A stretch of DNA of 64,000 bases from Meghimatium bilineatum (Eukaryota; Mollusca; Gastropoda; Stylommatophora; Philomycidae). Position 1 is the stretch's first letter. Each line of letters begins with the position of its first letter. Made by a program: the position numbers and the translations under genes. Under the pieces are notes generated by a model. The model had not been told where the DNA came from and searched no databases. It saw only the letters and a list, made by a program, of their open reading frames with translations. Below are positions 1 through 64,000 of the stretch, piece by piece. Where the stretch lies: contig CM067311.1 of assembly GCA_034231615.1 (NCBI GenBank), positions 21,146,173 to 21,210,172 on the forward strand, given 5' to 3'.

Positions 1-190
1 TCCATTGATGAGCAATTTTCTGTACTATTCCCATGTACAGAATGTGTTATTGCCTCATTGTTCCTCAAACTGATTTTGGTTAACCATTGTTTCTGGAGGT
101 TTAAACTCCTGCATTAGTAAGATTTAGACCAGAGAATTGAATGTGTCATGTCATGGTTTACAGATTGACTGCAATACCTGTTCCTTTTGG
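1..190. repeat. 190-bp exact direct repeat, copy 1
   Basis: Identical base for base to 4279-4468. It begins at the first base of the window, so the repeat may extend to the left. It includes an R1 fragment. Confidence 0.97.
102..178 (-). repeat. R1 fragment
   Basis: Matches the 3' part of R1 (AAACTCCTGCA...GTCATGGTTTACAG). It lies inside the 190-bp segment that is repeated at 4279-4468. Confidence 0.55.
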
Positions 191-235
191 CCCGATGCAT
201 TTTTTAAATTCAATATTTCTGTTCATGTTGTGTCT

Positions 236-490
236 ATTCTTCTTCTTTGTTTAACCTCAAACTCCTGCAAATCAGCAGGATGCAATCCAGAGAATGGAAT
301 GTGCTATGTTTATAGTTTAGCTGCCATATCTGATCTTTTCAGCCTGACACATCTGACTTCAGTATGGCTTTTCGGTAACTTGGACTCTATGGAATGGGAT
401 AGCCAACTCCGCCCCATAACCTCCTTAGTTGCATCTTACAACATTCTTGACAGGTAACAGTGTCGCCATTCTTCGCTCCTATTGTGAGCT
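236..490 (-). repeat. R1 element, diverged
   Basis: Covers most of R1: a TTCTTCTTTG tail remnant, the AATCAGCAGGATGCAATCC block, CCTGACACATCTGACTTCAG and CATAACCTCCTTAGTTGC. Confidence 0.75.
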
Positions 491-844
491 GTGGTAACCT
501 ACTGGTGATGTTATGTCTATATTTCCTGATAAAAACCGCATATGCCACAATGTAGTCTCTGTCTCACTTAAGTTTTAATTGTTATTGTCATTAGACTTCT
601 TTCTCATAACATATTACTGCTTATCATTAATTATAGTGACATCTGCAAGGAAGTTTTTTGTCGCCTAGATCTGTTAAATGATGGGTTGTCCAACCACTCT
701 GCCCTTCCTAACTCACTATTTACACACATGGTGGAGAAAATTGTTATGATTCTGTGCTCCATTTTCAGGCCCAACAACGCACTAGTGAGAAGTCCATATT
801 AGATCATGTTTCATGATAGTGTCAATGTGTAGAATATGTTTCTA

Positions 845-1140
845 TTCATTTGCAGTCTTTGTGTTACTAGAGCCTGAAGGAGAAGCAAAAAATATCAATA
901 CTTTTACCTGCAATGCATAACTTAGATGGAGACTAAGGAAGTTTTGAGGGTAGGGATTGACTGTCCTATCTCATAGAGAGTCAAAGTGGTCCAGAAGCTA
1001 TGCTGAAGTCAGATATATCAGGTTGAAAGGCACGGATTTCCCAGCCAGCTGTAAACCATGATACAATGCATTTCACTATCCGTGCTACATCTTGCTAAAC
1101 TACAGTAGTTTGAGAACGAAAGCAGCAGAAGAAGAAAGAA
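845..1140 (+). repeat. R1 element, diverged, with GAA tail
   Basis: Reads in R1 order from GAGAAGCAAAAAATA through ATGCTGAAGTCAGATATATC to GCAGAAGAAGAAAG. Confidence 0.75.
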
Positions 1141-1439
1141 CAGGCCACCTCATCTTAAATGTTAGTGATGCAAGGTTTCTAACATTTTCCCAGTTGTACA
1201 TGCTATTTGATTACTTAAATTTCATTCATATATATAAAATGATGGAACAAGACACATCCAAACTGTGCACTAATTGTTCCTGAATACAGTAATCAAAGAC
1301 AATCTCTATCATAGAAATCCTTGTAAAGTGCCAACAAGAAGAAATGAATAATATTATGAAAGAACAATGAATTGAATATATGCTGCACATAGAACCTGTT
1401 AGGAAATCTGCTCTAATATGGAGCAGAATGTTTCTGGGG

Positions 1440-1615
1440 GTTCTTCACATTCATTCTAAAACTACTTCTGATTAACAGGATGTAGTACGGTGACATGGTT
1501 TACAGCTTAGCTGCGATATTTGTGCATTTCAGCCTGCATACATCTGACTACATACAGTATGGCTCACTTTGATCTACTATTGGATGGGACAGCGAATTCC
1601 ACCAAAAAATCAATT
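1440..1615 (-). repeat. R1 element, partial
   Basis: Contains GATTAACAGGATGTAGTACG, ACATGGTTTACAGCTTAGC and TTGGATGGGACAGCGAATTC, all R1 blocks. Confidence 0.7.
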
Positions 1616-2511
1616 TAATTGGTCTGTTGTGATCTTCATTGATGCCCTTGACAAATCAGATTACCAATTACTACAAGCTCCACTTCAGCATGTGCATTAT
1701 GAAGATATCTAATATTATTTGATTGTGAAATCATTGTTTTAAAGACTTCACTATTAGATAAGTGAACAGATTGGTTTTCTCAGAACTGAAGATTGATTGA
1801 TTATGAACTGATATCACTGCTTTCCTGGCAAACCCATAGGTGTTCAGTCTTCCCGAGCACACCATTAGTATTGCATACTGATTCTCCAACTCAAATTCTG
1901 CATATATATCCTTCTTTAATTAGTCTGTTTGAGATACAGGCAGTGCATTGACGCCATAGCATAGCCTATGGATCATTTAAAATACTAGAAACCTTTAGAA
2001 AAATATTAATGATTCATCACTGTAGGCTAATAGGTAAGTGGAAAAAGGTAAGGGTTATCTTACAACTGTAGACTCCTAAATAAGTGAAAAATTAAGGTGG
2101 TTTTTTTTTTAAAAGAGTATTTATCATCATCAAATCCATAACCCTTCAGGGCCATAGGGGTGCCACTCTGGAAATATCAAAACAAAAATTTAACCGTGCC
2201 TCTCTGCTCTCAGTTCCTTGTTTAAGTGTGGAGAATCTTAATCCTGTTCACTCCTTAATATTATCAATCCATACTTTCTTTTGGTGCTCATCTTCTTGCT
2301 CCCTTAACTGTTCCCTGTAGGATAGTTTTGGAAAGGGAATCATGCCTCATGATGTGGCTAAACCATAGAGAACTGTAGTTTTGTTATTGTAACACTCTCC
2401 ACCTTGTTGGGTATCCTCTGATAATTTGGTTATTGATAATTGTACAAATTCAGCTTTTCAGTGAAGATCCTATCAGAAACATTAATTATTCTACATATTT
2501 CACCCTTGTGT

Positions 2512-2780
2512 TGTCAGGTACCAAATGAGGAGCAAAGAATATCCACACTTTCACTGGAGATGCATGTTGAGGAAGTGACTGTGAAGGTTTTGAAGGTGGG
2601 AGATTAGCTGTCACATGTCATAGAGGGTCAAAGTGACCCAGAAGTCATGCTTAAGTCAGATGACATCAGGTTGTTAGACACGGATTGCCCATCCAGCTGT
2701 AAGCTATGACACATCGCATTTCATCCTCCGGATTACATGCTGCTAATTTGCTGGAGTTTGAGAATGAACGCAGGAAAAGA
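2512..2780 (+). repeat. R1 element, diverged
   Basis: R1 blocks in order: AGGAGCAAAGAATA, GGGTCAAAGTGACCCAGAAG, CATGCTTAAGTCAGATGAC and GGAGTTTGAGAATGAACGC. Confidence 0.75.
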
Positions 2781-3009
2781 TTCTGCATTTATATGGTCTA
2801 AATATAAATTTATTTGGCCTTATGGTCTAAATATTTCTTTAACTATGTAGTTTAATCATGGCAACAGGCAAGTTGAAGAGCAGTAGGGGTAGGAGAAGAC
2901 CAAGAGAGACGATTCTGGGCAGTTTTGCATTGTAGCATAGGAGAACATCGGTATAAACAGAAGATGGCATGGACTATAAGAATAAATTATTCACAAAACA
3001 GAAGGTTGT

Positions 3010-3155
3010 AGATGCTGTGACATGTACAGGAAGGATTTTGATTGTACCTTCGAAAGAAAAAATTATGTCCTAACCATGGTTTGAACCCAGGATGTCAAGG
3101 GTCTGAGAAAGGCGTTTACCACACGTCCATGTGCTCCACCATGTAAGTATATATG
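3010..3155 (-). mobile_element. tRNA-derived SINE
   Basis: Minus strand B box GGGTTCAAACC near 3088 and A-box region GGACGTGTGGTAAACGCC. The tail GACATGTACAGGAAGGATTT matches the copy at 16.8 kb. Confidence 0.7.
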
Positions 3156-3645
3156 GTTGGGTAAATGGAAGAAATAACCTTGCCTCTTACAGTTGCTAAA
3201 GTTTTTTATTTTCCTTTTAGCAATATTTCCCTTGTCCCTTCATTCTTATAATAAGGAAATTGCACAATATACCAGTAGTACAAGTATTATTTTTTATACT
3301 TCATAGCTGTCAACTTATTTTTGCATAAATCCGTATTTTTAAAATTTATTTCCATCCGTATTTAAAAAAATGTATTTCCGTATTTCAATAAAAACGTCAG
3401 TTTTTTGCACCAAAAAAACCCCCATTATTTTTTGTTTGCCACTCGATATGTGCATGTGAGATAAAAATGTCAGCATTAGCAATGATTAATAGAAAATTTA
3501 ACACTAAATGCCTTTTTAAACAGTTTTTACAAAAATATTGCTTGGGGAGAGGGAAGAGGGGTGCGCTGAAGTCTGTATCAATATGGAAAATTCGCACTAG
3601 TTGACCTATGTACTTCAGTCTATACACAGATTCCTGATTTTTTTC

Positions 3646-3667
3646 ATATATATATATATATATATAT
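3646..3667. repeat. (TA)n microsatellite
   Basis: Eleven TA units. Confidence 0.95.
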
Positions 3668-4220
3668 CAGCTTATATTAAAAAATCTGCAGTAGGAAGGT
3701 AGGAAAAAAAGCAGCACTGACCAATGTCACAGCACCATTAACAATTAATGTCCACATATGAACTGAATGACAGGAGAATGTAAATGGTAACACATAAAGA
3801 TGTAGGAATGAAGATGACTTAAGGTTTGCTGACTCTTGCTAATACTTGCTGAGAGAATGCATGTATAATGCCCATCATACACTGCCACTATACTGCTATT
3901 AAGAATAAACAATCATGAGTGCAGTATTACTTGGATGGAGATGTTGATTTTGAAGTTAAATTGTCTGAAAATAATAGTGGAATCTCTCTATAGTGCATAC
4001 ACCACATTTTGCTATTCAACAACATTTTAAAAAACCCGCAATTATATGTATTCTTTATTGTGTATACTGTATATAGGGAATTTCTGTTATTACATACATA
4101 TTTCATCTGTCAGAACCAAGTTGTTATAATGGGGTTTGACTGTGTATAGGTCATCACATGGTACAGTCCGCACAATTCTAGATATGTTTAAGTGCCTTTA
4201 AGCATTTCATCTCAAGAATA

Positions 4221-4270
4221 GTATATATATGTATATATATATATATATGTGTGCGCGCGCACGTGCGCGT
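4221..4270. repeat. TA and GC dinucleotide microsatellite
   Basis: TA repeats followed by GTGTGCGCGCGCACGTGCGC, directly before the 190-bp repeat. Confidence 0.95.
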
Positions 4271-4278
4271 TCTTCTCT

Positions 4279-4468
4279 TCCATTGATGAGCAATTTTCTG
4301 TACTATTCCCATGTACAGAATGTGTTATTGCCTCATTGTTCCTCAAACTGATTTTGGTTAACCATTGTTTCTGGAGGTTTAAACTCCTGCATTAGTAAGA
4401 TTTAGACCAGAGAATTGAATGTGTCATGTCATGGTTTACAGATTGACTGCAATACCTGTTCCTTTTGG
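4279..4468. repeat. 190-bp exact direct repeat, copy 2
   Basis: Identical to 1-190; the match ends at CCTTTTGG, after which the two copies differ. It is preceded by a TA/GC microsatellite. Confidence 0.97.
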
Positions 4469-4967
4469 TATGGGGTGTTAAAGGCTTTGAGTAGAGGTGG
4501 AACACTGCAGGAAATTCAAGAGGCAGAAAGAACAAAAGGAGAAATCTATTTTCTCTCATCTTGACCTCAAGACATACTACATTCCTGCAACAGGTTTGTC
4601 AGATTCCAGATTAAGCATCAGCTTATTTGAGGACTCAAACCAAACTTGACCTTTTTCAGTACCATGCTCATCTTTGCTTGCAGAGAAGGAACAGTATCAT
4701 CTTATACTCAGTTATATATGAAATCATAGAAAGCACAACATTTTGCACTGTGATATATATCCATCATGGTCCAGTGTATCGATCTTCAATGAGAACTTTG
4801 TTGTTTGACATAGAGCAACACATTACGACTTCCGGTAGTGACGTCCGTTGATGGAGGGTGTTTCTCTAATCAAGTCTGGGTCATTCTGTCAATCGTTGGA
4901 TTAATCAACTAACATCATAAAGTCCAGACCGATTTGTGTAACAGAAGTCAGTTCATTCCAATTCTTT

Positions 4968-5168
4968 TTTCATTCAAACGAATTATTGTGTGTCAAACTG
5001 TGTTACAACATCGGATATTTAAGACAGCACGTGTGATTTCTCTTCGTCATCATTGCGAGATTGTCATACAGTCAGATCTAGTTACAATTCTTGTTCATTC
5101 AAACGGATCATTTTGTGACACTGTATTACAACATCAGATATTCATGATAGCATATGTGATTTCTCTTC
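4968..5168. repeat. Two-unit direct repeat, period about 125 bp
   Basis: TTCATTCAAACGAATTATTG to GTGATTTCTCTTC at 4968-5046 recurs with changes at 5093-5168. Confidence 0.75.
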
Positions 5169-5179
5169 TCACATACGCA

Positions 5180-6972
5180 CTTTTAGACAAAGAAGTAAAA
5201 GCAATCGCTAGAAAGGACAGGCACAATTATATAAACAACTTATCATTGGAAGCTGAATCAGCCTCAAAACACAACAACAGCAAGATACTACACCACTTAT
5301 CCCAAACACATCTATTATAGACAAAAATGGCAAAGTTCTAACAACAACTGAACAACAAAAAGCAAAGATGGGCCGAACATTTCCAAGATCTTCTTAACAG
5401 ACCACCACCCCAATCTACTCCAAATCTAGAGGAAGAGGAAACAATGCCACCATTAGAGGCTTCGATAGAAAATTTCACCCTTGAAGAGTTAAAACAAACC
5501 ATTAAGAAATTAAAAAACAATAAAGCAGCAGGTCAAGATGACATCACAAGTGAAATGTTAAAAGCAGCAAATGATAATACCTTGTCATTTTTACTGGATA
5601 TTTTCAATATGATTTGGAAAAACAAATGCCCACCCCAATAATGAAAAATGGCATCATCATCAAATTACCAAAAAAAGGAGACCTAACAAATTGTGATAAC
5701 TGGAGGGGAATCACACTGCTATCCGTACCTGGCAAAATTCTTTGTAATATGATGCTTGCAAGATTAAAGTCATCCTTAGACAAAAGACTTAGAGAAGAGC
5801 AGTCAGGCTTTAGACCAGGTCGTTCCTGCCTCGACCATATATTCACTTTTAGAACAATAATAGAAGAATGTCTAGAATTTAGATCTAATCTCATAATAAA
5901 CTACGTTGATTTTATTTTCAAAAAGCCTTCGACAGCATCCATCGACCATCGCTTTGGGAAATGTTAAAAATATACGGATTCCAAAATAAATATATAAATG
6001 TGATAAAATCATTCTATACCAACTCAAAATGATGTGTTAGAACAGAAAAAGGCAATTCAGAATGGTTCCCTGTGATTACTGGTGTTAAACAAGGCTGTCG
6101 TATGTCACCATTACTATTCAATATCGCTATTGACTGGGCTATGAGAAAAAGCACATCCAACACAAATTTAGGAATCAAATGGATAAATAAAACAACATTA
6201 GACGACCTGGATTTTGCCAATGATCTTGCACTATTGAGTGAAAACCATCAAGATGCACAAACAAAAACTGATAGATTAAAACACATTGCAGGACAAATAG
6301 GTCTCCAAATCAATTCATAAAAATCTTTCTGAAAAAGGAGGACAACAACTTAAAAAAGTACCGGAATTTATCTAGGAAGCAAATTAACACTCGACGATGA
6401 TGTCATGCCAGAAATTACAATTCGCGTTGCCCTAGCATCAAGTGCATTTAACAGACTGTCTAATATCTGGAAGTCAAAGTCAATCTGCACACTCACAAAA
6501 TGCTCTTATTTAATTCCTGCATTATTCCGGTGCTATCATATGGATGTGAGAGCTGGAAAAGCTCTTTATCTTCAGAAAAGAAATTACTGAGTTTCGAGAA
6601 CAAATGTCTTCGTAGGATAATTAACACCCATTGAGGTGAATCAAATCGAATGATAAAATCAGAGAAGAGACACATCAAAATTTCATCACAGATGTTATCA
6701 GAAAATGCAGTTGGTCCTACATCGGGCATGTCCTTTGCGCAGACACCAACAGAATACACCACCAATCTCTTGAATGGATACCTACAGGCAAAAGAGCAAG
6801 GGGTAGACCAAAAGAAACACTCAGAAGAAAATACTTAGAGAAAGTAAAACAACCAATATTCATACTATTCAAGAACTGCACAGAATAGCTTTGAACAGAC
6901 AGAATTGGAGAGATCTGACCTCTGCCCTATGCGCTAACTTCAGCACAAAAGGAACATGAATGAATGAATGCA
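5180..6972 (+). mobile_element. LINE fragment (RTE/CR1-like RT), GAAT tail
   Basis: RT blocks in order: LEELKQTIKKLKNNKAAGQD, GDLTNCDNWRGITLLSVPGK, EEQSGFRPGRSCLDHIFTF, ITGVKQGCRMSPLLFNIAID and L-D-F-A-N-D. The catalytic F-A-D-D is F-A-N-D. Several frameshifts and stops follow. The 3' end is a short (GAAT)n run at 6956-6971. The endonuclease is missing, so it is 5' truncated. Confidence 0.88.
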
Positions 6973-7399
6973 TTACACTTTTGAATCGGATTGTGATTAC
7001 TTCAGTACCCAGGTCACATAAGCAAGGATTCATACCATCAACTTTCTAGTTGTGATTAGTAAATTTTCTGGTTTTGTACCAATGACAACAGATTAAAACA
7101 TCATCTTTACCACAATTACATTATTGGTAAAACAGATTCTTACACGTGACACTGAGCCCATGACAACTGAGCATATTTTGCAGATCTGTCTACTGTTCAA
7201 AGAAATAGCAGGCCTTTCTATTTCCTTTCAAAAAACTTTTAGGGAGGTTCAGAATTACTTTATCATATTTCTTCATTCATACAAATAATCAATGTTGACA
7301 TTTGAGAGTACACAAGAAAAAGAAATGACTTACATAAACACAGAATACATTCAATTTTTTAATGAAAGACATTTGGTGACTTCTTTCAGAAAGTTTTTT

Positions 7400-7405
7400 T
7401 TTATT
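7400..7405 (-). terminator. Candidate poly(A) signal for the EF2-like gene
   Basis: AATAAA on the minus strand, about 340 nt after the stop codon. It is the first canonical hexamer I found downstream. The transcript end is not proven. Confidence 0.3.
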
Positions 7406-7529
7406 AATTCATTTGAAAAATTCAAATGACCTTGCTTTAAAAACAATCATAATTAAAATAAGTGTAGAAAAATACTTGAATGAGATGTTGCATTATTTGC
7501 TAGTAAATTGCTTAAACACTGAAGATGTA

Positions 7530-7588
7530 TGCAGTTACTTGAGTATTGCACACAATGAATGCAGTTACTTCAGTATTGCACACAATGA
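7530..7588. repeat. Two-unit 30-bp direct repeat
   Basis: GCAGTTACTTGAGTATTGCA and CACAATGA, repeated once with one change. Confidence 0.75.
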
Positions 7589-7745
7589 CAATAAACAACC
7601 AAAATAAACAGTTACATTAATATAGGAACATATCTCAAAAGTTCAACACATAGAAGGATTAATGCCAAAATACACATTCCATATAATTTTTTAAAAATTA
7701 AAACGAAATAGAAAAAAATTCTGATATGTATTGGCTTGTGGTAAT

Positions 7746-7939
7746 CTACAGCTTGTCTAGTACACTGTCTAAGGATGGGATAGCTAATGATAAACCCTTT
7801 CTTTGTCTGATGGTAGCTACAATTTCAGCAGCTTTTGATCCTGCAGTCAAGGGGTCTCCAGGCAGAATTTGCCAGTGATCGAAAATGCACTGGGGGAAAG
7901 CCTGTCCACTTGTTTGAGATTTGAGCTCTTCAGAAAATC
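7746..7939 (-). CDS. EF2-like terminal coding exon
   Basis: Encodes G-F-S-E-E-L-K-S-Q, then [20 protein letters not shown] and ends [11 protein letters not shown] with TAG. The universally conserved C-terminal L-D-K-L of eukaryotic EF2 is present. Acceptor TTCTGAAG. Confidence 0.94.
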
Positions 7940-10900
7940 CTTCAGAAATAAAGAACAATTATGCAATAAGTCAAAAAATGAATTGTTACTGTAGACAGTT
8001 TGCTACACACATTAATTACAATAATACACACAATAATTGTGCTGATACTTTTTACTCTTTTATTAAAATATACATGACAGTATTCTATTATCTTTGATTG
8101 AAACTCAGTGTAAATATGACTACTTAGGAGCACTGGAACTGTGTAAATATGACTACTTAAGCCCTTGGCTTAAATTATTGGCAACAATTTGAGTGTATTA
8201 TTATTGTACAGTCTAATTTATGAATTTACAAGGATAATACTTCTTTATATTATGGAGGAAACTTAAAAACCTTTATATATATATTCGTCTCGCAATAGGA
8301 AACATTATTTCAAATAAATAATAATAATAATCCATTTGATTCCGGATGCAAAGTTTTTCCTATCAGTAATATGCTTGTCAGCACATTTATTTGTCTCATC
8401 ACAAATCTGCTGTGTAATAGTATCATGTGATACACATTCAAAGATTCTTAAAATGATTGCATGATCAATGTTTTGAACTAGTACACAATTATTTCTAGAA
8501 AATGTGGACCATTACTGTATCACATGTCTGACCACGAATTTGAAATGTGCGCTGCATATATCATCTGAATTACCAATATCCTCCAATAAGTACTAGCATA
8601 ACAATGCAAATTAACACTTTCTAAATCACTTGCTGAAATTGAGTGAGCTTTGGCATATTTGTAGGTCAAGGAAAAATGGTTACACAAAGAAAGGTCATCT
8701 GTGTCAATACACAGAGGTAGAAATTAAGCTTACAAACATGTACAATTACATAATAATCTCAACTTAAGAGCACTGACACTGTAAATATGACCACTTAAGA
8801 GCACTGAAACTCAGTTTAAACATGACTACCATATAACTTCGATTATTAACCGACCTGTTTATAAGCCAACCATGTGACTTTACTCAAAGACAAAAGCCAT
8901 AACCCTGTGTATTAACCGAGATGGAAAAAAATGAGAAATTAGAGGCAATAACAATTTTGTGAAAGCAACACAATAGGGATTTCCAGTGATTGAATAGTTA
9001 TACCATCAATATTGGTGAAGGTTTATTGAAAGTCAGCACTGTTTTTGATTGGCTTGTAAAAATAGGAATAAAAATGAGTGGGAAAACAAGAAAACATGAT
9101 TTACTGTAGTGTGATGTATGGCAGATGAAATACATCTGCTGCCTCTGATAATTTTTAAGCACAAGATAGCCTAAGGGAGCTAAGTTCCCTAGTGGGGTCT
9201 GCACCATCAGTAATGCACTGAATGAAAGTGAAGATAAGGCAATCTTTCACGAATAAGGAGATGACGATGTTATTAGTGATGTTGAGGATGACAATACCTA
9301 CCCCCATATTGCCACGACAGAAGATGAATTCCATGAACTGCTTGGGAATTCAGACACTGATTCAAGCTTTGAGGGATATCAGTGATTTTTGTGTGGGATT
9401 GTGCGATGATTGATTTATTTAATGCAAGATCTGGCGAAATTTACAGGTGCCAAAAAGTTTTTTATTCTAAAAATTTTTAGGTAATTTGTAGAAAATGTCA
9501 TTGAACCAATAGATAAGCCAGCCAACCCCCCCCCCCCCCCCCCCACTACCTGAGTAGCGGTGAAAGGGAAACGAATTTAGGCTTATACACGAACATATAA
9601 AGTACTTAGGAGTACTAAAACTCTGTAAATATGACTGCATAAGAGCATTAAAATTCAGTGTCAATACAACTGATTACTTAAATGCATTACTTGGGCACAT
9701 ATATGGATTCATTTTCTGCATTAACATCTATTAAAATTTTTCTAGTTAAAAATATTAAAAAATAAATATTATATAAATAAATCTGGATAGGTTACCCCCA
9801 AAAAAGTATTAAGCTACTTATAAGATAATGGAAGAAATAATAATAAAGAAATAGGACACTACAAATTACTGTTTTGGTCAAATTATCATCATCAGGTGCC
9901 ATGCGAACTGATGTAGGTGATCATGAATCTCCATTACTTTTTATTTCCAATATTTTTTATCAGGATCATTGTTGACTCTTTGCACTCTTACCTATTTTCT
10001 CATATTGTCATCCTCAATCTCGCCTGTTGTAACTATGTTCTCCAGTCATCCCTGTCTCATACTGTCCTATTATATCCAAACTATTGTATTTCTATTTTAC
10101 AGTAGGCCCCTCATCTAATGTTTACGTTATTTGGCCCAACACATTAATGTGCAGTAATCATTTTGTTAGGGTTTGCATTCCCCAGCTAGTGGGGTGTCCT
10201 AATTGTTTACAGGGCACGATCCTTGTACTGACTCAACACAAGGATTGTCCATGAGCATGACAATTCCCTCAAGCACTGAACCCTTTTGTCTTAGAATAAT
10301 CTTAGATAAAGAATTTGTTAAATCATTTTAGATAATAGATTTTATCTATGCTCAAGATCTTAGCATTGTACGTACTTTGACAAATTTCACATGATGCACT
10401 TACCAAAGGCTTCATTGACAGGCAAATGAGCTTTAACAGTGCATAAAGGAGACCCAGAATGATGAAGCTGCTCTACCACTATTCCTCTTCTCTTGGACAA
10501 CACACTCATGACACTGCCCATTACTGAAGTGGGACACTATTAGAATAAATATTATTACATTTAAACAACTTACAAGCAGTGACAAAATCAAAGTATTTCA
10601 TGTTTAAGTTCTTTAGAAAATCATTTCTTTTATTCTTCTTCATTTTAGTTCATTCTAAAAATCCTACAGATTAACAGGATGTAGTCCAGAGAACAGAATG
10701 CATTGTGTCTTGGTTTACAGTTAACTGCAATTTCTGACACAACCAACTTCAGCATGGCAACTGGGTCACTTTATATGAAAGGGATAGCTAACTCCACTTC
10801 AAAATCTCAGTCACCTCTTGTAACACAACAGAAGGTAAATAGTGTCACTATTCTTTGATCCCCTTTCAGTTCTGGTAACACAGGTATTTGCTTTTACTGG

Positions 10901-13900
10901 AAATTTTTACCTAAAAAATTATCATTTGCTCATTTTTGTGCATAATTCCCTCATATCCATGAGATCTTGGTGACCTTTTTTTGAAAAATTTAAATTGTTA
11001 ATGAGGGGGTTTTAACCTGCCATTTGGCTAAATTTCTAGTACTAAAAGTACATGTTCAAAATTAAAATTAGTAACAAAAATAAAAAATTGTTCAATATCT
11101 GTTTTACAGATAGGACAAATACACAGGTTCAACGTTTCTATGAAAGTCAGTTACCCTTTGAGTTGAAGAAACAAGTTAATAGCATATACTGTTCGAGATG
11201 CAAGTGATTTTCTAGGCAATATAAATATGTTCACTAGGTCCCAACTCCGCTGGACTGGCCACATCGTCCGTATGCCAGACAAGTGCCTTCCAAAGAGATT
11301 ATTTTTTGGGGAGCTGTGCGAAGGTAAACGTTCAAGTGGAGGGCAGAAAAAACGCTTCAAGGATCACCTAAAAAGCTTTCTCAAGCACTACAGCATCATC
11401 CTAGCTCCTGGGAGACTACAGTACTTGATCGCTCAGCCTGGCATACCCAGATCACTGCTGGCATCACGAATTTGAAAAAGAAAGAACACTGCGGGCAATC
11501 CACAAGCGCAAGAAGCGGAAGGACAAATCCGTAAATTCTCCTACCCCGAACCGTCAGCACTCCTGCATGCACTGCAATAGAACTTTCCATGCATGAATCG
11601 GACTCATCGGGCATCTACGAACTAACAAACCAAATTAGTTAATTACCAATTTTAATTATTATTATTATTTATTTTCCATCGCATTTAATGTTTTTCATGC
11701 CATGCTCATCTGCGCTTGCGAAGGAGGAACACTATCATCAAATATGTTCAGTAGGTTACCATTGCTTGTGGAAAAATCCAGCTGCATAATTCTGTCACAT
11801 ATCTGAACTCCCCTTGAGTACCACATAATATTTTGTTTAAGTTAAATAAATGAAGTGAATGGCATTCACAATTGACTATATCACTGCAAAATAAAAGTGA
11901 TTATAAAGGAATGGTTATTATTGCTTACCTGAGTTTCAACCATGTAGACTGGCTCAAGCAAAGCAGGTGATGCTGTTAACATGGAAGCATACAACACCCT
12001 TCGTGTTGTTGGGATGATCTGGCCACCACCATGATGAGCAGGATCTGAGTGCACCATGGCATCTTTCAAGTCAAAACGGACACCTCTCATGGTTTCATCA
12101 CACAAAACACCCTAAAATATAACATATTTTTGTGAGTTCAGGTTGATACAGTGCTTACAGACTATATATGTGTAGTGGTTATGTTATGTAGTGATTATGT
12201 TGCACAGTGGTTGTGTTGTGTATTGATTATGTTGTGTCCACAGTTCAAGAAATCATGTTCTGAAATCCATGCTACTTAATTCAAACAAGAATACTCAAAA
12301 CTTAACTGATGTGTTCCAGAACATAATGTGTTTCCCAATAAAACTTTAACAAAACCCATCTCACAGAATATTTCTGCATCTTTCTTCTGCATTCATTTTC
12401 GAACTCCTATAGATTAATAGGATGTTTTTTTGGTTTTTTTTTGCTTTATACCCCTTTATGTCTTGCAGCGTCTGGAGTAGAAGACTTCTCTGGAGATGGC
12501 TTTTTTGTTTGCTTCATATATGCTTGTTTTCATTGACTCTTTTATTTCTGTTATCCATCATTTATGTTATCCCTAGCTTGTATCCATCATGTCTGTATAG
12601 TAATGCTTTTGGGCACTGTCTGATGGTAGTCTGGAAGCATACGAAAACAACTTAATTTGTTGTCTTCTGATGTAATCCAGGATTGGCATTGTGTTTGTTA
12701 GTCTTCTGATATTTTCGTTTCTGATTCTATCTCTTATCATCACTCCAATGATTTTAGAATTCTACTTAGACAAGTCATTTCTGTTGTAACAAGTTTTCTT
12801 TTGGATTCTGTTGTTAGAGTACACATTTGACATTGGTAGCACAGTATGATGATCATTTTATTTAGTGCAACTTTGGTGTTCGTGCTCACATATTAGTTTT
12901 TAAAAATAGGAGAGATCTGCCCCAAGATCCAGTATGCTATGTTGCATTTATGTTGGATTTCTTTAGTATTTTTCCCATTATATGATATGATGCTTCCAAG
13001 ATAAGACCCACACTCATTCTAACTGCAAATTGATTACCTGTGTAACTACTTCTACACAAGTTGATTAGGTGTTGTGGAATCCCATATTTTGATAGTATTG
13101 TTCATAGTTGTTGTCTGTCTACTTTATCGAAGGTTTTTCTTGCTCGAAAAACATGATATACAATTCTGCTAGTTGTCTGAGTGTAAAATGACATCTGTGC
13201 AGCTCTTGTTCTTGCAGAATCCCACTTGAGTGCTGTTAAGCTGTGGTTCTATGAATGCTCATAATTTTCTTTCTAGAATTTTGTAGAAAATTTTTCCCAG
13301 TGTGACTTAGAAGTGAGATGCCTCTGTACTTTGCACAATATTTTTTGCTTCCTTTTTTCTTCCAGATTACAGTGTTTTTCCAGTCTTCTTGTGTGTTTCA
13401 TATTATATTAATAATAGGATATAGTCCAGAGATATTTTGTCATAGTTTACAACTAGTTTACAACCCTTTCAGCCATACATATGACTTCATACATATGACT
13501 TCATGAAGGCTTTTGGGTCACTTTTATGTATTGGTAGGGAAAGCCAAGCCCACCCCAAAAATCTCCTTATTCATCTCTATTGATGTGCATGCCAGGTCAT
13601 AGTATTGCTATTATTTGCTCCCCTTTCAGGCCTAAGCAACACATGGCATCAGTATATGTTCTTATAAAAAGTCTTTTTTCAGTCATCAAATTTGATTTTG
13701 TAGGCCAGCATGAGTCATGTTTCAGGCTTTTCCACCATACAGATGCCCATTAATTAATGTTAAAAATAAACAAATATTTACTAAAACAGCAATTGTCAAC
13801 TTACTTCACCAGAAACCCACTGGAAACCTGCACATACTGCATCCTTGATGGTCGATGTGCTAATTCCATGAGTTGAATCAATAAGTATGTTTGGACCACT

Positions 13901-16900
13901 ACAGTTTGGACCAAAACACCAAATCTTGCGTGCTTCATTGATATCAAATCTGTAAGTGTCTGCAAGATATTTGGCCCTTTCCTTCAAGTCCTGGCTCAAC
14001 TCATTCTAAGATAAGGTAAATTTAGAAATTATTAATCTATCCCAGTTTGTAGTAACACTCAACTAAATATTATTAGTTCACAAAGTTTACATGCAAAACT
14101 TTTACAATAAATAGTAAAAAATATGAAAACTGTCATCATTATCAGATGCCATGCCAACAGGCGTATGCAGTCATGGATGTCCACAATTCTCTATTTCCAG
14201 TATTTTTTATCAGGATAGCTGTTGACTCTGCCATGCCATGATGTCAGACAATCTAATATTTTCTCATGTTGTTATCCTGTCTTTCTTGTCTTCTATCTTG
14301 CCTGTTGTAACTATATTCTCCAGACCTCCCTGTCTTACAAAGTGGCAAAAAAATTAAGATGGTCTCTTTCTGATATTATAATGTGACCCCTGTCATGCAT
14401 TTGACTATTAGTGAATATGATCTAGCAAACCAACAGTGTAGAACTAAAACGCTCATGGGAAACATGGAGAGTTCTCAGGCCAGGGGCAGACCTTGCAAAT
14501 GATGAATAACAGAAATAAAAGAGTCCATGAAAACAAACATATATGAAGCCCACAAAAAAACCATCTCCAGAGAACTCTTCTACCCCTGATGCTGCAAGGC
14601 ATAAAGGGGTGCAAAGTGAAAAGAAAGAAGTGAATTGAAATAGCAATGTTTCCATGTTCTGGTGGGTCATAATACTCACCAGGAAATGGAAACATAAACA
14701 AATCTGAGAAAGTGAAGTTTATCTATCATGATACACACCAGGAAACATGATCAAATAAAGGTATCCTGATAAACTTCACTTTCTCAGATTTGTTCACATT
14801 TCCATTTCCTGGTGGGCATCATACCAGATCAACTTCTTTTTCTCAGATGTGTTCGTGTTTCCATTTCCTGTTGACAATCATGAAGAATAATTTTCATTTT
14901 CCCACACTTGTTGATGTATCAATCAAATTTCTGAGTCACTCATCTCTGAGTTATCTTAGTTGAAAAACAAGTAAACAATATCCATTATATAGGAATAAAA
15001 CTGTGGACAACCTGGTTTGGAAGCAAGTGATAAACACCTCTATAATGTATCCCAACATGATTCCTACAAATGTGAATATGTCAACCTTTTTAGGTTAATT
15101 TTTTATAGTTTGGTCATCCCTATGTCATGAGTCATGTTGAATGTCATGAGTAGTTCCTAATAGATGTTAAAAAGTTATGCTATCACTACACAACAACACA
15201 ACACAATGGCAGTGAGATTGATCCACTGACCATCGGCTTGTTAATTTTCCACACAGTCAACTTTAGTTACATCATTGCAGAGGCTACTGTGTAAGTGATA
15301 TGATGTTTGAATTTCAGCCAATGAAATGGGACTGAGCACTTATTGGCTGTGATAAATCTTCTAAGAGGCAAAATTAGAGATTAGTTCTCCATAAAACAAA
15401 TAATTATACCTAGATAATACCAGGATAATACAAAAAATTGCAATTTAGATTTAGGTTTCTGCCAAAGACGGGTGTATCAGGCCATTGGCACAAATAAAAC
15501 GGGAACACAATGCATTTTTGTCTTTGGATTACATCCAGCTGGAAATCTAGTAGGACCATGGTCAAAATAGATCAAGTGGGAGTTTGAGAATGAATGCTGA
15601 AGAAGAAAAAGATTTATGGAATCCAAGGCTATATTTAAATAAGGGTAGACAAGTCATTGTGAATTAGGTTAACAAAAAAAAATAAAAACAGGACTTAATA
15701 TCACATTAATTACACTTCATAATTAGCATTGTATCTACATCACAATCTTACATCCAATAATAGTAATTACCTACCCTTTCAAGTTCCTCACTAAGACCAG
15801 CTGGCAAAGGGGAAGCAACCATGTACAGTCTGTTCAACTTATTAGCAGATTTTGCCAAGCACACACGATCTGATTCACTGGTCACTGTCTCACAATATTT
15901 GACTACAGGGTCTGATTTCTAATAAATAAAAAATGAAACGATTATTTAAATAATCTGTCAAACTGTCAAATAATGCATGTTTCGCGTTAAGGGTTGAAGG
16001 GAGAGATTTTGTAGCTGTGTGATAAAGGCCGCATGCTCTTGCTGTCACCATATCATGTTCAGGGTGAGTTTTTTTAATTTACTCTCCGACAGAAAAAACT
16101 CAGTACTTACCAGGGATCGAACTCTAGACCTCACTAGTGTGAGACCTTAAAATAGTCTGGCACTGGTAAACTTACAGACAACATATACAGGTGTCAATAA
16201 CAATAATGATAATTGAAGTTTATAGGATTGTGTTTTCTACAGTTCTCAAATACTTAAGAGAATAATACAGTTCAGAAGTAACTGTCACATGATTACCTGA
16301 ACTCATCTCTCTAATAAAGCATAAACAAATTTGTATCCTTATTTGAAGAGACTGGATTGAAGTTGGACATCTTGCTATTGGTGCAAGTAAAGGATGAAAA
16401 GGTGCCGCAGATTAACTTCCTTGTACTTGGGTTTCCCTACATACAGTCCATTCCTCTCAATGAAGTAGCATGCTGCCTGTCAAGCGTACCACTCATACCT
16501 CCGTATCTTTAATCAATAATCCCCAGGATCTTTAAAAAAATTCAGTTTGCAAACAAATCATCAGAAGTTTGATTTGAACCTGCGACCTCTTCAACACAGA
16601 ATGAATGGCTCCACTGTGCTACAGAGATCACTAGTGGAAAAAAATAACAACACATTGATTCTTCATTCTCTGGGCTGCATCCTTTTGGAAATCTAACAGG
16701 ATGATTGTCCTGATGATAGATAAATCCAGCAGGAGTTTGGAAACTAACTTTCATTACTGCATGTTTTCCTGTGAAGGCGTGCAGGGCTGTGGAAATAAAG
16801 GCCACTTTGCCATAGCAGACACCATGACATATACAAGAAAGATTTTCATTGTACCTCCAAAAGAAAAAATCCTGTTCCAATCATGAGTTGACGCCAGGAC

Positions 16901-19900
16901 CTCAAGGGTCTGAGGACGTCGTTCTAACCATATGGCCATGCTCTCTACTTTGGAAACAAATGCTTAAAAACAAAACATCTATGATGCAAACCTGCATCTA
17001 GTCCACATGAGTAGGGATTTTCTCACTAACATCTCAAATATCAATAGATATTTATAATTTGATGTAAACATAATCATCTAAAATTTAGATAGGTACACAG
17101 AGTGCAACTCATGTCTGCATTCTCAGTGACTCAATGAACATGATGAGGAAAATACAAGCCGGATGTATTCGTGAACAGTGGCTTGATGCTGTGTGGGAAG
17201 GTCGAAACTGGAGGGTATCACATTTATTTTTGTGCCTGGTCACTTGCATATTCAAGGGAATGAGAGAGCAGGTATATTAGCAGGTTTTTTCACTGTATAG
17301 AATGACAGGGTAATCAATAATAACATATTTAACTCTTTGAGAAAACCTGCACAATCAAACAAATTTAATGAAAATGATGATTCCTTTTAATGTCTAGAAT
17401 AAAGTGCTGGGCTTGAATTGTGGTGAGGCAAGAAGTGAACATTATTATGATGGGCAAAGAATTGTTGTTAACCAACAGAGAATTGGAACTCTCAGACATT
17501 GTGTAGTTGTGGATATGCTCAGGGAGAAATCATAACACCTATGGATGTTTCCTGTGTGCAGTGATGATCTCTTGACTAATTAACTATCAAAAATTTGTCA
17601 GTAAGCTGGACAACATTACTATTGTGTTGCTGAAGACAAAAGAGAAGCAAAGAATAGAAACACTGACCTGCCATACATGTCATAAGATGTGTCTAAGGAG
17701 GACTGAAAATGTTAGGCCCTATGAAAGATCAAAGTGACAAAACAGTTTCAAGCTTAAGTGATATATATTGGGCAAGGAGACACATATATTGCAGCCATAC
17801 GGTAAACCACAACACAATACAATAATTTTTGCAGGCTACATTATATTCAAATACAGAAGGAGGAGAAAGTAGCATTGTCACAGAGAAAATGATTTTTCAT
17901 AGAAAAGTTACAACTTTATTACTAGTATTAGCCAGTTTTATAACAAAACAAAAACCAGAGAGAGAGAGAGAAAGAGAGAGAGAGCGGGATGGGGGAGAGA
18001 GAGACACAAACACAGATTTATATATAAGAAGTAATTGGTAAACATCAAATAACTTAAAAGACACAAACAGGAAACCCAGAATTGAATAATGATTTACAGT
18101 TTTAACTTGTCATGATGTATCTCATGACCAGTACATCACAAATAAAACAGACTTATTATTTATAATTACTTCCACTATCTTTCCTGGAATTATTGTAAGT
18201 CTCAATTCCCCTTATCAGCTGTAGACTTATTCCTATTTACATATTGGTTGTTTGTAATCAGTTTACATAAATAATTAGAAGCCAGAAACTTTGATTTGGT
18301 TAAATGATATGAAAAACCTATAAACCAATAAAATACCTTAATGGGCACTCCAGCATATGTCTCTTCAAGATCTTGCAGAATGATCTCCAAATGCAGTTCT
18401 CCCGCACCAGCTACAATGTGCTGACCAGCCTCATTGGTAACCTGTGTTAAATATAATGTTTAGTATCAGAAATGAAGTAATATAATTAATTAAGATAGAT
18501 TAATAATATAATCTTCATTATGCATAGATATTCTGAGATTCAAATATTTACTCATAAAATGACTATTTACAACACCATTACATATAAAAATGTATTCCAA
18601 CTACTACCACACACACACACACACATGATGACAGTGTTAATTAATTAATCTAAAGAAATAGATTAAATCATGGAGCGAGATTGCCTTACAAAGTAGAATG
18701 AAACACTAAGGCTGCCATGTTAAGAGGCTACAAAAGAGGCTTGGGAATGGAGTTACTATCCCATGCCATAAGTAAGACACAAACCATATTGAAATTGGAT
18801 GTGTCAGGTTAAATAGTGCAGATACCTGCAGCTAAGCTGTAAACCATGATACAACACACTCTGTTCTCCATCCACATTCTGCTAACCAGTAGGAGTGGAG
18901 AAATAGTAGTCTACTAAAGCAAAGTTTTCGCACCAAAAGTTCATTAAGCACAAAAATCTTTTGTCTATATATTTTTACTGACATCTGGCCATATATATTC
19001 TGCAAAATGAAATTTAAATTCTTTATGTTTGAAAAAAGTTTGGTCAGTTTTCATAAAAGAAGCCTTAAGATTGAACATGAGAAAAACTATAGATGAAACT
19101 TTTACTGCAGGACACAACTAAAACATTTTCTTAAATAAAAAATTTATATATGACATAATTCTCAAAAACTGTGCTTCTGGCATGACATGATGATCCTGGG
19201 ATACACTGGTATGCCTCCTTCTATGGTCTCCACTATATCCGTAAGCACTGAGGAAAAATCCCTTCACTACATAATATAATTCTAAAAATCTTCAATGAGG
19301 AAAAAGCTTAAATATGATATAATTCTTAAAATTATACAAAGGAAAAATCTATACTACAGGACATAATTCTGAAACACTATGTTTAGAAAAACCTCTACAG
19401 CAGAACACACATCTGGAAAAAAAAACTTAGAAAAAAGCTTAATTACAGTATTCCTACACAACTGTGATGAGCAATACAAGTAACACATGCCTGCACTAAG
19501 GGCTCTGCCTTGTTCAGCCGTCTTAATCCTTCAACCAGCTTTGCAAGATCTTGTGGGCTGACTACATCTACAGCAACTCTCACAACTGGACTTACTGAAA
19601 ACTTGAGAACCTAGATAAAAAGATAATTATAAAATTAAAATAATGAAATATGATTTTCTGACAACTTCACTAAGAACCAAAAATGGCTACTTGTTTTGCT
19701 ACATATTATTCACAACAGATGAGTTCTTGATTCATTATTGTTCATGCACCATAAGTGATAATGACCATCTGTTACATCCAATTTATGAAATTCATTAATT
19801 CTTTGTCTGTGAGTTGATAACTTACAAGCCCTTTGTTAGCCCCAAAGGTCCATGGACAAGCCGGACATGGTATGATCACTTTGGATGTTGTTTTATCTAC

Positions 19901-22900
19901 AACTTTAGATGTTTTTTTTATCTACCTGAATCTTTCTAGCTAGTCTCTGCTGTTGAGCGGCTGCATTTCTCCTTATTTGATTCATAAATAAGTGGCGTCT
20001 GCTATGGCAAAGTGGCCTTTATAGAAAGCCTCCCTGCACTTCTTCATAGAAAAACATGCAATAACGAAAGTTCTTTTTTAAGTAAACATATTAATAGTGA
20101 ATCCAGTTTACATTGGGAACTGGCTCATTAAATTACAGATAGGACGTTAATAACAGTAGAAAATCAACAAGGGCATCTTCATTTTCTTAAGCACTAATTG
20201 GCTTACAGGAATGTCTATTACATCTTCGTAATGCTTATACTGTTAAATCTTATTAATCAACACACTGTTCTTGTCATCTGTGTCTTTCTTACATGTACAT
20301 GTAATAGTGATATTATAAGGAATTTAGACATATGTGTCTATGAATTGATTATGTAATTGCTTGATAATTTCATAATCTAAAAATATTATCTTAATTTCTA
20401 CTTTTTATCTTTTTTTTTTAAATTGTTATCATTAATTTTTAAAATTAAATTAAATAGTATTTAAAATTAATAATTAATAATAATTTATATTAAATTAAAT
20501 TATAAATTAATTAATATTTTTTTTTAATTTTTACATTTCATTTTTATTTAAATTTTGTAATTCTTCTTCCTGATTCGTCCAAAGGCGCTTGCTGTGCTTC
20601 TGGCATGACATGATGATCCTGCAATACTGCTGCGCTAGAATGCCTCCTTCCATGGTCTCCATCTATATCTGTAAACCCATGACTTAGGGTGAAATGGTAC
20701 CAGACTGGGTGCATCAACAGACAATGCCTTCCATTGATTTATATCAATTAAATCAGTGAGGTGGATGAGTGAGGAAAAATTATAACCTGTCCGGTACTTG
20801 CTGGTGTTTGTCCATAATTGTCTTTGTCCTCCTCTGCTTCTTCCACCTTTGACTGTTTCCTATAATATTCTTTTGACATGGAATCATGTCAGCATACATG
20901 TCCAAACCATGCAAGTTTTTGTCATTTTGTCATAAAAGTGCGCAAGTCGCTACTTGTTAAACCTTTCGCTCACATAAATATTGCGATTTAGAGACTAAAC
21001 ATATATCTATAAACTCCCCAACACAACCATGCATTTGAGACAAAAAATTTATACAAGTGTGGGTGTCACCTCAGTTACTCACTGAAGGGGGCCTGTATTT
21101 TTGTAAGAAAGACTATAGGGCCTAGGCTGTCAAGAGCTACCTGCTTACAGCTAAAGGGACTACTTCATCATGATCATATTCCTCTTTCATATTAAGATTC
21201 TAGTGTCAATCTAAATCATACAATTTATCAGAGTTGGTTGGTATGTATGGTGCTAAAGCCCACCCCCTTTAACAATAGATGCATAACTCTTGGTTCAAAC
21301 TTTAGTCTTATTAAGCACAAATATCAGGATGAGTTACCTTCAAATTATGAGCATGCTCAAAGGTTGAAATAGTTCCAGTTTTCTGCAAGAACTTGTCAAC
21401 ACCAACAAGACCAACAATGTTTCCACAAGGAGCTTCATCTACACCCTGAACTGAGCCTCCCATCATCATTACAGTTCTAGAACAGGTAAAAATTCAAACA
21501 CAATGAGAATATAATAGAGCATACAAATTTATTTTATGTATGAATACAATGTGTTGTATTGTTGAGTAATTAAGCACATTTTCTAGTCAGGCTATTTTGG
21601 TTTTTCCTTAGAATTTATGACAGTTGGTAACAATGCGACTTGGGGTTAGATGTTACACGATTTTGTGGCAAAGTGTCACATTCAAAATGTATTTTAAAAT
21701 GCTGATGTCATGAGGAAGTTGCCGATGCCACACTAAAGCTAGGAGAGACCAGTATATATGGGTATAATGATCACAGGGGTAAGGACACGTAACATATATA
21801 GATAGACTTATAAATCATAATACAAATTCTTTTTATAAACACAAGCACATATAAACCTATAGGCCTCTACATGTTGACAAATTATTCTCTTGACTTCACA
21901 ATATTTTATGTAAACAGAATGCTACAAAGATTTTATTTAACGTAGGAAATATTATAAACCAGTTTTTGTATTCCAAAGAGAATCGTACAGAGTAATGTAC
22001 ACAATAGTAAAAGTCATCAAAATATTGTATTAGGTCATTCAGTTATATAATTTAATATATTATATTACCTTGTAATCGTTTGAACGTACAAGTCCCGCTT
22101 CTTCTGCATGTTTGGATCATAGTCTGGTCCCATAATCCTCACTTTCTGGCCATGATGTACTGTTCCTGAAAAAACTCTTCCTACAGCATAGAAACGGCCT
22201 TTCTCAGGAGAAGGTACCATTTTGGAAACATACATCATTAGAGGCCCATTGGGATTGCAAGCCTTCATTGCTGTAAATATAAATTAAGATAAAGAAATAA
22301 TGTACATTTTACTATACTAAATTTATGAGCTTACTAAAAAAGAAAACTTAACACCATGTTGGAATGAATACCTGTGTGCTAAGATGTTCAGTTTCATTAA
22401 GAGAGCCATGGTTGTTCCATGATTTGTGTTGGCTTCCTAGTTGGGTGAATGTTTTAGAATTGCTTCTATACCGGTAATTACAAATAAGAGGACACCAAAG
22501 AACAATGTTTCTACAGCATTTAAAAGAAAACTAAGGACTTATATCAGGCTTGTACTTAGAATGGTTGACATGCACTCGTTGAACATGTATATAGTTGACA
22601 CGTACTGGCACTTTGCAATTTCAGAGTGAAATATTTTAAGCAATGAGTCAATAGAGAAAAACAAATGGGTTAACTCATCAATAGCAATAAGATAGAGGAA
22701 CAAGTAAATTCATTTGTTTCAGTAAGAGAATTAATAATAGCAAAGATACTTAATTATATCTTACTATTATTACAAATTTAACTTACAAATTATTAATCAA
22801 TCTATCTGTCTATCTATGTTCCTTTGGCACCAAATATGGTGCATAGGACAGAAACTAGTGCTCTCCAGTTTGAGTGATGTGATGCTACTGTGTGTAATTC

Positions 22901-25900
22901 TTGCATGTTGTTGAGACCCATAGTCATACCTTCTTTGATGGTTGTTTCTGTGAGGGGTTTCTCTTGGTCTTATTTTTTTCTTTTGCAATCTGGTGGTAAT
23001 TTTAATGCCTGTAGTCTGTTGTTATTCATTCTAAGTACATGTCTGATATAGTCCTTTATTTTCTTCTAAATGATGTAATTACTGGTATTAATGGAAATAT
23101 ATAATTACTTATCCTTGTTAGTAATTACCTTCTATTTGTATTGCTGTGACACTCCCCTCCTTGTTGTTTAAAAATGTATAAATGATTAACTCCATTGAAC
23201 TTGGGTTATCCCATATATACTATCCCCCTCAATGAATCAGCACTTTGCCTACTGAGAGTACCACTCATAGCATGTAACTCCATAGCTTCAAGCAATAATA
23301 ATCAGGGATCACAGAAACAATACACTGTGTAAACAATATGTTGTGAGTGGGATTTAAACCCACAACCTGTTCTAGTAATTTAGTTATTAATCTTAAATAG
23401 GTGATTCATACCAAATTTATGAACTATTTTATTGTCTGTATTTCTATAAATTTCAGCTATGTTAGAGTGATCATATCCTGCATTTGTCAATGTTAGGTTT
23501 TAGGATACACATGGTTCTAGGATCCACACAATCAATTATGCTTGAGTTTATAATAAAATTCAACAATCCATTCCTTGATAAAATAAATAAAATAATTCAA
23601 ACATATCCTATATAGAACATTACTTTTCAAATGTTGAATTTTTAAACACCATGCTTACCTTCTGCAGCTTCATCATCTAATGGTCCTTCATACAGCATCT
23701 CAGTGCGGTAAGTTTGAGCCGTCACAGGGGAAGGAAGATGCAATATAATCATTTCCAACATTGCATCAGCAGCAGGGAGCCAAGTTTTCATTGCTGCTCT
23801 CATGAACTCTTTGCCATCAAGCTCAAGGTCATTGGATGTTAAGTGATATCCCATTTTTCCTAGTAGCTCATTGGTCTTGACTTTTTCACAGTCAGTGGCT
23901 GTCTTGAGAATCTGAGAGCAGAAATAAAAACATAAACTGCAGACAAAATGTTAGAAACATTTTATTTGAATTTTAAAAATATTAGTGCTACAAATGTTAC
24001 TGTGTCTAACCTATCTTTTCATAATGGCTATAGACTGACATATGTCATTATAATTTGTTTGAGTATTCTGAGCTCACATTTTTTCTTCTTCCTTGTTCTC
24101 TAGTCAAAAGTCAGATGCTGATATGGATTTAATCAGTGAGCTGTACTGTGGTCACCAGCCACAAAGCAGAGCCATATAGCTTATCTAATAGAGCTATTTT
24201 ATTTTTTGGTGTCTTCTATTATTTGTAATATTAATGGCAATATATAATTACTTGTTTTATAATATTCTATTTGTATTAATGTGACCCTCCCTGATAGTAA
24301 ATATAAGCTATTTTAGATGGCCATAGTCTTTTCTTGTGGTTTGGTACAGTGGGTAGTTCTGTAAAATATGTTCTGTGTTTTCTTGAGATTTTCCATAGGG
24401 GCATCTATTGATGTCATCAACTTCAAACTTCCTGTACATGTGTTGTTTGAGTCTGATGTGGCGTGTTCTCAATCTGAAAGTGATTACTTGTTCTTTTCTT
24501 CCAAGCTTGTGGATAGCGTCATATTTTTGGCTGCATGGGTAAGTTGAGTTCCATTCAATATTTATTAAGCTTTTGATAATGTACTTAGTTAGTTAGTTAG
24601 TTAGTTAGTCGTCGGATCATCATCACTGCTTACTGGACACATCCATAGTTGCTCCGATCTCTCCTTGAGTGTATCCGCCATTACACTTCTGCTGAGAGTA
24701 CCAGTCCTATGCTGGTTGACCATCAATCTTCTGCGCCCTCCAATATGTTCACTTCTAGCAACACCGCATTTCAATCCCTGATCTTTAATCCTAGCCATTG
24801 AAAAGGAACCATCATCCACATTAGTCTCACTCTTGATGTTATATCTCTTCAGGAATTCAAAACATCAGCGCGATCCATTGCCCCATTGCCCTGTGTCACA
24901 CTCGCGCATGATGCCAGTTGATCCGCTCTTTCATTGCCTCGAACGCCCACATGTCCCGGCACGAAAATAAATGTAACCACTTTCAGGCTCACCTTTCTCA
25001 AGGCCTCAATCCACTGTTCGCGAACGAGATCCACTTGTAACTTCTTAATCATACTCATAGAGTCACTCAAGATGCAGACCTGCGTTACCTTATGTGTGCG
25101 TAGCCCCTCAAATGCCCTGGTCACCGCCATAGTCTCCATGGTCATACTACTCGCAGTGACCGCAAAGGCACCACTCTCCTCCTTGATCGTTTTTCCTGCG
25201 CACTGAGCTGTGAAGGCCCAAGCACTGCGAACATGCCTAATTACAGAACCATCAGTGTATATAATCACATCCCCCTTTTTGATATTCTCACTGACCAAAG
25301 CCTGCACTTCTTTCTCCACAGCTGTGGGACACCATTCTCTGCATTCCCTGCTAAGTGATATTACTACTGTCAAACAAGTTACGAAATCTGTGGGTAGACC
25401 TATCCATTCCGCACCTGCTGCCACATCCTGCAATCTGCACACGCTTTGTATGACATCCTCAGCACGTCCCATCCATGACCTCCCTCTCTAGTCTGCTGCC
25501 TTTAACTTTCTGTATTTCGGAATGCAACGGGTGTTCCTTATCTGCATATATTTGAAGGTACGCCCGTGCACGGCAATACTGTAATCTATGCTCAGCTGTT
25601 GGGCAATCAAGTAGGTATCGCATAGCTCTTGTCGAAGTATCTCTTGTGCATCCTAGTATGATACACATTGCTGCATTCTGGATTCTATTCAGTCTTTCGA
25701 TCTGAGTTTGGCTAAGAATTAGAATTGCCAGTGCATATTCCACCACAGCCACAACCAAACCCTGGTACAAAAGAAATAACAACCTCTGCTCACACTGCGC
25801 AGCAGCCATATCCTTCATTGCTGCTAAGCCTTTGCCTGCCCTTATGATAATGTGGTCAACATGTTCCCTGAAACTCAGGCTTCTGTCAAAAAACACACCC

Positions 25901-27866
25901 AGATATCGCATTGTGCTAGTTTTTTCTAAACTTTTCCCGGACAACGAAACTTATGGCATTGGTGTCTTTACCATATGATTGTTCAAGGAAAACCACGTCA
26001 CGAATGCCTTAGAGGGATTAACCACTGCTCCCGTATCTCAACACCAACTTGTCAGTCTGTCAAACCCTCCTTCTGTAGTTCCATGATGTACTCTTCTCAA
26101 TTTCTGCCCTGTCTATACACCAGAATATCATCGGCATATGACATCGTTCTGCCAACACCTGTGATTTGATTGCCAGCGATATGTACTGTGTATATATTGA
26201 AAAGTACAGGAGATAGAGGCGATCCCTGTGGCAGACCAGGGCTAATAACCGTTGGTGCAGATATCCAGCTACCACACTTAAGAACTACTATCCTGTGCAT
26301 CAGGGTGGCACCAACGCACCGCACGACAAAAGGATTTAATGCAAGATTTAACAGCTGGTCCATCAAGATATCCAAGGATAACCTATTGTACGCATCCTCA
26401 AGGTCTCTTGCGACTGCACATGTCTCCATGTGCGAATCGAACCCCTCAAAAACATCCTGCACAAATATGGCTGCATTCTGCCATGTCTTCTTTCCTGGGC
26501 GATACCCTCCTAACAATGTTGGTAAACATTTATTTCTTTCAAGATAACACGATACCTTCCTGGCCACAATTTTTTCCAAAAGCTTGCGTATCATATTCTG
26601 CATTGGTATTATTCTGAAGCTTTGTATCCTAGTGTGGTCCTTCCCCGGTTTGGGTAGTGGAACTAAATAGCTGTGCAACCAGTCTTCTTTCACTGTGCCC
26701 TTTAGAACGCTATTATTGAACATGACTGTCAACTCTCCAACTCCTCATCCGTTCGGACGGATGAGGATAATGTACTTCATTTCTGAAAATGAGACCAAAT
26801 CAATCTGTTGTTGACAATTACTTCCAGTTTGTGCTAGCTGGTATGCTATCTCATTTCCATTGATTTCTGAGTTTCCCATTAACCTGGAATCCATTGGAGA
26901 ATTACTTCTCTTGCTTGGTTGTTTAGTTGAGATAGTAGTGTTTTTAAGTCATTCATGTGGAATGTGTATCGGTTCTGGGGAGCTTACACTGCAGATTTGA
27001 CATCAGTCAGGATCACTATCCTTTCTTTATTTAGGCAGGATGGTTCCAGTAGAAAAAGAGTGGTGTCCTTTATAACTTCACACTCTATCTTGAAATTTGT
27101 AGAATAAACACTTGAGTCACATTATATTGATGAAATTATTTAAGGTATTTTCTTCTTCAATATTTTTTTCAATATGTTGCATTAGAAAATGTTTTAATAA
27201 AACAGACAATTGAATAAGGAACAGAGTGATATTATATTTTTAGTTAAAAATGGAATTTGTGTTAAGTGCTTACCCTGATAAGAGGCTCAAGAATAAACTG
27301 GTTAAACCCTCTCAGAGACCCTTCTGTCATTTCAGTAGTCCACTGTCGAGTCTTGGGATTGAAATAGTTCTCTCCCCACAGTCTTTTCATCAACTTCTCT
27401 TCCTTAATATTAAACTTGGAAGAATAGAGACGAGCAAATTGTCGTAAGTTGAATCCCCAACCATGTAGACCTGAACCAAATGCAACATTGCCTTTGGAAG
27501 GATCCATCTGAAAATACAAGAAGTCTTAGATTGCATATTTTGGATGAAAAGACAAAAGATGATATTAAGAAATCAAATTATAGTATTTATTCTTTTGTGA
27601 GCTCTTACTTGTGTTTGCATACATTTACATGCCTGTGCATGTTGTGTGGGTATCTTTCTTATATCTATGTATTGATCATGTTAGAAATATACTTGTGTGT
27701 TTGTTCCTGATATAATCGTATTTGTATGTAAACGTGCGCGTGCATGTGCGTGTGTGTTGCTGTGTATGTAGGCAACTATACACATGTATGTGTCTGTATT
27801 ACATTTATGCTTTGATATTTGTATGTACTTTCATATATATGTTTAGATATTTGTATGTAGATGTTC

Positions 27867-27927
<61 letters not shown>

Positions 27928-30900
27928 TATTGATATTTATTCAAATGGAATGTATATATACTTGTTTAGTTATGTGTTTGTATGTGGATGTGGAGGGAGC
28001 CGCGTTAGCGCAGTGGTTAGCACACTGGCATCGCATATGAGTGGTCTTTGCTTCATTCCCCAGTTGAGGCGGAAATGTTTTTCAGATCGCAATGGCTCCC
28101 AGGTTGACCCAGCCTTAAATGGGTACCAGATTAATCTGGGAAGTAAAGAATGCGAGGGAGAGGAGATTGCTACTGCCCTCATTTGCAGAGCCTCTGAAAT
28201 GTGAGATCGCTAACATCTCACACCCCTACGACATTAATAAATTCTATGGGTTACTTTACTTTTATGTGGATGTGTATATACTTTGATGTAAATCTATCCC
28301 ATATGCTATCAATTGCTATTCTTCCTTGTACATTTCTATGTTCTCTGTATCGATTTATAGCCCCTCCCCTTCCTGCGTACTAATTTCTTTTTGTTTACTA
28401 ATGGTTTGCCTCATATGGTCGAGGCCCGCTTCTTTCAACCTAGGACTGGAGTCCATATTGGTTATATCAGGGCGCTACTAATTTCTTTCTCTATCCATTC
28501 CCCTTTTATCTCCCGCCTGTCTACGCCACCCTGTCTTAGCATCGCTCATTGGTTCCCCCTTTCTTTGCAATTTTTCATCTTTTACTTTCTTCTTCCATTT
28601 CATCCTTTATGCCATGCCCATTTCTGTCTGTCAATATTGCACTAATTTTAGCACACATATTGAAAGCACTATTCTGCACCTCCTACAATACATGCGCTGG
28701 CATCGATACTGGGCAATGATTTCTGGTAAGGAAACCATTGTTCCAGTCATCTTGGTTATAAATTTAAATTAATTTTTTTTATGGTTATGTTTTCTTGACC
28801 ATTATTTGTTTCTTGATAAAGGTCCCAATAGGACTGACAAGTCGATAATTGTCTTTGTTCTATGTTTTATTGTTATTTATTATTATTTTATATTGATAGT
28901 TAGGTATTCATAGTAACCTGTTCACTTTATTTAGCATTTACCTCTTATAGTATTTAGAAATTTGTTCATTGTTCTTTAGTTAGTCAAAGATCATAGCACT
29001 AGTGGCGGCAATGAAAAGTTATTGATTTGCTTTTTGTCTTCTATAAAACACTCAGGTTTTGGACAAAGTGCAATTTTCATGTTATCTCATCATCTCAACA
29101 CCCCCCCCCCATATTCAAAAACCAAATTGCCATGCCATTTGCATTGGGTTCACAAGGTTGCTTGTTTGAAAGTTAGCCTCAGTGTCAGGTGTACAAATAC
29201 TTTTAGTAGTCCTTAAAGAAAACTATGTTTTGGAAAGAGCATGTCACCACAATAATAGTAAATTTTGTATTACAACAAAATGTGCTCACCATTATGTCTC
29301 CCATGGGAGAATCTTCCTCAGCATAGGTCCCAATCAGAGCATTTACATTTTCAACAACACTGCGAAGGCTGCAGTAAATTTCCTCTGGGCTAAGACCTTT
29401 TTCAAAGATGGCCCGATCCAATTTATTCATCATGAGCACAGGCTTAATGCGTTCACATAGAGCCTGGCGGAGAACAGTTTCTGTTTGAACACTCACACCT
29501 GTGTTAATGGAGAAAAATAAAGTTAGATCTCGCAGCAGTAGAATATTGTCAACATTATAATAAATTTTGGTTAATAGTACAAAAACACCAAGGACATTCT
29601 CTGACACTTTTGTTATTTATATTAATAGCAAAATCCTAGTTAAGATGTCATGATGTGGAGTTACTTAGACAGAATTTTACATTTTGTAATATGCATTTGC
29701 AACATCACATGTTTTAATATTAAAAAGGGTAAAGTTGATAGAATCTGTATGTATGTACTCTGGATATTGCATGGGTGCTAGGTTCCTATCTGTGTCTGAA
29801 ATGTCAGTAACTGAGTAAATGTACAACGGACCAGCAATGTTTTCAAATTATTATCAAACAGAGAATCATGGTACTAATTTTCAGCTGGGTAACTATGACT
29901 CTCAGATAATTTCCAGCTTTTTCTCACTGTTCTAAACTTTTTTCCAGTTGCTTTATTTAATGTCTGTCAACAAATTTAATTTCAGTATAAATGCTTTATA
30001 TTTGTAACAGGGTCTGTGTGCTATCTCATTGTGTTTATCTCAATATATTTGTTCAAATTTTCAAAATAAATCTTTGAGTGAATTTGTAAATATATCTATG
30101 CTTTTATATTAAAACTTATTTATTGAATGTTATTTGCTCAGTCATCACTTCAGGATTATTTAATATTATATTATGTGTTATCTAAAGTGAATAGCTAACA
30201 ACTGAAATGTGCAGACAATGCCTTGTGTATTTTCTATTGTATGACTTTGAATATTCCTGTAAGGGAGTCAGCCACCTGTATAAGTGGTCGCTCTGCAACT
30301 GGGCAGATGGGGCACCCATTTGTCCCGGCATAAAGTATTGTCAAAGGTAGCTGATATAAATGGATAGCAATGGAAAACTACCACATTATTCTCCCAAAAA
30401 GAAAGTCATGGCGACACACAGAAGTAGGCCTACAGTGCTTATTTTATGTATAATTTAGTGCAAGATTATCATTGCTGTCACTAGGCATATCTCATTCTTC
30501 AGAAACAATAGCTGTGGGTACAGTTTTATAATTTTTTTTATTTTAGCTCTTACCTATTAGGTCTAGGCCTACTTCCTATCCGATTTTCAACAATTCTCTA
30601 ATCTCCACTGACAAAATCAAAAACACAGTTGTTTACCGACACATCACTTGAAATAATATCTTAAATTTTAAAACTCAAAGAATAATAAAGCCAGATGTTT
30701 GCTAAATGTTTGATCTCTCTTACTAGTGGAACATGAAGTCATTTTGCTAATGTCAGGAAAGCTGAACATACCTTGTTCGAATTTTAATTTGAAATAAATG
30801 TCACACTTTGATGTCATGCACCATTCAGCCCAACATATCTGATAGCATGATTTCTGAGTATCTTGAACCCTCTATGGGATGGGACAATCAAACCAACTTC

Positions 30901-33900
30901 CAAAACTGCTTTTGTCATTTCTTTCTCCTGGCTTTTGTTGTTGCTTTGTTTATGTGCTGCTTCCATGTCAGTTTATCATCAAAAGTAACTCCGAGGTATG
31001 TGGGTTGTTTGTCTTCTTTCAAGAGCTCTCCATCTATTTTGATATGACCGGCTTTTTGTTTTGGTGAGAGGGTAAAAAGTGTAGTGCTGCACTTATCTGT
31101 GTTAATACTGAAGCACCATCTATTTGCCCATAAGGTTAGGGCATCGATAGCTCTTTGAATTTGTTTAGTGGCCACTGTCGCATGTTCTTCCGTGCACCAG
31201 ATCACCAGCATACATTGCCACTTTGATCCCATGTGGTAGTTCAGCAACTAGGTCATTGATGTAAACCAAGAAAAGTGTGGGTGACAGGACTACTCCCTGG
31301 GGGACTCCATGACGCAGTAGAACTTTCTTGCTCTTGCGACCATCTAATTGTACCCTGGCTCTTCTATTATGCAGGTATGCTTTTACCCATTTGTACATTC
31401 TTGAGCTAACCCTGCAATTTCGCAATTTCTTTAGGAGCCCTTCTTTCCAGACCTTATCAAATGCTTTTCTGAGGTCTATCCATACTGCTAGTACCAGTTT
31501 CTTATCTTGGAAGGCATCCTCAATCTCTTGGGAGAGGTAGGTTGCCTGATCTTCAGTAGAGTAGCACTGTCTGAAACCTGCTTGCTGTGATACCAGAAGG
31601 TTTTCACTTTCAAGGTACCACTGCATCCTAAGATTGATAATGCGTTCCATTGTTTTGCATAGACAGCCTGTGAGGCTGATGGGCCTGTAGTTGGAGACTG
31701 TGTTGCCATCTTTTCCTGATTTGAGGAGTGGTATCATTATTGCTTCTCTCCACGCCTGTGGTACATTACCCGTGGACCAGCTTGTGTTAAAGATCTGCAG
31801 TAGCTTTGCTCTTGCTGCAATTCCCAGGTTTCTAATCATTTCATTGGACACTCCATCAGCTCCAGGGGACTTTTTCATTTTCAATTTGGATATTGCATGC
31901 TCTAGTTCTCTCATTGTGATTGGTGCCTCCATGACTTCAGGTATAGGTTCGCCTTGTCCAATATTTTGCTGGTTCTCTCGAACCTCCTGTTGTTTGTCTG
32001 GGCTGACTTTGATGTTATTGTCTTCTGCAAAGGAATCTGCAAAGTAATCAGCTGCATGTTTACCTGTTAAAATGTTTCTATCTTTATAAAGCGTGATCCT
32101 GGTATTTCTCCCTGTACCTTCATCATTTAGTTGTTTTACAAGTTTCCATAATTTCCTAGTATCTCTTTCTAGGTTCAGCGACTCTGTTTTTTCTTTCCAG
32201 CTACTCCGTCTGGCTTGTAACTTGGCTCTTTGAAATTTAGCCTTTGTTTGCTGATATTTGTTGTGATGTTCTTGGCTAGGTCTGTTCTCAGCCTGCTGTC
32301 TAGATGTTTCCATCTCATTTTGCAGCTTTTCCAGTTCATCATTCCAGTAGGGTTTGTAGTTTTTGCGTGCCCCCCTGGGTATGGTTTTACTAGCAGCATG
32401 TAGTATACATCTATTAAATTCACTCAATGCTCTATTGATGTCTTTGTCCAAGTTCATGTCCTTAGCTAGAACAATGGTTAAATGCTGGTACATTTTCTAG
32501 TCTGCCCTCTTATAGTTCCACCTAGTGAGCATGACGCTGTCCTTGGTAAATTCATTGTGGATTTCCAGAAATACTGGTCTGTGGTCACTACCCCTAAGCT
32601 GCTTTCCAACGACATGTGTGATGTTCCATTCCAGGCCTGGTGAGTGGAATGCCAGATCTGGTGTAGAGGTGGTGTGCCATGCTCTCGAGTAGAAGGTTGG
32701 TGAGTCAGCTGGCTGGTTAATAAGGATGAGATTATTTTCATCCTGCCAGCTCTCAAGTTCCTCACCTCTCTTGTCGATATGATCGTAGCCCCAGCTCTGA
32801 GAGTGGCTGTTGAAGTCACCACACACCATAAGTCTCTCTTTGGAACTGTGCCTAGTGCCAATGGTTTATCATTTGGGCAGTAGTAGTTCAGGAGATGGAA
32901 TTCTGCACTGTCTGTTTTTAGGTGGAGCATCTGGTATTCTGCCCCTTCCATATATACTTCCAGCTGACATGCGCTGATATTGTTTTTAACAAGTGTCAGA
33001 ATTCCACCCTTTCGTCTGTCCTTTCGGTCAGACCGGTAGCACTGATAGCCTCTGATTTTGAAGGCTATGTCGCTGCTGAGGTGTGTTTCTTGGATACAGT
33101 ATATATTAACTTGTTCTTCACTGAGGACATTTTCAAGTTCAAATTTTTTGCTGTATCCATCTCTTTTACTGTTGACACCCTCAAGCATTCCAGTGCATTA
33201 TTTTTATTGGTCATTTGTTTGTTCGTTTGTTTGGCCAGTAGCTCTCTATTCCCTTGCTTCCTGGCTTCTCGGGGCAATTGAGAAGGACTTCCAGTAGCTG
33301 AGGCCTGTCCCTTTCGAGGTATAGGGCCTGGCACCATCCCTGCCTGATCATCTGCCACAGGGCAGGCACCATAGCTGTTTATAGATGCAGACATGTTTCC
33401 ATTGTGTTTTGTGTGTGACATCCTGATTATCTATGCGCCTTTTGGCTGGTTGCCTCCGTCTTCAGCACTCTGATTACTTGGGTCTGGACTGTTGTCCTGC
33501 TCGAGTAGGACTGCCCAACCAGTCTTAGTTTCCAACCCCTGATGGCTGAACTATACCCCATCACCACTTCAAGGTGCTGGCCTCGATGTGGTAATATTAT
33601 TCTAAACTCATTATACTTATCTTTGTACTCACCACTTACACAGTCTACCACAACCATTGCACCATCAACAATACGCAGTGCTGCTGTCACTTCTGGGGAA
33701 AAATCCACATGTCCTGGACTATCTACTAAGTTGATGAGAAAACCACTGCCCTCTGATCCATCTGGTCCAAGCTCTTTAAGATCTTGACTTCCAAGGTCAT
33801 AGTAGAGTGAGATAGCTCTGTTAAGTTTAACAAAATGTACATAATTTTAGTTATTCTCTTCCATATTAGTCACATTCTCTAGTACAATATATAAAAATTG

Positions 33901-35813
33901 CTCTTGCTTTGTTCTTAAGTATTTTTTTTATAAGCAAATACAATTCTCTATAAATTCATACCAGTCACATTCCAAAAGAAATTCTACATTTCAGCACAAA
34001 ATAATATCTAAATTCTACATATTAACTTTGAAATTATGTTTAAAAATAACTTCATTAAGGTTAAATTTGAGCCCAAATTCTGTATAAAATACAGAAAATG
34101 TGTACTAGCTGAGTTATGTAAAATATAAACATGCATTTGAGAACTTTTGCTAACTGTTGTATGATGCATGTTTTTCAATAGTGTGTGTCATGTGACATAT
34201 TCTCTCCAAAACATTGTCTTCCCAATGAACTCCCTGAACTCTTCTCTGTCTTGGGCCATGCAGCTTTAATTTTCCAACGACGTATTCATGTTTTCTTTAA
34301 TGTTGTCAGTCCATCGTCTTGGTCTGCCATTCCTCTTCCTCCCAGGTGCACTGTCCTCCATTATATGTCTTTCTAAACAGTTGTGTCTCTTTATATGATC
34401 AAACAGATGCAGTTTTCTTTTTGCTATTGTGTTTAGTAACCAACACTCTGGAATCTTCATGTATTTATAATATCTGAGTTTATCTTTTTTTCCTTCCATG
34501 ATATTCTAAGTATCTTTCTGTAGCATTTCATCTTGAAGGCATTGATCTTCTTTGCCGCTGTTTTACTTCCAAGTAGGTCCATGTGATGCTCTAGGCATTG
34601 TTAAGAAGAGTGTCCCACTCTTATCATGCATTTTCCCATCTTGTACAGCATACTTTGGGAGTCTGGATAGAATCACTGTAGGTGTTGGTGGATGCTCTGT
34701 CAGTCAAGTCAGAGCCGTTGTTACAGCCTCTATCTCATGCCATGGTGGTAGTGTACTTATAGAATTTTAAATTTCATATTAAGAGGACTTAATCTCTCTT
34801 GGAAGTATGCAATATTGATATGTGACAATTACCTCTCAAAGGGGGCAAGGTTTTGGAAAATATATTCAGTAGCAATGCTTAATGCAAACTGATTGCAACT
34901 CTGGTCATGTAAATGATAAGTTCTTTTATAAATATATAAATGATGATCATTGCAAGAAGACTTAACTCGTTGTTTGGTTTGTAATGGCATTATTATATGT
35001 CTGTGGAAGTATGTGGATTTACACCCACCAATCATCTCACCCACATCAATTACATAAAAATTAAACATTATAAGATAGACAAAGAACCTTAACAGAATAA
35101 AGTTCTGTAATAAGAAACAGAAAAACGCCTGTGTGTTGCCGGGGCCCGAAAGGGAAGCAAAGAATAGCAACACTGTTTACCTTCCACGCATGTCGTAAAA
35201 GGCAACTAAGGAGGTTATGGGATGGAGTTGGCTGTCCCATCCCATATAGGGTCAGTGACCCAAAGCCATGCTGAAGTCAGATGCGTCAGGCCGAAAGGTG
35301 CAGATATCGCAGCAGTGCTGTAAACAATGACACAACGCATTCCGTTCTCCGGACTACATCCTGCTAATCTGCAGGAGTTTGAGAATGAATGCAGAAGAAG
35401 AAGAAGAAGAAACAGAAAATAGTGGAGATTCACTACAACTGATCTTTGATGTGGAGACTGATCATACACTGATGAAATGGCATTTAGATTTAGACACCAT
35501 GTCTCATTAAATGATGAGATTGAACCAGCTAAGACTTCAACATATTTCTATTAACTCTGCATAAAACTGCAAATTCCTTCATTTAATAGTTTACTAACGT
35601 GGACTTAATGGTGATGCCTTTCTCCTGCTCAGCTTTAAGGGTATCTGTTGCCCTCTTTGTTCCTGCTTGAGCTGCGCTAATGACTCCAGCTCTAGCTAAA
35701 AGGGAGTCTGTAAGTGTTGTCTTTCCATGGTCAACATGAGCAATTACAGCAATGTTCCGGATGTTTCGGCTACGGCGCATGGCCTCCTGTAAAACATCTA
35801 CGCTAAGGTATAC
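7746..35813 (-). CDS. Translation elongation factor 2-like GTPase, 14 coding exons (initiator exon not found)
   Basis: The spliced product is an eEF2-family ribosomal translocase, which uses GTP to move tRNA and mRNA after peptide-bond formation in the cytosol. Exons: 35813-35599, 33817-33633, 29498-29290, 27507-27274, 23911-23659, 22270-22069, 21476-21338, 19610-19491, 18441-18337, 15918-15775, 14005-13805, 12111-11929, 10536-10404, 7939-7746. They sum to 2,517 nt in one frame ending in TAG; with an upstream Met the protein is 839 residues (yeast 842, human 858). G-domain motifs are intact: AHVDHGKTT (about 26-34), [13 protein letters not shown]. Domain IV has the diphthamide-type loop around His696. 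The first exon opens with V-Y-L-S-V-D, aligning to the V-N-F-T-V-D that follows Met in other EF2s, so a separate exon with only ATG is likely upstream. Divergence is greater than expected for a housekeeping animal eEF2, so I infer a paralogue. No stops or frameshifts were seen. The family assignment is certain; the paralogue status is inferred. Confidence 0.93.
9215..9390 (+). pseudogene. Acidic coding remnant, possibly pogo/Tigger transposase tail
   Basis: One frame reads [16 protein letters not shown], then [10 protein letters not shown] and [10 protein letters not shown], with one stop upstream. Acidic C-termini of this kind occur in pogo-type transposases. No catalytic domain is visible. 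Confidence 0.3.
9526..9544. repeat. Poly-C run
   Basis: Nineteen consecutive C. Confidence 0.97.
10404..10536 (-). CDS. EF2-like exon: domain V
   Basis: This exon has no long open frame of its own and was found by splice phase. It encodes [22 protein letters not shown] to [11 protein letters not shown], matching EF2 CPEQVVGGIYGVLNRKRG and VKAYLPVNESF. Acceptor TAATAG, donor G|GTAAGT. Confidence 0.9.
10636..10870 (-). repeat. R1 element, diverged
   Basis: R1 blocks ATTCTTCTTC, GATTAACAGGATGTAGTCC and GTCACTATTCTTTGATCCCC. It lies in the last-but-one EF2-like intron region. Confidence 0.75.
11150..11232 (-). mobile_element. SINE 3' fragment
   Basis: Minus strand TTGCCTAGAAAATCACTTGC and GAACAGTATATGCTATTAAC; shares the CCTAGAAAATCAC block with the 48.66-kb SINE. 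It abuts a LINE fragment. Confidence 0.6.
11228..11690 (+). mobile_element. LINE 3' fragment with degenerate C2H2 finger
   Basis: Encodes [20 protein letters not shown] and [11 protein letters not shown], a very common LINE C-terminus. It ends with C-M-H-C...H-L-R-T, with one stop inside, and an ATT-rich tail. Confidence 0.82.
11929..12111 (-). CDS. EF2-like exon carrying the diphthamide loop
   Basis: Encodes [17 protein letters not shown], then [19 protein letters not shown] and [20 protein letters not shown]. The target His is kept (His696 by my count; His699 in yeast, His715 in human). The flanking residues, normally D-A-I-H-R-G-G-G, are D-P-A-H-H-G-G-G. Donor GTAAGC. Confidence 0.93.
12430..13340 (-). 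mobile_element. RTE-type LINE fragment
   Basis: Minus-strand translation near 13140-12990 gives [11 protein letters not shown] and [20 protein letters not shown], an RT palm block. The remainder down to 12430 matches the fragment at 47490-48300. R1 pieces flank both sides. Confidence 0.75.
13405..13640 (-). repeat. R1 element, diverged
   Basis: R1 blocks AATAGGATATAGTCCAGAG, TTTTGGGTCACTTTTATG and TTTGCTCCCCTTTCAGGCC, directly next to an RTE fragment. Confidence 0.65.
13805..14005 (-). CDS. EF2-like exon: domain IV
   Basis: Encodes [34 protein letters not shown] and [18 protein letters not shown] is an EF2 signature. Acceptor CTTAG, donor GTAAGT; 67 whole codons. Confidence 0.93.
14455..14645 (+). 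mobile_element. RTE-type LINE 3' fragment
   Basis: Complement of the segments at 12440-12560 and 47510-47640: CCAGGGGCAGACCTTGCAAA, then AACAAACATATATGAAGCCC. Confidence 0.65.
14677..14814. repeat. 47-bp inverted repeat with 44-bp loop
   Basis: Arms 14677-14723 and 14768-14814, starting CACCAGGAAATGGAAACATA on the left, pair with one or two mismatches. A third diverged copy of the right arm follows at about 14825-14875. Confidence 0.88.
14880..15774. other. EF2-like intron, mostly featureless
   Basis: A short R1-like tail (AGTTTGAGAATGAATGCTGA) is near 15580. Nothing else recognised. Confidence 0.45.
15775..15918 (-). CDS. EF2-like exon: start of domain IV
   Basis: Encodes [12 protein letters not shown] then [19 protein letters not shown] and S-E-E-L-E-R. 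It matches the EF2 blocks KSDPVVxYRETV and SPNKHNRLYM. Donor AGG|GTAGGT. Confidence 0.92.
16380..16650 (-). mobile_element. tRNA-derived SINE, family shared with 23.2 kb
   Basis: Minus strand shows A box TAGCACAGTGG and B box GGTTCAAATC. The downstream part (TACCACTCATACCTCCGTAT region) also occurs at 23195-23400. Confidence 0.75.
16755..16835 (+). repeat. Dispersed repeat, inverted copy at 19,995-20,075
   Basis: AAGGCCACTTTGCCATAGCA and ACTGCATGTTTTCCTGTGAA occur here, and their complement near 20,000-20,070. Confidence 0.6.
16800..16955 (-). mobile_element. tRNA-derived SINE, sister of the 3.0-kb copy
   Basis: Minus strand: GGCCATATGGTTAGAACGAC (A-box region) and GACCCTTGAGGTCCTGGCG. The tail GACATATACAAGAAAGATTT pairs with the 3-kb copy. 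Confidence 0.7.
17100..17585 (+). mobile_element. LINE-B fragment, 3' end
   Basis: Recognisable LINE-B pieces: TGCATTCTCAGTGACTCAAT (L-S-D-S-M), a degraded G-H-x-x-x-x-G-N-E-R-A block, and CAACAGAGAATTGGAACTC near the end. Heavily mutated. Confidence 0.75.
17630..17840 (+). repeat. R1 element, partial and diverged
   Basis: Begins GTTGCTGAAGACAAAAGAGA then AGCAAAGAATAGAAACACTG and ends near GTAAACCACAACACAATAC. No tail is left. Confidence 0.65.
17955..18005. repeat. (GA)n microsatellite, imperfect
   Basis: GA-rich run interrupted by CGGGATGGGG. Confidence 0.93.
18337..18441 (-). CDS. EF2-like exon: domain III
   Basis: Encodes [10 protein letters not shown] and [20 protein letters not shown] then GVPIK (35 codons). 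AGAGELHLE is a hallmark EF2 block. Acceptor AACACAG, donor GTATTT. Confidence 0.92.
18680..18905 (+). repeat. R1 element, partial and diverged
   Basis: Contains GGAATGGAGTTACTATCCCA, GTAAACCATGATACAACAC and CTAACCAGTAGGAGTGGAG in R1 order. Confidence 0.65.
19150..19250 (+). repeat. Dispersed repeat, direct copy at 20,590-20,690
   Basis: CTTCTGGCATGACATGATGA then TCCTGG, and TATGCCTCCTTCTATGGTCT, recur at 20,590-20,690. Confidence 0.6.
19491..19610 (-). CDS. EF2-like exon: domain III, GC donor
   Basis: Encodes [20 protein letters not shown] to N-K-A-E-P-L-V-Q (40 codons). The only frame-compatible 3' boundary is CAG|GCATGT, a GC donor. The nearby GT at +4 would put a stop in the next exon. 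Confidence 0.85.
19611..21337. other. EF2-like intron
   Basis: Contains the inverted copy of the 16.76-kb repeat, the direct copy of the 19.15-kb repeat and a strongly AT-rich stretch at 20,400-20,550. No coding signal. Confidence 0.5.
21338..21476 (-). CDS. EF2-like exon: end of domain II
   Basis: Encodes [20 protein letters not shown] followed by [18 protein letters not shown] and EHAHNLK. The usual M-M-G-R-(Y/F)-V-E-P-I segment reads M-M-G-G-S-V-Q-G-V here. Acceptor TTCTAG, donor GTAACT. Confidence 0.9.
21477..23194. other. EF2-like introns around the domain II exon
   Basis: Apart from the exon at 22069-22270 I see no gene or clear repeat. Confidence 0.45.
22069..22270 (-). CDS. EF2-like exon: domain II
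   Basis: Encodes [20 protein letters not shown] and VGRVFSG through [22 protein letters not shown] is nearly invariant in EF2; here it is [12 protein letters not shown]. The split codons agree with both neighbours. Confidence 0.93.
23195..23400 (-). mobile_element. tRNA-derived SINE, diverged
   Basis: B-box complement GGATTTAAACCCACAACC near 23350, and the shared segment GAGAGTACCACTCATAGCA near 23255. Confidence 0.68.
23659..23911 (-). CDS. EF2-like exon: start of domain II
   Basis: Encodes about residues 283-366, including [26 protein letters not shown] and [12 protein letters not shown], all close to conserved EF2 blocks. Acceptor CTCTCAG, donor G|GTAAGC. Confidence 0.93.
24300..27115 (-). 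mobile_element. LINE-C remnant (RNase H to 3' region), split by LINE-B
   Basis: Halves 26778-27115 and 24300-24574 join across the LINE-B duplication. Minus-strand translation gives degraded RNase H ([15 protein letters not shown]) and then [14 protein letters not shown], a C-P-Y-G cysteine motif and [10 protein letters not shown]. This C-terminal layout matches I/Jockey-type LINEs. Confidence 0.72.
24587..26765 (-). mobile_element. LINE-B copy, 5' truncated, inserted in LINE-C
   Basis: Bounded by the 12-bp duplication GATAATGTACTT at 24575-24586 and 26766-26777, with a (CTAA)n 3' tail at the left. From right to left: RT ([20 protein letters not shown], intact [12 protein letters not shown]), thumb, RNase H ([50 protein letters not shown]) and a C-terminal tail ending in D-D-D-P-T-T-N. 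Frameshifts near 26090 and 25460 break it. Both it and the surrounding LINE-C are in an EF2-like intron. Confidence 0.93.
27274..27507 (-). CDS. EF2-like exon: G' subdomain
   Basis: Encodes [10 protein letters not shown] and [15 protein letters not shown] (about residues 205-282). It lacks the insertion vertebrate eEF2 has here, so it resembles fungal and many invertebrate EF2s in length. It runs from codon boundary to codon boundary; the donor is G|GTAAGC. Confidence 0.92.
27870..27925. repeat. (TA)n microsatellite
   Basis: About 28 TA units, upstream of a tRNA-derived SINE. Confidence 0.97.
27993..28262 (+). mobile_element. tRNA-derived SINE
   Basis: Bounded by the 12-bp duplication TATGTGGATGTG at 27981-27992 and 28263-28274. 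An A-box-like TTAGCGCAGTGG is near 28005 and a weak B box (CTTCATTCCCC) near 28051. It sits just after a TA microsatellite. Confidence 0.82.
28275..29289. other. EF2-like intron
   Basis: TTGATAAAGGTCCCAATAGG near 28815 resembles retroelement 3' sequence of unknown type. Nothing else. Confidence 0.35.
29290..29498 (-). CDS. EF2-like exon: G4 motif (MNKLD)
   Basis: Encodes [12 protein letters not shown] to P-M-G-D-I-M (about residues 135-204). NKLD is the guanine-specificity motif. Acceptor AACACAG, donor GTGAGC. The usual VCVQTET is VSVQTET here. Confidence 0.93.
29499..30249. other. EF2-like intron, no feature seen
   Basis: AT-rich, no coding signal or recognisable repeat. Confidence 0.5.
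30250..30430 (+). repeat. Probable SINE
   Basis: Contains GCAATGGAAAACTACCACAT and AAAGTCATGGCGACACAC, resembling the shared 3' block of the SINE at 48.66 kb. No clear pol III boxes. Confidence 0.45.
30812..30925 (-). repeat. R1 fragment beside LINE-A copy 1
   Basis: Contains CTCTATGGGATGGGACAATC, as in the R1 centre. It abuts the truncated 3' edge of the LINE-A copy. Confidence 0.5.
30929..33588 (-). mobile_element. LINE-A copy 1: EN-RT non-LTR retrotransposon, 3' truncated
   Basis: From 33588 to 30929 it holds the 5' leader, an APE-type endonuclease ([30 protein letters not shown]) and most of the reverse transcriptase ([48 protein letters not shown]). It stops just after the RT palm, lacking the RT C-terminus, RNase H and 3' end found in copy 2. 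Lesions: an extra T after H-W-N-A near 33190, a 4-bp deletion near 32840, and an 8-bp deletion at the Y-A-D-D motif near 31210. It differs at only a few positions per kb from copy 2 over about 2.6 kb. No target duplication was found. It lies in an EF2-like intron, antisense to nothing: both are on the minus strand. Confidence 0.93.
33633..33817 (-). CDS. EF2-like exon: G3 motif (DSPGHVDF)
   Basis: Encodes about residues 73-134, from A-I-S-L-Y-Y-D-L through [19 protein letters not shown] to VVVDCVSG. The donor is G|GTGAGT. The phase joins exactly with both neighbours. A LINE-A copy starts only about 45 bp downstream of this donor. Confidence 0.93.
34190..34790 (-). mobile_element. RTE-type LINE 3' fragment
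   Basis: Minus strand encodes [18 protein letters not shown], then [13 protein letters not shown]-like sequence, the typical RTE C-terminus. It lies between the first two EF2-like exons. Confidence 0.75.
35126..35406 (+). mobile_element. SINE-like element R1, full-length copy (281 bp)
   Basis: Bounded by the 13-bp duplication AAGAAACAGAAAA at 35112-35124 and 35407-35419. It starts CGCCTGTGTGTTGCCGGGG and ends in a (GAA)n tail after GAATGCAGAAG. It is the same length as the copy at 39219-39499. I see no clear tRNA A/B boxes. The name R1 is mine and is not the rDNA-specific R1 LINE. Confidence 0.85.
35599..35813 (-). CDS. EF2-like exon: G1 motif and switch I
   Basis: Encodes residues 2-73. 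The acceptor is CTAAAG and the donor GTTAGT. It contains [15 protein letters not shown] and ends in ITIKST. Thr57 and Thr59, equivalent to the eEF2-kinase sites Thr56/58, are kept, but the context is R-A-T-D-T-L instead of R-F-T-D-T-R. An alternative acceptor 27 nt downstream (TTTTACAG) would drop the residues matching the conserved N-terminus, so I prefer the longer exon. Confidence 0.88.
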
Positions 35814-36298
35814 CTTTAGAAAAAAGTATTTAATATTAAATTTGAGCAAAGTAAACAGTATTATGCTCTAGAAAAAGTACCGGTTTTATGTAGTAAAGTA
35901 TTAAATTTTACAGAATTCACAATTTCTGTTCCTACCTATTGATATAAAGCTTTACTGCAATTTCATCCTTTACTGATTATAGAAAAAGGAGTAATCAAAC
36001 AAAGCACATGCATACATATTCAATGAGGACCAATAAAAATCAAAATTTAGGTTCAAAATCTTGTTTCAAATTTTGGCTTCATAAGTATTTTTGTTTACTC
36101 ATTCTCATACTCCACTGAAAAACTCTTGAACAGGACAACACATGCTGGCCCAGCTCAACAATGTGAATGATAATGGTCAGCAATACTTAACCAAAATAAT
36201 GATTTATAAATTCCTACAAATAAGACACAATCTTTCTATATTTGGAATCCTTACCTATATAGTATATTATATTATAGTATATTATACTATATAGTATA
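35814..36298. other. Sequence upstream of the first placed EF2-like exon
   Basis: The ATG-only exon expected for this gene must lie here or further right, but an ATG followed by GT is too short to place by eye. AT-rich, no repeats recognised except short TATA-like palindromes near 36,255-36,306. Confidence 0.5.
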
Positions 36299-36685
36299 CT
36301 ATATAGCAGGGGTGGGAAAACTTTTTGTGCAGAGGGCCACATTGAAAGTTGTTAAGCTATTGGAGGGCCACATATAATATTATGTATATTTTTGTTTAAA
36401 ATTCTTGGTAAGTAATCAATTAAATATTTTTATTGTAAAGAAATGTAGTTTTACATAATGTAGATAACTTCTGAAATAAATAACATTTCTAACAGACTTA
36501 TACTATAACAGTATATTTTCAAATATGGATAAAAAGGTTTAGCAAATATTTTAACAATATTTGAAAAATATTATGTTGCATACAGTTACAATATGGGTTC
36601 ATATCAATAGTTTTAAAGAAGATTTTTTTTAAACACCATACACATACAGTCACAACAGTTACAACTTTATTGTTATTATTAATTT

Positions 36686-38490
36686 CTAATGAGATGTATG
36701 TAATTGCTTGTTGGATTTTATAGTTCCTTTGAAATCTGGAACAAGTTTACTTGTAGAAATTTGCATGACTGCATTTAAGTTGCAATCAGATAATAAAGAC
36801 CTATTCTTAGATTTGTTTATTTTTAAGCAAGAAAATGCCTGTTCACAAATATATGTAGTTCCAAATAATGACAAAAATGTATCTGCAAATTTTTTTAAGT
36901 TTGGGAATTATTTTTCAGGCAAAGAACCAATAGAAATCCAACAAACATTCAGACTTAAATTTTTCTTCAGGTAATGATTGGCTTATAATTCAAGCAACTC
37001 CAACTGTATGTGTTCTGGAGCTTTATCAGCTTCTGCACTGAGATGAGATCTGATAAAATTGAAGTGCTGTTCCAAGCTCTTAAAATCTTGGAATCGTCTT
37101 CCAAATTCTTCAACCAATACATCTAACAGAGCTTTGAATTTTTTACTCATTTCATCAGAAATAGTTTCTTCTTTCAGCAAAGGGAGTGTGATAAAACATG
37201 TTTTCACTTGCTGGTCTGAAAAACTGTGAGAGTTTGGCTTGAAATGATTTTACATGAACATACATTTTATGTGCAAACAAACCATTGCCCTGAAGTTTAA
37301 CATTCAGTTCATTTAACTTTTCCATTATTTCAATGGCAAATATAAAGTCAAGCTTCCACTCTGCATCAACAATGATAGCATTGAAGTCACATTCTATGCC
37401 CTTTATCTCTAGAAAAATTACTATTTCTTCTTTAAGATCCCATACTCTCCTTAAAACCTTTCCGAAACTCGCCCATCGAACTGTACTGTGGTACAGGACA
37501 TCAGAATGTTCAGTTTCTAGATCGTCTAGTAATGCTCTGAACTGCCTGTGATTGAGTTCTCTTTATCTGATGAGGTTTATGACACTGACAACTGGGTCAA
37601 TAACATGCTTAATTTTTAAAACAGATTTACAAAAACTTTCCTGATGAATCACACAGTGAAGTGGTAATATTACATGGTCAGGATATTCTGACTTAATCCT
37701 ATCATTGATCAACTTTATCAGTCCTATATTTTTTCCAGTTAAAGCACGAGCACCATCAGTTGTAATACTGGCCATCTTGTTCCACATTAACCCAGCTCTT
37801 TCAATACAGCTACTAACAGCATTATATATTGAGGCCAGTGGTAGTGTTTTTGATAGACTCAACACTCAGTAACTCTTCAAAAAGTTTAAAAGAATTGTTT
37901 ATTCCACGTATAAAACTAATAATTGAGCAGCATCCTGTACATCAGTACTCTCGTCCAATGCAAGAGAGTACCACAAAAAATACTTACTTGAAGTTGAAGG
38001 GTCAAATCTTCACTTATCTTTTCAACACGTCTGAACACAGTTCTTCTGGATAATGTAATACTGCCAAATTTGTTCTTTTTGTTCTGGACACAGAATGTTT
38101 GTTGCATGTAGTAAACATTCCTTAATAAATTCACCATCAGAAAATGGCTTGTTGTATTTCACAATTTTGTGTGACAACACCAAACTGGCCTCTGTTGCGG
38201 CATCTTGAATTGAAAACTGTTTTGTAAACACAGTTTGTTGTTTCTCCAGACTTTTTACCAACTCCATGCAATTTCTTTTCGTTTCTTCAGATGTTAGATT
38301 GTGTCCGAAATTGGGATGTTTTGTCTGGTAATGTCTTTATAGGTTATATTCTTTAAAAACAGCCACTGATTCGTGACACAGCAAGCAAACAGATTTGTTG
38401 CCAACTTGCATAAAACAATATTTGGTAATCCATTCGTCTTTGAAGACCCGACACTCGTCTTCATTCTTACGCTTTTTTGGATGCACTCAT
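36686..38490 (-). pseudogene. Decayed hAT transposase (GTF2IRD2/ZBED-like)
   Basis: In order on the minus strand: a BED-like zinc finger (CLLCHESV...RHYQTKHP, with a TAA just before R-H-Y), a block reading L-A-L-D-E-S-T-D-V-Q-D, then MASITTDGARALTGKNIGLI and P-L-H-C-V-I-H-Q-E. These are followed by STVRWASFGKVLRRVW, and finally the hAT dimerisation region FGTTYICEQAFSCLKINKSK. At least one stop and several frame changes separate the pieces, so it cannot make a full transposase. The closest host-domesticated relatives by motif are GTF2IRD2 and ZBED/FAM200 proteins. Confidence 0.88.
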
Positions 38491-39218
38491 TATAATAAAA
38501 ATATCTTAAAATGTTGCAAAATTAACTAAAAACAAATGTGCTTCCGGCAGCAGAATACAATTATTTAGATTTAAAAAACTCGGTTGCAATATAAATATGA
38601 AAATTTATGAATGGAAACTACAAACGTGATGGTTATTAAAACACACCGAGAATTCCCCAGGCACTGCACAACTTAAATGATTGCAAATCGAGTATTTCCG
38701 CACTCCATTCATAGGATATGGGGGGGGTATTTCTGACGATACATTATTGTTGTAGTGATGTATCATTAATTATAACAGCTTTTAGCGATATTCTATTTTC
38801 TATGAAACATCTTTTTAATATAAACTAAACATACATCCCAACATAATGCTTAAAAGTTAAAAACAATTAATTATAATTTTAAAGGCAATATTTACCCTTT
38901 ATAAAATTATATCACCCGAGTACTTATAACATTGAGAAACATTCAGCTAATCAAATTACGTCAATTCTAGTATAGTAAATTACCCAATATTAAACACTCA
39001 TATTAAACATAGTAAACTTTCATTGATGCTATATATATATATGTATATATTAATATTAATATATATCAATATTAATATTTAAATGATATCAAATTGGGAA
39101 AAAAATATTGTATATTTAATATATAAGAAAGTTGAATTAAAATTCCAATGGATTTCAGCGTAATATTAATGGAAAAAAATCATTTGTGACGATCGTTCCT
39201 ATATTTAAAAATGTGTTT

Positions 39219-39499
39219 CTTCTTCTTCTTCTGCGTTCGTTCTCATACTCCTGCAGATCAACAGGATGTAGTCCGGAGAACGGAATGCGTTGTATCATGG
39301 TTTACAGCATGGCTGCGATATCTGCGCCTTTCGGCCTGACACATCCGACTTCAGTATGGCTTTGGGTCACTGACCCTATATGGGATGGGACAGCCAACTC
39401 CATCCCATAACCTCCTTAGTCGCCTTGTACGACATGCATGGAAGGTAAACAGTGTTGCTATTCTTTGCTCCCCTTTCGGGCCCCGACAACACACTGGCG
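39219..39499 (-). mobile_element. SINE-like element R1, full-length copy inside the hAT
   Basis: Bounded by the 12-bp duplication AAAAATGTGTTT at 39207-39218 and 39500-39511. The (GAA)n tail is at the left, so it is in minus orientation. It inserted into the hAT after that element arrived. Confidence 0.88.
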
Positions 39500-39584
39500 A
39501 AAAATGTGTTTGAGGGCCGCAAAATATCCAATGGTGGGCCACATGTGGCCCGCGGGCCGTAGTTTGCCCACCCCTGCTATATAG

Positions 39585-39811
39585 TATTCATAAACTTTTG
39601 CTGAGATGTTTATGTTTGAAAAAAAGGTCACAGCACAAACACTATTGATTGAAGTTTAACGATGATAGTCATAGAAACGTACAACACATTTTTTATGTGT
39701 AGGCCTATTAATTATAGTTTTCCTTTCCTTTTTATTTAAATTGTTTTAACTGATTTGTGACCACCAAAATTATAATGATTCTGCCTTCTTAGGATAAGGG
39801 TACGCATCTTT

Positions 39812-39909
<98 letters not shown>

Positions 39910-41399
39910 TATCTCTTCTTCTTCTGAAGTAATCTCTCATTATGATTGCAATGCTGACCTCTATGATCTAGTTTGCTGTCTGTTGTATGGTTTCTCTTTG
40001 AAGCTGATGGATATAGGCACACCTTTCTAGATATCCAAGAATCCTTTCCTGTCACAGGAGACCATGAAAATCAAGCCTTGGTCACTGGGATGGTTTGGGC
40101 AGCTAATTCCTAACCATCCGAGGGGACTTTCCAATTATGCAGAACTATTATGCAGAATTTTTGCAGCATTCTGGGCTTCTCTGGAATTGTCACAGGAAAC
40201 CTACACAGAGTTACTTTTCACCATAGACCACAAATGTTTTTAGACTGTTCATAGGCAGAGCACCATGTACATAATGGCAGTTAGGACCATTCATCAGGAA
40301 TAAACATCATCTGATTCTCCCAACATAATGTGCAATGCTGGATTCTCTGAATGTTGCACCACAAAGGGAAATGTAGTTGTACAGATGAAATGATGTGGGA
40401 CTTCCACAAGAGGAAAGCTTCACTATAATGGCATATCATTTATTGGAATTGTATTGTTGCCTTATGATTGGTCTAATGTGACAATAGTATACCATTCAGA
40501 TATTGTGCATAGTGGAAGCTAATAGTAGTGTAAATGAAAACTAGATACAGTTAAATTGCAACCAATTGCTACATGAAGTAGAAAATCTCATATCATAACC
40601 TTGCATGTCTAGAAAGATGTGGTTACCATGTAGTTCTCTTCGGGTAGGCCTATTTATACTGGAGACAGTCCTGTAAAACATATATCACTGTCATATTTAC
40701 TATGTTGCCATGGCAAAACCAGTTCTATATATCATGAATTTGGTGTATAGGGCCTAAGTGATATTTCATTCTGTTATGATAAGTTCTGAGGAGCAGAAAG
40801 ACAACCTGGTCTCTTCTGGACAGTTAGTTATATCAGCATCTGCATTATATTTTGGGTAGTAAATTTATATACAGTAGTACAGTCAACTTTCAATATGGAA
40901 ACTTTCTGAGTACGTTTTCAAATGTAGGCCTATGCCAGTAGTAAGAACACACTCACATTGTGTATATAAAGCAGTTCATGTGTATAATACTATAATAATT
41001 CACTAATTTAGCTCTGCTGATATATAAGCATCTATTCACATGATGATCTAACTGTGGAGACATATAGATGGGTTATACAAAAGACTATAAAATGGAAATA
41101 TAACAAATCTGTAACTGTAAATAAAACCGTATTATAATAAATTACCATGATTTTGACTGCTTGAAGTTGATAGTTTCTCTAAAACTTCGAAAAGAAAACT
41201 AAAACTAAAAAACTTCTATTGTTTCTGGGCTTCCTTTGTGCACTATTTGTTCACATCTGAAAATTTGTAGAGTGCGCTCACAGAGCGTTGTTCTTTGACA
41301 ATCACATCTTTCGATATTAAAATAAGAGCTGAATTTTCTGGTTTATATACTTCCCCTTATTGCACCACGGCATTATGCAATGATCTTTAAATATAGATC
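39585..41399. other. Between the hAT element and OTC
   Basis: Contains the long TA run; otherwise no gene or repeat recognised. The missing EF2-like initiator exon could be here. Confidence 0.45.
39814..39905. repeat. Long (TA)n microsatellite
   Basis: About 46 TA units; length may vary between individuals or be misassembled. Confidence 0.97.
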
Positions 41400-41653
41400 C
41401 TGTAGCTAATGTAAACAGAAGTTTCCGCTGATTATGAAACTTCCGGTAAATTACCATGAAGTTTATTTGTGGATGGCCTTGATAAGTTCGAGAGGTCAGC
41501 TGTCAAAGTTCACAGTCAGGTGCTCGCTGTAGTGTAAATAACAATAGAAGAAAGTCGTCGGGGTCAGTGACGCGACACGTCGCTGTTGTTGTTTCTGTTT
41601 ACGACAAATTTTTTTTGGCTTACATTATTTTTGTCATCCGAACAAAAATAAGA
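41400..41653 (+). promoter_or_regulatory. Candidate OTC promoter / 5' UTR
   Basis: This is the only stretch nearby with a cluster of CpGs, and it lies directly before OTC exon 1. It includes an ETS-type ACTTCCGGT at 41439-41447 and a run of CG dinucleotides around 41555-41585. No TATA box stands out. This is an inference from position and composition. Confidence 0.3.
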
Positions 41654-41820
41654 ATGATTTCTATGAAACTTCTGATAGGCAAATCTATATTGGGACAAAT
41701 CCCAAAAATTTGTATTAATAAACAAGGCGCCTTTGTGACATGTTACAATAAGTTTTCCACCGATCACAAAAATTCGGTCACACCTACACCGGCTGTATCT
41801 GTAGGAGGAAAAACTACAGG
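41654..41820 (+). CDS. OTC: OTC exon 1: mitochondrial presequence
   Basis: Encodes [15 protein letters not shown] onward to V-S-V-G-G-K-T-T, with the split codon GG|A. The donor is GTGAGA at 41821. Low conservation is normal for this part; assignment rests on phase, basic composition and the downstream exons. Confidence 0.72.
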
Positions 41821-44800
41821 GTGAGATCAATTTTGTTCGAAATTGTTAACACTTCCAAAACCTCGAGCGATTATTGACATAAGCGCAATCATCATTATAG
41901 TCACCTTTGAGAGTGAATTGTATTCATAACTATTTGTGTTGTAGTACCTATGAGTATGTCTCAGATCAAATCCTACTTCTCTTTGGAACATTGACAACCA
42001 ACCGCAAATCTATCATTATTTGGTTGCAATGAAGTTCAATGAATTTTTTGACAATATAGAGCCTATACATTCAGCAGGTGAAAGGTCTGGCTTCTAAACT
42101 GTCACAGTTAATTAAACACCCACTAAGTTAAGATTGTGAGAAGCTATCACTGATTAGAAATATATATTTGAAACAGCTACTCACCATACATAGAAATAAA
42201 AAGAGGGGTAAGACAAGGATGTATTTTTTCACCCAGCCTACACAGAGAATACCTTTAAAGATATAGAAAAAATGCCATGACTCAAGATCAGTGGGAAAAT
42301 AATAAATAACCTGCAATGGCACTGATCTGCAGATGAGACTGTCCTTTTAGCATAAAGTTAACAAGAATTATAAAGATTATATCAATTCAATAAATCAAGT
42401 AAACAATATAGACTACCAGGTAGATCCAAAATAAAAACCATGATAAGCAGCAAAGTCACAGAAGAACAGGTGCTAAACACAAAAATACATAGAGAGATGT
42501 TACAACCAGTAGAACATTATCAATATCTCAAACACATTATCATAATTGATGATAGATATGAAACAGAAGTTAAAAGAAGAATAGGAGTGGCTAAAAGTAC
42601 TTTCAATGACGAGGAAAATATTGACATATAAACAAATTACAAACAAGCTAAAAATATGAATTATAAAATGCTGCATCTATTCTATATTGATGTATAGCTC
42701 AGAAACATGAACAATAAACAAACAATTAGATCAGAATTGATGCCTTTGAGATATGGATATACAGAAGAATATGGAGAACATCATCGAAAGAGAAGAAAAC
42801 AAACAAATACGTTTCATGTGAAGAAAGAATTATTAAAGATCAAGCAAATAAAATATTTTGGACATATTAAAAGACATGATACCTTGTTCAAAATCTTACT
42901 TGAGAGAATAGGCGAGGTGGGCAAGAGTTAGGCAGAGATACAAGTGGGAGAATAACATTACAAGAGGTTACAATCTAACAGAGTGCACCACCAAGACAAA
43001 AGATGTTTGAGACTTGTTGCAGTTAACCTTCAATGTGGAGTCAGCACTTAATGATGATGATGATCACTACTTTTTTAATGATCACTACTACACAGTGGCG
43101 GACAAACATTCACTACATTCTTTCAGAAGTCACATCTCCAACACTAGGAAGTCCATCATCATTATCTTTATTCACATTGTTGTTCAGTGTTTCTAAAACT
43201 ATTTCCTCTTCTGTATAAACCAACAGCCCTCCAACTAAGACTGTAGATAAGATACTAGATACGTCTTCCATAACAGGAGTGGTTTATCTTTAAAAACAAA
43301 TCACTATTCTTTGTTGGGTTTTTGTGAACTTTTTTTCACAAATAGTAACTTAATCGCAATGGCTATATATCATTATTGAAAAACAATTTTCAAACATCAA
43401 GCGAAATGGCAATTAAAAAGAAAAAGCACTTAATCCATATTTAAAGTATTCAACGCTGTACTAACTACACCATTTTTGGGGAGAGTCTTCGGTCATGGAT
43501 AGAAATTATATAAACAACATGATTTGCAAAAACTCTTCATCAGACTAACTTAAAAAGATCCTCACATTTAGCATTCAAACCAAGCAAGCTTATGCTTTAT
43601 CATCACCGCTAAGAGTGATTCTTGTTAATCTGCAAGTTTGTTTATTTGCTACTGAACTAATATATTTTTCTTATATTTATCTTTATATCTGTCTGACTTA
43701 TAACTAATTTTTAACAAGACATCTTAAGCACTTATTTTAAAAAAAATATCAATGCCTGTCCTGCATTGAGGTTTTCTGATTTCCTCAAAGTATGTCCAAT
43801 CCATCTTCATTTCCTTGATAAGACTTTTAGGCAAATAGGATCCTGCTCTTTTCTCACCCAAATCTCTATATTTTGGATTTAATCTTGCCATTTGATGTTT
43901 GAAATCTTTATCAATAAGTTATTCTCAAATATTTGTAACATGTAGTGGGTTGTTTTTGTCATCACCCATTTCTCAGAGTCTACAGTATAATAAGAGTAGG
44001 AAATTAAATGGGCTCTTTTCAACAAATAAAACAAGGAGTTAGACAGGGATGTGTATTTTCACCAGTCCTGTTCTCTTTATACAGTGAAAACATAATGCAT
44101 GCAATAGTTGATATCCCAGTAATATCAGTGTGAAGACATAACATAAATAATTTGAGATATGATGATGACACTGTTCTGATTGCAAAAAGTGAGGAAGACC
44201 GTCAAGATTTAATTTAGTAGTCAGATAAAGTAAAGAGAAAGGCCTCTTCCTAAATATAAAAAAAACATAAGTAATGGTTATTTCAAAGAAACAAAATACC
44301 ACACCTGCAAGATCAAAGTGAATGATATAGTATTAAAATAGGTCCACCAATTAAAATATTTAGGTACAATGATTACATCAGATGGAAGAAGTTCAACAGA
44401 ATTAAGAAGCAGAATAGGACAGGCAAAAACAACATTCAGAAAAATTAAAAATATATTGTGCAATATTACCTTGTCATTAGAAGTGAAAAAGAGAGTTCTG
44501 CAGTGCTATATCTCCTATACTAACATAAGGATGCAAGTCTTGGACAATAAATAAATAGGAAAGTGGGAAATTATAGGCAATAGAGATGTTGTTCTACAGA
44601 AGAATCCTGAGAATACCATGGACTGCCATGGGAAGATAAATGTTGGTTACTTACAGCATAAGCAGAGAAAATACAATTTTTTTAGTCATGTCATGGTGAG
44701 GCGACTAAGAAAAGTTGGGGGGATAGGTGCTGAAATCCTTTCACCTGTGAAAAAAGCAAATATCCCTGGATATGTCTCTGCAATGGGAAAAAGAAAAGAA

Positions 44801-47800
44801 AGAGTAATGAAGGAGTAAATCTTGACCTGCTTCATTACTCTTTCTTTTCTTTTTCCCATTGCAGGGACATATCCAGGGACATTTGCTTCATTTACTACAA
44901 GAGTAATGAAGAAGATCTTGAGCTACTCCTTCAGTTACACCTTCTTCTTGGTCTTCCTCTGTATATTGCTGTTTCCATTTTCATGTTGTATGCTCTTGCC
45001 ACTGGTCAATAAGGGTTCATTCTCATTAGGTGGTCGAACCATTTCAATCTCTGTTTTTCAATATATTTGACCACAGATGTTGTTCCTACAGTACTTGTAA
45101 TCTCATTTCTCACAGGATCTCTTTTTGTTCTGTTTGCTCCTTTTCTTAGACATCTCATTTCACATGTAGTAAGCTTTCTCTCTTGTTCTTTAGAGTCAAT
45201 ATTTGACATTGAAAACATAATGTTGGGAAGAATATTGAATTTACAATTTGCCTTTTGGTTTCCATCGGGATAGATGTGTGTTTCAAAATTGGTGTAAGCT
45301 CATAATTTGCGTAGTTGGTTTTTTGGAATTCTTGTCTTGAGCTCTCTGTCCATTCTTCCATTGGCTGTAAAAAATACCCCTGAGATATTTAAATTCCTGC
45401 GCTTGTTTCAGTAGTTGATCATTTATTTGTATGTTAATTGTAGTGGGTTTTCTGCCTATAGACATTACTTCTGTTTTTCTGTGTTGATCTTCATGTTGTG
45501 ATTGAGGCAGCTTTCGCTGAGTAGGGTTATGTGATCTTGAAGCTTTTCACTTTAACTGTAGAGTAAACATTGATCGTTAGCAATGAGTAGTTCAGTTATC
45601 TTTAAAGTACTCCTCTTTTATCAAATATAATTTTCCACATTTATCCTGAAAGCAGCCACCCCAAGTTATAGAATTTTTTTAATTTGTGATCTGTCTTATT
45701 TCCTTGTGCATTTCTTTATTCTTATGTTGTAGTGGCATCTCTATTTCTATGCATTTTGTTTCTAGCCATTGTTCATTTGCTGTTCTGCATGTTACAATTC
45801 TCTTTGCCTATAAGTGAATATTTTGGAGTATTCTTATTAATTTTTTTCTTACATTTTCTATAATATTTCATTCATCTTCCATGTTTGTGTGTTCTTGGCT
45901 TTTCTTATTGGTAAATTTTCATTTGATGTTTGAGTGCATTTCCTTAGACTAACCCATTTGTTGTCTATTTTTTAACATCATGTCATATAAAGTATCAAAT
46001 AATAAAAACATGTGAATTATGTATATTCAAAGCAATTATCACAAATTAAATAAAGTAACAGTAAAAAAAACATTTAAAACATTGTTTAAAGAGTGCAAAC
46101 TCAAAGGCATTGTTGATACTGAATATGCCTAATTTCCGTATCTGCAGTCTACAAACAATATCTAGGGATATACAATGTGTCCCTTATCTAACTTCAAGCT
46201 GAAATCACCTAAAATGCTACAAGTTGTATAACCAATGTCATATATTAATCTTGAAGTGGCTCTAAGATATCTTTTTCATGTGTCTTTTAGACATGCAAAT
46301 CATCTTGTTGGTCAAGACTTCCTAAGTCTGAAACACTTCACTACTGATGATCTCAAACAGTTTTTGTGGACTGCAAAAGACCTGAAGACAAGAATGAAAG
46401 ATAATGGAGAAGTAGGTATAGATTATCTTTTTGTGAGTGATAGAATTGAACACTTTCTTTCATCTGACAGATTTTTTCTCTCTATCTTCCTCTTCGTCCC
46501 CCTGTTTGGGTCAGTTAATTAAACTATAGTCAACAGCACAGATACAGAGCTGTAGAGCTTGTCCATCAGAGCTTTATTAGACGGCCATATTTTTATTATT
46601 GTGTTGTGGTACAGTGGGAAATTCTATACAATATGTTCTGAGTTTTCTACAGATTGTCCACAGGGGCACATGTCGGGCATCACTAATTCCAAACCTTCCA
46701 TACATGTGTTGTTTGAGCCTAATGTGACCTTTTCTTGGTCTAAATATGACAAATTATTCTCTCTGTCAATATCATACTTTCATTTTAAAGTGGCAGCGTT
46801 TCAAACTTTTAACATACCAGTAGGTTCCACAATGCTGAGTTGTGGCATAGGCTGTAGTAATCAGTGTTTTGACATACTGGTAGCTTCCACAATGCTGAGT
46901 TGTGGCATAGGCTGTAGTAATCAGTGACTTAACATACTGGTAGCTTCCACAATGCTGAGTTGTGGCATAGGCTGTAGTAATCAGTGACTTAAAACTTAAA
47001 GCCAGCATTAAGGATAGCAAACCAGAGCTGCCAAGACCTTCTCTACCCCCATGTGGTATTCTGGGACAGCAGGCTGCAACAAGGTATTATGACTAAGGAG
47101 TAAGGATTGAATAAAGAACGCAGCCTGCTAGTATGCTGATGGTAGAATGGCATTTGGATGTATTGTGCTGAGTTGATGATATCAATGGAAAGCTATAAAC
47201 TTTGATGCAATACATTCCATTCAGACTATATTAAAGACTGTTCTATGGTGAACTGTGCATAGGTAAACATTCAAAGATGATGTCATGAAATATTTTGTAA
47301 CACTACTTGAAGACATATCTCGAGCACTGCATCATGGATACAAGTTATTGGAAACTATAGTCTGTGTCCATTCAGCCTGCCATGGTCAGTTCAATACAAG
47401 TATTGCAAATTAGAAAAGAGTACAACACAGCATACAATTCAAATGTTGTTAAAATGAAAGGAGTCTGATAATTTTCTCTTGACTCAAGGCCTTCTTCATT
47501 ACTTTTTCTTTTCTTTTTCCCTTTATGCATTGCAGCATCAGGGATAGAAGAGTTTTCTGGAGACGGCCTTTTAGTGTGGTTTTTATATGTTTGTTTTAAT
47601 TGATTCTTTTATTTCTGCATCTTTTGCATGGTCTGCCCCTGGCTTTGTATCCATCTTGTCTGTGTAGCAATGTTTTTTGATCAGAGAATAGTCTGGAAGC
47701 ATGTGATAACCACTTAATCTGTTGTCTTCTGATGCAATCCAGGATTGGCATTGTCTTTGCTAGTCTTCTGATGTTTTCATTTCTGATTCTGTCTTTTATT

Positions 47801-50800
47801 GTTATTTCAAGAATTCTACCTAGACAAGTCATTTCTGTTGTAACAAGCTTTTTTGTCTTTTGTTGTTAGTGTCCACATTTGACGTTGGTAGCATAGTGAT
47901 GGTGTGATTATCTTTTTATATAGTGCAGATTTGGTGTTCATGCTCACATGTTTGTTTTTGAAAATAGGAGTCATCTGTCCTAAGATATGGTATGCTATGT
48001 TGCATCTGTGTTGGATTTCTTTGGTGTTTTTCTCTTTTGATGATATGATGCTTTCAAGATAAGTAAAATTTTTTCACCTGTATCAGTTGTTTTTCATCAA
48101 TTAAAATTTCTTCCTATTTTTGTGATTGACATTATCTTGGTTTTTTTCTGTGTGTATTGTCATGTTAAAGCTACATGTTGTGTGGAGTCCATTTCTATGT
48201 TGTTGTAGTTGTTCTGATGTCTGAATATTATTAATATATTCTTCATTACTGTTCACATTGTAAAGGCTTTTCTGAACCCCTATTTGTCTTCTGAGTCATC
48301 TACGGATGAACAAACATCAAACCTAACAAATTTTTTTTTTATCTGTGTCATGTTTGTTTTTGCTTTTGAAGGGGGAGCATCATCCCACTACCAAGCAAGA
48401 ATTTGTGGAAAAAAAACAGAAGAAATTTTGAAATGTATATTAGTTTAATATATTAATGCACTTTTCTTCATTTCAGCATTTGTTAAGTTTTCTCTTTAAC
48501 TCTGAATAAATCTGATATTTAATCCCTATAGCAAATCTTAAGGAAATATTTGTTTCATATGAAAGGGGTAAAATAGAGGCTTTTATGTCAACAGATACAC
48601 AGAATTTATGCAACAATATATATATATATATTTTTTCAATGTAAAAACTATTTGATCCAGTTCTGTGGTGGTGTGTGTGGTACAGAGCAGGTCTGTGATG
48701 ACCAAGACCAAGGTACCGGGTTCGAATCCCACCACAGTGCATTTGGACCTTTCAGAAAGTAATGGCAAACTACTAAACATATTTATATTACCTAGAAAAT
48801 CACTACAGCCAACAAATTCTGGGATATGCTACCAATCTTTAAAAAACTATTTGATACCTTTTATAGTAAAATAAATATTTGCTTACCAAATGGTACATAG
48901 CTTTTTTTATGGTAGTCTCCTGCTCATTAAAATTATAACAAATCTTGTACACACAGTGCTCAAATTTACATTAAATCTTGTGCACTTAATTTATTGAAAT
49001 ATTGTGCTCACAGTGCACATTCAATTTATATAAAATCTTGTGCACACAGTGCTCATTCAATTTATAGTAAATGTGTGCATACAGTGCTCAAATTTATAGT
49101 AAATCTTGTGCGCACAGCACTCATTCAATGTATAGAAAATCTTGTGTACACAGCACTCATTCAATTTATAGAAAATCGTGTGCACATAGTGCTCATTCAA
49201 TTTATAGCACATGTTGTGTACACAGTTAGTTATTCTTTGCTCTTCAACATGGATGTCCAGAGGTCGCTGATGTAAATAATCTCTATGACAGCTCCTTTCA
49301 TGTCTGCTGTGTACTTTTCAGAGACCAATCCACTTTTATGTTGTCACTCAATATATTTTTCCAGCTTCGCATGCATATTCTCTTCTATATTTTTTTTTCA
49401 GTGAATAGATTTAGTAACGCCCAAATATATGTTACATGGCTATAATTTTGCAGGTTATCCACTCAACGGATGAGTGACATATGTTCACCTTTTGGTTAAA
49501 GCTTCTGATTCTTGGATGCACAATCATTCAGACCTCATAGATCTACAGACAGACATATAAGTGCTAAATCTCACTCAGCGTATGAAGAAACATATGCAAG
49601 TTGATAGCTTCTGTGACCCATTGGTTTTTGTTTTTTTAATCCTGAGGACATTTTAAAATACCTGTACTTAAGCATGATTTTGGTTTGAAAGCTTAAAAAT
49701 TTCTTTACAGGTTTTTCAACCACTTCAAGGCAAGATGGCTGCATTGATTTTCCAAAAAAGGAGCACACGAACTAGACTGTCGGCAGAATTGGGTATGTAA
49801 AATATATTACTCTATGCATTTTGTGTAATTTGTAATGTATTTGAACACAATTTTATATTTTTTGTGAGATAGTATCTTTATTTTTATTTTCTTGCTCAGA
49901 ATTCACATTATTGTAATTATTTAATTTTTTTTTTAAATTAGCCATTGATTATTGTTATCTATATAGTTATCTATTATTTATTTTTCTGTTCTCTCTCTCT
50001 CTCTATGTAACATGTCCTTTAGGAACACATTCTGTTTTCCTCAAAGCCTCTCAGTTCTGTATAAGCTGCCCAAACTCTTCCAGACTCATGTTCAGAAGGT
50101 CTACGATGCTGTGTGTCTATCATAATCTTGGTCTGCTTCTTGTTGTCTTTCCTGGAACTTTTCCCTCAATGATTAATCTTGCTAAACCATTGTGTCTCTT
50201 TATATGTCAGAAATATGTTTGCATTTTTTGATAGTTTGAGGAGCCATTCCTCTTCTATCTTTAGATCTTTGCGGACATCTGCATTGGTTCATCTTTCCAT
50301 GATATTCTTAGGACCTTTCTATAACATTTCATTTCAAATGTCGATATTTTCTTTTCCATTACAGATGTCATTGCCCATGTCTCACAACCATATGTCGCCA
50401 CTTGAAAGATATATCTTCTTAATAGTCATAACTTTGTTTTTCTGTTTGCCCCTTGCCATATATATGTTTCTGTTGTTTCCCCTTGCCATATATATTTTTC
50501 TGTTGCTTTTATTTATTATTTAATTGTGCTGTACAGAATTCAAATAGTGATTTTAAAAATTTATTTTGTATTCTTCTTCAGTGTTTTTTTCTCAAACTCC
50601 TGCTGATTAGCAGAATTTTGTCTGGAGACTGGAACAAGTTGTGCTATGGTTACAGCTTGGCTGTGATATTTTGCTGTTATGGCCTATTACATCTGACTTC
50701 AGTATGGCTTTTAAATCACTTTGGCCAATGAGATGAATATCTAAATTCACCTCCAATCCTCCGTAGTCATCTTTTTTTGACATATGGCTGTACATGAAAC

Positions 50801-53800
50801 ATGATGTTTCTATTCTTCGCTCTCTTTTCCGCTTCTTAAATATACATAAATGTATTATTTGATCTTAGATAATATCATTGAAAATAGTAATCTGCTTACA
50901 GTTTTTATATTTGAACAAGCACATTAATTAATAAACTGAAAAATTTGAGGGTGTACAAATCATCCTGTAGGTTTCTTAATCGTCAACATATTTTGATGAA
51001 TGCTGTGTCATTTATAGGTAAATAACTAAAATTATCGCAAGCTAAAAGAATGATAATCAGCTTGGATGTAGAACAGATAGTGGGCCCATCTCACAAAATA
51101 AACTGGGTTGAATTAGCTCGTGGTTCAAAAATAATCTACATTGTACTTGCAATATTATTTGATGTATTAGTTGTGCCTAAACATTCAACAGCGAGTATGA
51201 GTGCGGAAAATCTTGATATGAACTGTATCCTGTACTTTAAAAAACATGTATGGTTATCGATAAAAATCTTACATATTATATGTGTGTATGGTGTAGCCTG
51301 GTATAGAGTGGTCTGGTCCTTCTTTGTTAATAGTGTTTCCTGGAGTAGTGCAATGTGGGTATCAAACAGAAAGATTGGATAGAATCTAGAATGAGGCAAT
51401 GCAAATCATTTTGGGGTGTACGAGAGATACGTTGACACAGGCTATGCGATACTTATTGGATTGCCCAACTGCAGAGCAAAGAATACAAATCTGCAGGGCA
51501 CAGGACTACCTACAAATCACAGCTGATAAAGAACACCCTCTACACCCTGAAATTCTCAAAGTGATAGGCAGTCAACTTAAGAGAGGAAAGTCGTGGATAG
51601 AGGTTGTGAGAAAGTCGATATAGAGGGTGTGCAGATTGGAAGATGTGCTACCTGGTGCGGAATGGAGTCATGCACCGTTATATTATTCGACAGCCTTCAA
51701 TGTAATAATAAAACTCAATAGAGAATGCAGGGAATGGTGTCCAACAGTAGTGGAGTCAGAGGTACTCGCTCTAATCTGTGAAATTTCCAGGGAAGGTGAT
51801 ATGATTGTATATACAGATGAGTCCGTTGAGAGACACATCAGAAGTGCCTGGGCCTTCACGGCTCAAAGGTGGGGGGAAACCATCAGAGAGGAAAGTGGTG
51901 CATTCGCTCAGATGACAAGCAGCATGACAATGGAGATTTTGGCAGTAACCAAAGCTTTGCAATGGGTCTACTCACAGACTATCTGCGAGCATGCCTGCAT
52001 ACTCAGTGACTCGATGAGCATGATTGTGAAAGTTCAGGCGGGATACATTAGGGAATAGTGGCTGGATGCAGTTAAGAATTCCTGTATGCGTAAAGTGACT
52101 TTCATTTTTGTGCTAGGACATGTGGGAGTCTGGGGTAATGAGAGAGCAGATAGTTGGCCGCACACGCTGCTACTACGACTGTTGGTGGAGCGATGGATCG
52201 AGCAGACATTTTGAATGCCTTATGGGAAAATGCATGAGCAAATTACTGTATAAGTATATAAGTAATGATGACTCTTGCTCCATGGCTATAATAAGGGAAC
52301 TTGGTTTCTTCTTCTGCTTCTTTCGTTCACTTGAAACATGTCTATATCTGTAATTCTGTCTCCTTAATAAAACTCACTGTGTTTTGTAGTTCATACAGTG
52401 TCCCATAGAGTTTTGATTCCAGTGTTGTTTCCTCTGGCCAATATGTCTGCCTAAGCGTTTCATGCTCAGAACACTCTTGAAGTATATGTTTGGCACTCTG
52501 TGCTGCCTGTCCACATGTACACATGGCTGTGTTGCCAATCTTGAACTTTGTATACATGTGACTGCGGAGTCGGTTGTGTCCTGTTCTGAGACGTAGAATT
52601 TTAACTTGTTCTGGTCTGTTCATAATATGATAGTCATCTTGTGTTGGTGTTTGTGGCTTTCTTATTGACTTGATCATCTGGTTTTTCTGATGGTAGGTGA
52701 TTGGTATATCTGGTTGGTCTTCGGCAGCACCTTCCTTAGCCAGTTGGTCTGCTTTTTCATTTCCTGGTATTCCACAGTGAGAGGGTATCCACTGCATGGT
52801 TACCCTATACTGGTAAGACAATTCGCTAAGTAGTTTTTTCAAGTCTGTTAGTTTTTCAGACTGGAGAGCTTGAAGCACTGACCTTGCATCTGTCAGGAAT
52901 ACCACAGGCTGTAGGTCAGAGTTGGAGTTAAGCAGTTTTTTTAGCTACCACACTAATTGCCTGGATTTCTGCATCATAATTATTGCAGAATTTTCTTGTC
53001 GGTGTTCTGATTGTATCTCTAGGCTTGTGTGGATATTCTATATATACGCCTGCACCTCCATTCCTCACGGCATTCTGTGCTGACCCATCTGTGTATACTC
53101 TGACCCATATATCTTGTGGATATTCCTCATCCAGGAAACTGAGGGTGACTGTCCTTCGCTGCACACTGTTCTGTTCGTCCTCGCTTAGTATTCCTTTCAC
53201 ATGGGTCTGAATGTATATTGGCATTCCATGTCTTTCACTCCACGGGGTTTGTTCTGGTACAGGCCTTTAGGGGCTGTCAACTTCAGGTAGGTCTGTAAGT
53301 TGTCTGCGGAGTCTTTTAGCTTGATGGATAAAGCTGCTTCTTTTCAATCGTCCCTTTGCTAGATTTTGGAATCTGTCCTTCATTGGATGACTTGGCATAC
53401 ACTGAAACTTTTCTGCCTGAATTAGTACTTTTGTGTCTCTGTGTTCGCCAAGTATTTGCATTCTTCCCATTTTCTGTATCTCTGCTATGGGTGTTGATTT
53501 CATTGCTCCCAACATTATTCTAAGTGCCTGGTTTTGCACTTTATCTAGATCTTGTAATGTGGTGTTTGATGCAGGACACCACGCAGCTGAACCATATTCC
53601 AGGTGTGGTCTTATGCCTTGCTGGTAAACTTTACTGAGTATATTCCCACTGGCTCCCCATGTGGTTCCACTTAGTTTTCTCAGGATAGCTAACTTCCTCC
53701 TGGCTTTTGTTGTTGCTTTGTTTATGTGCTGCTTCCATGTCAGTTTATCATCAAAAGTAACTCCGAGGTATGTGGGTTGTTTGTCTTCTTTCAAGAGCTC

Positions 53801-56800
53801 TCCATCTATTTTGATATGACCGGCTTTTTGTTTTGGTGAGAGGGTAAAAAGTGTAGTGCTGCACTTATCTGTGTTAATACTGAAGCACCATCTATTTGCC
53901 CATAAGGTTAGGGCATCGATAGCTCTTTGAATTTGTTTAGTGGCCACTGTCGCATGTTCTTCCGTGCACCAGATCACCAGCATACATTGCCACTTTGATC
54001 CCATGTGGTAGTTCAGCAACTAGGTCATTGATGTAAACCAAGAAAAGTGTGGGTGACAGGACTACTCCCTGGGGGACTCCATGACGCAGTAGAACTTTCT
54101 TGCTCTTGCGACCATCTAATTGTACCCTGGCTCTTCTATTATGCAGGTATGCTTTTACCCATTTGTACATTCTTGAGCTAACCCTGCAATTTCGCAATTT
54201 CTTTAGGAGCCCTTCTTTCCAGACCTTATCAAATGCTTTTCTGAGGTCTATCCATACTGCTAGTACCAGTTTCTTATCTTGGAAGGCATCCTCAATCTCT
54301 TGGGAGAGGTAGGTTGCCTGATCTTCAGTAGAGTAGCACTGTCTGAAACCTGCTTGCTGTGATACCAGAAGGTTTTCACTTTCAAGGTACCACTGCATCC
54401 TAAGATTGATAATGCGTTCCATTGTTTTGCATAGACAGCCTGTGAGGCTGATGGGCCTGTAGTTGGAGACTGTGTTGCCATCTTTTCCTGATTTGAGGAG
54501 TGGTATCATTATTGCTTCTCTCCACGCCTGTGGTACATTACCCGTGGACCAGCTTGTGTTAAAGATCTGCAGTAGCTTTGCTCTTGCTGCAATTCCCAGG
54601 TTTCTAATCATTTCATTGGACACTCCATCAGCTCCAGGGGACTTTTTCATTTTCAATTTGGATATTGCATGCTCTAGTTCTCTCATTGTGATTGGTGCCT
54701 CCATGACTTCAGGTATAGGTTCGCCTTGTCCAATATTTTGCTGGTTCTCTTGAACCTCCTGTTGTTTGTCTGGGCTGACTTTGATGTTATTGTCTTCTGC
54801 AAAGGAATCTGCAAAGTAATCAGCTGCATGTTTACCTGTTAAAATGTTTCTATCGTTATAAAGCGTGATCCTGGTATTTCTCCCTGTACCTTCATCATTT
54901 AGTTGTTTTACAAGTTTCCATAATTTCCTAGTATCTCTTTCTAGGTTCAGCGACTCTGTTTTTTCTTTCCAGCTACTCCGTCTGGCTTGTAACTTGGCTC
55001 TTTGAAATTTAGCCTTTGTTTGCTGATATTTGTTGTGATGTTCTTGGCTAGGTCTGTTCTCAGCCTGCTGTCTAGATGTTTCCATCTCATTTTGCAGCTT
55101 TTCCAGTTCATCATTCCAGTAGGGTTTGTAGTTTTTGCGTGCCCCCCTGGGTATGGTTTTACTAGCAGCATGTAGTATACATCTATTAAATTCACTCAAT
55201 GCTCTATTGATGTCTTTGTCCAAGTTCATGTCCTTAGCTAAAACAATGGTTAAATGCTGGTACATTTTCCAGTCTGCCCTCTTATAGTTCCACCTAGTGA
55301 GCATGACGCTGTCCTTGGTAAATTCATTGTGGATTTCCAGAAATACTGGTCTGTGGTCACTACCCCTAAGCTGCTTTCCAACGACACGTGTGATGTTCCA
55401 TTCCAGGCCTGGTGAGTGGAATGCCAGATCTGGTGTAGAGGTGGTGTGCCATGCTCTCGAGTAGAAGGTTGGTGAGTCAGCTGGCTGGTTAATAAGGATG
55501 AGATTATTTTCATCCTGCCAGCTCTCAAGTTCCTCACCTCTCTTGTCGATATGATCGTAGCCCCAGCTCTGAGAGTGGCTGTTGAAGTCACCACACACCA
55601 TAAGTCTCTCTTTATCTGGAATTGTGTCTAGTACCAATGGTTCATCATTTGGGCAGTAGTAGTTCAGGAGATGGAATTCTGCACTGTCTGTTTTTAGGTG
55701 AAGCATCTGGTATTATGCCCCTTCCATATATACTTCCAGCTGACATGCGCTGATATTGTTTTTAACAAGTGTCAGAATTCCACCCTTTCGTCTGTCCTTT
55801 CGGTCAGATCGGTAGCACTGGTAGCCTCTGATTTTGAAGGCTATGTCGCTGCTGAGGTGTGTTTCTTGGATACAGCATATATTAACTTGTTCTTCACTGA
55901 GGACATTTTCAAGTTCCAATTTTTTGCTGTATCCATCTCTTTTACTGTTGACACCCTCAAGCATTCCAGTGCATTATTTTTATTGGTCGTTTAAAGTTTG
56001 TTTGGCCAGTAGCTCTATTCCCTTGCCTCCTGGCTCCTCGAGGCAATTGAAAAGGACTTTCAGTAACTGAGGTTGGGCCCTTTCGAGGTATAGGGCCCGG
56101 CACCTTCCCTGCCTGAACGTCCGCCACAGGGCAGGCACCATAACCTTTTATAGATACAGACATGTTTCCATTGTGTTTTGTGCGTGGCATCCTGATTATC
56201 TGTGCGCCTTTTGGCTGGATGCCTCCGTCTTCAGCACTCTGCTTACTTGGGCAGGACTATGGTCCTGCTCGAATGGGACTGCCCGACCAGTCTTAGTTTC
56301 CAGCCCCTGATGGCTGAACTAAGCCCCATCACCACTGCACGGTGCTGGCCTTGATGGGGGGAACTTGGTTTGAAATGTGGTGTCACTAGAAAGGAGCGGT
56401 TTCATGTGCAAGAAAGAATGATGGTCAATCAACTGCGTACTGGGACCGTCAGTCAATGTGTAATGGCAGCTACACTCAAGGAGAGATCTGAGCACCTATG
56501 GACATGTCCGGAGTGCAGTGACGATGATCTAACATTACTAACTAACTAACTAATGTGGGTATCATGTCTGTGTAGTGTTCTTCTCAGCTCCAGGATCTTA
56601 TTTCTGAGTCCAGATATGTTGAGTTGTAGTAAGTTTTACATATTATATAAAGTAGACTGTTTATGGACCTTTCATAAATTGAGTGAATGGGAGACTGCAG
56701 TAAAACTGTACACCAAATGATTTTAAATGTAGAAGTAAATGTAAGTAAATGTAGAAACAAAATAAAGGGGTTAAATTGCAGTTTTGCATGAAACAATGCA

Positions 56801-57567
56801 CAGGATCAAAGTTTCTACCAAAATTCATGTTTATTAAAATTGGGACAAACAAAAACAGAATAAAACCACCAAATCAAACAAAGACTAATGTCAGCTGTGT
56901 TGGAACTTTTATAACCATATGCACTGAGTTCATTTCTCTTAACACAGGAAAAGCATCAAAATAATTGATTATTGATACATTGGTTTTGATTGATGCACAT
57001 AGATTTATAAGAATTTAAATTAAAAATTTGAAAACTATATAAACTTTGTATACAGAATTCATAATGGTACCTAATTTACAAAATAGTTTGTCTGTTGTAT
57101 CTTCTATTAAGGGATGTCAAAACTTGGAGGCCATGCATGTTTTCTTGGACCAGACGATATTCATTTAGGGGTCAATGAAAGTGTCAAAGATTCAGCCAGG
57201 TAAGAGTTCGCAAAAAGAATGAATTAATATAACTGCATAAAATTTTATGCAAATAATAATTTATCCCACAATTTACCAGTAGTCAGTTTTAAAATTCATG
57301 TATCTGTCTTATAATACTTATGTTGTTGTTAATTGCAAACTCAAAATATATTTTATAACCCAAATATTGTTCATATAAACTATTGATTATTGCTATCTTT
57401 GACCTATACACAGAGTTTTGGCTGGCATGGCTGACATTATTCTGGCTAGGGTATATGGTCAGAACATTTTGGATGACCTTGCTGTTGAGTCAAAGGTCCC
57501 AGTGATCAGTGGACTTTCAGACTTACTCCATCCACTACAGATTCTAGCTGATCTTCTAACACTTCAG
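41654..57567 (+). CDS. OTC: Ornithine carbamoyltransferase, mitochondrial (exons 1-5; 3' half outside window)
   Basis: OTC joins carbamoyl phosphate and ornithine to make citrulline in the mitochondrial matrix (urea cycle, arginine synthesis). Exons: 41654-41820, 46291-46411, 49711-49792, 57112-57199, 57414-57567; together 612 nt, 204 codons in one frame. The carbamoyl-phosphate motif S-T-R-T-R lies in exon 3 (about residues 114-118), LGGHACFL and DIHLGVNES in exon 4, and the H-P-x-Q motif (HPLQILAD) in exon 5. The first ~35 residues have several Lys and no Asp or Glu, as expected for a mitochondrial presequence. I chose the ATG at 41654; in-frame ATGs at 41567 and 41663 are alternatives. The ornithine-binding half (SMG loop, HCLP) is not seen before 64,000, so the gene must continue beyond the window. 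Introns 1, 3 and 5 hold most of the transposons. Confidence 0.92.
42170..42990 (+). mobile_element. RTE-type LINE fragment, decayed
   Basis: Encodes [14 protein letters not shown], then [13 protein letters not shown], and [10 protein letters not shown] near the end. Multiple stops. Confidence 0.72.
42991..44009. other. OTC intron 1, no feature seen
   Basis: AT-rich sequence without coding signal between two LINE fragments. Confidence 0.45.
44010..44815 (+). mobile_element. RTE-type LINE fragment, same family as 57.8-60.6 kb
   Basis: Encodes [18 protein letters not shown] and I-A-K-S-E-E-D, nearly the same as at 59,890-60,100. It ends at a large inverted repeat. Confidence 0.8.
44756..44886. 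repeat. ~56-bp inverted repeat between two convergent LINE fragments
   Basis: Arms 44756-44811 and 44830-44886 (GGGAAAAAGAAAAGAAAGAG against CTCTTTCTTTTCTTTTTCCC), spacer 18 bp, a few mismatches. Confidence 0.9.
44960..45960 (-). mobile_element. RTE-type LINE fragment, convergent to the previous one
   Basis: Minus strand: [51 protein letters not shown] and [13 protein letters not shown], the RTE thumb and C-terminus. Frameshifted. Confidence 0.8.
46291..46411 (+). CDS. OTC: OTC exon 2
   Basis: Encodes [10 protein letters not shown] then [20 protein letters not shown] and [10 protein letters not shown]. It matches the OTC block RDLLTLKNFTGEEIKYMLW in layout. Acceptor TCTTTTAG, donor GTAGGT. 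Confidence 0.9.
46575..46790 (-). mobile_element. LINE-C remnant, second copy
   Basis: The same 3' segment as at 24300-24574: ACATGTGTTGTTTGAGCCT and GGTACAGTGGGAAATTCTA. It is 50-60 bp downstream-side of OTC exon 2 sequence and in its second intron. Confidence 0.68.
46801..46990. repeat. 60-bp tandem repeat, three units
   Basis: Units 46801-46860, 46861-46920 and 46921-46980 share TTCCACAATGCTGAGTTGTG then GCATAGGCTGTAGTAATCAG. The last two are nearly identical. Confidence 0.95.
47490..48300 (-). mobile_element. RTE-type LINE fragment
   Basis: Minus strand: [20 protein letters not shown] and [11 protein letters not shown], then A-R-G-R-P-C-K-R. It is the same family as 12430-13340. Confidence 0.78.
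48657..48841 (+). mobile_element. tRNA-derived SINE with intact B box
   Basis: Bounded by the 14-bp duplication AAAAACTATTTGAT at 48643-48656 and 48842-48855. The B box GGGTTCGAATCCCACC is near 48718-48733. The body carries AATGGCAAACTAC and ACCTAGAAAATCACTAC, shared with other SINEs here. Confidence 0.88.
48945..49227. repeat. Minisatellite, ~38-bp unit, about 7 copies
   Basis: Variants of CTTGTGCACACAGTGCTCAT followed by TCAATTTATAGAAAAT repeat across the interval. Confidence 0.9.
49711..49792 (+). CDS. OTC: OTC exon 3: STRTR carbamoyl-phosphate site
   Basis: Encodes [12 protein letters not shown], then [21 protein letters not shown] binds carbamoyl phosphate in all OTCs. Acceptor TCTTTACAG, donor G|GTATGT. 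Confidence 0.95.
49990..50530 (-). mobile_element. Probable RTE-type LINE 3' remnant
   Basis: Resembles the 34190-34790 fragment in layout (AAACCATTGTGTCTCTTTAT and a CCATGATATTCTTAGGACC block). Coding sense is almost lost. Confidence 0.5.
50565..50830 (-). repeat. R1 element, diverged
   Basis: R1 blocks ATTCTTCTTCAGTG, CATCTGACTTCAGTATGGC and TTTCTATTCTTCGCTC, in OTC intron 3. Confidence 0.72.
51365..56551 (+). mobile_element. LINE-B copy, 5' truncated, split by LINE-A copy 2
   Basis: Two halves, 51365-52294 and 56372-56551, are bounded by the 13-bp duplication AATGTGGGTATCA at 51352-51364 and 56552-56564. The left half encodes the end of the RT thumb ([20 protein letters not shown]) and RNase H ([40 protein letters not shown]). 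The right half encodes [32 protein letters not shown] and ends in an (ACTA)n tail. The RNase H TDGS motif is TDES, and stops are present, so the copy is dead. Confidence 0.92.
52308..56358 (-). mobile_element. LINE-A copy 2: full-length EN-RT-RNase H retrotransposon
   Basis: A 4.05-kb element bounded by the exact 13-bp duplication GGGAACTTGGTTT (52295-52307 and 56359-56371). Order from 56358 leftwards: ~165-bp leader, short N-terminal segment ending H-W-N-A, endonuclease, reverse transcriptase, RNase H ([40 protein letters not shown]), a C-terminal cysteine cluster ([18 protein letters not shown]) and a GCAGAAGAAG tail. EN-RT-RNase H order places it in the I group (I/Ingi/Nimb-like). Lesions: extra T near 55967, TAA near 55711, 8-bp deletion at Y-A-D-D near 53983, in-frame TAA near 53268, extra A in an A-run near 52933. 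It is inserted into LINE-B. Confidence 0.95.
56565..57111. other. OTC intron 3, distal part, no feature seen
   Basis: Between the LINE-B duplication and exon 4; no repeat recognised. Confidence 0.5.
57112..57199 (+). CDS. OTC: OTC exon 4
   Basis: Encodes [20 protein letters not shown] then [10 protein letters not shown]. The acceptor is CTATTAAG and the donor AG|GTAAGA. The block DIHLGVNES is typical of animal OTC. Confidence 0.94.
57414..57567 (+). CDS. OTC: OTC exon 5: HPxQ motif
   Basis: Encodes [16 protein letters not shown], then [20 protein letters not shown] and L-T-L-Q. HPxQ contributes to carbamoyl-phosphate binding. Acceptor ACACAG, donor GTGAAA after a whole codon. Confidence 0.95.
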
Positions 57568-57829
57568 GTGAAAGAGAGTTACTCAATATTACATAGAATC
57601 AGTTCTCAAATATACAAGTAAATAATGGATAATCAAATGATAAATGAGATCACTTGAGGACACAGAGTGTTGTTTTATTTTTGTTAAATGTCAGACCAAA
57701 TGTCAATATAATTGTGATGATGGAAAATAATGCACAATTGAAGCTTATTACACATTTAAGAAAAAGGCATGTGTCCGATTGCTATAATATTATAACATAT
57801 AATATATTCCTTATATATGTTATAAGGAA

Positions 57830-60557
57830 TATGAAATTAGATTTAGCATTATTGAAATCAGATGCTAACATTAAAGAAAGATACAACATAATTGTACAAA
57901 ATAGATACAATGCCATTGCAAAGATTCAGAGTATTGAAGATCAATGGAACATGCTAAAAAATTTGATAAACCAAACATCTAAAGAGATAATACCAAAAGT
58001 AAAACATACATCAAAACAAAAATGGATGACTGAATAAATATTAGAATTGATGAGCACCAGAAGGAAAAATAAACACAAGTTACAGGAATATCAGAAAATA
58101 CATAAGGAGATATGAGAGAAGTGCAAAATAGCAAAAGAAAGCTGGTTGAACAAGAAATGCACAGAAATAGAATTGCATTAAAACCAAGATACAACATTAC
58201 TATATAGGAAAATTGAGATGATAACAGGAAAGAGAATGCAAACAGTTATAGGGTGTCTAAAATCTAAGACAGGGCATGTATTAACCTTTAGGGCTCTGAA
58301 TTAATAATTAAGAAACATCCCCTTGAGCCTGAATTCTTTTTTGGAAATTTTGCGTTATTGATGGTGGGTGTTTTGAAAACGTGATAACTTTTTTGTTTTA
58401 AAAGATATCAAAATAATTTTTGCATATCTAAATAAAGGAGTGAATAGTGAATATAGTAATGTTTTTTTGTTGTTGTATGTATGATGTGACAGTTGTGAGC
58501 AAGTTGTGAAGTTGAAAATTCGGGGGGGAAATCGCAAAATGCCATTTTCAAATCGCACATATAACTTCTTGACGACCCTAATACTTGAGCAATGTGTGGA
58601 AACATTGATAAAATCCTCATAAATACCTATACTTATTGTATATATAATGTTTTATATCAAAACTAATATAATATGAACTAAAAAAACTAATAAAACGTGA
58701 AGAAATCGCATATAACATCCGTCTGGTCAAGACTAGGTCTAGGCTGACACGCAGTGTAATTATTGTCCATGCACACACGTGGCACCCCTGATACATATTA
58801 TTTTTGTGTTTTTGAATGGCTACGCACACATTCTTATCAAATAACAACATATTAAACACAAAAAACAACAATTAAAAAATGTAGTCACGATCACTTAGCC
58901 ATGCCACGTGGTACTCAATTTGATAGTAAAATATGGCTACAAAATGGCCAACGTCGCTCTAGAAATTCATTGACAAAACCAGCAGGCTTTCTCCCTTCTT
59001 GAAATCGTAATGAGTAAAGGAATTTTACCTTTAAACTGTGACGTATTCCTAACTTCGTTTGGCGAGTTTCATACGTCACGGGATCATTACTTCGTGAAGT
59101 TCCGTACTCGGGAATCGGACGATGTCGTATGTAGCGGGATTGCGCCCGCAGGCACAATGTAACCTGTGCTCATAGGCGCAACATTGCAACCGCAGAGTCG
59201 TAAAGGTTAATGGGTATAGATCACATAGTACACAGATGGTCAGAATATTTCAAAGAACTTTATGATGACAATAGACCAGAAATATACATACAAGGTAACG
59301 GCGAGGGTCCATCAATACTCACAGCAGAAGTAAGGGAGGCACTAAGACACATGAAATATGGCAAAGCCCCCATGTCCAGACAATATCACATTAGAAGAAT
59401 TAGCAGCTTTAGATGACTTTAGAGTTTAAATAATCACAAAATTTATAAATGATGTATATAACAGTGGAAAAATACCAGATGACTTAATCAGGTCCATATT
59501 TATAGCCTTACCTAAGAAACCAGGGACCACTGAATGTGAAGAACACTGTACAATCAGCCTCATGAGCCAAATAACCAAAATACTTCTCAGAATCATCATG
59601 AAGAGAGTGAGAAACAAAATAAAATCAGAAATAAGTCCAGAACAATGTGGCTTTGTAGAAGGCACAGGTACCAACAATGCTATTTATATATTGAGAAAAC
59701 TAATAGAGAGTTCTATAGAGGTAAAAACAGATCTGTACCTCTGTTTTATAGACTACACTAAAGCATTTGACAATGTTAAACATAGCGAAATTATACACAT
59801 GCTAGAGAATCTGAACATTGAACAGCAAGGATTTAAGAATAATCAAGAACATGTACTGGCAACAAACAGCAGCAATAAGAGTAGGAAATCAATTCGGCCC
59901 TTTTCAACAAATAAAACAAGGAGTCAGACAGGGATGCGTGCTTTCACCAGACCTGTTCTCTTTATACAGTGAAAACATATTGCGTGCAATAGTAGATATC
60001 CAAGGAATATCAGTGGGAGGACATAACATAAATAATTTGAGATAGCGGATGACACTGTTCTGATTGCAAAAAGTGAGGAAGACCTTCAAGATTTAATTAA
60101 TGTAGTAGTCACAGAAAGTAAAGAGAAAGGCCTCTTCCTAAATATCAAGAAAACAGAAGTAATGGTTATTTCAAAGAAACAAAATAACACACCTTGCAAG
60201 ATCAAAGTGAATGATATAGTATTAAAGCAGGTCCACCAATTCAAATATTTAGGTACAATGATTACAGCAGGTGGAAGAAGTTCAACAAAAATAGGAAGCA
60301 GGCAAAAACAACATTCAGAAAAATGAAAAATATACTGTGTAATATGACCCTGTCATTAGATGTGAGAAAGAGAGTTCTGGAGTGTTATATAACCCCTATA
60401 CTAACATATGGGTGCGAGTCTTGGACAATAAACACACTGGAAAGTGGGGAAATTAGAGGCAACAGAGATGTGGTTCTACAGAAGAATGCTGAGAATACCA
60501 TGGACTGCCAGAAAAACTAATGTAGAGGTGTTTAAAGAGTCAAATACGAAACGGACC
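57830..60557 (+). mobile_element. RTE-type LINE, split by a MITE and ended by piggyBac
   Basis: Encodes the endonuclease-RT linker from about 57830, then [66 protein letters not shown] and a K-Y-L-G-T-M-I-T thumb start. At the catalytic site the reading is R-(Y)-A-D-D with a 1-nt loss. Stops and frameshifts elsewhere. The 922-bp MITE at 58285-59206 interrupts it, and the piggyBac at 60562 cuts off its 3' end. Confidence 0.85.
58285..59206. mobile_element. Non-autonomous piggyBac-like element (MITE), TTAA-flanked
   Basis: TTAA lies at 58281-58284 and 59207-59210. The inner ends are inverted repeats CCTTTAGGGCTCTG (58285-58298) and CAGAGTCGTAAAGG (59193-59206), 12 of 14 positions pairing. No transposase frame is present. 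Removing it with one TTAA joins K-T-G-H-V-L to M-G-I-D-H-I-V-H-R-W-S-E-Y-F, restoring the surrounding LINE frame. Confidence 0.88.
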
Positions 60558-60569
60558 TTAACTCTTTCC

Positions 60570-60637
60570 GGACCAATCGCCAGTATACTGGCTTTATACT
60601 GTGGGTCTACAGGACCAATCGCCAGTATACTGGCTTT
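60570..60637. promoter_or_regulatory. piggyBac subterminal direct repeats with a 14-bp palindrome
   Basis: A 26-bp sequence occurs at 60570-60595 and 60612-60637, period 42 bp. Each copy centres on the perfect palindrome GCCAGTATACTGGC (60579-60592 and 60621-60634). By position they are candidate transposase-binding sites; that role is inferred. Confidence 0.75.
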
Positions 60638-60829
60638 GATTTGATCAACGTCTTAGATCGATCATATATTGATCAGTTATATTTCGTTTTGCCCAGTTCA
60701 AGTTTTTATGTTAACCTCTGAACATCCGGGAAAGATCCTCTTCCGTTTTACAACCGGTACCGAAACACATGTGGTGTGTACAAGAAGATTTGTGATCAAC
60801 ATATTCTGTAAATTTTATTTCTGAAAAAA

Positions 60830-62695
60830 ATGGCAACGCCCACTTCTTCTAGATACAGTGCAGAACAAGCTATGGTTATGTTTCAGAGCTTGCTAGTTAG
60901 TGAATCTGATAATGATGATTCCGATAGTGATTATAGGCCTAGTGACTTGTCGAAAGGTAAGAAACCAAAGCAAACTGGTGTAGGTTTTATAAAAAATTTA
61001 ACAGCTTGCATCAGATCAAGTAATGTTAGTTCCTCTGAAGAAGCATCTAATAGTAGTGATGAATCTACTGATTCAGAGGATTTAGCTGGTACTTCTAGGC
61101 CTACTAATGCTACAAGTAGGCCTATGAATCATACTTCCACAGATCGACAAGGTAGGCCTAGGACTGATGCTGTGTGGCGTGAAGCCCTAGAAGGAGAGAG
61201 TATAGGAGTGTCTCACTTCAGACAGATACATTCTGGCTGCAAACTTGGCCTTCCTGAAAATGCCTCACCTCTCCAGTGTTTACTATCCTTGATGACAGAA
61301 CCAATAATTGACAATCTAATAGCCAATGTAAACTCTTATGCCCAGCAGAAATTGGAAATGAATACACCTCGAAGGAAATATTCTACTTATTCAAAATGGA
61401 CTGCGCTCGACCGAAATATTTTTATGAAGTTTCTCGCCACCCTGATAAACATGGGTTTGGACCCCAAACATTCCATAAAAGATTTTTGGTCCACAAAAAC
61501 ACACAGAAGTAGCCCCTGGTTTGGATCAATTTTCAGCAGGACCAAATTTTTATTGATTTACCAATCAATGCTTCATGCGGCTGGAGCTGATGCACAGGGT
61601 AAAATTAAAATAGAGCCGTTCATAAATGAATTAGTTGCAAGCTTTCAGAATGCATTCTATCCTTCTGAAAACAAATGTATAGATGAGATGGTTATAGGCC
61701 ACAAGGGAAGGTTTAGGCACAAGCAATATAATGCAAGCAAGCCAAAAAAATATCATATAAAATCATACGGACTCTGCGACTCCATCACCGGATATGTTTT
61801 CAACCTGCTGGTATATTTTGGTGCGGACACGACATACAGGCTGGAAACTGATACAAAGTCTACCCATGCTGTCAAAATTTTTGACAAACTACTAGAAGGC
61901 ATCACAGGACATCACCATTTGTTTGCTGACAGGTATTATTCGTCCTTACCTCTTGTCCAGTTTCTGCGGCAGAGAAATCACCATTATACTGGAACTCTCA
62001 ATGCGAACAGACGAGGGTTTCCACAAGAAATGAAGAATAAGAAAATAGCTGTCAATCAACCAAAATGGTTCATAAATGATGAAGATAAAGTTATGTGTGT
62101 TAGCTGGAGAGATAAAAAATCGAAGAAACCTTGCCAACTGGTAACAACATGTGGAAGCGCAACATGTGAAATTAGAATTGAGGGTAGGAGCGAAGTCTGG
62201 AAACCATCACCCATTCATAATTACAATATGTCAATGAATGGATGTGATAGAGTAGATCAGATGATTTCATATTATGGAAACCACACAAGAAAAACAGTAA
62301 AGTGGTGGAAAAAAGTATTTATGTGGGTGTTGGAAATAACACAACTCAACGCCCACATTTTATACACACTTAGCCGCCCTTGCGCAGAGAAGCCTATGCC
62401 CCTTTCAAACTTCAAGGACATATTGATAGAGGAGCTATGTAGTTTATTTGAATTAGAGGCACCTAATAACATTGATGCTGCTTTATTGTCCAAGCCAGGA
62501 AGAAAAACAGTAAATACAGAGCTTGAAAGGTATCAGGGAACCACCCATCTCATTGACTCCGGTGGAAAAGACAGGCAATGTGCTCATTGTGCTACTAAGC
62601 AAATACGAAAGTGCAGTAGCTACTACTGCATAGGATGTTCACATAAGCCACATCTGTGTGCTAAATCATGCTTTAGGGAATATCACACAAGATGA
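60830..62695 (+). CDS. piggyBac transposase (PGBD4-like), intact, 621 aa
   Basis: A cut-and-paste transposase that excises and inserts DNA at TTAA without leaving a footprint, acting in the nucleus. The N-terminal ~110 residues are acidic, Ser-rich and probably disordered. Then comes the DDE_Tnp_1_7 fold: Asp285 in C-I-D-E-M-V-I-G-H-K-G-R, Asp367 in LFADRYYSSLPL, and Asp473 in N-G-C-D-R-V-D-Q-M, matching Asp268/346/447 of the Trichoplusia enzyme. The C-terminus is a cysteine-rich zinc domain (C-A-H-C, C-S-S-Y-Y-C-I-G-C, H-L-C-A-K-S-C-F-R-E-Y-H). Length is usual for the family. The start at 60830 is the first ATG, preceded by AAAAA. No stop or frameshift. Confidence 0.96.
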   Translation: MATPTSSRYSAEQAMVMFQSLLVSESDNDDSDSDYRPSDLSKGKKPKQTGVGFIKNLTACIRSSNVSSSEEASNSSDESTDSEDLAGTSRPTNATSRPMNHTSTDRQGRPRTDAVWREALEGESIGVSHFRQIHSGCKLGLPENASPLQCLLSLMTEPIIDNLIANVNSYAQQKLEMNTPRRKYSTYSKWTALDRNIFMKFLATLINMGLDPKHSIKDFWSTKTHRSSPWFGSIFSRTKFLLIYQSMLHAAGADAQGKIKIEPFINELVASFQNAFYPSENKCIDEMVIGHKGRFRHKQYNASKPKKYHIKSYGLCDSITGYVFNLLVYFGADTTYRLETDTKSTHAVKIFDKLLEGITGHHHLFADRYYSSLPLVQFLRQRNHHYTGTLNANRRGFPQEMKNKKIAVNQPKWFINDEDKVMCVSWRDKKSKKPCQLVTTCGSATCEIRIEGRSEVWKPSPIHNYNMSMNGCDRVDQMISYYGNHTRKTVKWWKKVFMWVLEITQLNAHILYTLSRPCAEKPMPLSNFKDILIEELCSLFELEAPNNIDAALLSKPGRKTVNTELERYQGTTHLIDSGGKDRQCAHCATKQIRKCSSYYCIGCSHKPHLCAKSCFREYHTR

Positions 62696-62709
62696 TCTCA
62701 TTTGTAACA

Positions 62710-62732
62710 AATAAAAACTTGTAAATAATAAA
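62710..62732 (+). terminator. Poly(A) signals of the piggyBac transposase gene
   Basis: Two AATAAA hexamers, 62710-62715 and 62727-62732, 15-37 nt after the stop codon. Confidence 0.6.
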
Positions 62733-62753
62733 GCCGTGACTGGATGTAAATAT

Positions 62754-63950
62754 TTTCATATTTTTATTGTTTCTGATGTCATTCAGAAAAATGTACATAA
62801 CTTTAACATTTATTGATATTTATTCATCAACTAAACTGCATAATGAAGAAAAATGGATATATTTGTGTAAATATTCTTGAAAAATGGATATCAACAATGA
62901 TAATCATGGACAAGTATGGATACATTTGGGTAAGTCACAATATTTATACTAATAAATTAATATTTTCATTTTATTTTTGTGTGTTTTACTAACTCTAACC
63001 TTGTGAAGTAATCAAATATCATCAATGTACTTATATATTCATATTCTGTATCCATTCCCCTTTCCAATGATATATTACACATATACTATTTATCAATATT
63101 AGTATGTCAAGTGATACAATGAAGAACACATGTAAGGAAATTTTTCTACCCCTGAAATATTTTCATATTTTTATTGCTTCTGGTGTCATTCAGAAAAATT
63201 AACATAACTTTAACATTTATTGATAGAAATTCATCAAATAAAATGCATAATTAAGAGAATTGAATATACTTGTGTAAACATTCTTGACAAATGGATATAA
63301 TCAATGATAAGTATGGACACATTTGGGTAAGTCACAATATTTATACTAATAAATTTACATTTTCATTTTCTTTTTTTGTGTTTTAATAACTCTAATCTTG
63401 TGAAGTAATCAAATATCATCAATGTACTTATATATTCATATTCTGTATCCATTCCCCTTTCCAATGATATATTACACATATACTATTTATCAATATTAGT
63501 ATGTCAAGTGATACAATGAAGAACACATGTAAGGAAATTTTTCTACCCCTGAAATATTTTCATATTTTTATTGCTTCTGGTGTCATTCAGAAAAATTAAC
63601 ATAACTTTAACATTTATTGATAGAAATTCATCAAATAAAATGCATAATTAAGAGAATTGAATATACTTGTGTAAACATTCTTGACAAATGGATATAATCA
63701 ATGATAAGTATGGACACATTTGGGTAAGTCACAATATTTATACTAATAAATTTACATTTTCATTTTCTTTTTTTGTGTTTTAATAACTCTAATCTTGTGA
63801 AGTAATCAAATATCATCAATGTACTTATATATTCATATTCTGTATCCATTCCCCTTTCCAATGATATATTACACATACACTATTTATCAATATTAGTATG
63901 TCAAGGGATACAATGAAGAACACATGTAAGGAAATTTTTCTACACTTAAA
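62754..63950. repeat. Three ~400-bp tandem repeats in the piggyBac 3' region
   Basis: Units start at 62754, 63161 and 63558 (spacings 407 and 397), each beginning TTTCATATTTTTATTG. Units 2 and 3 are almost identical; unit 1 is more diverged. Non-coding and AT-rich. Confidence 0.9.
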
Positions 63951-64000
63951 ATTTACTCTGGTCCAAACCTAAAAATACTCAGGTCCTGAAAGAGTTAACC

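Follow-up and report, generated by a model that had tools for sequence, protein, structure and literature searches.

An intact eEF2-type gene of Meghimatium bilineatum is best explained, with moderate confidence, as a specialised and old eEF2 paralogue that would still be a translocase-type GTPase, with altered decoding-centre contacts and restricted use. The gene lies in a window of 64,000 nucleotides (C14:21146173-21210172), which is the whole stretch analysed, on a contig no shorter than 21 Mb, and the search covered the 1.61-Gb assembly of 32 contigs. Its diphthamide loop is encoded by a single minus-strand exon (12111-11929), bounded by an ag acceptor and a gt donor and translated into 61 residues. 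An altered loop in an EF2-like protein had been proposed by the initial annotation for exactly this interval, and is confirmed; the strand, a changed second tip loop and changed surroundings of the eEF2-kinase site go beyond that proposal.

Exons were mapped by tblastn of human eEF2 (identical to PDB chain 11hv_v) against the window, and the matches are collinear on one strand from 35813 to 7746. With splice sites placed, the paralogue spans 35813-7746 (minus strand), and the 14 exons found comprise 2517 bases, or 838 codons followed by TAG, in a single frame. The intact 838-codon frame reported earlier thus exists in the spliced product, but no contiguous ORF of that length is present at the locus. 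The first exon found (35599..35813) carries the P-loop AHVDHGKT and switch I. It is followed by exons at 33633..33817 (DSPGHVDF motif), 29290..29498 (NKLD motif), 27274..27507, 23659..23911 (split in the canonical gene by one more intron), 22069..22270, 21338..21476, 19491..19610, 18337..18441, 15775..15918 (second domain IV tip loop) and 13805..14005. The series continues with the domain IV exon bearing the diphthamide loop (11929..12111, phase 0 on both sides) and an exon at 10404..10536, and closes with the last coding exon (7746..7939), which ends in LDKL and TAG, with an AATAAA-like signal about 340 nt downstream; all lie on the minus strand.

Every acceptor is AG, and every donor is GT except one, at exon 8 (19491..19610), that is read as GC. 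At this spot CAG/gcatgt stands where the canonical eEF2 gene of the same genome shows CAG/gtatgt, and the GC donor is preferred because it falls where the canonical gene has its intron; an alternative GT lying two codons further downstream (TGT/gttact) was set aside, the frame being kept with either. The canonical gene also has a GC donor of its own (CAG/GCAAGT), after its diphthamide-loop exon at C2:92689494. At its 35813 end the first exon found is immediately preceded by an acceptor, and its first codon is that of residue 2. Since the canonical gene carries its start codon alone on an upstream exon (C2:92652748-92652750), the start methionine of the paralogue would likewise lie on an upstream exon, for which two upstream scans gave no convincing candidate.

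Mobile elements occur around and within the gene. Upstream of it, an intact 621-aa transposase ORF (DDE_Tnp_1_7, E 8e-67), presumably of the piggyBac type, occupies 60830-62695 on the plus strand, with a zinc-finger match below cut-off, and a further element, in which endonuclease, reverse transcriptase and RNase H are matched, lies at 52342-55706 (minus strand). Reverse transcriptase and RNase H ORFs, likely LINE remnants, are found in introns of the paralogue, on the gene's own strand, at 31165-33188 and 24849-26732. Among four contig ends sampled in the assembly, one has TTAGGG repeats, one another repeat, and two have N at the start. The hemocyanin domain PF14830, which marks molluscs, gave 50 matches on two contigs of the assembly and none in 14 control genomes, which are prokaryotes and hence no test of mollusc specificity; these matches point to a mollusc as the host.

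The encoded protein has the architecture of eEF2. Pfam domains PF00009, PF03144, PF14492, PF03764 and PF00679 (G, II, III, IV and C-terminal) score above cut-off in eEF2 order, and the GTPase motifs AHVDHGK, DSPGH and NK.D are all retained. No added domain exceeds its cut-off, an EFL1 domain match remaining under it (22 vs 30.9 bits). The best PDB matches are eEF2 chains at 1138 bits, followed by Snu114 at 635 and EFL1 at 433, and residue 5 of the paralogue aligns with residue 115 of human Snu114, so that the N-terminal extension of Snu114 is lacking. The loop that defines eEF2, HADAIHRGGGQ, is replaced by one that has the acceptor histidine and GGGQ and differs at four residues, and the gene is for this reason filed as an eEF2 paralogue rather than eEF2 proper.

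When the 61-residue loop exon was compared with the genome, three places were matched at E up to 1: itself, C2:92689312 (69%) and C1:124470497 (47%). The C2 place belongs to a complete gene at C2:92652748-92694356 for a canonical eEF2 (842 residues, loop HADAIHRGGGQ), which rules out the paralogue as the sole eEF2 of the species and upholds its earlier description as a paralogue. At the C1 place the loop reads AQEPIHRGGGQ, and this gene is presumably Snu114-like. The C-terminal 284 residues of the paralogue gave 14 matches, confined to both eEF2-type genes, the C1:124.47 Mb locus and an exon at C1:1.17 Mb that we take to be EFL1-like. As far as six-frame searches show, the genome holds two eEF2-type genes; these searches are non-exhaustive, an EFG_C profile search having listed neither eEF2 gene's own C-terminal exon. 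EFG_C matches at C25 and C15 were considered as further eEF2 copies and dismissed, since they do not read as eEF2; they presumably resemble mitochondrial EF-G2 and a LepA-type gene, and matches at C2:68.1 Mb appear to us organellar. A search of IMG/VR gave no relatives of the paralogue.

Identity with Snu114 or EFL1 is ruled out by the bit scores and by the separate Snu114-like and EFL1-like exons elsewhere in the genome. A related possibility is that the gene encodes a neofunctionalised GTPase acting outside elongation, perhaps in ribosome dormancy or quality control, as Snu114/EFTUD2 acts in splicing and EFL1/Ria1 in 60S maturation. Both of these old eEF2 duplicates have changed roles (PMC4342817), which speaks for such a fate; the much lower similarity of the paralogue to them, its identity with the canonical sister, the lack of an added domain and the absence of any special affinity to Snu114 or EFL1 make it rather unlikely. 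That the altered loop reflects lineage divergence of a sole eEF2, an assembly error or contamination is exceedingly improbable: the analyses run gave no support for it, and the separate canonical gene, the intron positions in common with it, the transposable elements around and inside the paralogue and the length of the contig all argue against it.

Sequence comparison of the two copies points to an old duplication. The paralogue is 59% identical to its canonical sister (502 of 844 aligned positions), whereas the canonical copy is 76% identical to human eEF2. The paralogue has 14 introns, counting a first one inferred from an acceptor without its donor, and the canonical gene 13; 11 of them, including the inferred one, coincide in place and phase, one further pair lies one alignment column apart, two are private to the paralogue and one to the canonical gene. 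The coinciding introns indicate DNA duplication of a genomic gene and rule out a retrocopy, and the 13 introns between the exons found, with no stop or frameshift, are contrary to a processed pseudogene, which would have no introns and a broken frame. Among 219 fourfold-degenerate codons that specify the same residue in both copies, 85 have the third base in common (38.8%), against 31.2% expected at saturation, so that synonymous divergence between the two copies is near saturation. An unconstrained frame would be expected to hold stops at such a distance, and the lack of any suggests that this one is under constraint. The initial annotation had held that the gene is not a pseudogene, and by sequence it is indeed intact.

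The paralogue has nevertheless evolved quickly, with changes at 116 of 492 sites (23.6%) on which human, fly and yeast eEF2 and the canonical copy of the host all agree; the canonical copy is changed at 32 of the 524 sites that are the same in human, fly and yeast, and the branch lengths are 0.53 and 0.18, respectively. Such a rate, together with the GC donor, the reverse-transcriptase remnants in introns and the start exon that was not found, would suit a redundant duplicate under relaxed constraint, that is, an ordinary eEF2 in neutral drift or a future pseudogene. This is unlikely, given that 838 codons have remained free of stops and frameshifts at near-saturated synonymous divergence and that 376 of the 492 invariant sites and the GTPase motifs are retained. 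In the best tree the paralogue stands beside all three animal eEF2s; long-branch attraction is likely, and the AU test does not reject a tree that pairs the paralogue with the canonical eEF2 of the host (0.085 when archaea are included, 0.206 when they are left out), so the tree leaves the duplication undated, either molluscan or older.

The altered diphthamide loop (12019..12051, minus strand; human residues 710-720) differs from HADAIHRGGGQ by A711S, A713P, I714A and R716H, one more than the three changed neighbours of the histidine counted at first. His710, Asp712, the acceptor His715 (codon 12036-12034), Gly717-719 and Gln720 are kept, and directly before the loop V707A, T708M and L709V are found. 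The second tip loop of domain IV (15832..15849, minus strand) has changed from SPNKHN to SANKLN (human P596A and H599L). Among 59 fully invariant 11-residue windows, the overlapping windows 706-716 and 707-717 have the most changes, 7 of 11 sites each; the permutation P value is 0.005 for 706-716 alone, a window picked after looking, and 0.12 for the best of 59. Window 709-719 has 5 of 11 sites changed (P 0.09), and when both tip loops are combined 7 of 14 sites are changed (P 0.028). The loop thus forms a hot spot within a protein that evolves fast throughout, its clustering by itself not being significant after correction, and there is moderate evidence that change has been greater at the domain IV tip than elsewhere.

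Changes are also present at other functional positions. In a 12-residue switch I segment (35619..35654, minus strand) the threonine phosphorylated by eEF2 kinase is kept (T57 counting the methionine, Thr56 in papers), and the Arg at +3 is replaced by Leu. The positions of yeast R66, N748 and R785, which are among the ribosome-contact residues tested in yeast (PMC9830224), read K, S and K in the paralogue, those of V28, L536 and S579 being unchanged.

Whether the histidine is still converted to diphthamide bears directly on what these changes mean. The initial annotation had suggested that the residue may be modified differently or not at all, which the sequences do not establish: the acceptor histidine and GGGQ are kept, the host genome has PF01866 (Dph1/Dph2 family) matches at two loci, on C19 and C12, as expected for Dph1 and Dph2, and there are archaeal precedents, R716H alone pointing to loss. 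Judged from these sequences, the chances that the histidine of the paralogue is made into diphthamide appear near even. The competing explanation is a second eEF2 that acts without diphthamide, in which the loss of R716 and the other changes bar Dph1-Dph2 from His715 and the tip has been re-shaped in compensation; it is compatible with a specialised paralogue, and its chances fall somewhat short of even. The kept His715 and G717-Q720 and the Dph1/Dph2-family matches of the host weigh against it, as does the retention of HRGGGQ in Snu114. For Snu114 no such modification is known. Diphthamide formation in mammals is blocked by Gly717Arg, Gly719Arg, Ile714Asn and Ser584Gly (PMC2816718); the paralogue is intact at 717 and 719 and has Ala at 714 and Thr at 584, the block by Ile714Asn favouring a diphthamide-free factor.

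Archaeal EF2 provides a broader comparison, for which the loop was set against the presence of Dph2 (a PF01866 match) in the same genome; a Dph2 gene in a genome is no proof that any particular EF2 carries the modification, and a missing one in a draft may reflect incompleteness, as in two genomes with R-type loops and no match (L123, L030). EF2 and diphthamide in archaea and parabasalids have reportedly been treated in a study. In a first look at eight genomes behind archaeal loci, seven had a match, including four Heimdallarchaeota and three Nitrosarchaeum with the loops HEDPVHRGAGQ, HEDAVHRGANQ or HEDTAHRGLSQ; the eighth (L030, 1.4 Mb) has HEDPVHRGAGQ and no match. For Asgard archaea, 125 of 148 genomes were matched and one loop each was taken from 50 (30 listed and 20 lower-ranked ones picked), leaving out second copies. 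A Dph2 match was present in 13, all of them with R716 and with V or I at 714. In the 37 without a match, residue 716 is T in 33, K in one and R in three, so that R716 is lost in 34; A714 is present in 30, HxDPAHTG in 28, and Q720 is lost in 26.

For Thermoproteota, 148 of 151 genomes were matched, and 50 loops were taken from 48 genomes (30 listed and 20 picked). All 48 have a PF01866 match, some of them partial, including that of the genome with H716 (profile 77-224 of 302). P713 occurs in 41 loops, A714 in 26, and S711 and H716 in one each; HEDPAHRGPAQ is found in 17 of the 50, and HSDPAHRGPAQ and HEDPAHHGPAQ once each. The last (L201, genome G245) is the only other R716H seen. R716 is present in 45 of the 50 loops, or 45 of the 46 with the acceptor histidine, four of the other five lacking that histidine. 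Two loops without it belong to second EF2s (L193 in G248 and L196 in G220) that have lost the diphthamide loop beside normal copies (L192, L195) in genomes that keep Dph2; they resemble the paralogue in having an altered tip loop beside a canonical copy, and differ in that the acceptor histidine is kept in the paralogue.

These surveys bear on a diphthamide-free factor in both directions. The paralogue shares P713, A714, the loss of R716 and even DAxVHxDPAH with Asgard EF2s lacking a Dph2 match, and the combination of lost R716 and A714 (HSDPAHH) is theirs; unlike them, it has H716 instead of the prevalent T716, keeps GGGQ, and belongs to a host with Dph-family matches. P713 and A714, at first taken from these Asgard loops as markers of diphthamide loss, were withdrawn as such because Thermoproteota with Dph2 carry both. 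The loop falls in the class HxDP[VA]H of archaea with Dph2 (Thermoproteota, Heimdallarchaeota), and each of its four changes occurs in at least one archaeal EF2 from a genome with a Dph2 match, partial in the case of H716. It departs from that group in that R716 is kept in 58 of 63 loops from archaea with Dph2, and the rest of the paralogue is plainly eukaryotic. R716H is therefore the main warning sign of diphthamide loss, the other three changes being common or seen beside R716 in genomes with Dph2.

Returning to a specialised translocase as the preferred reading, a genomic eEF2 gene would have been duplicated long ago and the copy kept under selection. The retained domain series and GTP-binding motifs make it most likely that the paralogue is still a ribosome-bound translocase-type GTPase. 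The loops by which the domain IV tip reaches into the decoding centre have both been remodelled, and this may cause the codon-anticodon helix to be held differently and translocation to proceed with altered speed or frame keeping. eEF2 kinase prefers Arg at +3, and its loss would, by this preference, leave the paralogue free of the usual elongation brake; eight alpha-kinase matches (unsorted) are present in the genome. Once phosphorylated at Thr56, eEF2 can no longer use ribosomes (PMC5742810). The paralogue would then serve a restricted tissue or condition, with canonical eEF2 handling bulk translation.

Yeast data bear on the two tip loops. The mutation I698A, which corresponds to I714A here, raises -1 frameshifting, as do H694N and P580H (PMC6193676), so I714A should matter for frame keeping. 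Mutants of P580 affect the H69 contact; nearly every substitution of this residue is tolerated, and among the A, D and F mutants P580A has the mildest effect when drugs are applied (PMC9830224). P596A is also present in an eEF2 with a canonical loop, and with the tolerance at P580 this suggests that the second tip loop change may be mild. That eEF2 is of eukaryotic type, 65% identical, with the loop HADAIHRGGGQ and the tip loop SANKHN, and is encoded on a contig labelled Bacteroidetes bacterium (L035), likely a eukaryotic contamination of a metagenome bin. These two observations weaken the case for a specialised translocase, as do the start-methionine exon that was not found, the single GC donor and the clustering P of 0.12 over 59 windows.

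Extra eEF2-type genes are known elsewhere. Compared with canonical eukaryotic eEF2, the paralogue shares the acceptor histidine with GGGQ, the C-terminal LDKL and, counting the inferred one, the intron positions given above, and it departs in overall identity, in both tip loops, beside the kinase threonine in switch I and at the yeast R66, N748 and R785 positions. Fish eef2l2 is a named extra animal gene of eEF2 type, known here by name and length rather than by sequence (861 aa in blunt snout bream; PMC12838102), and the name is also given in PMC3530609 and PMC5604996. Arabidopsis At3g12915, likened by description and not by sequence, is a putative second eEF2 isoform with a low transcript level (PMC9273596). 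A survey of translational GTPases in 1483 genomes describes two eukaryotic eEF2 duplications, Ria1/EFL1 and Snu114, both older than the last common ancestor, and many multicellular organisms with single-species paralogues, those of animals being near-identical isoforms (PMC4342817); a forerunner of the study on EF2 and diphthamide in archaea and parabasalids mentions archaeal EF-2 paralogues (PMC5875740). Many gene lists carry entries named elongation factor 2-like, and the altered loop is not claimed to be unique. In the literature searched, which took in few subscription papers, no animal eEF2 paralogue whose diphthamide loop is altered was described. The kind is thus already known, as extra eEF2 or EF2 copies, and an animal case so divergent with the acceptor histidine kept is regarded here as a new form of it.

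A divergent second eEF2 copy, altered at the tip around the modified histidine, suggests a second, specialised version of the translocation motor. A bolder and doubtful extension is that molluscs keep a second translocase working without diphthamide, in which R716H and I714A would block modification, P713, A714 and SANKLN would re-shape the tip as in Asgard archaea without Dph2, and the loss of the kinase site would free it from the stress brake. If this were true, such a factor could sustain elongation whenever diphthamide is not made. Under copper excess eEF2 is left unmodified in Arabidopsis and a human cell line, not in yeast (PMC9273596), an effect that would then be of note in an animal with much copper hemocyanin, the copper link being speculation. 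An intact animal eEF2 paralogue this divergent, changed at the decoding-centre tip and by the kinase site, would offer a natural experiment in how diphthamide and its loop function, and the gene is a candidate for specialised elongation.
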